64,000 nucleotides of DNA, taken from positions 12,710,001 to 12,774,000 of the forward strand of contig OX344753.2 in assembly GCA_947034885.2 (NCBI GenBank), written 5' to 3'. The notes under the pieces were generated by a model. The model saw nothing but the letters and a program-made list of their open reading frames with translations. It ran no database searches and had not been told where the DNA came from. This DNA is from Thuidium tamariscinum. Taxonomy: Eukaryota > Streptophyta > Bryopsida > Hypnales > Thuidiaceae. This document shows, in pieces, positions 1 through 64,000 of the stretch (positions within the stretch are counted from its first letter, which is position 1; the number at the start of each line of letters is the position of its first letter). Position numbers and translations under genes: made by a program.

Positions 1-3000
1 CGAATTTGATCCACAGTGCCGCGATCCGTGTCTGGCCCCTGTAAGAAGCGGCAGTTCTTGCCCAAAATCTCCTCCCGAGTGTACTCCGTCAACTCCAGGA
101 ACTCGTCCGAAGCGAAGATCTGTCAATGAAACGGAGTTTCCATTAAAAATCGCCAATTCTCCGCTTCAATGGGAAAAGCTTTGGGTGCAACTTTGAATCT
201 AGACATGTCCTAGTTTTCCAAGGAAGAGCTTCTTGTGCATCATCTCATCAGAAGAATGCTAATCTAATGCAGGAATTTTTGGAAAACTGGGACGGAGAAA
301 CCACAGAATGGGAGAGCTTTGTGCAAAACTTTGACTAGGGAGTTTTCCAAAGGAAGAACCACTTGTACTTCACTTCAGGACAGTTCTATTCTAATGAAAT
401 GAATTGTTAATATCTGAGACGGACAAATCATAAAATGGCATAGCGTTGCGCAAAACCTTGAATCTGGACCCGCCCTAGTTTGAATTGTTAAAAACAGGGA
501 CGGAGAACTCATAAAATAGGATGGATATTTGCAAAACCTTGCATTCAGACTCGTCCTAGTTTTTGCATACTACTGGTGCAACCACTGGTGCTTAATCTAA
601 TGCAGGAAAAATTCTTCAAAACTGGGACGGAGAAATCATGACAATATACTCGATCAGAGTTGCGCTTACAATTGGGTTGTCTGGCAGACGCGGATCCGTG
701 ATGACGAAGTTCTTTGCGATCCGTTCCAAGGTGGTGGCCAAGTCGATGCCCCGTCGAATTTCCTTGTTCCTGGACGCGTCCATTTCAAAGCTTTCCGGCC
801 GCTCCACCTCGTTCATCATCCGCAGCTCCGGGTCCATCTCCGGGTCTGGCTTCGGCTCCGTCTTGCCCAACCTAGGAGTTCACAAAACAATCACCACCCC
901 CAGTCTGCAATTCAGTCCTGGAGACTCAAACCCTCGGTAAACCCTCGGCAACAATAGCCATAAACCTTACCCCCTTGAGGGCCATGACGCTATTTTGAGA
1001 AAGGCATATATACCATGGCGTCTGTTTGTTTTTTCAGTTTTCAAAATAACATGATTGTATTCGTCCACCAAAAGAAGAAGAAAAATTTGAAAAGAAAAGC
1101 GATTTACAAGGCCAACTCAAGAAGGCATTACAAACATGAAACTCAGCCCGAGGTTTCATGTTCCTCAAGACCCAAATCCATTTTAAAAATTGATTTCTTG
1201 TATCTTTGTACAATTATGTCATTTACCTCAATTTCATCAAATTGGTAATAGAGACAGTATTCCGTGAAAAAAAACCCGAAAATCCAAGCATCTCTATGTA
1301 TGAATCAGAAATTTAGTGGACAAAACATTACCCAAAACATGGCCCTGAAGCACTGGAGGGCTTCCGCTTAAACCCAAAACCCTAAGCCTGAGCAAGGAAT
1401 TTGCATTGTTGCGTACCCAAGTAGCGACAGGAACCCCGACGAGCGCCTGTTGCGTCGCTGGTGGCGCGCCCCGGCGCCACCCCCGTCGGCCACATTCGAC
1501 AAGCGCGAGTCCGTGCTCGTGGTGACATTATGCGTGCCCGTGGACTTGCGTCGCATGGAGGAATCGCGAGGCTTGGCATCTTCGGGCAACGGAGGCGTTT
1601 GCGTCGTTGTGAGGTCGAGATCGGTGACGGCTGGTTTCACGTTCGGGACGTACAGATCCTTCGCTGTGAACGTGGAGGTTGGTGCCACCACGTCTCCTTT
1701 GAACACGCCCACCAAGTCTCCGACGGAATCTGTTGCCTTGTCTTGCAACCTCGCTGCGGAGCCACAAGCCAATGCCACAACTTCAGCAGAGGTTTGGATG
1801 AATTCAGTCTAATGGACTCCGTCTTTGTTACCGTGAAGGACTTGGTGAGGGCAGGAAACGCAAAAGTTTCGAGCAACTGGGGCATTTTCGTGTGACAACT
1901 GGAGCTACCTTGAGTTTCCGAATTGGACCTTGCTACACCTTTTATCTGTACACGTCTTAGGTTTCAGAGTTCATAATTTCAGTTGAGCAGCTCAACACCC
2001 GGCCGAGCACTTGAAAATCCTAGTCTTCAAAGCTCGAAGCTCTTGAAATTACGTTTTCAGAACTGACGGTTTCAGTTGGCGACCTCAAAACCATCTGAGC
2101 ACTCACATAGCCTTGTCTTCAAAGCTCAAAGCACTTCAAAGTTCAATAGTTTTGAACTCTAGAAAGCCTACGATTTCAAAACTTAAGGCACTTGACAAGT
2201 ACTAAAGGCTTAAAATTCACTTCTAGCAATCACAGTTCGGCACCCTAGAAAGTGTTTAGTTTTCAGAGCTTAAGGCAATGAAAATGCGCTAATTTCCCAA
2301 GTTTTGAGCACTTGAATGTCACAGTTGTGAAATCTGATATTGTGATGACGATGACCATGCTTGAGCACACGAAAGTTTAGTTTTCAAAACTCTCAAGGCA
2401 CTTAAAATGTACTAACGGATTAAACATCAGTAGTAACTATCAGAGTTTCGGAGCCCTGGAAGGCCTTAAGCTCAAGGCAATAAAAATGTTCTAAATTTTC
2501 GAGTTTTGAGTAGTTAAATGTCACATTGCTGTTCTGGAATCCAATATTGTAACGACATTGTAGTGAGCTTTTAATGATATTGTAATGACGACCAAGGGCA
2601 AGGCGAAGTTTTGCATACTGTCGTAGCGGATGAGCGACTCCGGGAGTCCATTGGGTCTGAGTGCCTTCTCCTTGGTGCCCTCCGTGTGCTTGCTCACCTC
2701 CACTTGCATCCCGATGAACTTGAGCACCTTGCCGTCGTCGTCCTTGATGGGCGTGATGGTGAGCAGGTTCCAGAACGCCGACCCGTCTTTCTTGTAATTC
2801 AACAACCTCCCACAGAAGCTCTTCCCCTCGTCCAGCGCCTGGCGGATGCGCTTCACGTCGCTCGGGTCGGTGCCAGGGCCCTGCAAGAACCGACTGCCGC
2901 CAAACAAAACCACAACCATCTTAAAAACGGGAGGAGTGAATCAAGCAAGGCAGGGCCTGCTGACCATCTCTGCAATCAGCGGGTTGATGTCGAGTAAAAT

Positions 3001-5048
3001 TGCACTGAAAATTACAGCTCGAGCTTTGAGTTCTTTTAAAGTGGTAGTCACATTCTCAAATGCAAATCACGCAGTCCAACTGGACAATCATGCCACAGAC
3101 AAACTATTGCAGTCTGTTGAAATGATGGCATCGTCTCTTCAAGTACCCAGATCAGGTGTAGATTGTCTGGCAATCTGTATGGACTTAACACGATCTCTGC
3201 ATGAATTCCCAACTGGAGAATAGAGCCAATAGAAGTGAAACTAGAAGCCTGCAGTTGGTGGTGAAGCTATGTCATTGCCTCTCCAACAACCAAAATCAGG
3301 CTTTACCTTAGATTGTCTGACAGTACGACTGCAAGCCTGTAAGCCTTGGCATGATGTAATTGGAATCTGATGCAAACACTGAAAACAGCAAGAGAGAATT
3401 AATGAAGGTGAGAGAATGTCTGTATACCAGTTGCGTCCGACGACCTCCTTGGGCGAGTACCCGGTCATGGTGAAGAACCCCGCGCTGGCATACAAGATGG
3501 GAAAATCCGGGTGAGTGGCGTCCGACACCACGAACGTCTGCTGGAACGTGGAGAGCGCGTCCTTGATCTCGCGCGACACGCGCGGCAAGTTGGACGGAAG
3601 GCTACTGTCGCTGCCTGCGTCGGACGTTTCCGACACACGGGACGCTGGGTTCATGGGCAGCGTTATGGACACCGCGCGAGCCTTCTCGCTATCTCCCGAT
3701 CTACCACCATTCATTCAAACAAAAGCTCAGTCAGTCAGTGGCTTAAGGGCACTACAACATGACGGTTGCACTGTATCATCATTTATCTTGCAATGGTTTG
3801 GAGCGGATCAGTAAGTTGCCTTAAAACCCATGGTCCATTGCAAACCATACTTTGCCTTAAACTCGTGGTCCATTCTATTCTATTGCAAACTATTGCAAAA
3901 GTGCAGCGAACTTGTTGCAAAAGTCTTGGTCACAGCCTAAACAATACGAAGTGCATGCCTAAACCGTTGCAAAAACTACTCAAAGTTGCAAATACTGTGC
4001 ACAATGTTGTATTGATCCGTTGCATATTGTTATTAGACTTCTGGCTGTTATTGTAACCCGTAACCGTAATCTCAAATAGTTGCAAATACAGCGCACAATG
4101 TTGTAACCAACTATTGCAAATTGTCAGTAGATTCCTGGCGGTCATTGCAAACCGCTGCAAAAACTGCATAGGCAATCTCAGTTTTCTGTGCTAGTAAGGT
4201 GAGATTCGCAATGGGCTGGCGATGGGGAAGGTGAAGAGGAATTGTGCAATGCGAGAAAATTCTCACCGCCTGTCACCCGAGCTTCGATCGCCCGATCGCC
4301 GCGTCTGCACTCCTTGCAGTTTCCCCGTCTCGGCGTCCGCTTTGAGCACCAGCCCCCACTCAGCCACCCGATCCGCCATAACATCTTCCGACATCTCCTT
4401 CCGCTCGGGCGACTTGGCGCCCTCGTCTCGCGCCACCATCTTCTTCGTCAAGTCAATCCGCTTCGCTAGGTTGCTCCTCGCGTCGTCCTCGGCCTGTTTC
4501 TTCAGCTTGTCGATGGTCCGCTGCCGTTCCTCCGCGAGGAGTCTGTTGGTGGTGGATTTCGGGTTGTTTTTCAGGTCGTCGGAAGAGCTCCGGTGATGGC
4601 GAGGGACGCCGCGGGGCTTTGGCGCCGGGTTCTCGTCGGAGCCGATCACGGGCTTGGGCTTGTACTCGGGGGTGTCGAAATTGATTTCCCACGGCATTGG
4701 CGCGGCGGGATTCGCATCCGTCGCGACGGGTAGTGCAGCAGACTTGGCAGTTTTCGAGCTCAATGGGAACTGCGGGCTTACAGGTGCCGTGGCGGGAGCC
4801 CACGGGGGTTCAGTGCGCATTGTGGGTGGTGAGGGCTTCGCAGCGGATGCGACTTTTGCCTCCTCGACGCCCTCGGGCACGGATTTCCCAAGAAACGATT
4901 TACCACTGCCAGACACGTAGCGCGTACTCGCGGGCGCGCCGCCGAAAACCTCCAGCGACTTACGCTCCGCACGCGAGGCGGCGGTGAAGCGGCCGCCGCG
5001 GCCGCGGGAGCCACTCGGGGCGCCAGGCTTGCCTACCGCCTCTTCCAT
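1..5048 (-). CDS. PHOT: Phototropin blue-light receptor kinase, 5' part (partial, runs off left edge)
   Basis: Plasma-membrane-associated blue-light receptor; LOV domains bind FMN and control a C-terminal Ser/Thr kinase in phototropism and chloroplast movement (family knowledge). Minus-strand exons: 5048-4267, 3700-3428, 2893-2619, 1753-1417, 871-670, 119-1 (continues outside). All introns are GT-AG and every phase matches (2,2,1,2,0), giving 662 codons plus 2 nt. Residues 1-260 are a basic, Ser/Pro-rich N-terminus with a charged helix at about 165-210 and the family motif [10 protein letters not shown] near 227. LOV1 is about 302-415 with FQQTFVVSD and GRNCRFLQG; its photoactive Cys352 codon is split by intron 2. 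The hinge (444-610) has RRKS and RRSS sites of possible 14-3-3 type. LOV2 starts near 611 ([14 protein letters not shown]) with GKNCRFLQG, Cys646. Start: ATG at 5046-5048 has a G at -3 and +4; the GTG at 5072 is not a plant start. No phytochrome module, so not a neochrome. Confidence 0.93.
120..669. repeat. Phototropin intron 5, degenerate tandem repeat
   Basis: The intron before the LOV2 core exon consists largely of about four diverged copies of a unit of roughly 100-150 bp. Each copy contains variants of GGGACGGAGAA, then GCAAAACCTTGAATC, then GTCCTAGTTTT. Copies are recognisable near 290, 415, 500 and 630. No coding potential was seen. Confidence 0.55.
1960..2560. repeat. Phototropin intron 3, degenerate minisatellite
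   Basis: Most of the 865-nt intron 3 (1754-2618) is a loose array of short units built on CTTCAAAGCTCAAGGCACTT-like words (for example near 2025, 2110, 2170, 2265, 2390, 2470). The units are strongly diverged and no fixed period is clear by eye. Confidence 0.5.
3760..4190. repeat. Phototropin intron 1, TTGCAAA-rich direct repeats
   Basis: Intron 1 (3701-4266) is rich in TATTGCAAA/TTGCAAAA words. It has a direct repeat of about 100 bp: AGTTGCAAATAC followed by GCACAATGTTGTA occurs near 3980 and again near 4077, each followed by a related stretch containing TTCTGG or TTCCTGGCGGT. No exon is needed here because phases close without one. Confidence 0.5.
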
Positions 5049-5530
5049 CTCACCCCAACAATCCCTGCGCACCCACCCACCGTCAATTCCTTCCTTTCAC
5101 AACCAACGAAACAGGAACGTCGAGGGTCACTCGATCGGAAGTAGCGCATACCAAGAATCAGCGCAACGGTCGTGAAGATCGAGTCGTCACACCAACGAAC
5201 TCCCAATCCCCATCAGAAACGCATCGCATTCTTCAGTCACTCGGATGCTTCGGCTGCGCGTTCCTGATCACACTGATCTGCACCCCCGGCCAATGCAGCA
5301 AACCGTCAGCATCCGTGCATGGTGACAATAATGGCAGTATACAATGTAGTAACAGAAAAACTGTCATCAAATCCGGTGCAGAGTGACAGGATTTTCAGTA
5401 CAACGTTGCCAAAATCCTCACTGAAGAGAATGCCCAGTGTGCCTGCAAGGCTGCAACTCTCACGTTGATACTAGATTCCTAAAACAGACGTACATGAAAG
5501 CATCAGAATTCCTATAATATAAGATTCTTC
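5049..5530 (-). promoter_or_regulatory. Probable 5' leader and core promoter of the phototropin gene
   Basis: Sequence upstream of the start codon on the minus strand is moderately GC-rich up to about 5280 and then becomes mixed. A TATA-like stretch (minus strand TTATATTATAG) lies at 5512-5522, which would put transcription start roughly 430 nt before the ATG. This placement is inference only; no transcript evidence is available. Confidence 0.25.
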
Positions 5531-6409
5531 CGCGTCCGAGATGACAGTATCCAAACTCGAATGTCAAAACAACCAGTCTAAACCGGCAATTCGAAACCAA
5601 ACCAAACACACTCATCAGCGTTCACCTCAAAGGCTAAGATTTAGCTCACGGGTCAGCAGCTCTCTCCTTCTAAGCTTCAACTCACACGGCGAGCCTGCTC
5701 TCCAAGCCCAAATCTTACGCCGATCCTTCGAAGTTCACCTTGAACTCGACAGTCGCGAACTCTCAACCAGAAAACTAGAATCTGAACTAGCAAAACGAGA
5801 CATGCACTCCAAAGTGGTGCTACTGCAATAAGTTTATTCAAAGCTCGTGAATGGGATATGATTCAGCTGCCAAATCCATCCACACGCGCGGGCTCCGTGA
5901 CCACTAAGAAGCGTTCCGGCACACACTTGGAAAGAAAAGCGCAGATGTGAGAGTGACTGAAAAGCTCCTGAAAAGTGAGGGTTACGGGGAAGGTCGACGA
6001 CATCGAGCTACTCTATTGTAGGCGCGGCAGCCTTCTTATCAAGGCCAACTTCTTACTAGTGAAGAATGAGTGATGCTGCTGCTGCATGATGATTCCATTT
6101 TGCGGAACGCAGATGAGGCCGGTGTCAGGTAGCACTCAGCGATGGGTCGGCTGGTCAAGTGGGTTCCCTGCCTCAGTCTAATGCTCTGTGTCGCACAGGT
6201 GGACTGCTGCAGCAGTAACAGCAGCTGGGGTCCCTCATCCCTGCATTGTAGCGCAAAGGCAGCGGGGTCTCATTAATGGCAGTCATCAAGGCAATCACCC
6301 CAGTTTGGCCACGCCCACGCGGGCTCCCGACTCCTGGGCCCAGATGCGAGAACAGGCTGCTGAAATATCTGCTAAATAGGCTCAAGATTCAATACTGGGC
6401 TGGTCAATT
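5531..6409. other. Upstream low-copy DNA, no gene recognised
   Basis: Mixed-composition sequence with a GC-richer patch at about 6110-6340. Short open frames exist on both strands, but none shows family motifs, credible splice structure or codon bias. It may hold distal promoter elements of the phototropin gene. Confidence 0.4.
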
Positions 6410-6620
6410 TCAGGAGTGTAGCTGGCAATATTCGGTTTTGTAGGTGTGAACTTCGCTTCATGGCAGCCAGTGTGGTAGCTGTAAACATTTGTTTATCTTT
6501 GGTAGCTGTGAACATCATTGCTTCGGTTTTCTAGCTGTAAACATTTGCTTCAATCTGTTTGGCACCTTTCAAAACATTGCTTCGGTATCGTAGATGCAAA
6601 CATTGCTTTGGGGTTTTGCT
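6410..6620. repeat. Degenerate minisatellite upstream of phototropin gene
   Basis: Four or five imperfect units built on TAGCTGTAAACATTTG followed by a CTTCGGTTTT-like stretch (near 6420, 6475, 6510, 6530, 6590). The arrangement is direct and the spacing irregular. Confidence 0.55.
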
Positions 6621-6984
6621 GAAGCGTTGCAAAATGTGGCCGTACTCATTATGAACTGCTTGTTCTGTAGACTTGCACGCCGGGCCGCCGGCTTCGAAGG
6701 CTCCGGCTTCTGCATCGGTTGACGGGAATGGCGACCTACCTCATTAATGAATCTCAGTGTGCACCCATTCGTGCCTTGGCACTCTTCATTCTTCGGCGGC
6801 GAGACTAATTGCGGAGAGCTCGGATTCCTCATCACTTGGATTGCATCATGGCCGACCCATGCCCCTCATTGCTGGATTCAGTTATCCCTGTGGGTGTGAC
6901 CCTCATAATAAGGAGGTGACCGACCGAGAAGCGACTTTTCAAGCCTGCGCAGGACTACAGGATCCATAACTTTAAAGTTACGCT

Positions 6985-7910
6985 GTTTGTATTATTTATT
7001 TGTTTGCTTATTTGTTTTGTTTCTTTCTTTGGGTGAGATCTTTGGAATCGTGCGTCCCCGGGTGGCGTTCTTCATTCCATCGGAAAGCTCTATGTGAAGA
7101 GGGGTGCATGGGCTTTGTTTAGTAGTGTTTGTACCTAGAGAATGAAAGAGAATTTTGAAGCTTTTATGAATCTAAATATTTAAAAATTACCTTTACTTTT
7201 ATTTTGGTTGTGGTAACAGCACAAGGCACACTTGTCTATACCTTAAATTAGGTTATTTTTTTGTTTATTTTATTTGTTATAGTGAGATCTCTAAAATTGT
7301 ACATCCCTTGTTCATGTTCTTGGTAGCGTTGGAAAGCTTGAGTGCAAAGAGGGGTGCATGGGCTTTGCTTCTTATTCTGAAAAAATAACGGTGACCATTA
7401 AAAAACCAAGGCAAAGGAAACAATCAATCCAACTCATGTAGAATCTTTTGCCTCAAAAAGAAGCTAAGGCTAAGGTGCCACTCTTGTTTGTGAAAAATAA
7501 CGAAATAGAAAACCTCATTTTGACACCAAGTGTTCAAATTCTTGGCAAATGAAGCCCGTGGGCTTTGTTTCTAGGCATTGGGACCTACAGTGAAAGTAAT
7601 TGATTTTTTAAAATTTATGAATTAAAAATAGAGTTTAAGTTTTGTTTCGAATAAGGCAACTACATAAGACACACTAGACTATTCAAACCTTAAGTTTATA
7701 TTGGTTGTTTGTTTATTCTATTTTGTTTGTTAGTTACAATGACATCTCCTAGAGTCTGCATCTCTCAAACACATTATTGGTACTATCATGAAGTTCTAAA
7801 TCAAGAGGGGTATACAAGCTTGTTTCGTAGCATTAAGACCTATATTGTAAAAGATAGTAAATTTCAAAAAAATTATCAATAAAAAAACTTTAAATTTTTT
7901 TTCATTTTAT
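6985..7910. repeat. Tandem array of a dispersed repeat (about 3-4 diverged units)
   Basis: Each unit begins with a T/G-rich run (TTTGTTTGTTATTTT-like), then GTGAGATCTC, a GGAAAGCTC word and GAGGGGTGCATGGGCTTTG, followed by an AT-rich tail. Units are visible near 6990, 7245, 7545 (partial) and 7700. An inverted single copy lies at about 35745-35975, so the sequence is dispersed and not a local satellite. The class is unknown. Confidence 0.55.
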
Positions 7911-10420
7911 ATAATATTTTAGCAATGGCACAAGTATATTTGTTTTTATTAGTTTAGATTGCTTTAAGAATATTTATTTTAAGAGGATCCTAGGAACCAA
8001 AGAATGTATTATTTAGATACTTAAAGGTAAGAATTATGCAATTCAAAGTTTTATTAAGAAAATTTAGAATCTATGGTATATAATTTTCTTGTTTATATGT
8101 CTCCAAGCCATTCAATGTTGATTCAATAGTCTCTTACATAATCACATCTAAAAGTGACTTGTCATGCTAGCCAAGTTGCAATGTCCACTCCTTCTACCTA
8201 TTATGAGCAACAACAAAGAGGCCCTTATCCAAAACTTGCACTTCAATCTTGATGTGGTATTGTCACCAACAAATGAAGAGCTATAGAATCCATAGAATAA
8301 TAGATTTGGTAGTTAAAAGGTATTGTAGCCAACAAATTTGGGAACATCAAGAACTTATACAAACTTTCTAAACATTCTCAAAGTATTTATCTAGACTAAT
8401 AATGTAATAAGGCCACGAAGATATAAGTAAATCAACTAACAATCCTATTAGACCCCAATTGTAATTCTACCTATGGTTTCCATCCTACAAATGTCATTGG
8501 TGCACTTCAATAATAAAAACATTGGAAATACTCTTAGTATGATCTACTTTCTCAAGTATTTGTCATGTGAAGATTCTAGGGTCATTGCAAGAAGTGAAGA
8601 AACACCTGTCGATTTTGTTGCATTTTGCAACAATACTCATGACTTTTTCAGAAGTACTATAAAATTAGAAAAAAAAAATTAATTAAAAAAAAATATGAAT
8701 AATGTATATACCTCTAAAATGAAGGTTTTCACCGAAGGAAATTGATAGAAAAATTCTCTAAGTAGGAGAACTTGAAAAATACCAAATCTTAAGAAAATAG
8801 GTACTTTGATTCAAAAAATAGGAAAAAATAGGAAAAATAAGTATTTTCAAAAAATAAAAAGTGACCATTTGCAACAACTTTATAGAGATGGTCATTCACC
8901 AAAAAAACCACCCAAATCATAATTTATATGTTTCAAAATACAAGCAGAAAGAAGTTTACTTTGTAAACCTCTACACCACATAAAGTTAACTATTTTTGAA
9001 AATCCTTCCCTGTAAAGCTAGAAGTCTACTAGAAGACCATTTCTTCCAAATTTCATCTCAAAATCATAAAAAAAAAAGGTATTCCATAGTACTAAAAAAT
9101 CCTAAACTACAAAGTGTGACATTCAATCAGGGTCTATTTTTGGATAGTAAAATATTTTTGAAAATTATTAAAAAATCAAGGAAGGTGTATAATAGTTATG
9201 AGTAACTTCTCTATAAAACTTGAGTCATTTGGAGCCAAAACACAAAAGTTATGGCCAAAAAACAGATCAGTATACAACGTGTGACACAAAATAGTACGGG
9301 TGTTTCTTGCAATGACCCTCTAATGCACCAACAATTGCGTTATTTGGATATCATATGCAAAATCTATCTAATAGATGATCTAGGATCAATGTTGGTTCTT
9401 ATATTTAGATGGCATATATTCTCAAAATCAATACAAATTCATCATTCAAGATTTTAGATATTACAATAACAATAAGGTGTGTGTTATTTAGAAACTTTCA
9501 TCTTCAAGGTTATCAAAACTCTTTAAAGATATGATCTTCAATTAAATGAGGGAAAAGTTAACCTAATTTGTATAAACAACTAATCATATCATTGTACTTT
9601 GATTTTCTTATTTTATAATGTGAAAAATTATTCTTGAACTGGAACAATGGTCACTTATACTAAAAGTGAAGTTGCATTCTCTTAACAATTGAATTGCCTT
9701 ACTCCAAAAGGTTACCTGATAACTCACCACTCATCGATATGGAAGCACATACAATTATTTGAATTGGGCCCAAAACCAATGTACTAATCCATGCCACACA
9801 CAAGGTTCTAGCTTCATGAAAACTATTGCATTTATATTGTACAATAACAATAAACATTTATACGAATGCAAAGTATCAAAAAAATGAGTGCAAGGCAACC
9901 TAATTCCAGTCATTAGTGTAGTTGTCGACATAGTCATTCTTCACGGTTGGTATTTTATAATTATAATGACTACTTCAAGAATCTACAATGATGGAGCAAA
10001 AGTGCAACTGTGATCTACATATATGATAATTTTATGAATTTATTCTATTAGTAAGATAATGTATCTCACTATAAGAATAAGTATTAATTTGATTAAAAAT
10101 TGAAAATTGAATTCTTTAGTAATTATTTTAGAGAGAGTTGAAAATTAAATAAATGAATGGTTACAAATGCCTAAATATCATAAAATGTGCAAAGTAGTGA
10201 ATTTCAAGTCATCAAATCTCAAAAACTTAATAGTTTGATTTTTATTAATCCTTGAAGTTCTAAGAGTCCCCATAGAAGGATCTTGGAGGTTTGACTAGGT
10301 ACCTATGATTTTAATTTTTTGGCAAAAAATTTTGAATTTTTTTTCAAGACAAAATAATTAGTTAGCTTTCTAGAAACTTAACTTAGTGTACTCTAAGATA
10401 GGAAGATTGACTCTTCATCT
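7911..10420. other. AT-rich intergenic DNA, no gene recognised
   Basis: About 2.5 kb of very AT-rich sequence. Open frames are short and without recognisable motifs. No terminal inverted repeats of the families described elsewhere were identified, although old degraded copies are likely. Confidence 0.5.
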
Positions 10421-10570
10421 CCTAAAGGACCAACTATATTTTTTGTCTACATAGTAATTTTGGACAACTCACTAAATATGAAATTTTAATTTTTTTTTCC
10501 CTTGAAACTTTTGTACAAAATGAAAATGAGGTTTTCTTAAAGGCCCAAAAAATTTCATAACTTTTGATTA
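10421..10570 (+). mobile_element. Fragment of TTAA-type element
   Basis: CTAAAGGACCAACTATATTT near 10420, then ATTTTGGACAACTCACTAAA and a later AAAGGCCCAA word, match the left 200 bp of the elements at 10996 and 21058. The TTAA end is missing, so this is a truncated or decayed copy. Confidence 0.5.
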
Positions 10571-10995
10571 TATAGTTCAAGGGTTCTTGCATGATATGCA
10601 GTCTTTTACTTTGGTGAAGGAATCAAAGAAATTTTAAAAATGACTTTTTTCATAAAAATTTGAGATTGATTTCATAGATTTTTATATATGTAGAAGAAGC
10701 ATTTGAGGAGGGGGGTACTACTGTTCTCCTTGTTGGCTTCTCTACACAAGCTAGTTTAGAGAGGGACAAAGCCATAGTGGTCAAATTTTGACAAATCTAG
10801 TAAAATTTCACAAAAAAAAGGTTGTGTGGAAAGTCTTGAATCATTTCATTTTGATAATGAGATGAGAGTTATGAGAAGTTTTAGTGTTCATCTATTGAAT
10901 CATTTTCTATTTAATTCTAACTACTTCTTGTTTTTCATATATGTTGTACAATTCCAAATAATTTAAAATTTTACAAGTATGCAGGCAACTTGTCT

Positions 10996-12888
10996 TTAAC
11001 CCCTGAAGGACCAAACTATGTTTTTTGGCAACATATGATTTTGGACAGCTCACTACGGATAAAGTTTTTATTTTATTTTCTTTGAAAAATTTCACACAAC
11101 ATGTGCCCAAGGAGTAGCTTTAACCCCTAAACCCCTAAACATCGTTTTTTGAGATTATAGATTTTTTGGGCAGCTCACTACAGATGGAGTTTTTTTTTTT
11201 TTTCTTTGAAATTTTGATACAATGTGTGTCCAAGGAGTAGCTTTAAGGCCCAACAATTTTCATAACTTTTGACTTTGTGGATAAAAAGTTATGGCATGAT
11301 ATGTCACTTTGTTTGCTCGGCGGGCAGCCCGGGCAGCTGAAAAAACTTTTTCAAAAAAACTTTTTTTTAAAAAGTGAAATTTCAAATCGGTTCTTTAGGT
11401 TTATACAGACATGTGAAGCTTTGAATCAATCCATTCCGATCAATGAGTCAAAAGTTATGAAGATTTTAAGTTTGGGGTAGTTTGCGGCCAGTTACAGAAT
11501 CTGCACAGCACAAAAAAAGTTTGAAATTCTTCATTTAATTCAATTTTTCATATTTTTGAAAAAAAATAAAAGCAAAAGCTGTAGATTGTTTATTTCAACA
11601 TTCTAACCATTGGGATTGAAAATTTTCAATTCCATGAATAAAATGTTCACAATTTAGTATTTTGGCTCATTTTTTACTTCTTTCTACTTACTTATTTTTT
11701 CCTATATGTTGTACAATTCCAAATGGTTTGAAATTTTTTGAGAATGTAGCCAACTTCCATTGAAGTAAGAATTCAAAGAGTAACCACCATTTTGAATTTT
11801 TTTTCACACAAATGTGACCTTGTGAAGTGCAGCTGCCCGGATTTTCGCAGGGATAAAAAAACAGTTTTTGTCAATTCAAATGCTTATATCTTGCAATCTA
11901 CATGGTGGAAATTTCTGAAATTTTTTCCACATGTTTACAAACCACCTTACTACAAGATCCTACGGTTACATGAGTCAAAAATGTGTTTTTTAAAAAAAAT
12001 TGCTCTTGTATTAGAAATGGCAGTTTTGGAGCAGTTTTTTTTGGTGAAAACGTTGTTAGGGGTTTAGGGGTTAAGGCCCAACAATTTTCATAACATTTGA
12101 CTACATGGTTAAAAAGTTATGACATGATATGTTGTTTCCTTTGATCGGCAAGCAATAAAAAAAACTTCTTTAAAAATCATTTTTTTAAGAAATTAAGATT
12201 TGAAATTGGTTTCTTTGATTTTTATCTAAGTAGAAAGCTTTGAATCATTCCATTTTGATTAATGAATCAAAAGTTATGAGGATTTTAGTTTGAAGTAGTT
12301 TGCGGCTAGTTATAAATCTCTACACTACAAAAAAAAGTTTGAAATTCTTCCTTTAATTCAATTTTTAATATTTTTGAAAAAAAATTAAAAAATTGGGTGT
12401 ATATTTTTTAATACAAAATTTCAACCATTGGAATTGTCTTCTTTTAGCTCTATAAATAAATTGTTAATATTTTAGCATTTTGGCTCATTTTCTGCTTCTT
12501 GCTACTTACTATTTTTTCCTATATGTTGTACAATTCCAAATGATCTGATTTTTTTTGGCATGTAGCCAACTTCACTTGAAGAATGAATCTTAAGAGTTAC
12601 AATTATTTTGGACATTTTACCATACAAATATGGTCTTTTGAAGTGCAGGTGCCCGAATTTTTGTAGTGATAAAAAAATGATTTTTGTCACTTCAAATACT
12701 AATATCTTGCAATCTACATGGCAGAAATTGCTAAAAAAATTCTCACATCTTCTTAAATGTGTTTTCTAAAAGATCCTATGGTTACTTTTGTTCAAAAATA
12801 TTTTTTTCTTAAAATTTGGTAGTTGTCTAAAAAATGACAGTTTTGAGTGGTTTTGGTGAAAACATAGTCAAAAACCTTTAGGGGTTAA
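10996..12888 (+). mobile_element. TTAA-type (piggyBac-like) element carrying a nested second copy
   Basis: The left end is TTAA (10996-10999) followed by CCCCTGAAGGACC; the right end is CCTTTAGGGG followed by TTAA (12885-12888). It is interrupted at an internal TTAA by another element (11120-12074). After removing that insert and one TTAA the element is about 942 bp and matches the copies at 21058-22000 and, inverted, 33973-34879. It has no transposase-length open frame, so it is non-autonomous. The family call rests on the TTAA target and the ends starting with CCC. Confidence 0.75.
11120..12074 (+). mobile_element. Nested TTAA-type element inserted inside the previous one
   Basis: Bounded by TTAA-CCCCTAAACCCC at 11120 and GGTTTAGGGG-TTAA ending at 12074. 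The host sequence either side joins as AGTAGCTTTAAGGCCCAAC, exactly the uninterrupted sequence present inside this same copy (near 11237) and at 23172. This shows target-site duplication of TTAA. The left end has an extra CCCCTAAA. Confidence 0.8.
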
Positions 12889-13161
12889 GAATGAATCCAA
12901 GGAAGCAACACCAACATAGACATTCAATGAGTCGTCAAGCTTCCTTCTTCAAAGTATCCCATATTCTTTGAGGATTCACGACAATCAATGGATTTCATTT
13001 TAAAAACTACCTCTCCACTCTTCAATCTCCCAAATTATCAATAAAGTAATTCCTTCACTCTACTATCAAAAAAATTCTTGATGACAAATGATATTTGGAC
13101 TCAATTTTGGACTTTTGAGATAATATTGGACATTTTTTTGGTTTACAACAACTTGGGCATT

Positions 13162-13438
13162 TAAGGTAGGAACACCCAAAAGCGCCACTTATTCATACTG
13201 AGCCTACTTCCTACTATTAATTAGTTCAAATTTTTACGTAGTCTTGTTGGCAAGTGAAAGCATGTTCCAACGCACCAAAGAACGCAGGATTTGAATACCG
13301 TATGCAAAAGTTATTAACAGTCAAAGTCTGTTTCTGAAAGCGCCCTCTACAGTCTGTGAACATGACTGATTTTGAAAATGTATGTGCACTATAGATGGCG
13401 CTTTTAGGAACAGGGCGCTTTTGGGTGTACCTACCTTA
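13162..13438. mobile_element. MITE family A (TA target, AGGTAGG ends)
   Basis: About 275 bp with inverted ends AGGTAGGAACACCCAAAAGC and GCGCTTTTGGGTGTACCTAC-CT, flanked by TA. The interior has the family marks GTTCCAACGCACCAAAGAA and CAGTCTGTGAACATGACTG. Other copies: 16754, 24823, 25089, 30347, 57125. Confidence 0.75.
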
Positions 13439-13664
13439 ACCCTTGAACGACAGACTGGTGACTGTGAAAATCATGCATTTTGATTCCGTGTGACATCATC
13501 TACTTTGGAAAAGCCAAATATATTCATTGGAAGTCAAAGCCCTGTAGAAGATTTCCCCTTTTCACCCCTAAAACCGAGGACCAATAGTTGCACTTCCATT
13601 CTACAAGGAAGATTCTCTCTCATTCTGCGGACGCAAAACGTCCTCTTCGACGTTTAAGGGTTAA
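13436..13664. mobile_element. Short TTAA-type element (about 229 bp)
   Basis: Starts TTAACCCTTGAACGAC and ends CGACGTTTAAGGGTTAA. Inverted ends are about 16 bp and both outer borders are TTAA. Its first TTAA overlaps the last bases of the adjacent family A MITE, so it probably inserted at that junction. The interior is unlike the 940-bp members. Confidence 0.6.
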
Positions 13665-14035
13665 TTCTTGCTGAATTCGGCAATTTCCCTTTCTCAATAT
13701 GTTTAGCTTTTGGCTTTAGAAAAATAATATAATCAATTCCTGTTACCTCTGCCCTTAAGCAGTAAGCACTGTCTTTAACAAAAATTGGATGAAAAGTCAC
13801 TTTTTTCTTTCATCCTGCAGTCTGACGTGAAGTCATCCAACTGACACATAGTGTTCGCTACAGGGTTACCTGATGCCGAATCTGTCCCTCGCATGGGGAA
13901 ACGAAAGATTTTGACAATCCCTAGTATTGGTTTAGTTTGAATATTTAATTCTCCAGTCAAATCCAAAACAATTCAACGAAACTCAGTTTCATTTTGCTTA
14001 AAAAAAAATTAAACCCAAAACAATGATGAGTGTAC
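13665..14035. other. No gene recognised
   Basis: Spacer between two MITEs. A 63-codon frame on the minus strand (13775-13966) has no recognisable motif and is not supported as a gene. Confidence 0.4.
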
Positions 14036-14478
14036 TAAGGTAGACCAACCTATTACCACCCTGATTTGCAATCTGACTATCTTGGGGCCAATTCCAAGAG
14101 GGACACATGTTTTTCAGAGGTGTGTGCATGTTTCACAAATCAAATTCAAGTGGAATTACAATTTTCTGATCAAAATTGTAATTTTTATAAATTTTTGAAG
14201 TGTGCGACCCTAAATCACAAAAGTACCCAAAACTAGGGTCATGAACACCCTAATAACAACCCATAACCACCTTCTCATGTGTCTATAAGCATCTAGGTAT
14301 TCACCAATCAACTATTGCCACATTATCCTAAATGACATAAATGCATTGATTTTGTCAAATTTCTAGACAAAATTGGCTCATTTGTGGACAAATTTGGATC
14401 GGGTGGTATGGGTGGAAATGGGGCCATAAATAGGGTGACGAAAATGGGGTGGAAATGGAATTAGGTCGGTCTACCTTA
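14036..14478. mobile_element. MITE family C (TA target, AGGTAGACC ends)
   Basis: About 440 bp bounded by TA-AGGTAGACCAACC and GGTCGGTCTACCT-TA. A truncated relative with the same interior (CAAGTGGAATT, TTGTAATTTTT, GAATTTTTGAAGTG) starts at 26191. The end motif shares AGGTAG with families A and B. Confidence 0.65.
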
Positions 14479-14559
14479 GTTGGGCTCTTGTTGGTAGTCT
14501 CCAAGCTTAGTTCATGATAAACAACTGAACCCCACTCTAAAAACAACATCTAATACAAT

Positions 14560-14830
14560 GGTACTTTTTGCTTTCTTCAATACACCAATATAACAACAAT
14601 GTACATTTCAAGAGGTCAGTAGTCACTTTCAATGACCATTCAACTTTAAAATTTTGTAACTAATTCCTCAAAGGTCCAAAAGTATGAAACCACTTGTGTT
14701 CAAATAATGTTAAATCCATTTTCCTTCCTCAAAACAATTTACAAAAATTTGTTTTAGCGAGATGAACTTCCCCAAATGGAATCAGTCTTTAAAAAAGTTG
14801 CTTTAAGAGCATACTACCCTACCCTACCCT
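14560..14830. mobile_element. MITE family B relative, decayed
   Basis: The interior (AATGTACATTTCAAGAGGTC, GTAACTAATTCCTCAAAGGT, AGTATGAAACCACTTG) matches the elements at 57391 and 57903 and, inverted, 15159. It ends in TTGCTTTAAGAGCATACTAC. The left inverted end is not clear. Confidence 0.5.
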
Positions 14831-15158
14831 ATGTGATGGTCAAATTCAAAAATAATTAAGTCATTTTTTGTGAAAAAAGTGTCACATGTCATCTTGCAAT
14901 TAGAGTGAGGTAGCATGGACCCCTAGAAATCTAACACAAAAATCCAAATCAAACCTTCAAAATCAATACCTTTGTTACTACAGAAAAACTAATGTTTTAG
15001 AGATTGACAACATGGACAAGCATTGATAAGACTCTATATACTAGTAAGAGGTTCAAGCCGATTTTGGGTTTCCAAAACTCATAGTAATTTGAATTCAAGG
15101 AATTAGCAATCTCTTTGATTTCTTTCTTCCTATGAGGCAAAATTTTTACATTCCCATA
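14831..15158. other. No gene recognised
   Basis: AT-rich spacer with a short CCCTA run at its left border (14817-14831). Nothing else was identified. Confidence 0.35.
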
Positions 15159-15455
15159 TAAGGTAGAGGGCTGTAAAAGCGACCCTTTACCAGCTGATTT
15201 GCATTTCAGGGAAGCTAAACTTCTCAAAACAATTTCTAGTAAATTTTCGTGGTAAGAAAAATGGAATTGGCATCTAACCCAAGCCATTTCATATTTTTTG
15301 GACCTTCATGGAATTAGTTATGAATTTTTGAAGTTGAAAACACAGTGGTTTCTAAAAGCTACCCCCTCCTGAAATGTACACTTTTGGTACATGTTAGAGG
15401 TAAAATCTACCGGATCGCTTTTAGAGACAGGGTTGCTTTTACAGCCCCCTACCTT
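15159..15455. mobile_element. MITE family B (AGGTAGAGGG ends)
   Basis: About 295 bp with inverted ends AGGTAGAGGGCTGTAAAAGC and GCTTTTACAGCCCCCTACCT. TA flanks the left side and TC the right, a decayed TA duplication. The interior contains GTACACTTTTGGTACATG. Related copies: 14560, 57391, 57903. Confidence 0.7.
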
Positions 15456-16076
15456 CCTGCTCGAGAAATGTGCAGAATCCCTCAGACAAGTGGTCGACTA
15501 TGGGTGATTCCTACCACAAGGGAAGCTCGGTGTGTCTGTCAACTTGTGAAGCGAATGTTTGTCAATTTGTGAAGCGGATGTTTGTCAACTCGTACAGAGG
15601 GCGGGGGCTCTTACTAATCCTGTGTCGAATTCCAGGTGAACAAATTAACGGTTCCGTTCTTGGGTGCAGGGGAATGATGGGAATCGATTTCGGCAGCCAG
15701 CGCCGTGGTGGGAAGGCCGTCTGACGGCTCAGGGGGCTGGGACTGTACTTGGGCTCCGGCTCTCCCTTGTGGCAAAGATCCCTTCACATGCCAAGCGAAG
15801 CCAAAGAGGGTTGGAAACTTGGAATCAGTGACAGAGATTAAGTGTGAAGTTAAGTTAAGTTAATGCCAGTTTGTGTGAAGAAGTTGGAGGAGGATCTGGC
15901 TTTAAATAACGAGTCAATGTGAGGCAAGGACATAGCATGTTGGAGCAGGGTGGGTTTTTTGGGTTTCGGACAATTGGTTATGTGGCCTTCTTTATTTTTA
16001 AACAAATGAAACGGAATTTCATTGGCAGAAGAAAAATATACAACCAGCCACAAGTGGCCTCAAGAGTAGTATTGAA
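15456..16076. other. GC-richer stretch without a recognisable gene
   Basis: From 15456 to about 15840 the sequence is GC-richer than its surroundings. It contains a small tandem repeat (AATGTTTGTCAA followed by TTGTGAAGCG, twice, near 15555 and 15580). Frames of 60-90 codons have no recognisable domain. It may be a downstream exon area or relic of the transposase-like gene that follows. Confidence 0.35.
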
Positions 16077-17723
16077 TCACACATATTGATATACTTGTAC
16101 AAATGCCAAATCTTTTACTACCTTGTTTTTTTCTGCATCCAATAAAGTACACCGAAATAGAAAACGAAGTTGACCATATGAAGTCCTCTCTTCTTCACCA
16201 ACATTTTGCATTTGAATGGCAATTGAACTGTACCATTCTTTCCTATGAAATTCATGAGATGCTCGGGCATACATAAGCCAATCGCCAAATCGAATACCAT
16301 CACTTGGAGGTATAGCCAATGATCCATAAACATGCAATACCTGTAATTGACAAAAGAGAACATCATATGTCAACAATTGTGAAGAAGCCCCAAAACATTT
16401 ATCAAAAAGTTACAAAATGGTGGACATTGTTCACTTACTTCAACATCTATCAAATTATTGTCATAGGTGTAAGCTGTCAAGGCTGTTGCTAATTCAGAAA
16501 CTATCTTTGATTGCACAAAAAGTATCCGTTGCAATTTAGTTGGATTTGAATAGCTAGATGTGGCAATGTTGTCAAGCTCCAAAGTTCGCATGTATAGGGT
16601 AGTTTGGTATCCAGCTAAGACATTTTGCCCAACCTCCACAATGTGTGATTAACTCAAAACATTATTGTATGGTCAAACAATTGTAAATCTCAAACAATTG
16701 ATCATTATGATGATTTCATATAAAAGTTTCAACAACATTCAATTCAAAAGAAGTAAGGTAGGTACACCCAAAAGCACCACATTCCTAAAAGCGCCATCTA
16801 CAATGTGCATACATTTTTTAAATCAGTCATGTTCACAGACTGTAGACGGTGCTTTTCAGAAGCAAACTTTGACTGTTAATAACTTTTGCATACAATATCC
16901 AAATCCTACGTTATTTGATGCGTTGGAATGTGCTTTCACTTGCCAACAAGACTATATGAAATTCTAAACAACCTAATCACTAGTAACTAGGCGCAGTATG
17001 AATAAGTGGCGCTTTTAGGTGTACCCACCTTAAGTGTTAGAAGAAGGGTGTAGCTTCAAAGCAGAAGGGTTGCAAACCACTAGTATCATGATACTAGAAT
17101 AACTTCATTTTTATTTTAAAGATTAGTTACTAGACATCTAGCAGCAGCATGCTTCACACAACCTGATAACCAATCCAACCAAGTGTGTACAAAGACATTG
17201 AGCAAACAAACAAAAAATCATTTCAAACTTCTACTATAGATCCTTTGGCTATCCTTGACTCATTTAGCCCAATCTGAATGGAACAAGTTCGAGTAGCGAT
17301 TATTCAAATATTAAGATAAACCACCCAAAAGATTTAAAGCAAAGTGAAATTTAACCCATGTCAAATGATTATCAAGAAATTGTACGTAAGTTCTTAAGAA
17401 TTTTTTTTAATGCTCAAGTCTAAAAAGTTTGGGTCCAAGTCTAGAGCTGTTGTTTTCTCAATACGAGGTGCAAAACCTTCTCTTTCTTGGGCATTCTTTT
17501 GCAATGCTTGTAATCTTTTGTTGTGCTTGGCTATGTAGTTGATATAGACTTTTTGATTGCTACGCCTATAAGCTGCTTTCATTAAAGCAATATGCAAGTG
17601 TGCATAAAGGTTAGAATTGTATTCAAATGGTGCACCAGACTTGCAAATTGCATCCCTAAATATTTGCAATTTCCATGTCCTACATAAACTTTGAAATATG
17701 TTGTCTAAGTGATTGCACTTCAA
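16077..17723 (-). pseudogene. Plavaka/CACTA-like transposase gene remnant
   Basis: Three coding blocks on the minus strand. Block 1 (17723-17397): FRDAICKSGAPFEYNSN, then HLHIALMKAAYRRSNQ and KHNKRLQAL, a pattern I associate with the late part of Plavaka-type transposases. Block 2 (about 16626-16439): LELDNIATSSYSNPTKLQR. Block 3 (16340-16077): VLHVYGSLAIPPSDG, then YGQLRFLFRCTLLD and LAFVQVY. Blocks 2 and 3 are joined by a convincing intron: donor GAA|GTAAGT at 16438 and acceptor TTACAG at 16341, phase 0. A family A MITE lies between blocks 1 and 2. No catalytic core was found in the window, so the gene is incomplete. The family call is from memory of motifs and is moderate; an unknown host gene is the alternative. 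Confidence 0.45.
16754..17032. mobile_element. MITE family A inside the transposase-like remnant
   Basis: Bounded by TA-AGGTAGGTACACCC and GGTGTACCCACCT-TA. It is inverted relative to the copy at 13162: the CAGACTGTAGACGGTGC block is now on the left. It sits between two coding blocks, in what would be an intron. Confidence 0.75.
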
Positions 17724-17811
17724 AAATGTTATTTAAAAGAATTTTTTTAAATGACTTAAATTTTCTATAATTTGAGTTAAATGTTTTGTAACTTATAATT
17801 TGTTTCTTTTG

Positions 17812-18400
17812 TTTTGTAGTTTGTGACAAGTGATTTGTGTTTAGATTGTAAAGATACCTCTTTATATATACATGGGATGGTAGAAGGTAAGACAAACAAT
17901 GTCGAATATGTTGGGTACGTTTTGCGCTTAAAAAAGAACTAAAAACCAAATCCACCACCCTAAATCCTAAAACAACCGCCCTATATAGGACGGCACTTGT
18001 GGTCACCCTGCACAATTTCATCCAGGCCAATATCTTGCACCGTTGCAGTCATGTGCATTCAATGTTCTGTAGGGTCACTATCCTATGAGTTGTGTAGTTT
18101 GTGACAAGTGATTTGTGTTTAGATTGTAAAGACATCTCTTCATATATACATGGGATGGTAGAAGGTGAAACAAACAATGTGGAATATGTTGGGTATGTCT
18201 TGCGCTTAAAAAAGAACTAAAAACCTAATCCACCGCCCTAAACCCTAAAACGGCCACCTTAAACCCTAAAACAACCACCCTATATAGGATGGCACTTTGT
18301 GGTCGCCTTGCACAATTTCATCCAAGCCGATGTCTTGCATTGTTGCGGTCATGCGCATTTGATGTTCTACAGGATCACTATCTTGTAAGTTGTGAGGTCA
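17812..18400 (-). repeat. Tandem duplication of a transposase-like exon (two copies of about 285 bp)
   Basis: Direct repeat: TTTGTGACAAGTGATTTGTG begins both units, near 17819 and 18099. On the minus strand unit 2 (18376-18265) reads DPVEHQMRMTATMQDIGLDE, then IVQGDHKVPSYIGW and a stop. In unit 1 the same reading is broken by a TGA after EH and a one-base shift at HK. The peptide has the look of the Plavaka-type gene just downstream. Units also share CCCTAAACCCTAAAACG-like runs. Confidence 0.55.
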
Positions 18401-18509
18401 GTCAGATCCTACAATCTGGGATGGAATGTTGTCAAGGATTGCATGTGGGATCTACTTTGGAATACACAATTAAACATCAAGCCTTAATTTAGAGGGATTT
18501 TCATTGAAG

Positions 18510-19215
18510 GAGGCAAATTTTGAGTATACAATTTTGAATATTTAATTTCTCTATGCAATTTTTGTATATTTTGGCATTGCATGATAGATAAAATGAGGTT
18601 TTAGAAGCATTTTGGCAATAGTGTAGAAGAATATAATTTCACTCTCACATTATTTAACATTTTTACCCTCATCTTTTTCTATAGGCTTGAAGTTGCACAT
18701 TTTTTTCCAGGAAATTGGGCATTTAATTGCCTAAAAAAATCATGTGTTGTAGTATAGTGTGATGAAGAGGGAACACTCAAAACCACACCTTTGTCTTCAA
18801 TGTTTTTTTTGGTTTTCAAACCAATGGTTGTGTGGTCTTTCTTTCAAGAAGGTTTTGAGTGTATTTGCATCATGTCTCTACCAGGCCACTTGTGGCTAGC
18901 AATTTATATTTTAATCCTTTGCAATGAAATTTTGTTTAATTTGTATAAAAAAACAAAAAACATACAAAAAGGTTTTGAGTTTCTTGGTTCCTTCATTTTC
19001 AGGACTAAAATTGGAGGAAGCCATATTTGAATATGTAATTTTTATATGTATTGGCTTTGCACAATAGATGAAATGAGATTTTTGAAACATTGTTGCAACG
19101 ATTTTCAAGGGCAATATATATTGTTGTTTGGCATTTTTGAACACATTTTTTTCCCCTATAGGCTTGAAGTTGACGATTTTTTAAAGAATGAAGGCATTCA
19201 AATGCCTAAAAAAAT
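18510..19215. repeat. Direct duplication of about 210-225 bp
   Basis: 18510-18735 and 19010-19215 are diverged direct copies. Both share GGAGG, a TTTGAATAT word, TTGGCATTGCATGATAGAT or TTGGCTTTGCACAATAGAT, AAATGAG, CTATAGGCTTGAAGTTG, and CCTAAAAAAAT near the end. No function is evident. Confidence 0.5.
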
Positions 19216-19239
19216 GCTCATACCTGAAATTGCCATCAT

Positions 19240-19492
19240 GAAAGTTTGTATAAGTTACATGTCTAACGTCAATATGTTTGTATATTGAAGAAACAAGTTT
19301 GGAACATTTACCAAAAAAACACTTTGATTGATTCTTTGTGACTTTTGTACATGGGTTCAAAATGTTTTGTTCTTTGGTGTGTTATAGCTCTTTTTCACTT
19401 GCTAGCAAAAATATATATAAATTTGACCATTCGGCTCATGATAAATATGCATAGTAGCAAAAGGTGGCGGTTTTGGGGATATCCACCTCAGT
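19240..19492. mobile_element. Possible highly diverged family A MITE
   Basis: It ends in GGTGGCGGTTTTGGGGATAT-CCACCT and contains TTTTTCACTTGCTAGCAAAA and TTCTTTGGTGTG in the order seen in family A. The left end is not resolved. Confidence 0.3.
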
Positions 19493-20885
19493 GAGAACAA
19501 CATTGATAATTTTGACAAGCTACAAGATTCAACCTCCATTCTACTCCACACTACAATTATATTTCTACATCTAAGTAAAAAGAAGGAAGGTCTTTTCCTA
19601 AACTTTTGTAGTGATATTCCAAAAAACATCCCTCAAGATTTGTGGAAAAATGAGCCAATGTCTCTCATCTTTATAGATCCATCATTTAAATTCTTGAGAT
19701 TGTTGTTTTAGAGCTCAATTCCAAACCATTAATTCAATTGATTATCTACACAACTTGTCTCTTGTGAAATTGTGTACAATCTACTTTACATTAGAATGGA
19801 ATTAATGTAGCAATATGGTCCAACAATGCGGTGGTGGAAGTTGGATTGGGGTTGGTTTTTGATCATTCTACCTTATAATGCCAAAGCCTTGTTGACTTAT
19901 TACAACCCTTAAGTAAGTAAAGAAATAAATATGTTCATTTGCTTTGTCCATTGCAAAGATCATATGGCATAATTCAGCAACACATTGTCAATTGGAGTGT
20001 CTTTATTGATCAATGCAGTTTTATGGTGCATAGTTATTCTTTGTGAGAATTTTTTTGACATACTAAAACCCTCAAGGATTAGTTCCAAGCTCATGAAATG
20101 AGAAATCATTTCCAACCTTTTATTTTAAATTATACAAAAGTTTCAAATTTCATGTTTCTACTAAGGGATGATTGCAAAAAGCACCCATCTTATTTTTCGT
20201 CACACATTCATTGTGGAAGTTGTTTTGTGCACCATAAGTATTGCAAAGTTGATTGAATGAACATGAAATTCAAAAGTAAGCTTCCTATAACAATAGGAAA
20301 GGTACTTGAATTATTTGAATTTTTTCAAAATTATTCAATAGGTGAAACTTAATTTTGAATGTATATCACTCACATGGTTTTTGTGGTTTTTAGTAATATT
20401 GAGTACCTCTTTTGAAAAATTACATTGTCAAATTTGGTATGCTAGCTTTTCTGAGAGAAATACACCTTCATACGAGAGGAATTTTCAAAAACATGTTCCA
20501 AGTGTATTTTGCACCGGCCTAAAGTGTACTATATTCAAATTGAATTTATAATAAAAATAAAAATGTTTTTTTGGTTCCAACTTTGATCTTCTTTCTTTGC
20601 TCTTAGTTGAAAAAAATGGCCAATTTTTAAATAAAATTTCCAAGGCCATTTTCTAATTTTTGAAAATAGAAAAGTAGAAGTCTCATTTTTTAGCATATAT
20701 TTAGCCTATGGCTGAAATGGTATTTTAGGATACACCCTTCTAAAATATCAAAATAGAAAACCTTACCAATTGCAAGATCATGTTGCTTAAATTTCAAAAA
20801 GTAGTTTCATAAAGTTTTCCATATGGTTAGATTTCATCTTTCAAAAATTTTACACAATGAATAGATCCTACAACTTATTATCCTC
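19493..20885. other. AT-rich DNA, no gene recognised
   Basis: About 1.4 kb of AT-rich sequence with short frames only. No recognisable repeat termini. Confidence 0.45.
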
Positions 20886-22165
20886 CATAATGTGTTGGTC
20901 CTTTAGGGGTTAATCAAAATAGAATGATCCATGACTTTCCACGTATGTAAATATTTGGAAAATGGATTTCAAATATTTATTTCTTTAAAAAATGACTTTT
21001 TCAATGTTACCTTCACTACCCATGAGGAATGAAAATTACATATGATAGAATAACTTTTTAACCCCTAATGGACCAAGCTACACTTTTTGGCAACATAGCA
21101 ATTTTAGGCAACTCATTATGAATGGATTTTTTTTTCTTTGAATTTTTCACACAACATGTGCTCAAGGAGTAGCTTTAATTCCCCAATAATTTTCATAACT
21201 TTTGACTACATCGTTAAAAAGTTATTGCATGATATGTAATTTTCTTTTATCTCTAGGCAACCTAGGTAGCTCAAAAAACTTCTCTAAAAATCACTTTAAA
21301 AAAAATAAAAATTGAAATTGGTTTATTAAATTGATATCTTTGTGAAAAGTTTTGAATCATTCCATTTTGATTAATGAAATGAAAGTTACAAGGAGTTTTA
21401 GTTTGGGGTAGTTTGCGGGTAGTTATAGAACCTCTACTCTACAAAACAAAGTTTGAAATCCTTTACATAATTCAATTTTAAATATTTTTGAAAAAAAAAA
21501 TTTATTGGGTGAAGATTCTTTATTAAAATATTACAACCATTAGATTGGGGTGTTTTTCATTTCCATAATAAATTGTTCACAATTTAGTATTTTGAATCAT
21601 TTTCTATTTTTTTCTATTTCCTATTTTTTCTTGTATGTTGTACAATTCTAAATGATTTGAATTTTTTTGAGGATGTAGCCAACTTGCATTGTAGAATGAA
21701 ATCAAAGGGTGACCACCATTTTGAACATTTTTTCATACAAATGTGACCTTCTGAAGTGCAGCTACCTGGATTTTTGTAGGGATAAAAAAAGATTTTTGTC
21801 AATCCAAATGTTAATATTTTGCAATCAATAGGATGGAAATCTTTGAAATTTTTTCTACATATTTTCAAACCACCTTACTACAAGATACTACGGTTACATG
21901 TTTCAAAAATTATTTCTTTTCTAAAATTTTGCAATTATCTTAGAAATCACAATTTTAAAGCATTTTTGGTTAAAACATAGTCTAAAACCCTTAGGGTTAA
22001 CCGTGTAGTAAAAAATTATGTGAATTTTTGCACCTTCAACTACAAGTTTTGAAGACATGTTGTGCAAAGATTTCAATATAGAAAAACAATTTTTTAAAAT
22101 TTAGGTAGCCATCCAAAATTGCTATGTTGTCCAAAGAACACCATTTGGTCCTTTAAAGGTTAAAT
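20886..22165 (-). mobile_element. Old inverted TTAA-type copy, host of a later insertion
   Basis: Flanks of the 21058-22000 element belong to an older inverted copy: CAAAATAGAATGATCCATGA near 20918 on the left, and TTTTTGCACC, GCCATCCAAAATTGCTATG and TTTGGTCCTTTAAAGGTTAA on the right (22140-22165). Only the distal portion survives. A separate CCTTTAGGGGTTAA end lies at 20901. Confidence 0.5.
21058..22000 (+). mobile_element. TTAA-type (piggyBac-like) element, 943 bp
   Basis: Starts TTAA-CCCCTAATGGACCAAG (21058) and ends CCCTTAGGG-TTAA (22000). The interior matches 11120-12074 throughout (GTAGCTTTAA, TTTGGGGTAGTTTGCGGG, TGTTGTACAATTC, GTGACCTTCTGAAGTGCAGC). It lies in a TTAA of an older copy. 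No coding capacity. Confidence 0.75.
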
Positions 22166-22282
22166 GACTACCACATTTTATTTCTTAAAATAATAAGTGT
22201 AAGAATGACTTTAAATAGTGTAAGAAAAAAAAGGGGGGAGAATTGTCCTTTTCTATGCTCAAGCCCTAGTGTTAAACCCAAC

Positions 22283-23101
22283 GACGCTAGTTTGTGAGCC
22301 TAAAAGCATGAGCTTGCGAGTAGTGAGCGTAGGTTTTGTGAGCCCAGAGAATTAATAAAAAAAAACTGTGAATTTTTTAAGCCAAGAGAAAAAAAAAAGT
22401 GAAGTCATTTAAAAAAAATCTATCTATAGTAAAATTTCAGCTTTATGACCATGGACCTATGACCGTGGAAGTGTGGTTAATGTATTTTAAAATTTCAAAT
22501 CCTACTATCTCTAAAGGGCCTCTCAATACCTTCCAAAAAAAATTTTGAATTTTTGAATTTTTTTTGAGGTTCAAAATCCAGAATCTAATAAGGTTTTTTT
22601 GAGGGTGATGGAGTCATGATTTTTTTTTTTTTTTTTTCCTGACTTTATCACCCTGAAATTGATCTCTCGGTACCAAGAGAAGTTTTTTGAGGGTGAAAAG
22701 TCGCAACAAAAATGAACTAGTAACATAGTCAAAAAAAAAAAAAAAAAAGTTGAAAAAAAATGAAAAAAAAAGTTTTTAGAGCTCCAAAGCCCTCTACCTC
22801 CAAACCCCTTTCAATATCAAGAGGGATTTTGGAGGGTGATGGAGTTGCAAAAGAAATTTGAAAAATAAAAAAAAGACTAAAAAAAAATTGAAAAAAATTG
22901 AAAATCTTTTTTAGAAAAAAAGTTTTGAAAGTCACAAATTTCAAATCTCATGAAGGGGATACTAGATATAAAAATCCAAAATTCTTAAAGCACGGTAATA
23001 GGTCCATGCCCTAAAAATCACTAAAAATTTCACCAAAAATTGTAGGCTCACAAGCTCACAGGCTCATAGGCTCACGCTCGTAGGCTCACAAAAATAGCAT
23101 C
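22283..23101. mobile_element. Element with GTGAGCC-rich inverted ends (about 820 bp)
   Basis: Left end GACGCTAGTTTGTGAGCC followed by more GAGC-rich words; right end GTAGGCTCACAAAAATAGCA-TC, preceded by repeated GCTCACAGGCTCA words. The inverted match is about 45-60 bp with gaps. The interior is A-rich with poly-A and poly-T runs and three similar blocks ending in GAGGGTGATGGAGT or a close variant. A shorter relative is at 55769-55996. Confidence 0.55.
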
Positions 23102-23105
23102 CCCG

Positions 23106-23200
23106 GCTCATTACAGATGGAGTTTTTGTTTTGTTTTTCCTTGAAATTTTCACACAACATGTGCCTAAAGAGTAGCTTTAAGGCCCAACATTTTTCATAA
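23106..23200 (+). mobile_element. Fragment of TTAA-type element
   Basis: GGCTCATTACAGATGGAGTT, TTTCACACAACATGTGCC and AGTAGCTTTAAGGCCCAAC match part of the left third of the 940-bp family. The intact TTAA at 23178-23181 is the equivalent of the site used by the nested element at 11120. Confidence 0.6.
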
Positions 23201-24360
23201 CTTTAGACTAAACGTATGGTTCAAGTAATGAAAGCTACGTATCATATATATGACAAATAGTTCTAAAATAGATTTGAAACATGTCAATCCTAATAGTGGG
23301 ATTGTTGTTCCAAGTAATCTACAACCAATGAACCTTTTTGTTTTAAAAAAATGTGAAATTTGAATTAAAAAATCAATCCTATGTGATCTTTTTTCAAAAA
23401 GATGCATAGATTTCTTACAAAATAAGACTCATTATAACATTTCCATAACTAATTAAAATTGAATTAATAAATGCTTTCCATGTAGACATGCATATTATTT
23501 GTAGGATTTTTTTTTAAATTGAATTTTTTTCTGGCTTGCATCATTTATTTTGAACTAGGGAGGATATAATTTGGGTGGGTGGGTGGAGGGATACTAAGCA
23601 AATCACATGAAAATTACATTCCCAAAATGCAAATACGGTTTCTTACCTTCAATAGAAGTTTCAAGAAATTATCATAGGATTTGATACCATAGGAACTTGC
23701 CCAAAATTCGTAAAGCTCCTATTCATGATTTTGAACCTTTACATATTGACTAGTGTAAATGTTAGGATGGCATTTGGATGAATTTAGATGAAAGTAGAGA
23801 AAAGTGGATAACAATTACATTTCTGAAATATTAAGAAAACTATGTTATTTTGATTTTGTCTAATATAAATGAGCTTTTGCAAAAATTCAATCATTCCAAG
23901 ATTAATATAGAGAAGTGTTATTATTGCATAGTGCACTAATTGAATTAAAGTGAGTAGTAGAAGGAGATGTTTAGTATAACTTTTTATTTGATAACAACAT
24001 GGTTTTGGTGTTGAACCTAGTCATGCTCATGAGTCATTGTGCCACATTGAGTGAATTAAGTCATCTAAATTTACCAATTTCTTCTCTAGAAATATCATTG
24101 ATGTATTCAAATACCACCATGCTACATATGTTGGATGGTAAAATTGCTACCAATGGTACTAAAACTTGAGAGAAGGCAAATTCTTGAATATATATATATT
24201 CAAAAAAATTAATTTCCTAATTAATTATGCTTGAAAAAAGTTTTAGTTTCTACATGATTTGAGTTGCTAAATGCAAATTGTCTACATACTTGTTTTGTTT
24301 ATTGTATACGTTTGAACTTGATAAAAACAGGCCATTTTATATTTTAAATGACAAAGAATG
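23201..24360. other. AT-rich DNA, no gene recognised
   Basis: Short frames only. A G-rich patch (GGGTGGGTGGGTGGAGGG, near 23574) stands out but is isolated. Confidence 0.4.
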
Positions 24361-24805
24361 GAAACATATTCAAAGAACACATAGTCTTCACTCTTCACCT
24401 TTTCATCATGAGTATGGTTTTCAAAGACTCCATACCTACCTACAAACAAAAATTCCTCATAACTTTCACTTCATTAATCCAAATGGAATGATTCAAAACT
24501 TCCTACATATATGTAATCCTAAAGAATCAATTTCAATTTTTTAGTTTTTCAAAAAGTGATTTCTAAACAATTTTTTTTAGTTGCCCGGGTTGCCCAAAGA
24601 TCAAAGAAAATTATGTATCATGCAATAATTTTTTAACCGTGTAGTGAAATGTGATGAAAATTATTTGGCCTTAAAGCTACTCCTTGGATGCATCTTGTGT
24701 GAAAATTTCAAAGAAAAACAAAACAAAAAAAACCCTCCATTTGTAATGAGTTGCCTAAAATTGTCGTATTGCCAAAAAAACATAGCTTGATCCTCTAGGG
24801 GTTAA
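24361..24805 (-). mobile_element. Truncated inverted TTAA-type element
   Basis: AAATGGAATGATTCAAAACT, TTGCCCGGGTTGCCC, TTTTTTAACCGTGTAGT and GCTACTCCTTGGATGC lead to CTCTAGGGG-TTAA at 24802-24805. This is the reverse complement of the left portion of the 940-bp family. Confidence 0.6.
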
Positions 24806-24822
24806 TTGACATTCCACACTAA

Positions 24823-25408
24823 TGTAGGTACATCCAAAAGCACCACATTCCTAAAAGCGCCATCTACAATGCACATACATTTTCAAAATCAGTAATGTTC
24901 TTAGATTGTAGATGGTGCTTTCAAAAAAAGACTTTGGCTGTTAATAATTTTTATATATGGTATCCAAATCCTATGTTCTTTGCTGTTTTTAAAAAAAAAA
25001 AAAAATCCTATGTTCTTTGGTGCATTGAAACATGCTTTCACTTGCCAACAAGATTGTATGAAAATCTGGACAAGCTAAGAACAATAACTAAGGTAGGTAC
25101 ACCCAAAAGCGCCCTGTTCCTAAAACCGCCATCTACAATGCACATACATTTCCAAAATCAGTCATGTTCACAGACTGTAGATGGCGCTTTCAGAAACAGA
25201 CTTTGACCGTTAATAACTTTTGCATACGGTATCCAAATCCTGAGTTCTTTGGTGCGTTGGAACATGCTTTCACTTTCCCACAAGGCTGCATAAAAATTTG
25301 AACTAACTAATAACAGGGACTAAGCACAATATGAAAAACTGGTGCTTTTGAGTGTACCTACCTTAGACACAATATGAATAAGTAGCGCTTTTGGGTGTAC
25401 CCATCTTA
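24823..25408. mobile_element. MITE family A, outer copy split by a nested copy
   Basis: The left end is decayed (TGTAGGTACATCCAAAAGCA); the right end is GCGCTTTTGGGTGTACCC-ATCT-TA. The outer element carries a 13-base poly-A insertion near 24995 with a short duplicated CCTATGTTCTTTG on each side. It is interrupted at a TA by a second copy. Confidence 0.7.
25089..25365. mobile_element. MITE family A, inner nested copy
   Basis: Bounded by TA-AGGTAGGTACACCCAAAA and AGTGTACCTACCT-TA. Removing it with one TA restores ATAACTAGACACAATATGAA in the host, which matches GTAACTAGGCGCAGTATGAA in the uninterrupted copy at 16754. This fixes the TA target duplication. Confidence 0.8.
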
Positions 25409-26190
25409 TACAAATATGTACCTTTGATTTACATCAATAGTCATTGAAATATCTGGTGGCCGTACGTCGTGTTTCAAACATCTACCATTCTCCACGATAA
25501 GTCCAATTAATTTTTGTGGTACCGATAAAACCCAATGATGGATTTTCTGCAACACATGATGTTTCTCTCGCGTACCTTATGCACACACACTTACCATATC
25601 CAATTCATTATGTCCAGGGAGTGGGCCCTGTCGGCCAGTCCATTGCATACCGAATGTTTATCATAGCATATCGGATTTGACATGTGATTGCTGATATTGG
25701 CACAGACGCTGCACCCGGGCGTGGTCAGTTTGCTTATTACCCTTATGGGCTGAACCCCTGAACCCTGAACCCCTGAACCCTGACCCTGAACCCTGAACCC
25801 CTGAACCCTGACCCTGAACCTGATGATAATGCAGGTTTGCCCCCCTCCGGGTACCTAAAACCAAACCCAGGGCGCAGCAGGGCAGGCCGGGCCGCCTGCA
25901 CCCTCGGTGTGGCGTGGCATGGCGGGGGCACCAAATCATCAAGCTGCTGAGGTCCCGGCAGAATCTGAGTTGTGGAGCAGAGAAACTTGTGTAACTGAAG
26001 TTCTCAGGAATCATCAGTGTCCCCGCCCAGCTGCAATGCAAGTGGTGAAGCTGCGACACTGAGGAGGGAAGTCTGAAATCTGAAGATTTCAGGGAGTCGG
26101 AGTCAGCGCCCATTTTTTGGTTTTGCGCCCATTTTTGTTTTGCACCCATTTCTAATGAAGTGCCAAAGTGGCAGGATAAAATGTTAATTG
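25409..26190. other. GC-richer island, no gene recognised
   Basis: Less AT-rich than its surroundings. A 200-codon minus-strand frame (26263-25661) exists, but it begins inside a repeat, translates the CCCTGAA minisatellite and shows no domain, so I do not call a gene. Confidence 0.4.
25751..25821. repeat. CCCTGAA telomere-like minisatellite
   Basis: About ten 6-8-base units of CCCTGAA/CCCCTGAAC. It resembles a degenerate form of the plant telomere unit CCCTAAA but with TGAA throughout, so it is probably an ordinary minisatellite. Confidence 0.65.
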
Positions 26191-26460
26191 TAAGGTGGAC
26201 TGGCCTATTACCACTGTGAATAGCAATTTGAATATCTTGGGGTGAATTTGAAGAGAGGTACATATTTTCTGAAGGTGTGCACTTGTTTCATGAGTCAAAT
26301 GCAAGTGGAATTTTGATTTTCTGATTGAAATTGTAATTTTTGAGAATTTTTGAAGTGGTTTGTCTTGAACTTTCAAAACAAAACGTAGACTGGGGGCATA
26401 AACATCCTACAAATAGCCCATAATGGCCACTCTTCTATGTATTCATTGGCACTCAAGAGT
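26191..26460. mobile_element. Truncated MITE family C
   Basis: Starts TAAGGTGGACTGGCCTATTA and follows the interior of 14036-14478 (CTTGGGGTGAATTTG, CAAGTGGAATTTTGAT, GAATTTTTGAAGTG, ATAATGGCCACT). The right end is lost where a family F relative begins. Confidence 0.55.
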
Positions 26461-26464
26461 TCAC

Positions 26465-26720
26465 CCATTAGAAGAGATTTTAGGCCTCCGAAAGACTACA
26501 AGTTCCCAAATTGTGGGAACACAAAAATTGCTGCGGGAATGCAAAAATGCAAGAATTTCACATGGTCAAGAGTGTGCCATGTCATTTCATTGACAATCCG
26601 GTGATTTTATAGGCCCTTTTTCTATTAATAATTTGAAGTTTTTGGTGAAAAACTTCACAATTTATCATCATTTTCTAGCCAATTAAATTTTATGGGGGTG
26701 CAATTTGACACTATTTCGCC
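26465..26720. mobile_element. Decayed MITE family F relative
   Basis: TTTTAGGCCTCCGAAAGACT and CACATGGTCAAGAGTGTGCC match the elements at 48218 and 63315. The right end is not identifiable. Confidence 0.4.
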
Positions 26721-27641
26721 CCCCAAAGTACTAGTTGGAGTGTTAGTGCATTTGCATCTTATAACCCCTAAAAAATAGGACCAAGCCTCTTGAGAAAGTA
26801 ACCTGAGAAAATTTCTCAAGAAAGTGTTTCCTTGGGGGACATTGCAAGGTTTGGGTAGGTCCCAATGGTCTCAATCAATTTTGGCATGATTTTTTAAAAA
26901 TTTCTTTTTGAATATGTAGAAAATATGACAACTTTGTAGAAATATAAATTTTATTTCAATTAGTACTTGGGATCAAAAGTTATACCTAAAAAATGTTTAA
27001 AAGTAGAGGTTGTCAAGTTGTGTTGATAAAGAAAATCTCTATAAAATACTAAAAACATTCTCATTTAACTTTTTTTTTCTCTTGGAAAATACTTTTGTTT
27101 ACAATATCTTTCCTTCAATCTCATATCTATTTCTACATAACCATTTTTTATAAAATGAGAATCAAATTATTTTTTGAATTTTTTCTAGATCCACAACTCA
27201 ATTTTTCAACATAAAAATTTTAAAATCAAAATCTATAGTGGCAAATAATCTAATTAGCAAGGTACAAGATTATTATTTTTTCTTTCACTTTTATCCCTAA
27301 AGGACCAAAAAACATTTTTTTGGCAACAAAACAAATTTGGGTAGCTCTCTATGAATCGAAATATTCATTATATTTTTTGAAATGTTTTTTGGATGTAGGA
27401 AAGAGGACTATTTTGTTATTCGACTCAAAAACTTTACAATTGGATTTGCCTGGGAAGAATTGTAGGGAAAATGTTGTTTTTGATGGATAGGAAGAAACAC
27501 AACGTAGGTTGTTTACACAAGAAAAATATCTTCATCACAATGTCCACATGGGAAGGAAAAGGGCCTAAAACAATTTTTGGGCCTAGGTTGAAATCATATC
27601 CTTTTTGACATTTTTAGGAGAACCTTAAAATTAGAACAAAG
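26721..27641. other. AT-rich DNA with degraded TTAA-type fragments
   Basis: ATAACCCCTAAAAAATAGGA at 26761 and ATCCCTAAAGGACCAAAAAA at 27294 look like element ends whose TTAA has mutated. The 26880-27010 part resembles the interior of 35983-36910 (caattggtacttggga-like context). No gene was recognised. Confidence 0.4.
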
Positions 27642-28836
27642 TATAGTAGGGTACTAATCAAAAATGATGTTTTTGAATTTTTAAGGAGAGAAAATTCAAT
27701 GTTACCAACTTTGATACCCTCCCAATTACTAAAAAATTGATTTTTTACCATGTAATTTTAACAAGATTGTCTCTATAGTAATAATGTACATGCCAAATTT
27801 AAAGGCCAGAAAATTTATACAAAAAAGGTAACTGAAAACTACCAACATGTATAGTTATCACAAACATTTCATCGCTGCCAACTTTAACACCCTCCTAAGG
27901 ACTGAAATTTTCTTTTTTACCATGAAATTAATTTAACAAGATTAATTTTATGTTAATAATATATGAGACAAATTTCAAGGCCAAAAGACCCACATAAAAA
28001 ACATATTTGAAATCTACCAACATGTGTTATTGTAAGAGACAATTTCACTACTATCATTTTTGACACCCTCCCAAGGGCTGAAAAATTGGTTTCTTACCAT
28101 GAAATTATTTACACAATATCAACTACAATGTCAATAACATGTGTGCCAAATTTCAAGTTCAAAAGATTTTCTCAACAAAAGATATTTGAAATCTACCAAC
28201 ATGTATAGTTGTGAAAAATAATTTCACTATTGCCAACTTTCACACCCTCTCAAGGGCTGATTTTTTTAATTTATAAACCATGAAATTTTTGTCATGAGAT
28301 CACTTCTTTGTTGGTGAGATGTTTGCTAAATTTTAAGTTAAAAAGGTTAACTTAAAAAATGATATTAAAAACCTATCAATATGTGTAGTTGTGAGAATGA
28401 TTTTTTGCATCTGTGTCAAATTTTGACCCACAAAATCATACTATATGGAGGGTTGAAAATTCAAAATTCAAAATATACATGTTGGTAGGTTTCAAATATC
28501 TTTTTTGTGTAGATTTTTTGGCCTTGAAATTTGGCATGTTTGTTATTACTAGAGAGACCATCTTGTCAAAAAATTCCATGGTAAAAAATCAAATTTTCAA
28601 TCCATAGGAGGGTATCAAAGTTGGCAACAATGAAATGTTTCTCGCAGCTTTACATATTGGTAGATTTCAAATATCTTTTTTTGTGTAAATTTTTTGGCCT
28701 TGAAATTTGGCATGTTCATTATTATTAGAGAGACAATCTTGTTGAGAAATTCATAGGATGGTGTCAAAGTTGGCAGCATTGAAATTTCTCTCCTTGCAAA
28801 TTCAAAAACACCATTTTGATTGATACCCTACTATAT
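27642..28836. mobile_element. Long palindromic Tc1/mariner-like element, older copy
   Basis: Ends TATAGTAGGGTACTAATCAA and TTGATTGATACCCTACTATA, decayed versions of the TACAGTGGGGTACC ends at 50750. The left arm has about four units of roughly 175 bp (AACTTTGACACCCTCCCAAG, CCATGAAAT, ATCTACCAACATGTGTAG). The right arm has about two in reverse. No coding capacity. Confidence 0.65.
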
Positions 28837-30346
28837 AGCCCCACACTTTAATAACTATTGATGTACAACAAAAATAAATATTTCTATAATGTGAAATGTT
28901 AGTTAACCTTGAAACACTGCCAACGCCATTCCGTGGTGTTTGGATGACTTCTGAGGTCCAGAAAACAAGGTGAACAATAGTTTTTTCATCCATTTTTTGT
29001 TTAATGACCGTTCATGTTGAGTTACAAAGAGTCTTCAATAGAGTTTGCAGTCTAACTAATGTTTGTTTTCATGTAATTTAGAAATAATTATGGAAAACGG
29101 ATGGTAAAATTTGCCATTTTAGTGTATTTTGAAAAATTGAGTAAATCTGAAATTTCTTCTTGAAAATGACATTTTTTGAGTTTGAGCCCAACTAATGAAA
29201 TGAAGGTCTTCTCTTCTAATTTCTATTCCAATTGGAATTTTGAAAAAAATCCCTCAAAATGAATATTTTATTGCAATTTGAATTTTGGCTGCATTTTTAA
29301 TGTATAGTGCATCCTAAAAATATGTGTACATGGAAGTTGAGTTTACACCATGATGTTTGTCACTATAATTTACACACATAGTGAATTTTTCAATACTTTT
29401 TGAGATAATTTTCTATTTTCTATGATTTTTTCTTCACTTTTTCTTCAAAAAATCTCTTAAAAATCAATTTTACTCAAAAAATTCTGAAATTTCCGGGAAG
29501 TGCAGAAGACATATACTTTCATCTCTGAAAATTAAAACAAAAAAATTTCAGGCATGATTGGTTCCAAAATGGTAACAAATTGAGTGATGAACAAGGGAGC
29601 TTCCACCGAGTGGTCACAGGCCTGGCGTTTAGGGGTTAATTAGTGTGGGTCTCCTTCAAACCCCTAATTCACTATAATGTAAGGGAGAAACACCCATTTC
29701 CGTCCCTGTACCTATTCCTGGTCCCTAGAGTGTCACTAAATCTGTCTATAAGCGTTCATTAAAGTGTCTGACAAGTGTTTAACTCTAATTTGCTAATGCA
29801 GTTGTAAGACATATGTATAATTTTCATTCATTGACAACTGATTTCAGCAGAGTTCAGTTTAGGGCACACCTATAGGATGGTTCCAGTGGTCTAGGGAGCC
29901 AAATCTTTGAAAATTTGTAGAAATTACATACTGATTCCGAAAATTTTAATTTTTTTTGAATATTCATGATTTTCTCTCGCTAATACTAGAAAAATATCAG
30001 TTTTAGAAAAAGATGCCTCCAACCATGCTGAATTCCTTATTTGGACAGTTTTGGGTGTTTCCACTGTAAAGCCCTTTGGACCGATTTCTCAATGAATTTT
30101 TAAAAACTTGTTTTGTAAGGATACCATTGTAATGACATTCACTTTCAATCCCTGCATTTGGTGCCTTGTACAGTAGTGTCACTGTTCATTTGATGTATAC
30201 TTATGTCAATTTTTGCAGTGCCCACTGCCTTGGCCTTATGGCCAGAAAATTGACTCGAAATACTTAAGACTTGACCCCAGTAAGCCACATCCAGCAGCGT
30301 GCATGTTCACTTTACTGGTGGGCTCTTGTCTGCTGTCAGGTTGTTG
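28837..30346. other. AT-rich DNA, unassigned repeats, no gene
   Basis: Contains a TTAA-type right end (GCGTTTAGGGG-TTAA, 29637-29640) without a clear partner. The block at about 29870-30075 is inversely related to about 32020-32225 (GGAGCCAAATC / ATTGGCTCCCCAAACC, TGCCTCCAAC / TTGGAGGCAAC). No frame is supported as a gene. Confidence 0.45.
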
Positions 30347-30622
30347 TAAGGTAGGTACACCCAAAAGCGCCAGTTTTTCATACTGTGCCTAGTTCCTGTT
30401 ATTAGCTAGTTCAGATTTTTATGCAGTCTTGTGGGTGAGTGAAAGCATGTTCCAACGCACCAAAGAATGCAGGATTTGGATACCGTATGCAAAAGTTATT
30501 AACAGTCAAGTCTGTTTCTGAAAGTGCCATCTACAGTCTGCGAACATGACTGATTTTGGAAATGTATGTGCACTGTAGATGGCGCTTTTAAGGACAGGGT
30601 GCTTTTGGGTGTACCCACCTTA
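30347..30622. mobile_element. MITE family A
   Basis: TA-AGGTAGGTACACCCAAAA on the left and TTTTGGGTGTACCCACCT-TA on the right. It is in the same orientation as 13162 and one of the best preserved copies. Confidence 0.78.
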
Positions 30623-30636
30623 CATGATTACACGTT

Positions 30637-32015
30637 TTAACCCTTAAAAGAGGTTGTGGCCGACAGTGGCCTACAACTTTGGATACAAGAGATTTCTCCA
30701 TGAATAAGACTGTATTTGGCAAATTTGGAACGGTTGTCTGCTGGGCACAATCATGAATAAAATTTAGAAATTTTTCAAGAACTAATCTGACTCAATATGA
30801 AAATTCTATGCTTACACAAAGGGTTGATTCCTTGTTTTTCTATGTGTACATCAAACAAAGTTAGCAAGGTATTAGTACTTTGTGAAGTTCCAGTGTAGTC
30901 ATGGTGACTGGCTAGGCCGGTGCAAGGAATTGAGGCACTAGGTGGGTTGAAGGTGAAATTTCAAATTTGCATCACTTCAATATTATGATTGTGTTGTAGA
31001 TTTACATTTGAGTTTTGTATGTTTGATTTGCATCACTTGAATGCTTCAATTGCACTCCAGTTTCAGACTTGAAAGATAAATTTTGGGTTTTGTAGGAAAA
31101 GTTGCAAGAAACACATTTAAGTTTGAACCTCCTTTTACTAGAATGCTTCTCAGTCACTCTTAACTTCTTGGATTAATATGAAATTTTAGCCACACAAACT
31201 AGACTAGTATGTGCAACTTTCCCAAAAAAATATATTGCAAATGGACACTGTATGAAGAAGAAACAAGCTGCCGAAGTCACCGTAATCCAAAAATGTCAAG
31301 ATTTGCAACTTTGAAGTGCTACCAAACATTCAAAACAACTTCAATTGCAATGAAAATTTGACTACAATAACAAGACTTCTAAAGGAACAAAACCCAACAA
31401 ATTTTAACCAAAACAAACATTGGACGAAGGAGATACAAGCCTCCAAAGTTGCAGCCATCAACTACAGTCTAGTGAACTCAAATTGAACCTGTGAACTTCG
31501 ATTGGCTTCCAAAAAAATGTACATCTTGGATTGATTTGAAAATTTTACCACACAAACTAGACTAGTATGTGCAACTTTAACAACAAGTTTCATTGAATTT
31601 GGACATTGGATGTAAAAATTATAGCACTTTGAATTGGACTTCAGACTTTGTGAGGACACTTCTTGTTCCCTAGGTTATTTACGGGCTAAATTGGTTGCCA
31701 TATGACCTGTGTGACTTGCACAGTGTTGTTAGATTGTCCTCCCAAGTTGTCCTTCCATCCTCATCAGTGTCTTGTATGTAGACTTCTTATACATATGAAG
31801 CTTTCTAGTTGAGAAATTTTCAGAAATAAATGGCAGTACAAAATAAAGTTTTTCCAATACAAATGTGTTGCAAAATCAATCAGCTCCCAATTGCAAAAAC
31901 CATGGCTCCAAAAGCCACTTCTTTCCTATAGGAAATGCATTGTTTACTATGGCACCTGTTAAATACATCTTAGAATACACTGGTAGGAAAAAAACCAACC
32001 TATTTTAAGGGTTAA
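30637..32015. mobile_element. TTAA-type element, 1.38 kb variant
   Basis: Ends TTAACCCTTAAAAGAGGTTG and CAACCTATTTTAAGGGTTAA give inverted repeats of about 20 bp between two TTAA sites. The interior differs from the 940-bp group and contains a diverged direct repeat (GACTAGTATGTGCAACTTT at 31200 and 31559). No long frame. Confidence 0.6.
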
Positions 32016-32019
32016 GGTG

Positions 32020-32230
32020 GAAGCACCCTAAAACGTCAGTTTAAGCAATTCAATATAGTTGGAGGCAACTTTTCCTAGAAATAATATTTTTGTAGTTTTA
32101 GCAAGTAAAAATCGTGAATACTAAATTTTTAAAAACATTTTTGAATATTATATGTAATTTCTATGATTTTTCAAAGTATTGGCTCCCCAAACCATTGAAA
32201 TAGTCCTGTAGGTGTGTCCAAATTTGAACT
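32020..32230. repeat. Inverted partner of the 29870-30075 block
   Basis: Starts AAGGTGGAAGCACCC. It carries TTGGAGGCAAC and ATTGGCTCCCCAAACCATT, the reverse complements of words in the earlier block. It may be one end of a MITE split by later insertions. Confidence 0.4.
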
Positions 32231-32260
32231 TTGCCAAAATCAACAATTAATGAATTAAAG

Positions 32261-33192
32261 TTAATCACTAAAAGCCCAAGGCCATTTTTTTGGTCAAAAA
32301 ACACTCAAAACTGCCATTTTTGCTGCATTCATCTAGAAGAACAAAAAAAAGTGTTTTTATAGAATCTAACTGTAGGACCTTGTACTTGTTTGTCTAAGAT
32401 CATGTGGTAAAACTTTTATGAAGTTTGACTATATAGATTGGAAGATGTGAGCATTCAAATTAGGAAAAAATAGTTTTTTTGAACACTATCGTCCAATTTG
32501 AGATGATTTTGATTGTCATTTGTTGAATTTTTTTGCCCTATGGACTTTGAATTAAAAAAAAATTGTGTTTAAAAATTGAGTTGAAAGTCTAGGGGAAAAA
32601 ATTTCAAAAATACAAAATGCTTGATTTTCATTCTTTAAAAAATTATCAAGTAGAGGGAGGTCCAAGATTGAAAGAAAAATTAAGTCATTAATAGATCTAA
32701 GATCAAATTGAAATACAATAATCCCAACTGTGAGATTGTTCTAGCAAGAAAAATTAACCTCCTAAAGCAATTTTTTTGGAAAAAATGTGAAAATTGCATT
32801 CAGAAATAAATCCTATAAGTTATTTTTTCAAAAAGATGCTCAAATTGCGCGAAAAACAAGATTGTTCATAACTTTCACATAACTAATTCAAATGGAATGA
32901 ATCAAAGCTTCACACATAGACAAAAATAGAATCTATAAGATAAAAAAATAAAAAAAATAAATTTCAAATTTTTGTGGATTTTTGTTTCTACTCATTGAGT
33001 TAAATTTTGGGTTTTTAGTGGTATAACTTTTGCTCCCAAGCACCAATTGAAATAAATTATATTCCCATGCAGCTAATCAATCTTTCTATTTTATGAGAAA
33101 GTTTCAAAAAATTTCACTAAAAATTGAGGTCATCAAAACTTGCTTGAACTCCAAATTGTCCCCCAAGGGGACACTCGGCTTTTGAGGGTTAA
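32261..33192 (-). mobile_element. TTAA-type element, second subfamily (inverted)
   Basis: The right end GGGGACACTCGGCTTTTGA-GGG-TTAA and the left end TTAATCACTAAAAGCCCAAG bracket about 930 bp. The interior is the reverse complement of 35983-36910 (AACTGCCATTTTTGCTGCAT, ATCATGTGGTAAAA, GTCCAAGATTGAAAGAAAA, GCATTCAGAAATAAATCCTA). Confidence 0.6.
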
Positions 33193-33572
33193 GTAATTGT
33201 CATTCAAATGTGTCAACCAATCACAATCAAGTATTTGAAAGACACATTAATTACAATTGAAGGACACAATTAGGTGTAGTCTATGGTACAAGAATGGGAA
33301 CATGGATGCTAATGGGTTTTCAACTTTTTTTACCCAACATTTGATTTTTATCTCAAATGTTCATTCTATTCACTCCATTGATTTCTTGGTAGTAGTTTAC
33401 ATTAGGCAATGTCCTTGATGAGGATTGTGGGAAGAAATGCACCTCCTTAAGCTCTGCCATCTCCATCATTCAATGCATTCTTTTGTGCAACGCCCTCTTC
33501 CTTGGGCATTGTCCCATACATCATGCAACAAATATAGAATTGTTAAACAAAAGAGATTTTCTCAGATAGAGA
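33193..33572. other. No gene recognised
   Basis: Spacer between two elements. A 68-codon plus-strand frame (33425-33631) runs into the next MITE and is not supported. Confidence 0.35.
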
Positions 33573-33852
33573 TAAGGTGGGCACCTCAAAATGCATCCCT
33601 GGTCCTAAAATGTCATCTTCCCTTTGTGTAAATCTCCATAATCAATTATGCATGTATGTAGAAGAAACTATTTTAGAACCAAACTTATGTTGTTACTTAG
33701 TAACTTTTGCATATGATATCCAAATGTCACATTCTTTAATGCATTGGAACCTCATTTCAAATGCCAATAAGAAAATTAAAAATCTGATTACTTCAATAAT
33801 AGTAAATAGGCATATAGAAGCAAAAAGTGAAGACTTTGGAAAACCCACCTTA
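33573..33852. mobile_element. Diverged family A MITE
   Basis: TA-AGGTGGGCACCTCAAAATG on the left, AAAACCCACCT-TA on the right. The interior shares AACTTTTGCATATGATATCC and TTAATGCATTGGAACCTC with family A. Confidence 0.55.
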
Positions 33853-33972
33853 CAGAAGTTTAGGACAAAAGTATATTGGTTTAGCCTATCATTATAGGAA
33901 TATTAATAGCAAAAATTTAAGGTAAGAACACTCAATGGTATCAATTAGTACACACGATAGTCATTCTAGAAT

Positions 33973-34879
33973 TTAACCCCTAAAGGTCAGAGACTATGTC
34001 TTCACCAAAAATACACCAAAACTGCCATGTCTACTTCAAATACCAAATTTTTGAAAAAAAATATGTTTAGACACATGTAACTATAGGATGTTATATTACA
34101 CTTGTGTGAAAAGATGTGGAAAAAATTTCAGAATTTTCCACCATATAGATTGCAAGATATTAGCATTTGAATTGACAAAAACCCTTTTTTTGTCCCTGCA
34201 AAAAAGCGGGCAGTTGCACTTCACAAGGTCACATTTCTATGAAAAAATGTTCAAAATGGTGGTGCTTCTTTGGATTCATCCTTCATGGCAAGTTGGCTAT
34301 ATGCTCAAGAAAATTTGCATCATTTGGAATTGTACAACATATAGGAAAAAGTTAATAAGTAGAAAGAAGTAGATGGTGATTCAAAATACTAAATTGTTAA
34401 AATTTTATTTATAGAATTAAAAAATGTCAATCCCAATGGTTGTAATGTTGTGACAAAATTTTTAATATTTTTAAAATTGAGGAAAATAAAGGCTTTCAAA
34501 GTTTATTTTAGAGTAGAGAATCCATAACTGCCTGCAAACTAAATCTCTTTATAACTTTCGTCTCATAAATCAAAATGGAGTGATTCAAAGCTTTCTGCAT
34601 ATATGTACATCTAGAAAACCAATTTCAAATTTTTAATTTTGAAAAAAAAGGTTTTATAAGAAATTTTTGGGCTGCCTCCCGACCAATAAAAACTACATAT
34701 CATGCAATAACTTTTTGACCATGTAGTCAAAAGTTATGAAATTTTTTGGGCCTTAAAGCTACTCCTTGAGCACGTGTTGTGTGAAAATTTCAATGAAAAA
34801 AAATAAAAACTCCATCTGTAGTGAGCTACCCAAAATCGCTATATTGCCAAAAAACGTAGTTTGGTCCTTTAGGGGTTAA
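33973..34879 (-). mobile_element. TTAA-type (piggyBac-like) element with a preserved empty site nearby
   Basis: Inverted orientation: TTAACCCCTAAAGGTCAG at 33973 and GTCCTTTAGGGG-TTAA ending at 34879. Flanks TTCTAGAAT and ATGTAGGTAGAC are continuous across a single TTAA at 35085-35088 in a neighbouring tandem unit. The interior is the reverse complement of 11120-12074 and 21058-22000. Confidence 0.8.
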
Positions 34880-35290
34880 ATGTAGGTAGACTGTAGATAG
34901 TTTATTTTTTGACCTATTGTAAATGATAAGCTATCTACAATCTACTTACATTTGAGTTCTAGGATCAATGCCTCACATAGATACATTGATGCCATGGGGT
35001 GCTCCTACCTTATGCTCACCGTCACATCTATGACTGAGAATGGGTTGGACATATGGTATCGCCATGCATCAGTGATTCTAGAATTTAAATGTAGGTAGAC
35101 TGTAAATAGTTTATTTTTTGTCTTGTTGTAAATGATAAGCTATCTACAGTCTACTTACATTTGAGTTCTAGAATCAATGCCTCACATAGATATTGATGCC
35201 ATTGGGTGCTCTTCCCTACCTTGTGCTCACCGCCACATCTAACTTACGACTGAGAATGGCTTGGACATACACGGGTATCGCCATGCAGCA
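34880..35290. repeat. Two tandem units of about 190 bp, each containing a 100-bp foldback
   Basis: Units start near 34880 and 35089. The complete foldback is best seen in unit 2 (35074-35175): arms GATTCTAGAA...GTAGACTGTA and their reverse complement, about 36 bp each. Unit 1's left arm is split by the TTAA element. After each foldback come ATCAATGCCTCACATAGAT and GGTGCTC...CTTATGCTCACCG-like sequence. A smaller foldback of similar style lies at 60882-60960. Confidence 0.6.
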
Positions 35291-35639
35291 TCGGTGACAG
35301 GAGCACTCAGGCTTGCCGTCGCGGAGGGGTCAGGTCCTGGCCGACTTGTGGATTGATTGACCTGCTCGAAAAAAGAACAGGAAATATTCACCGGGCACAT
35401 GGTCACATGGACCATCAACACGCCTGCACATGGGAAGTTTTGAATGGAGATCAGGGATGTGTTAAGTTCTAGGCTTCTCAGCAGAGACACAGTTCGCGGT
35501 CAGGCAGTTCAGTTGTAAGGAGTTGTACTGCTCACAGAGCACTGAATATGGCAGTGTACTATAAACTTACAACGCGTTTGTTATCCTCAAAATGCCCTGA
35601 ATGAAGACCGACGGATATTCTTGTCCTTTACTTGAGTCA
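35291..35639. other. GC-richer unassigned stretch
   Basis: Mixed-composition sequence. An 83-codon minus-strand frame (35490-35239) shows no recognised motif, and no splice structure was evident. Confidence 0.35.
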
Positions 35640-35975
35640 ACAAAAGAAAAAGAAAAGAAAAGAAAAGACTGATATTTTCAAACCATTAATAACAATAATA
35701 ATAACAATGTTATTAATATTATTATCTTTACTAGCGTGCCTTGTGCCAATGCCACAATCAAATCTAAAGTAAGAATAATTTTTTAATTTTTTAATTCATT
35801 AAAAATCTGAAATTCAATAACTTTTTTTTATCATGAGTCCAAATGCCACGAAATCAAGCCCGTGCACCCCTCCTCACTAAGAGCTTTCCGACGGTACTAA
35901 GCAAGCAACTAGGAGATGCATGGTCCGGGAGATCTCAACGTAACAAACAAAACAAACAAACAAACAAAACAAATT
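35640..35975 (-). repeat. Microsatellites plus inverted copy of the 6985-7910 repeat
   Basis: An AAAAG run (35642-35668) and an ATA/ATT run precede a reverse copy of the dispersed repeat. On the minus strand it reads GTTGAGATCTC, GTACCGTCGGAAAGCTC and GAGGGGTGCACGGGC. It ends in a CAAA/CAAAA run. Confidence 0.55.
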
Positions 35976-35982
35976 ACTTGTC

Positions 35983-36910
35983 TTAACCCCTAAAGGACCA
36001 TTGTCCCCTCAAGGGACAATTTGGAGTTCGGGCAGGTTCTATAGACTTCAATTTTTGGTGAAACCTTTTGAAACTTTCTCACAAGATAGAAAAACTGATT
36101 AGCTTTGTGGGAATGTAATTTTTATTTCAATTGGTGACCAGGAGCAAAAGTTATACCACAAAAAGCCCAAATTTTCGTTCAATGGGCTGAATTTTCTTTT
36201 TGCAAAGATTCAAAGTTTAATTAAATTTTTTTTTTTGAAATAATATATTCTTGCCTACATGTGAAGCTTTGATTCATTCTATTTGGACTTATAATGAGAA
36301 AGTTATGGACAATCTTATTTCTCAGGCAATCTAAACAATTTCTCAAAAAATAACCTATAGGATTCATTTCTAAATGCAATTTTCACATTTTTTTCAAAAG
36401 AAATTGTTGGACAAGGTTATGTTTACTTGCTAGAAAAATCTCACCACTGGGATTATTGTATTTCAATTCCACCTTAGAGTTATTAACCATTTAGTTTTTC
36501 TTTAAATCTTGGACCTACATCTACTTAACAATTTCTTAAAGAATAAAAATCAAGTGTTTTTTGTGTAAATTTTTTTCTTAGACTCTCAACTCAATTATTA
36601 AACACAATTTTTTTTTAATTCAAAGTCTATAGTGCAAAAAAGTTCAACAAACGGCAATCAAAGTCATCTGAAATTGCAGTCCACAGTTCAAAAAAAATTG
36701 TATTTCCAACTTTGAATGCTCATATCTTCTAATCTATACGGTCAAACTTCATGAAATTTTTACCACATGATCTCAATCAAGTTAAGTACAAGATCATATA
36801 GTTAGATTTTTAAATTTGTTTTTGTTTTTGTTTTCTTGGGTGAATGCAACAAAAATGGCAGTTTTGAGAGGTTTTTGACAGAAAAAAGGCCTTGGTCATT
36901 TAGGGGTTAA
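35983..36910 (+). mobile_element. TTAA-type element, second subfamily (928 bp)
   Basis: TTAACCCCTAAAGGACCATT at 35983 and GGTCATTTAGGGG-TTAA ending at 36910. Only the ends resemble the first subfamily; the interior (GTCCCCTCAAGGGACAATTT, AGCAAAAGTTATACCAC) matches 32261-33192 inverted. Confidence 0.7.
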
Positions 36911-36926
36911 GGTGTAGATTATATTA

Positions 36927-36928
<2 letters not shown>

Positions 36929-36964
<36 letters not shown>
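36929..36964. repeat. (ATT)n microsatellite
   Basis: About 11-12 consecutive ATT units directly after the right end of the TTAA element at 36910. Confidence 0.85.
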
Positions 36965-36966
<2 letters not shown>

Positions 36967-37002
36967 TCGTGCAATTTGAGTGCTTGGGATGAAAAATGCA
37001 GC

Positions 37003-37302
37003 TAAGGTGGACACTCCCCAAATCCAATACCATTTTTGGCTACTCTGTCTAGTTACTATTATTGCATTGATCAACTTTTCATTGATTTTTTTGTTGGGAA
37101 GTGAAAAGAGGTTCAAACACACCAAAGAATGCGACATTTGGATATTGTGTGCAAAAGTTATGAAAGGCTGAATTTTTTTTGGTAGGGTTCCAAATCCATT
37201 TTTCCAATATAGGTACATATTGATTTTGGAGATGTATACAAAGTAATGATGACATAATTAGGTGGCAAGCTGAGGTGTGACATTTTAGATGCACATACCT
37301 TA
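37003..37302. mobile_element. Diverged family A MITE
   Basis: TA-AGGTGGACACTCCCC on the left and GCACATACCT-TA on the right. The interior has CAAACACACCAAAGAATGCG and ATTTTGGAGATGTATAC, as in family A. Confidence 0.5.
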
Positions 37303-37690
37303 AAGAGCTTTACCAAAGACTATGGGTTGGAAGATTGTTACTTTGCCATGCCAAAGGCTATTTGGTGGGCATAAGAAAAGCTCGTTTCTAGTTTGCCTCC
37401 ATTGCTCCATAGTGAGATACAATGTTATGATACTCTAAGAGTATCCACCCTTTTCGCTCTAAGAAGTTGACATAAGATGAAAATACTCAAAACCATTGGT
37501 TTACCATCTAATAAGTGATATTCTATTGAAACTGTCTCCAAAAGTAATATTAAATTTTTCCCATAGTTAATTCTTACAAGGCAAAATAAGTTTTTAGTTT
37601 TTAGTTTAGTTTAGTTTTTCAGTATGTAGTTGTTTTCTTGGTTGTAAGAAAAAATCATGTTTTTCAAAAGCAAAAATTTGAAATTAATTT
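37303..37690. other. No gene recognised
   Basis: AT-rich spacer with a short TTTAGTTTAG run near 37600. Confidence 0.35.
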
Positions 37691-38110
37691 TCAAGATCTA
37701 TAGGTAATAAATTGTTAAGAAATTAGTTATGGAATTGAAAAATGTCAATCCCAATTGTTGTAATATTGTAATAAGCAATCGACATCCTATGATTTCATTC
37801 CATTCCAAAAACATTGAAAATTGACTTGAATAAAGCTAGACTTCAAAGTTTATTTAAGTGTAGAGATTCTATAATTGCCCACAAACTAAAACTTCTCATA
37901 ACTTTCATTGCATTCATTAAAATGGAATGATTGAAAGTTGTCTACTTGTATATAAATCTAGAAAATGAATTTCAAATTTTTAATTCTTGAAAAGTTTTTT
38001 TTTTTAGAGTTGCTTTGAGTGCTTAGATTCTATAAGAAACTACATGTTATACACTAATTTTCTAACTATTTAATTAAAAGTTGTAAAAATTGTTATGCCT
38101 CAACTACATA
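37691..38110 (-). mobile_element. Internal fragment of an inverted TTAA-type element
   Basis: AATGTCAATCCCAATTGTTG, TGCCCACAAACTAAAACTTC and AAAATGGAATGATTGAAAG correspond in order to the middle of 33973-34879. Both ends are missing. Confidence 0.5.
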
Positions 38111-38430
38111 TTGTATGAAAACTCCATGTATTTTAGGAATGTTGCATCTTCTACAAATAATTTGTGATCATGAGACAATTTAACTTGACAATTACAATGG
38201 TTAAATTTTTAATGACAAATTGGTGACTACAAAAATCATTTGTTTTACTAATACCATGGGAATCATTGGCTTAAAAAAATAAAATTCAAAAGTAGTTATT
38301 GGAAGTCAAAGTATTGTAGAAGATCTCTCTTTTTCATACAAAATTTTGGGGATGAACAATTGCACTTTTGTCCTACATAGAGAGATTTTCTATCATCCGT
38401 TGGATACAAGACATTTGCCTTGAATATAGG
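38111..38430. other. No gene recognised
   Basis: AT-rich spacer. ATTGGAAGTCAAAGTATTGTA and GACAATTGCACTTTTGTCC-like words recur near 13520 and 55740, hinting at a further old repeat. Confidence 0.3.
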
Positions 38431-39218
38431 TTAACCCCTAAGTGCTCAAGTGACCATTTTACGGTCGCTGCCCAACTTCGGGCAGCATTTTAGGGCTAAG
38501 AAAAAAAAATTTCAAATTTTTTTTTTTCAAAATTTCAAAATATTGGATTTTGTTTCAACATTTGCATCCAAAACTAAGATCCATATAGTCAAACAAAAGT
38601 TATAGCAAAAAAAAGGAGAAATAGCACAAAGTGTCTAAAACTGCTTAGTGTTGAAAAACTTACTATTTGGGGGAAGTATTGATGCTCTCATTAATAAATA
38701 TTTTTTATTTTTTAACAAATCAATAAAAACCACAATTTTGACCAATCAAAAAAAATTTCAAATCCTAAAAATCCAATCTTTAAATATTTTTTTAATTTTG
38801 ATCATATGGATACTTTCTACTTTTTGTACTTTACATTATCTTCTTTGATGCTTATTTCAAAAAGTTGTAAAGTATATATTTTATAACACATTTGTATTTT
38901 GTCTTAATCCCTTGGGCTTTTAGAGGTTTAATATTTTTCTTTTTTTTATAAATCAATAAAAAACACAATTTTGACCAATCAAAAAAAATTTCAAATCCTA
39001 AAAATAGAAATTGTATTTTTGGTGAATTTTTGAAGTTATATCTTCAAAATTAATTTAAAAATAATCTAAAAATAATTTTTTACTTTGACTATATGGATAC
39101 TTTCTACTTTTTGTGCTTTACATTTTCTTCTTTGATACTAATTTCAAAAAAGTTGTAATGCTTATATTTTATAACACATTTGTGTTTTGTCCTAACCCCT
39201 TGGGCTTTTAGGGGTTAA
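38431..39218. mobile_element. TTAA-type element with internal duplication (788 bp)
   Basis: Starts TTAACCCCTAAGTGCTCAAG and ends GGGCTTTTAGGGG-TTAA. Inside, about 250 bp is directly duplicated (38690-38940 and 38941-39200): AAATCAATAAAAAACACAAT and ATGGATACTTTCTACTTTTT each occur twice, and the first unit ends in an imperfect element end (GGGCTTTTAGAGGTTTAA). Confidence 0.6.
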
Positions 39219-40702
39219 AATGAAGGTTTTAAAAGATGCTATAATCTAAAAGTTTTCAAATGCAAAGGTAAAGTAGTCCACCTATGCATGCACAAGTATC
39301 ACATTATTCACACAATCTACTATTCTTTAGAATTGCTAGTATTTTTTGAAATTCTCATTTTATAGAATATATTCTACTCAAGAAAGAATTACATGAAGAA
39401 CATGTATAAGCAAATAGTTTATAGTAATCTATTAAAGAGAAGATTAGGCTAATATGAAAAACTAAAGACACAAAGATCTATATGAAAGAATCACTCATAT
39501 ACTTTGTAAAAAACAACATTATTTGACTTTGAAATTGGCCATGTTTCAAAGTTGTTCAATTATACAATTGAGGACAATAAGGGCATTCATTTGGTCACTT
39601 TGCCTTTTCCTTCAAAGTGAATTGTCTACCAAGTACAATTTTGGACAGTTAAGTGAAAAAGATGGGTATCTTGAGCTATGATGTTATGAATTGGATATAC
39701 ACTAGTTTAATTATAGTCTTTCTAAACACTTGAAATAGCTGCAAATCAAGTATCTTGTCGATTGAAAATAGATTAATCTTTAAAGGTCCTAATTCCACAT
39801 GACCAAGTTGTCACCAAATTGCTTAGACTATTAATCTAATAGGTGTATTCTTTATTTCTATATTTTTAGTAGTGAAGTCATCAAGTGACTCTATTTTTGG
39901 CCACAATTTCTCTTAATGTTATATTAGTAGTAGATTGGTGGATTTGAAGCAACTTTTAGATCCTTCCATGTGCAATTAAAATTCTTTATTTCTAAATATT
40001 TATACAATTCCTTCTTACTTGGTATGCCTTGAAGATTTCTTTTATCTTACTTTCATAGCTTTCAAAATGAGCATAGAAGAAATGGGCATGTAAGGATCAA
40101 CATCCTTCTATGATCACTTTGTGACAAAACCGCATCACATGTCTTCCCTTTATCCTCCCACAAATGACACAAATAAACATCATGACAACATTCATACTCA
40201 AGGCCTTGAAACACTCGTGTCTTCTGAGGGTACCGTAAATCCAAATCATGATTTGTGCAAAACTCCTGGAACAGATTTGCTGCTAACATGATTTCCAAAG
40301 TCTCAGAGACCAGAAAGTGGTCGCCACCAGGGAACCAAAGGGTTAAAAGATGGCAGACAAGTTGAAGATGCCATCATTCTGAGCAATTTTGTCCAGTACG
40401 ATGTGAATCATTATCTAGTAGATGATTACAGGATATCGCAACAACAATATAAAAAACAAGTCAGAGGAAACAAATGACTAAGCAATTATATCCAACAGGT
40501 CAAAAGATAACACCTCTTCATCAGAGAGCAATCACAACTTAGCCAAACGCTTCCACTAAAGTTACAGGAGCAATCAATGCATAAGATGGCGAAGACATCC
40601 AATATAAAAGGAATGAGCACCCTCAAAAAAAAAGAAAAAGTGTCGCCCATAGAAGAGCTTGAGGTATTTTGAACATTTTGTATACAGTCATGTGATACAC
40701 AT
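39219..40702. other. Intergenic DNA and probable 3' UTR of the U-box gene
   Basis: AT-rich to about 40040, then more balanced towards the stop codon at 40703. The gene's 3' UTR should lie at about 40400-40702; no canonical AATAAA is visible there. Minus-strand frames at 40298-40062 and 40878-40486 are not supported as separate genes. Confidence 0.4.
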
Positions 40703-43700
40703 TTAACATTGGTAGAGGGGAAGCTGCACCTTAGTCTTCCAGATAAATCCAAGAGAACCAGATCGCGATTTCCCGAGTTTTTTCTTTTCCTCCTTTCGCA
40801 GGCCAGTGCCAGCAGCACCGCTATTTGAGGAAGCGGACTCCTGTTGCGGTTCGGCTTCAGAGGTGGTCTCACTACCAAGCGCTCCCATACTGAGGCTCAT
40901 ACTGAGTGGGGCTGAGTGTGAGAACACGGTTTCTTTCTGACGTTGTTCACGGAAGTGTTGAAGGAGCTTCTGAGCTTTGTCTTGCGCGCGCGGACTATTG
41001 CCCACAGAGAGGGAGACGAGAGCAGGAATCACTCCTTCCCGCAACACCAATTGGCTATGCTGCAAGCTGTTGGTACAGAGTAACAATAGGGTGGCAGCGG
41101 CATGCTCTTTCTCCTTGATACTTCCCGTGTCAAGGATTTCAGCCAGCACAGCTATACCACCCTCCGTGTCAGCGATAGTGGACCGCCCTTCTTCAATGTA
41201 AGCCAGGATGTATAACAAGGCCAAAATTTTCTCTAACAGATCCACTTTGCGTAAGCTCAGAAGATGCACTAAGATGGGGATTGCGCCAGCCCGCACCACA
41301 CGAGGCCGGTTGCCCAGTAAGATGGTAAGATTGTACAATGTGGTCAATGCATCCTTGCGTCCCTGATTTGAGCCAGAGATCAGCAGCTGCACGAGGAGAG
41401 GAATTGCTCCAGAGGAGCCTATACAAGCCTTGTTCTCGTTCAAGCAGGACAGCGTCTGAAAAGCCGCCACTGCAGCTTCTTTGCATGCTCGATTAGCTCC
41501 TGCTTTCAGTAACTCCACAAAAAGAGGAACACCTCCTGCGGCTACAACTGCGGCCTTATTCCTGAGCACAATAACATATGCATTCAGTCCTTCAGCCTCT
41601 AAAGTACCAACACTTCCAACAGACATCGTGATAAGGATCCTTTTGATTATTACTCTCCATTGAGCTCCACTCTAATAACTTCCATATTGTTAAGATGTCC
41701 ATAAAATGTTTATAAACTGGAATAACAGTACTGGTAGACGCAACACTAACAAATCTTTTAATTAGCAAATGATGACACTCAAGGAATTCAGAAAGAAAAG
41801 AGTAGTGATAAAACTAAAACTAATGAGAAACACCTAAATTCAAAATTCAAAATAACTCGTTCAGAAGTCTAACTCTCTAAGAGTACCCCATTACCTGTCA
41901 TCACTAATGGCAACATTGAGCAGTGAGAACGCCACCATTTCTTGTGCACTTTGGTCATCAGAATCAATCGCTGTGCTCAGAAGCTCTACAAGAGCTGGAA
42001 TAGCACCTCTTTCTCCAAACAGTGATCGAGCCTTGGCATTGGTTTTCGCCAGAATTCGAATCTCCTCGGCAGCCTGGTATTTATGCTGTACAGAGCCCTC
42101 TGCAAGGCCGACAACCAGGTCCTCACACCTGACGATCCATTGTTCTTCGGGTAGTAGCTCCAGTGGGTGACCAACACCACCACTTTGAAGCCGAGGAGGT
42201 CCAGAATCATCCATGAAGTCGTCTTCTTCTCCTTGTGTGCCTAATTGGTCATTGACACTCAGTGCACTGAGAACCTTCTGAGACTCCTGTCCTCTGGGAG
42301 TATTAATGTCCTCTTCTGGAAGGTCATCCACTGGCACAACCCGGGCGTCTTTTCCTTGCTCCTCGCTCTGTACCTTGACAAGCTCAGAGGTTGATCCAAT
42401 CTCCCATCTCCACCCTGGAGACGGAGGAGGAGATGGTGGCCCTGGGACTGGAATGCTACGCGCTTCACACCAGCTTGCAATCAGGCCTTTAACGCAGAAA
42501 TTTGGGGTGAGGTTGCGATTCTCCAAGGCCTGCCTCGTCTTGGGGCAAGTCATATGACCTTCCCTGAACCATTTTTCAACGCAAACTCTCTCATACGTTT
42601 GCCCTGACGCAACAATGACGGGATCCGACATCAGCTGCAGAGATATGGGACACCGAAGTTCCTCCGGGGCAACCGGCGTTTGTGGCGTGCGTGGGGTTTG
42701 TGGTGTTCTGGGAGTTATTGGACTTGAACATTCAGGATCCTCCAGTCTATCAACAGTTTCAAGAAAAGCCATTTCAGAGCATCGACAATCTACACAATGT
42801 GGGTGAGTACTGGGCGAGTGGACTCTGTCAGTCTCTCCCTCTGCAGAAAGCTTCCCGGAGCCCCAACCACGGTCCGAAACGAGCCAACGAGATGGATTCC
42901 CAACTGCCTGTGTAACATTCTCCGTTCGAAGCACGCTGTTAAATTTCTTCATCAGCTGTAGTATGTGAAGGGTGACGGACTCTTTCCGGCGATCTTCTTC
43001 GTAACGAGCCTTTTCAAGCAGCCTTTTCAAAGCACGTTTCTCAGCCAGAATTGCATCTGCTGTCACTAGGCTCAGCCGGATGGCTACTTGACTAAACGTT
43101 TCTTCCTCAGCTTCCGGATTCTCATATTGAGGCCCCTTTTGCTTCTGAAGGAGCAAGGATATGATATCAGCCCCTATCTGCTTCTCAGCTGGGTCCAGCT
43201 GAAACTGTGTTCGACTCAATTCGGCTTGAAGCTCACTAATCTGGACACAATGCATACAACTTACATCAGTTCCACGTCCCCTATAGGCAACATTCCATAA
43301 CACGTTAATGTTTGGTGAAAAAATCTCGATCATTTCGAGTACTCCTCGATCACGTGCAGCAGCAAACCAGACCACACCTCAAAAGACATGTGAAATCCTA
43401 AGCCTTGATGCAAGACAGGACAGGTATGGAGAAGGACATTTAATGCTGCTCCCTTACAGGCGTACATCAGCGGTACTCATGGTTACTAGATCTGTTAGGC
43501 ATTACGATACACCAACTGTGGTCATGGGCTCTTACGACCGACAACTTCATAATTAACTCCCATCACGAGGTGCACGCAGGCACGAACCTGGGAATTAAGT
43601 TCTTGGGAAACAAGAACGGCAATTCGTCGAAGACTTGTCTCCAGTGCTTCTTTTACCTCCTCAAACCGGGTAAGCATAGATTCGCCTTTAATGGCCTGCA

Positions 43701-45080
43701 TTTAAGGCTCATCATTACCAAATTGGTAGCATGCAACGCAGGTACGTGCGAGAGAAAGATTGACTACGTAGCAATTGCAACAGGGTATGATATCGACAGT
43801 GTATTAAAAGATCAAATACAATCAAAGGATCACATGATTGCCTATGCACCATGCCGAACATACCAAATACAACTTGCTGGAATCTGCACAATACTGCAAA
43901 AGCGAGCGAGCCTTGTCAAGAGCCAACTGCAATGCACAAACTGCCTGAATCCCTGCTTTACGAAATCGACCTCGCTCGGAATCCAGAGAAGGTGCAATAG
44001 CGTGCATTTTTTTCACAAGTGCAGCTAAGGTTGCGCACATCTCAGCATGAAGCTGCACAGGACAAGAGCTTGAATGTCAAGAATCGAGCCAATGCTTTGG
44101 ACTGTCTTCGCATGGAGGCAATCGCAGCTTAAGCATCAAGTATTCGAATCTATTTGTCACTGACCTAGTGGATACTAATATTATTAGGGATCTGATCCAG
44201 TCTCCTATTTTGACCCTGTTAACAACAACTCACTCATTCATCTACTTGGTTGGCTTTCAATTAGCAAGTGGTGTAAGCATGACTTGGCTAAACGTCTACG
44301 GCCGCCAATCTTTGAATGAAAATAGGTCTACTGTCCCTGCAATAATACTTAACCCCTTACTTTGAGATTCCATAATAAATTCATATAGGGATAAACATTT
44401 TGATCTGCAGAGGGTTTAGCTCTTGTATCCAAAGTGATCTTTCCATAGCTCTAGAGTTATTTCCCAAAATCACTCCTGAATATGTGCAAATGCTTGAAGT
44501 AACGCAAAGCATCATCCACCTGCCAATGAGTGAACTACTTCGCATCCAAGTGATAGTATCACAGTAAAAGAATGGTGTAAAAATGGCTTGATTTTATAAT
44601 ACCTTATGGACAAAGAGGGCACTCAAGATTGTAACAGGACCAGTATTATACCTGAGGCTGCTTGCCAAAGCTAGGGCTGGGCGAAAATCGGGGGCTGTGG
44701 AGAGACCGAGGACTCCCCACAGAACGAGGGCTCTCAACAAAGCCGGAGGTATGGCTGGAACTCCGTAAAGACCGGGGACTTCCAACAGAGCGTGGACTAT
44801 CCATAAGCCCGGAAGTCTGTATAGGAGCCCGACGGTATCGAGGACTTCCTACAGAACGCGGGCTTTCAGACAATCCGGGAGTCCGGATGGGACTCCGAGG
44901 TAGAGGACAAGAGGCTACCCTTCCCTCCATCGTCTGCGGTTCTGCTCATTAACAAAATTCAGGCAGCGATTCAAAAATGCGGGCCATATAACTGAGGGAG
45001 ACATAGTACTAAAATGTGTACTGCTGGAAACCACAATTGTAACAGTTGGAAGGAGATGCAGGCATACCAGAGTCTGCCAT
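40703..45080 (-). CDS. PUB45: U-box E3 ubiquitin ligase with ARM repeats, PUB6/7/45/46 type
   Basis: Predicted RING-like E3 ligase that recruits E2 through its U-box. Minus-strand exons: 45080-45068, 44941-44652, 44052-43864, 43695-43588, 43240-41895, 41561-40703. All introns are GT-AG, phases agree, giving 934 residues (Arabidopsis relatives are roughly 770-830). Residues 21-86 form three 22-residue Ser-Pro-Arg repeats. The family's N-terminal domain spans about 102-270 (LHAEMC, APSLDSERGR, GIQAVCALQLALDKA, SSKLYL, LDPAEKQIGADI). TPRTPQTPRTPQTP is at 376-389, and the U-box at about 392-463 (CPISLQLMSDPVIVASGQTY, CPKTRQAL). ARM repeats follow to about 860 (GAIPLLVQLL, GVIPALVSLS, KAQKLLQHFREQRQ). 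A conserved tail contains KSRSGSLGFIWKTK. Stop TAA at 40703-40705. Symbol reflects subfamily, not proven orthology. Confidence 0.92.
44184..44455. repeat. Intron-2 copy of a direct duplication
   Basis: About 270 bp in U-box gene intron 2, matching 45249-45537 with small indels. Shared words: TTAGCAAGT, CTAAACGTCTACG / CTAAATGTCTACGA, AATCTTTGAATGAAAA, GTCTACTGTCCCT, TCCATAGCTCTA / TCCACAGCTCTA. Confidence 0.65.
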
Positions 45081-45123
45081 GGCAAATCAACCGATAGTAT
45101 CTAGATGGCTGATCAGTGGCTTC
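45068..45123 (-). other. Small first coding exon of the U-box gene (43 nt leader + 13 nt coding)
   Basis: On the minus strand a pyrimidine-rich tract ending TTCTGGCAG (acceptor at 45124) precedes an exon holding GCC-ATG-G, then GCA GAC TCT G and donor GTATGC. Four codons plus one base join in frame to AA CCG CAG ACG ATG GAG in the next exon (MADSEPQTMEG). An in-frame TGA lies two codons before the ATG, so translation cannot begin further upstream in this exon. The alternative start is the ATG at 44930. Confidence 0.6.
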
Positions 45124-45248
45124 CTGCCAGAACCAACACAGAGAAGAAAATCAGATGCCATCTGAAACGGCTCTCCAAAAGCGTAACTCAGTATACCCTA
45201 TTCTTTGAAATACCAGCTCTCGAAACTAAAGGAGGGGATAGAAAAACC

Positions 45249-45537
45249 ATTAGAGACCTTAACCTCTCTCCTGTACTCACCCCTGTTACCAACAGCAAAC
45301 TCATCTATTCACACACTTGCTTGGCCTTCCATTAGCAAGTTAGGTGTCAGCATGATTGGCTAAATGTCTACGACCACTAATCTTTGAATGAAAAATGGAT
45401 TTGTCTACTGTCCCTTCAATAGTGATCTATAACCTCCCACTTTGAATGATCGCATAAGAAATTCAAACATTTACAAAAATTTGACCTCAAGAGAGTTTGG
45501 CTCTTGAAAACGAAAGTAATCTCTCCACAGCTCTATC
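45249..45537. repeat. Leader-intron copy of the same duplication
   Basis: Second copy, in the inferred intron upstream of the small first exon. Both copies sit about 130 nt from the intron's 3' end (to exons at 44052 and 45123), so a segment including an intron end was probably duplicated. Confidence 0.65.
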
Positions 45538-47880
45538 CTAATACCCCAATGAAAGTACACTTCCACAGATGTCAAAGGGATGCAAACAATATACCTCATG
45601 TCATACCTCATGTAATGGTCCAAAGATGTCGTCCTAAGCTCAGAGTCCTTTGCAGCAGTCATAGCAACGTCCGCCGCTTTTATGTAAAGCATCGAAAGAC
45701 ATTATTATTGCTGTGATCAGATTGACCTCTGACAAGATCAAATGAAAAGAAACCTAGAAAGACACTGCATCAAGCCGGAGCCCAGTTCTGAACATTTGTA
45801 GCTTCCACCTTGGCTTCTAAGCCTTCAGCCCTTCACCCACCACTAAAAGGGCAACTCAACGAACTGACTGCCGGTCGTCAACCATTTAGGAAATGTACAA
45901 AGAAAGATACGATTACTAAAGAAAATTCACAGAAATGCTAATTGACAGCCAAACTGCAAAAAAGTTGTCTGCAAAACCTGCACAAACAATCAATAGAGTC
46001 GAGTTAACTATTGTACAAACGAGACTCAGACTCCAACAAACCGGAACCATGAACCAAGAATACCAAATAACATAGACCTTACACTTCACAGCCACAGCAC
46101 TACGAGACTCTGTCGAAAACTAAAGACAAGACGCGTGCAAGACGCATGCAAGACTTCACACCCAAAAACCCTCTAAGGTAATCTGAACTTTCGGCCACAA
46201 AATTGATTTTTGTTCAGTTAAAAAAAAAAGATTCAAATCCCTAAATGTACAAGAGTATTTTCAATCGGATGGATAAATAATCTAGGTATAGTACTGCTCA
46301 GGGGACACTCAGTATATATTCTCTGGAGAGAATGTACCAGAGGTGTGCATCTCAGGGGGCGGCGTTCGCTAGGCAGCAACATAGGAATAACCTAATCTCA
46401 AATGCTAGAGTTCCGAATTCTGCTAAACCTATATCAGCATCAAAAGACCAAACTTCCGTACAAGTAGCTCATTAACGACTAGTTTCGTAATCAAACCTGC
46501 CCTCATCCGCCTCTCCATGTTAGGGTACTGCCTATCACCTTTACCCTCACTAACATGGCTTCTATTGTAGCTCCAGAAGGAACCAGATGGCAAGAAAGGT
46601 GGCCGAAAAGTCAAGACTCAGAGAAACTGCAACAAATTCAAGAATAGTCATCAATACTCCTCTGAAAGGTACTTAAACTAGTTGGAGACAGAGTCGCACT
46701 CACTCGAGGACCAAAAAATCAAGAACAACCGCAGAAACCTTGGTTTACTGGTTGTAAACAGAGACACTTGATGTAAAAGAACGCCCCTGTGTAAAAAATT
46801 TGTCCATCACCGCCGGAACGACCATCAACTAGTCCAATCGTCCCTAATACTCCCGAAACTCCACCGAATGAACACCGTACCACGCACTCTAACCTAAGAC
46901 CAAGAAGCTCACACCCTAATTCCCGTACGCGGCCAGACAAATCTCCACCAACAAATCTCCCAACAACACACGCTCTCAAATTTAAACCAAAATGAAATAT
47001 CAAACATCAGATACTACCGAAGGAAGAAGTAGTAGCAAAAGTAGAGCCTCACCTTCTAAAGGAGCACCCAAATGGCGTCACAAATCACTTCCCGGAACAG
47101 CAGTAATCCCAGACCAAAACTCCCTCAGAAACACCCTTTGCAAAAGAAGAAATGACTAGTTACTCGTCCCCGGATAACGACGGTGACCATGTCAACTCAA
47201 GAGCGAACAGTGGCAGCAATGTTGGCAACTGAACACACACCGAATTCGGCATGCAGAACCTCGGGCGCAACAGCCCGTGCCTCTCATCGAAAACACACCA
47301 AGAAAAACAAGCAATCCTTCTTTGCTCCGCTCCAATTCTCTCTCCCCTGAAGATCACACAAACCTCGACAAGATCGTCCTAACTCTACAATACTCCAACA
47401 AAACTCTATAAAACTCTACAAAACACTAAAAAAACTCTACAGGACTCCTACAAAACTTCTAGAAAATGCAGGGAAACCGGTGCCACAACTAGCAGAAGCC
47501 AAAGGCTAAAGGGATTCTGGGGCACCTTGCAATGCGGAAAAGGGGTGGGCATGATTTGGAGTTCCGTTCGCATCCCGCAGGCATGCTTCGGACACCCTCC
47601 GCTCAAGCTGCGGCTCCGGCCGGCCATTTCTTTCCGCCCCGTTTTCTCTATTTCTTTTTCTTTCCGTGCACAGGCATCGGTCCCCGTTCCGGACGCGGTC
47701 GTCGGTGCCCGTGGAGGGTGGGGTATAGAAGGTTCTGCCATACCTGAACGGATACTTAACTTACGTGTGCTCGTGCACATGATTTCGTTTCGAGGGGGGC
47801 CTGATAGTGGCTTCGGAATATCCACTTGGCGTGGCCGTAGAAGACAAAGGGGGGTCTGGAAGGGGGTTTGATATATTTAA
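45538..47880 (-). promoter_or_regulatory. Probable leader intron, 5' UTR exon and promoter region of the U-box gene
   Basis: Low-copy, balanced sequence with no transposon ends. A GC-rich patch at about 47530-47870 is the best candidate for the promoter and first non-coding exon; the inferred acceptor at 45124 needs an upstream exon. Frames here (47825-47448, 47527-47871) look spurious. Transcription start is unknown. Confidence 0.3.
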
Positions 47881-48217
47881 TTATTAAAGGAATGTTTTTT
47901 TTTTCTTTCTAAGGTCTGAATTTAGTCGGTCGTCACTGTGCAAAAAGAAAAGGCAGTTATTAGTTATTCTGGGGGGTCAGAAACTCAGAATGCAAGACCA
48001 GTGTCCTGCAATAAATGGTTATTTTGAAAACGTGATAGACGCGAGAGAAGTAAAATTAGCCTTTTTTTTTCCCTTTTTTAAATTTAACCTGGAGAAAATT
48101 GTCTTTTTTTTTAAACAAATGGAAACAAATGGAATTCCATTGCAAAACACCAAATACAAAGCAGCCAAGCCAACCATACTGTACAAAAATATAGAGAAGA
48201 AGAAGCTAACTGAAATA
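47881..48217. other. No gene recognised
   Basis: Transition from low-copy to repeat-rich sequence, with several T-runs. A 77-codon plus-strand frame (47990-48223) has no recognised motif. Confidence 0.35.
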
Positions 48218-48444
48218 CATTAGGGGATTTTTGAGGCCATTGGAAGATTGCGGGTTCCTAGACTACAGGAATGTAGTTTTCGCCGCGAGAACAGGAATCC
48301 TACGTGGTCAAGAGAGAGCCACATCATTAAAAAAAATTCTTTTTGGGGGGTAAATGTTGGTATGATAGTGGCCAACAGTTACAGGAATAGTTTCAGGGAA
48401 CATCCCTAAAATGGCCCTTTGGAGGCCTCAAATCCCCTCTAATG
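48218..48444. mobile_element. MITE family F
   Basis: Inverted ends CATTAGGGGATTTTTGAGGC and GGCCTCAAATCCCCTCTAAT-G, about 30 bp imperfect. The interior has CTACGTGGTCAAGAGAGAGC. Related: 63315-63579, decayed 26465-26720. Confidence 0.6.
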
Positions 48445-48646
48445 ACAAGGACTTGGCCCTCACCAAGTCCAAACAATACTATCACCAACTCTAGTAGCTA
48501 GCACCTAGGATTGAATCTATACTGCATCAAAAATTGGTTCTCAAAGGAGATTATTTGGGGCTCATAGAGCAAGAAATTCACCGTAAAATGCCACATGGCA
48601 TTCATTATACATGCTTTTCATGAATGTTGTAGTGAGAATTAACCAA

Positions 48647-49215
48647 TTAACCCTAGAGTGCTCCGATGTCAAAGTTCTAGACAATGTACAGATTGAAATG
48701 AGATTTTTTTCTCATTACAACGTGGATGAAAGTCATCCAAATATATTTAGATAATTTATGATGTTGTGGTCCTATCCAAAGGTTGGATTTGGTGAACACA
48801 TATTCTCTAAAATTACAAACGTGGAAGTATGTGAAGTGGTTGACTTGCGTGGACTTTGGTTGAAACTTAGAATTGTAAAAATGAGATCATAGAGTTGAAG
48901 AACACAAAAATTCCAAAAAAATCATTGTGTCAAGAGAACATCACTTCAAATCCTTTCCAACAAGATTTACTCAAAAATGACAATATTTTGTGTGTAATTG
49001 AATTTTGGAGGAATTTTGAATTTTTCCTTTCAAAATTTATTGAAAAATATTGGTGATAGAATTGGTGAATCTAACTATGTGGATATAATCTAAAACTCAA
49101 ACTCTACAATTTTCATCAGAATTTCAATTCCAAATTATTCTTTCAAAATAGTACTCTATGATGATTTTTCCAAGATCTTCAATTCTGGGGATGAGTCTCA
49201 ATGCTTAGGGATTAA
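48647..49215. mobile_element. TTAA-type element (about 570 bp)
   Basis: TTAACCCTAGAGTGCTCCGA on the left and CAATGCTTAGGGATTAA on the right, with TTAA at both borders. The interior is unlike other members. The inverted ends are short, so moderate confidence. Confidence 0.5.
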
Positions 49216-50280
49216 TCTTTATAAGGTTTGAGGAAAATTGTTCATATATTACAATATTTGATGCTTAGGATAGGAATGAACTACTAAAATATAACACTCC
49301 CTCTATTTCTAAATTATTTTGGTATTTGTATTTGTATTATTTAAAAGAAGGGACAAGACATTTACCAATGGGTTGATAGTTCAAAAACAGTAATCTTCCA
49401 TTTGGATATCATTTTAATATATGAATCTTCTAATGTTCAAATGTGGCACCATCTATGTAGAACACATGACCATTTTTTTAACTTTTGAAACATGTAAGAG
49501 GTGCAATTATTATTCACATTGGAAGTACAATTTGTCACTAGATATAGATTAGGATAGAGAGAGAAAAACTAAATGAAATTTGAAGGCAAGAAAAGACTAT
49601 TTTTGGGTTGTTTCCCTAGCAATTCTCTATATTATCCAAGAACTATGAACCAACCCTAACAACCAAATTTTCTGAATTTTTGAAAAAAAAAATGTTATTA
49701 ATTTTTTCAAAATTTTCAAAAATGATTAAAAAATTCAAGATTAAATTCAAAATCAATAAATCAATAAATCAATAAAATTAATATGTGACATGGTACAATC
49801 TTAGCTACATTAGACTATTGATATGACACTATTTCTATAGTTCCCATAGTCTAGGAACTCGTAATCTCTTCTTGCCCTCAAATTTCATCTAATGCTTTTA
49901 TCTATGTTGTAAATCTCAATTCATTCATCATCTATCCCAAAAAAGTTTTTAAAAATTGCATCTAATATTGGTCTTTACTAACCTATATGAATTGATCATC
50001 CAATTCTTTATTGACTTTTGCGTAAAATCTCTTTTACAATTATACAAAGTTTATACTATTTTCTTCAATTACCCTCAATTGGTCATAAGAAAAGGTTACT
50101 TTTTCAAGATTCAAACATTGTTTTAAATAAATAAGTAGTTATTTGGACAAAACATCATCCGTAAGCTCTATACTTATCATCCAATACAAACTTCAAGGCC
50201 CATATAGCTATATATAAGATGAGAGTATTGTCAAAGAATTAGATTCAGATAAATGCACGTATGCTAAGTTGCATGTGTTA
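49216..50280. other. AT-rich DNA, no gene recognised
   Basis: About 1 kb with a small AATCAATA tandem run near 49755. TTCCCTAGCAATTCTCTA near 49610 and TAGTTCCCATAGTCTAGGAA near 49840 suggest another decayed inverted-repeat element (about 49560-49890). Confidence 0.4.
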
Positions 50281-52599
50281 CCAAAAGAGATATGAGAGGT
50301 ATTGACCACATTCTTCCCCAAAAGGGCTCTGAAATTGTCATTTTTTAATACAAGTACAAAATTTTTAGAAAAAATCATATAACACATGTAACCATAAGAT
50401 TTGTAGTAAGTTGGTTTAAGAAGATATGAAGAAAATTTCAAAAATTTCCACCATGTAGATTGCAAGATATTAGCACTTGAATTAGGTTTTTTGGCACTAC
50501 AAAAAAATGTGTAGTTGTACTTCACAAAATCACATTTGTATGAAAAAATGTATAAAATGTTTGTAACTCTTAGATTCATTCTTCAAGGCAAATTGGCTAC
50601 ATGTTTGAAAAAATTTCACCTCATTTAGAGTTGTACAACATATAGGAAAAAATGGTAACTACAAATTGAAGTAGAAAATGAGTCAAAATACTAAATTGTT
50701 AATAGTTTATTTATATAGTTGAAAAATGCCAATCCCAATGGTTTTAATGTACAGTGGGGTACCAATCAAAATGTCGTTTTCCAATCCGCAATGAGAAAAA
50801 TTTCGGTACTGCCAACTTTGAAAGCCTCCCGAGAGCTCAAAAATTGGTAGTTTACCACGAAATTTTTATCACAAAATCATCTTTAAGTTAACTATATGTA
50901 TGCCAAATTCCAAGGCCAAAATATTCACTAAAATAAAGTTAATCAAAACCTACCAACATGGGTAGTGGTGAGAAACATTTCACTACTTTAAACTTTGACA
51001 CCTTCCTAAGGATTGAGTTTTTTTTCTTTTGCCATGAAATTTTTGTCATGAAACAATCTCTATGTTTTCAATATGTATAAAAAATTTCAAGGTAAAAGAA
51101 TTTTTTTTTAATAAGATATTTGAAATCTCCCAACAAGTGTAGTTTTGAGAAAATTTTCACAATTGCCAACTTTGACACCCTCCCAAGGGCTGAAAAATTG
51201 GTTTCTTACCATGAATTTTTTTTTGAAGTCATCTCTATGTTGATAATATGTGATCCAAATTTCAAGTTCAAATAAATTACTCAAAAAAAGATATACAAAA
51301 TCTCCCAACATGTGTAGTTGTGAGAGAATTTTCACTATTGCCGACTTTGACACCCTTCCTAGGGCTGAAAATTTATCTATTTAACATTATTTTTTTTGAA
51401 TAAGATGGAATTTATGTTGATAATATATGTTCCAAATTTCAAGTTCAAAACACTTACCCAAAAAAAGATATTCAAAATCTCTCAACATGTGTAGTTGTGA
51501 GGTTGAGTTTTTACATTCGTATCAAACTTTGCTTCACAAAATAACACTATACTAAGGGCTCAAAAACTCAACCTCACAACTACACATGTTGGGAGATTTT
51601 GTATATCTTTTTTTGGGTAATTTATTTGAACTTGAAATTTGGATCACATATTATCAACATAGAGATGACTTCACAAAAAAAATTCATGGTAAGAAACCAA
51701 TTTTTCAGCCCTTGGGAGGGTGTCAAAGTTGGCAATTGTGAAAATTTTCTCAAAACTACACTTGTTGGGAGATTTCAAATATCTTATTAAAAAAAAATTC
51801 TTTTACCTTGAAATTTTTTATACATATTGAAAACATAGAGATTGTTTCATGACAAAAATTTCATGGCAAAAGAAAAAAAACTCAATCCTTAGGAAGGTGT
51901 CAAAGTTTAAAGTAGTGAAATGTTTCTCACCACTACCCATGTTGGTAGGTTTTGATTAACTTTTTTTTAGTGAATATTTTGGCCTTGAAATTTGGCATAC
52001 ATATAGTTAACTTAAAGATGATTTTGTGATAAAAATTTCGTGGTAAACTACCAATTTTTGAGCTCTCGGGAGGCTTTCAAAGTTGGCAGTACCGAAATTT
52101 TTCTCATTGCGGATTGGAAAACGACATTTTGATTGGTACCCCACTGTACACCCATAATAAACAATTTACATCCTATGATGTTATCTTTTTTTTATATTGA
52201 AACTTGAGTTTAAAAGGTACGACTTCTAAGTTTATTTTAATGTATAATTGCCCTCAAACTAAAACTCTTAACTTTCATCTCATAAATGAAAAATGAATTA
52301 TTAAACTATTCTACATATACATAAAGCTGAAGAACCAATTTCAAATTTTTAGTTTGCAAAAAAGTGAATTTTCATAATTCTTTTGGACTACCCAAGCCAC
52401 CTACTAAATACTAAGAAATGCATATCATACAATAACTTTTTAACCATGTACTCAAAAGTTATGAAAATTGTTAGGCCTTAAAGCTATTCCTCCAAAAAAT
52501 TGTTCTATGAAAATTTCAAAGAAAAAAAAATTCCATTCATAGTAATCTACCAAAATTGCTATGTTGCCAAAAAACACAATTTGGTCCTTCAAAGGTTAG
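50281..52599 (-). mobile_element. Inverted TTAA-type copy hosting a palindromic element
   Basis: Segments on both sides of the 50750-52148 insertion read in order as one inverted member of the 940-bp group: TTGCAAGATATTAGCACTTG and TTGTACAACATATAGG on the left; CATCCTATGATGTTATC, ATGCATATCATACAATAACT and TTTGGTCCTTCAAAGGTTAG on the right. The terminal TTAA has become TTAG (52596-52599) and the left end is eroded. Confidence 0.6.
50750..52148. mobile_element. Long palindromic Tc1/mariner-like element with internal tandem units
   Basis: Ends TA-CAGTGGGGTACCAATCAA and TTGATTGGTACCCCACTG-TA. Arms of about 590 bp (50750-51340 and 51556-52148) are near-perfect reverse complements. The left arm plus loop contains four units of about 175 bp, starting near 50813, 50991, 51169 and 51343 with variants of AACTTTGACACCCTCCC; the right arm holds three. 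TA flanks and CAGTG ends fit Tc1/mariner. No transposase. Confidence 0.75.
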
Positions 52600-53413
52600 A
52601 TACTCAACAACAATCATTAAAGCAATTCTCAAAATGGTATATACAAACGCCATTAACTATTCCATTCTAAGAAATTTTATTATACAAAATAACATTTAAA
52701 AACACCAACCATTAGCAATCACCCAAATGACCAAAAGCTACACAAATATGAATTTTTATTTATTTATATTACCTTAGAAATTTTAGTATAATATCCATTT
52801 TTCACTTGAAAAGAACTAGAATAGAAAGTATAGGAGAATTTTATCAATACTCAATATGAAGTCTAGTTTTAGCATTACAAATTTGACTTTGAAAATGAAT
52901 GAAAAAGGATTTTTCTATTCAAGATTTTGTGCAAAGTTGTCCCATGCAATTTTTGATTTCCTAATGTTTGGAACTCTTGAAATGAACTTCAAATGCATTA
53001 GATGTTCAAGAAAAAATCACACTAAAAAATCTATATAAAAAAACTATAGAATAGATCTTGAAAAATTGTAAATTGATTGGTGTTACGTATTTTATGCCCT
53101 TTCACCCCTCACTTATTCTTTAGGTGACCAATTTTTTAGATTTGACACATAAAAAGAGGATTGAAAGACTTCAAATTACTTTTCCAATATTAACATCCTC
53201 ATGATCAAATATCATAATCTTTTAATCCATAAGTGATATTGCTATGTTTTATTTTCCTAGGTGATGTATAACATATCTGGTTTGAATTTGTATGGTTATA
53301 ATTTCTTTTCAAAATTGATAAAACTTATGAAAATGCTAATTTTTTGTTCAATTTAGAGCAAATTTTGAGAAGCTTAAAAGGAATAAAAGACCTTGGGCAT
53401 TTAGGTGGGTTAA
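52600..53413 (-). mobile_element. TTAA-type element, third subfamily, left end unclear
   Basis: About 52830-53413 is collinear with 61090-61685 (TTCTATTCAAGATTTTGTGC, AGATTTGACACATAAAAAGA, TTGAATTTGTATGGTTA). It ends GGGCATTTAGGTGGG-TTAA at 53410-53413. The part before 52830 is AT-rich with nothing recognised. Confidence 0.5.
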
Positions 53414-53615
53414 GAAAGATGACTATTTCATTTAATTTTGAGACTCAAAATAATATTGTGGCTAATTCTTATATTTTGTTTTAGAAATCATATCAGCAAA
53501 AAAATTGTATTCCAGCCATTGCAAAAAAAATATCCCATTTCTTTCATTTCCTTACTTTAAGTTTGTAACTTGAAAAAAATAGATGTGACTTCACAAGTCA
53601 CAGAAGACTATAGTA

Positions 53616-54364
53616 TTAACCCCTAAAGCCTTAAACTGCGTTGTTTTTGGCAACATAGTGATTTTGGACAACTCACTATAAATGGAATTTTTATTTATTT
53701 TTCTTTGAAATTTTCACACAGCATGTGTATGAGGAGTAGCTTTGAGGCCCAACAATTTTTATAACTCTTGACTACATGGTTAAAAAGTTATGGCATGATA
53801 TGTTGTTTTCTTTACTTGGCGGGCAACCAAAGTAGCTCAAAAAACTTCTTGAAAAAACATTTTTCTTAAAAATTAAAAATTGAAATTGATTCTTTAGATT
53901 TATATAGAGATGGGAAGCTTTTAATCATTCCATTTGGATTAATGGGGCAAAAGTTATGATGAAATTTAGTTTGCAAGTACATATAGAGTCTTTGAAAACC
54001 ATACCTACCCGCAAACTAAAATTCCTCATAACTTTTGACTCATTAACCCAAATGGAATGATTCAAAGCTTCCTATGTTTGAGTAAACCTAAAGAATCAAT
54101 TTCAATTTTTAATTTTAAAAAAAAAAGTTTTTTAAATAAATTTTTTGATCTACCCGGATTGCCCATCAAGTAAAGAAGACAACATATTATGCCATAACTT
54201 TTTAACCGCATTGTCAAAAGTTATGAAAATTGTTTGGCCTTAAAGCTACTTGTCAGGCACATATTGTGTGAATATTTCAAAGAAAATAAAAACTCCATTC
54301 ATAGTGAGTTGCCCAAAATCGCTATGTTGCCAAAAAAATTGCAGTTTAGGACTTTAGGGATTAA
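53616..54364. mobile_element. Foldback TTAA-type element, two 370-bp inverted arms
   Basis: TTAACCCCTAAAGCC at 53616 and GGACTTTAGGGA-TTAA ending at 54364. The left half matches the first 370 bp of the 940-bp group in forward orientation; the right half (about 54000-54364) is the same segment inverted. Words such as AGTAGCTTTGAGGCCCAAC and TTTGGCCTTAAAGCTACT mirror each other. The loop is short (about 53970-54010). Confidence 0.75.
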
Positions 54365-55510
54365 TTGAAAATATATTGAACCAAACAAAGATCAACAATC
54401 ACTTTTTATTTGTTTAAATTTGGACTATAAATTACAACCAATACGAAGTGAAAATCTAGGTGTTTCACATTCATCTTCAGTAAAACCAGTGGAACTTTGA
54501 TTCTCTATAAATTCTTAAGTTTTTGTTCAATCTGATGATTTCCATTCAAAAGGCATACTAAAACTATGTATGTGATTCAAACTAATTGAATTACTCTATA
54601 CAAGTTCAAATCATCATTCAGCATAGACAAACAAACCTGAATGGCAATTGTAATGATATACTTTCAATCAAAAACACAATTAATCCCTTAAGGATTGGAC
54701 AGTCAAATTTCAAACAACAAATGAATGTAAACACATCACGAACACTCAAAAATCATGTGTGTTTTCATCCCATCCTTTTTTTCTTAAAAACCTTGTGTTA
54801 TTTCTTTAATGTTTAATGAAATATATAGATTTTTAAAGATTTTACTTTGCAAATATTTGTAATTCAAAGGGTACTTGTAGGACTAGCTTTAAAAAAGTAA
54901 CTATTTTAGTTCAAAAGATTACCCTTAAATCAATTGGAGTAAAGAATTTTTTAAATCTTTAAAAACCACTAAATTTAATGATTTAAAATTTTGGATTTCA
55001 AGGGGAAAAAATTCTAGTAGAAATCACAAATATTTAATTTACAATCAATCTTATGAGGAATTTTCAATTTTTGGCTTTAAATTTTAATGAGAAATATTAG
55101 TAAGTGTGGCAATTGATCTAACCACATGGGCATGATTTATGGATCATAGTAGCTTACAACTATTGTTTTGAAATTCTTCATTAAATTATTATTCTAAGTT
55201 GTCTTTTTATCAATACACCTATATAATTTTGGAAATTTGGACTATCCTTGGTACTTGAAAGATTAAACTCTATGGTTATCAAAGAAGAAAAATTAATTTT
55301 TTTGGCTACCTTATTGTTGAAGATTATTGTTATGTGAGTCTAGGATCATGATTCCATAAGCCTACTGGAATACTAGTCAATAACCAACATACAAACTATG
55401 TAAAAACTAAACGTTAGAAAATCAAGTGACAAATGTTTATTTTTATCCCTAAAATGTCAAGGTAGTCACCATAGAAATCATCTATTTTGGTATGGCGTGA
55501 ATCATTTAAT
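54365..55510. other. AT-rich DNA, no gene recognised
   Basis: Short frames only; nothing recognisable on either strand. Confidence 0.4.
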
Positions 55511-55533
55511 ATATTATTATTATTATTATTATT
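55511..55533. repeat. (ATT)n microsatellite
   Basis: Seven to eight ATT units in AT-rich sequence. Confidence 0.8.
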
Positions 55534-55768
55534 TTAATATAGAATTCAACTATCAAAAGAATTGTGAAAAAAATACAAAAATTTAATTAAAATATTGCAA
55601 TATTGCATCCATTGGAGGTCAAGACCTCTTTTTGCACACAATTCACAAAGATGAACTTTTGCATTTCATACATAGAAGGATCCATCAGACATCCTCACGT
55701 CGCCATTGTTACAAGGCTAAACCCCCCACGAGCATTCATTGGAAATCAAAGTATCCTATAAGACCAAT
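55534..55768. other. Unassigned repeat fragment
   Basis: Contains CATTTCATACATAGAAGGAT and CATTGGAAATCAAAGTATCC, words that recur at about 56220 and 38290. No gene recognised. Confidence 0.3.
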
Positions 55769-55996
55769 GATGCTAGTGTGTGAGCGTGAACATGCGAGCA
55801 TGTGAGCTTCTAATATGTATATAAGTAGATATACTGCCACCTCTAGAGGTGTTTATAGTAAAAATACCTATAATATAGGTACTTACAGTATAAATACACT
55901 CTTATCATAGAAGGTTTCTATAGTTTAAGCACCTATACTAGAGGTGCATCATCTTTGAGGCTCACAAGCTTACACTTCTATGCTCACATATTAGCA
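55769..55996. mobile_element. Short relative of the GTGAGC-ended element
   Basis: Left ATGCTAGTGTGTGAGCGTGA and right GCTCACATATTAGCA with nested GCTCACAAGCTTACAC words. Ends match those of 22283-23101. The interior is a series of small palindromes around ACCTCTAGAGGTG and ACCTATAATATAGGT. Confidence 0.5.
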
Positions 55997-56232
55997 ACCG
56001 TGTCTACAAGAGCTCCCCTTTTTACACAAAATTCCAAAAGTGAATTTCCGCACTTCTTAGTGAATAACTCTTTAGTGTCATCCATTACGCACTTGTAGGC
56101 TGCCATTATTAGGGGATTAAAATCCATAAGCACTGTTTGGAGGCCAAACTACTCACCAACACTTCCCCTATTCACATAAAATTTCAAAAGTAAATTCTAC
56201 AATCCTTCTTCTTAGTACATCATAGAAAGATT

Positions 56233-56515
56233 CATAAGAGGTTTTTTCAGGGCTTTAGGAGACCGTTTTAGCCCTGTTCCCCAGGCTGCGAACGTGTCAG
56301 ATAAAAAAATAATAATTTTTTTATATTAATTTTTTTTTTTCAAAAAATAATAAAATAATTTTTTTTTCAAAAAACAAAATTAAAATATTAATTAAATATG
56401 ATTATCTGATGTGGCAGTCTCTTGGCCACATCAGATCGCCTTAGTGGCAGTGTTCAGAGAGTTCCCACGGCCTGAGAACTCACGATCTTCCAGAGTAGCT
56501 GAAAAACCTCTTATG
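56233..56515. mobile_element. MITE with CATAAGAGG ends and an internal palindrome
   Basis: Ends CATAAGAGGTTTTTTCAGGG and CTGAAAAACCTCTTATG. Near the right, ATCTGATGTGGC and GCCACATCAGAT form a second hairpin. The middle is AT-rich. Confidence 0.6.
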
Positions 56516-56581
56516 CTTTATTATCCATTGGACACTTTTACGCCACCGCCATTGTTACAGAGTCACAAGCTGCCATCATGA

Positions 56582-56702
56582 ACAGGGTTATAGGCCACCA
56601 TTGTTACAGGGTTATAGGCCATCATTGTTATAGGGTTAATAGGCCACCATTGTTACAGGGTTAATAGGCCTCCATTGTCACAGGGTTAATAGGCCGCCAT
56701 AG
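56582..56702. repeat. Minisatellite, about five units of 25-29 bp
   Basis: Unit ACAGGGTTAATAGGCC plus ACCATTGTT, repeated five times with small changes. The first unit follows CTGCCATCATGA, probably a decayed further unit. Confidence 0.75.
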
Positions 56703-57124
56703 TTCCAAGGGGGGTGGGGATGGTAAAGTTTTTTAAAGTGACCTTGCCACCCATACCCCCCAAAATACATTAGTTGTACAATGTACCCCCTCCGTCCACA
56801 AGAAGAAAGTGGGGATAAAAGCCCTAAAGTCAACTGGAATTAGAATCATTGGAGCCCTCAGGCACCTCTAAAGGGATGAATGATTCAGGACTCCCAAAAA
56901 AGTAAAAAAGAAAAGAAAAGAAAAGTAAAAAAAAAAGTTGATTGATGTACTATGCTCAACCAGCAGTGGTGGACGCTGACTGTGACCATGCGGATGCCGC
57001 TGACTTGACCCTGGCTGCTGCTAACTGAAGTTACTCACCAACAACTGCAGTCAGCCAGTACCGGACACCGATTAAATCCTTGGAACCTAAAAGCCATGTA
57101 CACCAAGAGTCCAACATATTCCAA
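56703..57124. other. Unassigned sequence between repeats
   Basis: Includes a G-rich stretch (56706-56725), an AAAAG run near 56910, and a GC-richer patch at 56960-57080. No gene recognised. Confidence 0.35.
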
Positions 57125-57389
57125 TTAGGGTACACCCACTTCTTCATATTGTGCTTAGTTATTGTTATTAGGCTGTTCAAATTTATATATAATTTTGTTG
57201 GCGAGTGAAAGCATGTTCTAACGCACCAAAGAACACGGTATTTGGATACCATATGCAAAAGTTATGAATAGTCAAAGTTTGTTTATGAATGCACCATCTC
57301 CAGTCTGTGTACATGACTGATTTTGGAAATGTATGTGCATTGTAGATGGCTTTTTAAGGTCAGGTGCGCTTTTAGGTGTACCTACCTTA
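57125..57389. mobile_element. MITE family A, left end shortened
   Basis: Left TTAGGGTACACCCACTTCTT (part of the end deleted); right GCGCTTTTAGGTGTACCTAC-CT-TA. The interior contains GTTCTAACGCACCAAAGAAC. Confidence 0.68.
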
Positions 57390-57390
57390 C

Positions 57391-57719
57391 ATGGAAGAAA
57401 TGGTGTTCTACAAGGGACTCAGCTCTAAAAGGGATTCGGCTCTAAAAGGGACATCTAACACAGAGGTAGATTTTTTTTCTCAATGTACCAATGGTGTACA
57501 TTTCAGGAAGAGGTTCCTTTCAAAAACCATTGCATCTCAACTTCATAAATTCGTAACTAATTCCTCTAAGGTCCAAAAAATATGAAACGACTTGGGTTGG
57601 ATGCCCAATCCATTTGTCTTCCTACGAAAATTTACTGAAAATTGTTTCATCAAGTTCAAGTTCCGTTCCAAAATGCAATCAGCTCTCTAAAGGTCGCTTT
57701 AAGAGTAGCCTCCTTTAAG
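57391..57719. mobile_element. MITE family B relative
   Basis: Interior CGTAACTAATTCCTCTAAGG, ATGAAACGACTTGGGTTGGA and AGGTCGCTTTAAGAGTAGCC match 57903 and 14560. A small triplication of AAAGGGA..CTCAGCTCT-like words lies near 57412-57450. Confidence 0.55.
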
Positions 57720-57902
57720 GACTCTTGGTTAGTAGAGGCAAAAAATCTTCACTTGTAATAGGACAAAAGGGTGAAATCCTAATTAACTTGAAAGTGAACA
57801 AAAGCCGGTTGACATTTGTGCAATTCTCCTCAAGGGAATGGGCCCAGCCTTTAAGTGTAAAGCTTTTCATAGTCACAAGGCTCATTTCTATTGTAAGTTT
57901 TG

Positions 57903-58211
57903 TAAGGTAGGTTGCTTGAACTCCAACAAAACCAAACATGGCTAAGAGGTACATTTCACTTTTTGCAATATTCCAAAATGTACAAACCGTGTACATTCTA
58001 GGTGGTGGTCACTTTTAGAGCCTTATGGCTTTCAACTTCAAAATTTCATAACTAATTCCACAAAGCTCCAAAAATTATGAAACAACTTGGGTTGGATGTC
58101 ATTTCCTCTTGTCTTTCAAAGAAAATTTATTGAAAAATATTTCAAGATGTTTTCCCTCTCCAAAATTCAGCTTCAGCGCTTAGATGGTCGCTTTATGGAC
58201 CTCCTACCTTA
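57903..58211. mobile_element. MITE family B
   Basis: TA-AGGTAGGTTGCTTGAAC on the left and GGACCTCCTACCT-TA on the right, with family B interior (CATAACTAATTCCACAAAGC, ACTTGGGTTGGATG). Confidence 0.6.
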
Positions 58212-58444
58212 CTAGAGAATGCTCATGGGCAAGCATGGGAAGGCAAGCAAGGTCAAATGTGCATTGTAGGGTACATTCCCTAGTACTAAGAGTAGGGTTC
58301 CCTAGCATTGGACCGATCTCACACAAAATTAGCTTCTTTGGTGCATTTTGTTGATTCTTCAAACCACCTTAATTGCAAACAAGTTGGAATTGCTTAAATA
58401 TTAGCATAAATATGTCGTACAGCTAACTTTTGAGTGGCACTAAA

Positions 58445-58581
58445 GGACATTTCACACTACAGCCATCAAGTCAAGAGGTCGTCGATTTCACCAATCAGAT
58501 TTTAGAAACCATGATTTCCATCAATCAGATTTAAGAAAACCATGACCTATCGACTTAAACGGCCGTAGTGTGAAACACCCC
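58445..58581. mobile_element. Small MITE (about 137 bp) with CACACTAC arms
   Basis: GGACATTTCACACTACAGCC and GGCCGTAGTGTGAAACACCC are imperfect inverted ends. They extend inwards through CAAGTCAAGAGGTCG and CGACTTAAACGG. Two direct copies of CAATCAGATTT lie in the middle. Confidence 0.55.
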
Positions 58582-59265
58582 TCATTTCACATCCTCACTG
58601 GATACATTCAGGGTACCCTTTTAAAATCTAAAATTTCAACCGACCACTTAGTTTGATCCTGAGGTAACTTCAAACTTTACCAGAAGTCGGCTTTGTGCCA
58701 TTTGGGAAAAACTGCCGTGACCCACTTGCATCATGAAAAAGTTCCGGTCTCCAATCAGATTGTCAAGGAAAGCATCCATTTGAGTCAATTTGAAATTGTT
58801 TTCATGATCCCATCCCATTTCTCAAATTGTTTACTGGATGTGCCCTCCCTGAAATTTTTGCGGCTACTCTCTCGCCCACCTTGAACCACCGACGCAAAAA
58901 TTTATAGACTTAGCGCACTTTATGTTCAATTACAATTATGTCCAATTTCATCCATTCATCTTTTTTCATAATGGATTTTGTTTTTGAGCAAAAAAATACA
59001 AAAGAATTTTAAATTCATCTTAAATCTATTTTGCCATATAAACAAAAAGTTCTCCTGACCAAACTCAACTTGGAGCTATGTTGAATTCCTTAAGTGATTG
59101 GAAATGGGTTGTAAGCTTCTACAAATGTTCTATAGTTCAAAGTACTCATGCATGTTTTCAACTCAATTTCTGACTTTCTTTGCTCAAAAGATGAACCTTC
59201 AAAGGACTTTCTTAATTGATATAATTTTAAAATGTTAGAAATTTATGAAGTTAGGATATCTTCTT
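58582..59265. other. Low-copy looking DNA, no gene recognised
   Basis: Balanced composition to about 58890, then AT-rich. A 63-codon plus-strand frame (58693-58884) has no known motif. Confidence 0.35.
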
Positions 59266-59832
59266 TGATCCCTAAAGTCCCAAGATTTTAGTTGGGGGAC
59301 TTTTGAAGGTTTGGATTGGTACTTAAGCTCTAGATTTTTGACATGATTTTTTGGATGTTTTTTTCACAATTAAAAAATTGATTAGAATTTTGAAAATATA
59401 GAATTTGTTTCACTTAGTTAGTGCCTAGCATTAAAATTTATGCTATCCAAATTAAAAAATAGGCGAAGGCAAGCAACAAAAAACAAAAAACAAAAAAACT
59501 TCAAACAACTATCTTTAAAATCTAGTTTTCATACATTGTACTTTCTTATATAAAAAGATTTGATTCATTCTTTTTGGATAAGTAATGTGAAAGTTATGGA
59601 GCTTTTTGTTTTGTATGGAATCTCAACAAATAATGCATTGGATCTAATTTTTAATTCAATTTTCACAATTTTTCAAAAAACACACTCTCCACGATTAAAT
59701 TTGCTTGTTAGAACAATCATACAATTGGAATTAGTGCAAGAAACTTTACTTGGAACAAATTCATGCCAAAATTCCCGAAGTTCTTAAGACTAAAGAAATC
59801 CAAAGTGGGTTCTTTTGTCCTTTAGGAGTTAA
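59266..59832 (-). mobile_element. TTAA-type element, decayed left end
   Basis: The right end TTTTGTCCTTTAGGAG-TTAA (59829-59832) is clear. The left ATCCCTAAAGTCCCAAGATT has lost TTAA. The interior resembles the 35983 subfamily (TGGATAAGTAATGTGAAAGT, ATTTTCACAATTTTTC). Confidence 0.5.
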
Positions 59833-60871
59833 AAAGCAAAACGATATTGTTTGCAAATTGTTCAACAATTGGACAATTCACATTGAAGTATAAATTTGGA
59901 AATTTATTGGTTGAACTTTGAACTCTTATAACTTTTGCACATGTATAGTATTACAATATGTAGATGCCATTGTTGGACTCTTTGTATGTTTGACTAAATA
60001 TTTGTTTGTATTACTAACAAGCAACTACTCTACAAGAGGCTTTGTTCCTATAATATTGACTTGCCTTTTTTGTAACTAAAGGCCTTCTTCAAACTTCCTC
60101 ATGTCTATAATTGAAGCTCTTTAAATCATCACATTTTTTGTCATTCTAGTAGTCAAGATGATGAATTTTTGAGGTGATGAGAGAACTTTCATCGTCTAAA
60201 TACATCCAAACCAAACTTCACACAAATATTCTACAAATCTTTATAAGTTGAAAGCATGGGACATCTATCCATGCAACTAAACTTTTCTAAATCCCTTAAC
60301 ACCGTATTTTTTCCCTTGAATTTCAATATATTCTTGTAAATATCTTTGTATAAATTTTTAATTACTTCAATTATAGCATCACAATGGTTATAAAAATAAT
60401 AATATGTTTTGGAGATTTAAATATTGCTTTGAATGAATGACAAGGTATTGGGATGAAACATTGATATGAAGCACTTCCAACAAGACTCATTGACATAAAG
60501 CACTATAGTTATATGGACTTCAAAATACATAGGAGATTAAAAAAAATCACTCTTGAAGCACAAGAATGCTTCAACTCCAATTGGTTTCTAAAAAGAATTC
60601 TTCAACTCTCATTATTTTCTGTTGAAGCATTGTGGCATTTTTGGTGCCATCCCATGATCCCAAGAACAATACAAACTTCTTCCAATTCATATTTCACCTA
60701 AAAGTAACTAGTAGAATAAAAAAAATGACACTTTTACATTCATCCACTACCTTAATCAGTGCAATGAACCTCTTTGGGCCTTCTTCACTTTGTGATCATA
60801 CCAAATGAGGGGAAAAGCACCCAAAACCAACCACAAACTCAATTGCTATAATTTTTAGACAAGGAAGTCAA
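59833..60871. other. AT-rich DNA, no gene recognised
   Basis: Short frames without motifs; nothing assignable. Confidence 0.4.
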
Positions 60872-60881
60872 TCTAGAATAT

Positions 60882-60960
60882 AAATCTAGGTATCTAAATA
60901 GTAGATAGCTTTTCATTTTGGTCAACAAACTATGAGCTATCTATAATGTACCTAGATTTA
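60882..60960. repeat. Short foldback of about 79 bp
   Basis: AAATCTAGGTA ... GTAGATAGCT and AGCTATCTATAATGTACCTAG-ATTT form an imperfect hairpin. The style (TAGGTA, GATAGCT) is like the foldback at 35074-35175. Confidence 0.6.
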
Positions 60961-61028
60961 AGGTTTATTAAGCTCTTGAATAAGATTTGGATGCATGGTT
61001 GGTTTTGGGTGCTTCTTGCTTGCGGATG

Positions 61029-61685
61029 TTAACTCCTAATTACCCAAGGCACCAAAATCTAGTGTTTGCAAAACTTTGAAGTTAAATAAAACCTAACTAA
61101 TTTTCTATTTTTAGTAGTTTGTATTTTTGGAAAGTTTTTCTAGAAGTCTAATTTTAGTATCAAAAATCTAATCTGGAAAATGAATGATAGTGATTTTTCT
61201 ATATAAGATTTTGTGCAAGGATACCCCTTGCAATCTTGACTTTCCATAGTGTTGAGAGCTCTTAAAAATGAGCCTCAAACACACTAGATCTTGGAAAAAA
61301 AAATCACATTCAAAATTCATTTACAAAAATTGTAGAGTAGATTTTGAGAAGCCATAAATTGATTGGAGTTATGCATGTTAGGCCCTTTAACCTCATATTT
61401 TTTTGGTCATCAAATTTTCAGATTTGACTTGCAAAAAGAAGATAGAGGGACTTCACATCACTTTTGCAGTTTTAACACCCTTGTTGTCAAGCATTATAAT
61501 CTTTCACTCCACAAGTGATATTGTTGTGTTTTCTTTTCCTATGCAATCTCTAACATGTCTAATTTGAATTTGTATGGTTACAATTCAAAAAAAGTTAATA
61601 CAACTTATCTAAATATTGGCATTTTGTTCAACGTAGAGCAAATTCCAAGAAGCTCAAAACAGACTTTGGGGCATTTAGGGGTTAA
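61029..61685 (-). mobile_element. TTAA-type element, third subfamily (657 bp)
   Basis: TTAACTCCTAATTACCCAAG at 61029 and GGGGCATTTAGGGG-TTAA ending at 61685. The interior is collinear with 52830-53413. Confidence 0.62.
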
Positions 61686-62439
61686 GTAGTCAAGGTGAAA
61701 GTGCTCAATTGTCAAGCGAATTTGCTCCGCCATAATGAGTGACCTGACTTTTTAGTAATCCATTGACTGTAAGTTTCTGTCGAAGATGGATCCATTTGCT
61801 AGGATACAAAAAACTCTTGGAATGTACCTGCTGTTGAAATTCAAAGGTGTCTGAGTGAGTGATTTTCCGGCGAGGCTACGAGCTCCCCCCCACCTGCAAT
61901 ACGACAGAACAATCGAATGATTTCTACTGAAAATTCCATACGTACGTATATGCTCAAAGAATCGAATGTCCAGTGAACGTAAGTTACCAACAAAATCCAA
62001 ACGGCTTCATTTGTTTGTCATCAGCTTGGCGTCATTTGCGTCACGTACTTTACTTTCGCAGCGCTCATCAGTGGATTAGTAGTCATAATATTCTACGTAC
62101 GTACTTCTTTTGCAAATCACTAGATTCAATAGCATGAGGACAATGGCTGTATGAGTGGCATGAAATTTTGAGGTAAGTCATGCTTGTGATTCAACCCTTG
62201 AATGCCTGCTTACTCTTTATCTGAATTTAGGCACGGTTTTGCTTATATCTTTGCACGGAATTATCATTCACGGCAATTTCATGAAATTGGTTGAAAAAGA
62301 AAGTTGTCTTTTCAACATTCAAGTATTACATTGGATGAATGTGAAGTTAATTGGATGAAACAAAGCGTGCAAATCGTTTGTTCATTGTTCAAAGTATGGT
62401 CATCAGAGGACTTATGAAATAATCAGATGTAATCAAGGA
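61686..62439. other. Low-copy looking DNA, no gene recognised
   Basis: More balanced than surroundings, with CGTACGTA words at about 61940 and 62095. An 82-codon minus-strand frame (62000-61752) has no known domain. Confidence 0.35.
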
Positions 62440-62591
62440 TTAACCCATTAAGGACTAGGTTGATGACTAGTTGATGACTCTGACTGAAAAAGACAGGTTT
62501 TCATTAGTAGTCACTTCAATTGTTGATGAGAACATGTCATTTTCAACGAGATATTCATTTGCAATCATTGACTTGGTCCTTAATGGGTTAA
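62440..62591. mobile_element. Very short TTAA-type element (152 bp)
   Basis: TTAACCCATTAAGGACTAGG and TTGGTCCTTAATGGGTTAA give about 19 bp of nearly perfect inverted ends, extending loosely to TTGATGACT / CATTGA. Smallest member in the window. Confidence 0.7.
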
Positions 62592-62738
62592 ACTGGAATA
62601 GATTGCAGCAGCAGTGCAGTTTGTTTGGACCCAAATTTGGCTTCTGGTAGACAAAGAAAAAAACCAGACAATGTGGTCATGGAATGTGGCAAAGAAAAAG
62701 TTGAAATTTGTGCACTAATTTCTGTATTGTGGACATTC

Positions 62739-62988
62739 TTAACCCTTGAATGTCATAGGAGATGTTTTTCAGACCTTTGATTTTGGGAAACTGGATTCAT
62801 CAAACCTTATAATATTTGCATTCATATGGTGGATTTCTTCGAAAGAAATGAGTTTAAATTGATGAGGTTGTTGAATCTATAAATCTATATGGTGAGAAAT
62901 GCAATAATCAATTCAAATTCAAGTTATGTTACTTTTTTACAATGGTCCCATCTTTAAAGCTGTTTGGTTTGTGACGCTTAGGGGTTAA
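62739..62988. mobile_element. Short TTAA-type element (250 bp)
   Basis: TTAACCCTTGAATGTCA and TGTGACGCTTAGGGG-TTAA, with TTAA on both borders. Left end close to that of 13436-13664. Confidence 0.6.
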
Positions 62989-63314
62989 TATAGGAAGAGT
63001 ACTTCATAATCAAATCTTACAAATTTGATAACCTGGACACTTACTAAATCAATCACAAACAAACAAACATTTCATAGAAGTTGTGCACTGCAGATATGCA
63101 TTCTCTCCCTAGTTAATTTGGGGTCCCTGATTGGAAATAATAATTCAGAATTTGCAAAATAATTTTTTTTTTTAAAATAAGAAATTCTTGCATTTTCCCC
63201 ACGATAAATCAGCTCTTGTGGAGTCCAATTTGAATGGAGGATTTAGTGTCCTCCTTATTCAGGAGTACGGAGTACGCGACAAGTTTACACTAGGGCTATT
63301 TTTTTGGACTAAGC
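62989..63314. other. No gene recognised
   Basis: AT-rich spacer with a T-run near 63163 and a CGGAGTACGCGAC patch near 63270. Confidence 0.35.
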
Positions 63315-63579
63315 CATTAGGGGAGATTTGAGGCCTTTAGGAGACTGTGAGTTCCCATAGTTTGAAAACATGGAAATTGTCACAGGAATATAGAATCGTA
63401 GGAATCTTACGTGGTCAAGAGAGTGCTACATCATTAAAAAAATTGATTTTTTTCTTCATATTTCAGGATCCAAAAAATTATTTATTTACTTATTTGGTAA
63501 AATGTTAGCATGACAACGGCTAATAGTTACGGGAACAGTCCTGAAACGATCCTTTGGAGCCTTCAAATCCCCTTTAATG
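63315..63579. mobile_element. MITE family F
   Basis: CATTAGGGGAGATTTGAGGC and GAGCCTTCAAATCCCCTTTA-ATG are the inverted ends. The interior has TTACGTGGTCAAGAGAGTGC and TAATAGTTACGGGAACAGTC, as in 48218-48444. Confidence 0.62.
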
Positions 63580-64000
63580 TTAGTGTCCACCCTGCTGGCC
63601 TTGCTCGACATGCTAGTTTTTGGAGGGATGATTGCTCATTTGTGAGGTTTTGACAAATCTAACAAGTTTTTGCCACAAATATCTTGAAGCCTTGGTTTAT
63701 ATTGCCAATGGCAGGGATGGTTGGGGTGAACTTGTCCCCTTGCTTGGTGCATTTGGAATACACTAATTTCTTTAAGAATTTCCACATATGAAAAAAATTG
63801 CAAATTTTTAACTCATATTTGCAATCAAAGGCCTCAAACTAGCTAAAAGGATGTACAAGGTAAATTAATCAATCACAAAATAGGGGCTCTGTTTTTTTAC
63901 TTGCACCTCTAGAATGACTTGGAGGGATTGAGCAAGGAGGCGAGTACACTCTGACTAGGGATAGTGGGGATGGTGTAGGATTATAGTTAGGGTTTACAAT
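63580..64000. other. No gene recognised to the right edge
   Basis: Mixed sequence ending at the window border. TCTAGAATGACTTGGAGG near 63906 and the frames here have no assignable function. Confidence 0.3.

Follow-up and report, generated by a model that had tools for sequence, protein, structure and literature searches.

A 947-bp element in a 64,000-nucleotide stretch of Thuidium tamariscinum DNA (the whole stretch that was analysed, hereafter the window) is almost certainly a non-autonomous, MITE-like piggyBac transposon that was put into a TTAA of an older relative by a transposase made elsewhere. We assign the elements of the window to non-autonomous piggyBac because they are flanked by TTAA, because the genome carries PF13843 transposases, and because their ends match those of a 7,251-bp transposase-bearing element.

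The nested insertion and its TTAA boundaries

The features at the insertion, in window positions, are these.

11124-12070, + strand: inner element, non-autonomous, 947 bp, ends CCCCTAAACCCCTAA... / ...TTAGGGGTTTAGGGG
11120-11123, no strand: left TTAA of the inner element
12071-12074, no strand: right TTAA of the inner element
10996-11123, + strand: outer (host) element, left part, with its own TTAA at 10996-10999
12071-12888, + strand: outer element, right part, with its own TTAA at 12885-12888
11236-11254, + strand: uninterrupted target AGTAGCTTTAAGGCCCAAC, inside the insert at the homologous position
10421-10999, + strand: older copy W, left part in pieces, reference positions 7-598 with 367-491 unmatched
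12885-12924, + strand: copy W, resuming 3' of the outer element, with reference positions 597-634 at 12887-12924

The outer element is interrupted by the inner element exactly at TTAA, with four bases duplicated and both junctions falling at element ends. The terminal sequences of the inner element are CCCCTAAA and TTTAGGGG, and the inserted length is 951 bp when one TTAA is included (947 + 4), so that the coordinates above bear out the preliminary description, which had claimed a 951-bp insert splitting its host at precisely this site. It had also described the host target as intact in sister copies. The 19-mer AGTAGCTTTAAGGCCCAAC is indeed uninterrupted at 11236-11254 and 23171-23189, and it recurs with one or two mismatches in five more places, against a mean of 0.00 in the shuffled window. 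When the outer flanks are fused at a single TTAA they give an unbroken alignment to 10 other places, with identities of 62-87%; that to 34834-34673 runs at 85% over 164 bp, and the weakest of the ten lies in element Q (62% over 90 bp). The word "sister" holds only in part, since the host is a family relative but an old one, 77.6% identical to the inner element, while the insert comes from a young family. Judged by these identities, the insert is young and its outer host is old, because copies of the insert elsewhere are 97-98% alike and the host is 77.6% alike.

The nest is three deep: around the inner element is the outer element, which in turn was inserted at the TTAA of a further family copy, W, a layer that the preliminary description had overlooked. 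The remainder of W was not found. Further TTAA-bounded elements of the window are the following.

21058-22000, + strand: element Y, same family, in a TTAA of family copy X (family alignment)
20910-21063, - strand: host copy X, fragment between Y and Z (family alignment)
21997-22163, - strand: host copy X, left end (family alignment)
33973-34879, - strand: element P, a complete copy of the family measuring 903 bp when one TTAA is included, intact site elsewhere
35983-36910, + strand: element Q, related family, both ends aligning to the transposase-bearing L058 element
32261-33192, - strand: element Q2, related to Q, flanked by TTAA at each end but with a decayed outer motif
53616-54364, + strand: element R, composed of two left-end halves of the family in inverted orientation, 745 bp when one TTAA is included
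13436-13664, no strand: small TTAA-bounded element of another family, TTAA at both ends
30637-32015, no strand: TTAA-bounded element with ends TTAACCCTTAAAA, TTAA at both ends
38431-39218, no strand: TTAA-bounded element, TTAA at both ends
62739-62988, no strand: small TTAA-bounded element, TTAA at both ends
28903-29639, no strand: TTAA-bounded unit, a 94% copy of which adjoins the transposase frame at locus L053

The fragment of X is bounded by the TTAA belonging to a third element, Z, one end of which is at 20903-20913; the second end of Z and the rest of X were not found. P, unlike the nested family copies, resides in a different repeat, and its insertion site is uninterrupted in the repeat copy at 35071-35168 (94% over 98 bp, just 14 of them left of the TTAA). 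Element R is a fold-back form, having no right end and two inverted left halves with TTAA on either side.

We counted 22 occurrences of the end motif TTAACCCYTNA in the window where 0.72 would be expected, and none of 100 shuffles reached 22. TTAA stands on both sides of 11 two-ended window elements, although this count is no independent test because the elements were partly chosen by that same motif. Inside the TTAA, a perfect terminal inverted repeat of 3-15 bp is found in nine of the 11, and in the other two, Q2 and R, it is 0 bp, the first base being altered at one end. A special preference for sister elements as targets was considered and set aside as unneeded: family sequence already contains 95 of the window's 490 TTAA sites, and nesting in relatives therefore requires no preference.

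Other repeats also occur in the window. A second family of short inverted repeats (13158-13439, 16754-17036, 25089-25377, 30345-30622 and 57307-57389) has ends AAGGTAGG...CCTACCTT and motifs AAAGCGCC, with a duplication that could be TTA/TAA or TA; judged by its ends, it is not piggyBac. At 50748-52150 there are two inverted 578-bp arms, 99.3% identical and built of tandem units of about 177 bp. Units of this type also host the young copy L044, where the restored site matches at 92% over 300 bp, with TTGA replacing TTAA. At 25750-25820, units resembling CTGAACCC form a short tandem array that is telomere-like in appearance only.

Ends and target of the copies across the genome

The preliminary description had proposed a genome-wide search with the insert and an alignment of all copy edges, and had held that copies with a different target length would speak against its reading. 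A similarity search with the 1.9-kb stretch against the window's own genome (363 Mb, 19 contigs) returned 50 rows from 40 scored among 11,771 first-look candidates, and these include, besides the window copy, at least 39 further full copies of the insert that are 97-98% identical (query 120-126 to 1078-1102). We retrieved these 39 together with one 91% relative, choosing the 40 places by whole-element similarity, with no end motif, and locating their ends by extrapolation from the aligned body, as an independent test of ends and target.

The flanks read TTAA/TTAA in 38 of the 40 places, ATAT/ATAT in one (L042) and carry a 2-base offset in one (L048, the diverged 91% relative, which is 2 bases off yet reads TTTAGGGGTTAA, with TTAA present). 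The same 4-bp boundaries thus recur in the retrieved places, and a different target length did not appear: position directly gives a duplication of 4 bp in 39 of 40, and the fortieth also ends in TTAA. The copy at L042 (contig C6, 3020124-3021075) is a full one whose non-standard target is of equal length. A 3-bp TTA/TAA target and a 2-bp TA target were both rejected, as the retrieved copies have the fourth base fixed on each side and the ATAT/ATAT copy duplicates 4 bp. The termini are 5'-CC...GG-3' in all 40 places as printed, one right end having been set two bases short, and CCCCTAAA or a near variant stands at both ends of family copies. Divergence from the consensus averages 1.47% (range 0.43-2.53%, 39 copies plus the window copy), the 39-copy sample being the top of a ranked list and so biased, with a larger true diversity. 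The 947-bp consensus of 40 copies contains no stop-free frame of more than 80 codons.

Another way to arrive at a nested layout is recombination or duplication between repeats, with no transposition at all. In its favour, relatives do lie close together in the window, and 95 of 490 TTAA sites are in family sequence. Against it, however, both junctions fall exactly at element ends with exactly four bases duplicated, identical boundaries recur in the 40 retrieved places, and the insert is 97-98% like copies on other contigs but 77.6% like its host; the chance that recombination produced the layout is accordingly negligible. The 20-base flanks at distant copies look unrelated by eye.

The inner parts of the inverted ends covary among the 40 places, with CCCCTAA at both ends in 28, another form at both ends in 12, and no mixed copy. 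On the tree of element bodies the switch of end type needs three changes, and none of 200 bootstrap trees needs just one; the well-supported branches of that tree force a single end-type change. L035 carries CCCCCAA at both ends, yet is grouped by a weak fork with the other end type, a pattern that hints at copying between an element's two ends.

Transposase genes, their elements and the class assignment

No transposase was found by Pfam scan among nine long frames of the window. Nor did any Pfam family appear at an E of 0.1 when 10000-24998, 25000-39998 and 49000-63998 were read through in all six frames; in these scans stops were read as X, and the U-box gene, treated likewise, was recovered as a control. 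That gene accounts for two long frames at 40706-43378, with ARM repeats, a plant PUB model and a U-box (Pfam), and the frame at 3244-3714 carries a phototropin LOV domain (among solved structures it is most like 2z6c, phototropin-1, at 1e-23). By these genes the DNA is that of a plant. An Rfam scan of the window gave nothing at gathering thresholds, a search of a plasmid collection gave no match to the query, and two scans of viral contigs gave none, in collections that hold no plant genomes.

The genome as a whole is rich in transposase sequence. A search of it with the PF13843 (DDE_Tnp_1_7) profile, as the preliminary description had recommended, yielded 116 scored matches among 659 candidates (best 5.7e-80, each listed match exceeding the curated cut-off), and elements carrying the domain end in TTAA-CCC in nine of nine copies of one family, at both ends, and in a 7,251-bp element; PF13843 was found in none of 14 control genomes. 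Open frames among the listed matches run from 408 to 1214 codons, and in a number of the matches between one and three stops interrupt the frame. At L060, where 991 of 1023 codons were used, the PF13843 match reaches 4.7e-79, and the L060 and L114 proteins align to solved piggyBat (9c0f) and piggyBac (6x67) with three D motifs in register, although similarity to the piggyBac/piggyBat proteins is modest (phmmer 1e-27 to 7e-19). The aspartates of these motifs (D541, D630 and D747), which we take to be the catalytic ones, are invariant in all four aligned transposases (29-50% identical to the first). So are C842, C845, C863, C868 and H873 in the C-terminal part of the residue alignment, where a piggyBac transposase would be expected to carry a cysteine-rich zinc domain.

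We sought element ends around 31 of the 116 matches, namely 11 copies of the L060 family, L050, L053, L058 and 17 others. The L060 family spans 5,088 bp between TTAAs, with ends TTAACCCCTAAACGCCGG... and TTAACCCTGAAACGCCGG..., and has TTAA at both ends in nine of nine copies; its left end lies at TTAA in 10 of 10 copies besides L060, eight of which are among those nine. Over 3,984 bp, seven of these nine copies agree letter for letter and the other two are one base off; the family's frame is open over 1023 codons. A right end first paired with the L060 left end by end likeness was rejected, as ten other copies are without it, and the nearer one, at position 6984 of the stretch as assembled, is shared by nine of nine. 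Because pairing by end likeness proved wrong there, the right end assigned to the L053 element is tentative, as is that of the L050 element. At L062 one right TTAA serves both a letter-identical transposase copy and an CCCTAAAGGAC end alignable to the window family; it looks as though the transposase copy had taken the flanking TTAA of a window-family element as its target.

The strict motif TTAACCC[CT]T was seen at four of the 20 loci L049-L068, in a scan reaching 1.5 kb beyond the Pfam match. The criterion for choosing 17 downstream regions was a Pfam match ending at profile position 347; 15 of them show a TTAACCC-type end, which at L109 and L111 fits loosely; the end is lacking in the other two, L110 and L112. 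A left end was found in four of five upstream regions, with none at L118.

The closest to the window family among the transposase-bearing elements compared is the L107/L114 element (contig C7, 15191397-15198647, minus strand), which measures 7,251 bp with both TTAAs and holds an open transposase frame of 891 codons. The left end of P aligns to it over 174 columns at 69% (E=1.5e-24) and the right end of the inner element over 384 columns at 65% (E=3e-41), each alignment reaching exactly to the TTAA. Three further elements (L101/L115, L103/L116 and L113/L117) have their left ~210 bp in common with P and the inner element at 61.7-63.0%, and their right terminus is TTAACCCCTAAATGTCTTAGACTATGTTTT. 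Since both of its ends align to a transposase-bearing piggyBac element, the window family looks like an internally shortened derivative of such an element. At ~62-69%, however, end identity to the L107/L114 element is too low for direct parentage of the young copies, and none of the other transposase elements compared, all more distant still, emerged as an immediate source of the young family.

L058, an element with ends TTAACCCCTAAATGCC.../TTAACCCCTAAGTTCC... and a 774-codon frame, was likewise compared. Its ends match window element Q over 143 columns at 67% and 281 at 72%, and its right end matches the inner element over 199 columns at 67% (76 bits, with none of 100 shuffles exceeding 32.8), but its left end gives background only against the inner element and P (25.0 and 26.6 bits). 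It was therefore rejected as the source of the window family, the right end matching and the left end failing. The L058-type right end is seen again at L104.

TTAA is the target of more than one group of transposons, some Sola groups included. Sola-type elements are known from some plants, and a guide to plant transposons places them among the TIR superfamilies, with 4-bp target duplications and very variable ends (PMC10741241); the elements with related ends, however, have PF13843 transposases resembling piggyBac and piggyBat, and we regard a Sola origin as very improbable. Kolobok-type elements share the TTAA target, but the account of them in PMC9587614 gives termini of 5'-RR...YY-3' against the 5'-CC...GG-3' found in 40 of 40 places, and the transposase elements with related ends again carry PF13843, so that Kolobok is more improbable still. 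The preliminary description had deduced a piggyBac type from TTAA and CCC-starting ends, and had looked to an autonomous partner of another superfamily as the case against it. Its deduction has held: one family of PF13843 elements has TTAA-CCC ends in nine of nine copies, and the L107/L114 element, the partner whose two ends resemble those of the window family, carries PF13843 as well.

Published criteria for piggyBac, as set out in PMC2872659, are a TTAA target and ends of 12-19 bp with CC[C/T]T. TTAA is duplicated on both sides in 38 of 40 places, with empty sites restored; the short inverted ends start with CC[C/T]T, although in the window copies the perfect inverted repeats range from 0 to 15 bp; a DDE_Tnp_1_7 transposase is present in same-ended elements, the window element itself being without one; and the three aspartates are present in the aligned transposases.

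Probable mobility and comparison with known systems

A piggyBac transposase grips both ends of its element, excises it and joins the ends to a TTAA, which then flanks the element on both sides. For the 947-bp element, a piggyBac transposase encoded elsewhere in the genome would bind both ends, cut the element out and join it into a TTAA, leaving TTAA on either side. The TTAA targeted here would have been that of an older relative, itself sitting in the TTAA of a third copy. The element would retain the left ~170-215 bp and the right ~385 bp akin to transposase-bearing elements, and it lacks the gene. We infer that one of the genome's PF13843 transposases probably moved the 947-bp family and that some transposase may be active today.

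The L060 family and the young copies of the insert appear to be signs of recent activity. With its diverse open transposases, a family identical at seven sites and dense self-nesting non-autonomous populations, this is, on balance, probably a land-plant genome with currently mobile native piggyBac, though we hold this well short of certainty. A less likely but still serious alternative accepts the piggyBac class and has the transposases immobile today, the young copies having moved in the past or by means of an unexamined family. The one to three stops in a number of the PF13843 matches would agree with this, whereas the seven copies that are letter-identical over 3,984 bp, at separate sites and in a family with an open 1023-codon frame, speak against it.

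Genome engineering relies on piggyBac as a standard tool, one that was taken from insects and whose rules for target and ends are well established. A plant in which copies of a piggyBac transposase are abundant and in part letter-identical is an unusual host. If active, the system would supply a transposase that already functions in the cells of a plant, offer a natural example of cross-mobilisation of short elements, and allow study of how piggyBac came into land plants and spread there.

The preliminary description had called such elements rarely described in plants, which is true only to a degree. In the passage concerned, the seven TIR superfamilies named by a guide to plant transposons from 2023 do not include piggyBac (PMC10741241), but piggyBac-like elements are mentioned as occurring in plants (PMC8086355, PMC10813416), PiggyBac is listed among plant class II superfamilies (PMC10794571), and one 75-bp PiggyBac is counted in a grass (PMC8319324). 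The repeat annotation of the C-fern genome likewise counts 1,230 PiggyBac elements covering 122 kb (PMC6890710), which are counts alone in the portion of that paper concerned, compared with 116 scored PF13843 matches, many with open frames, here. Within the one open-access literature collection searched, superfamily membership is ordinary, and it is the host, the abundance and the apparent recency that are unusual.

The nearest parallel to the window family lies in the piggyBac CMITEs of corals, which, as described in PMC2872659, are also non-autonomous, with TTAA duplications and ends starting CCC[C/T]T, include insertion into a TTAA inside a related unit, and have one family whose termini resemble a piggyBac transposase element. 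CMITEs, however, are ~100 bp long (PMC2872659) against 900-960 bp for the window family, the young subfamily of which differs further in having a doubled CCCCTAAA at both ends. With piggyBac (6x67) and piggyBat (9c0f) themselves, the elements of this genome share the TTAA target, short inverted ends starting with CCC, the DDE_Tnp_1_7 domain and D motifs in register, but the host here is a plant, the elements are ~5-7 kb where their ends are settled, and the frames run from 774 to 1023 codons, counted from stop to stop.
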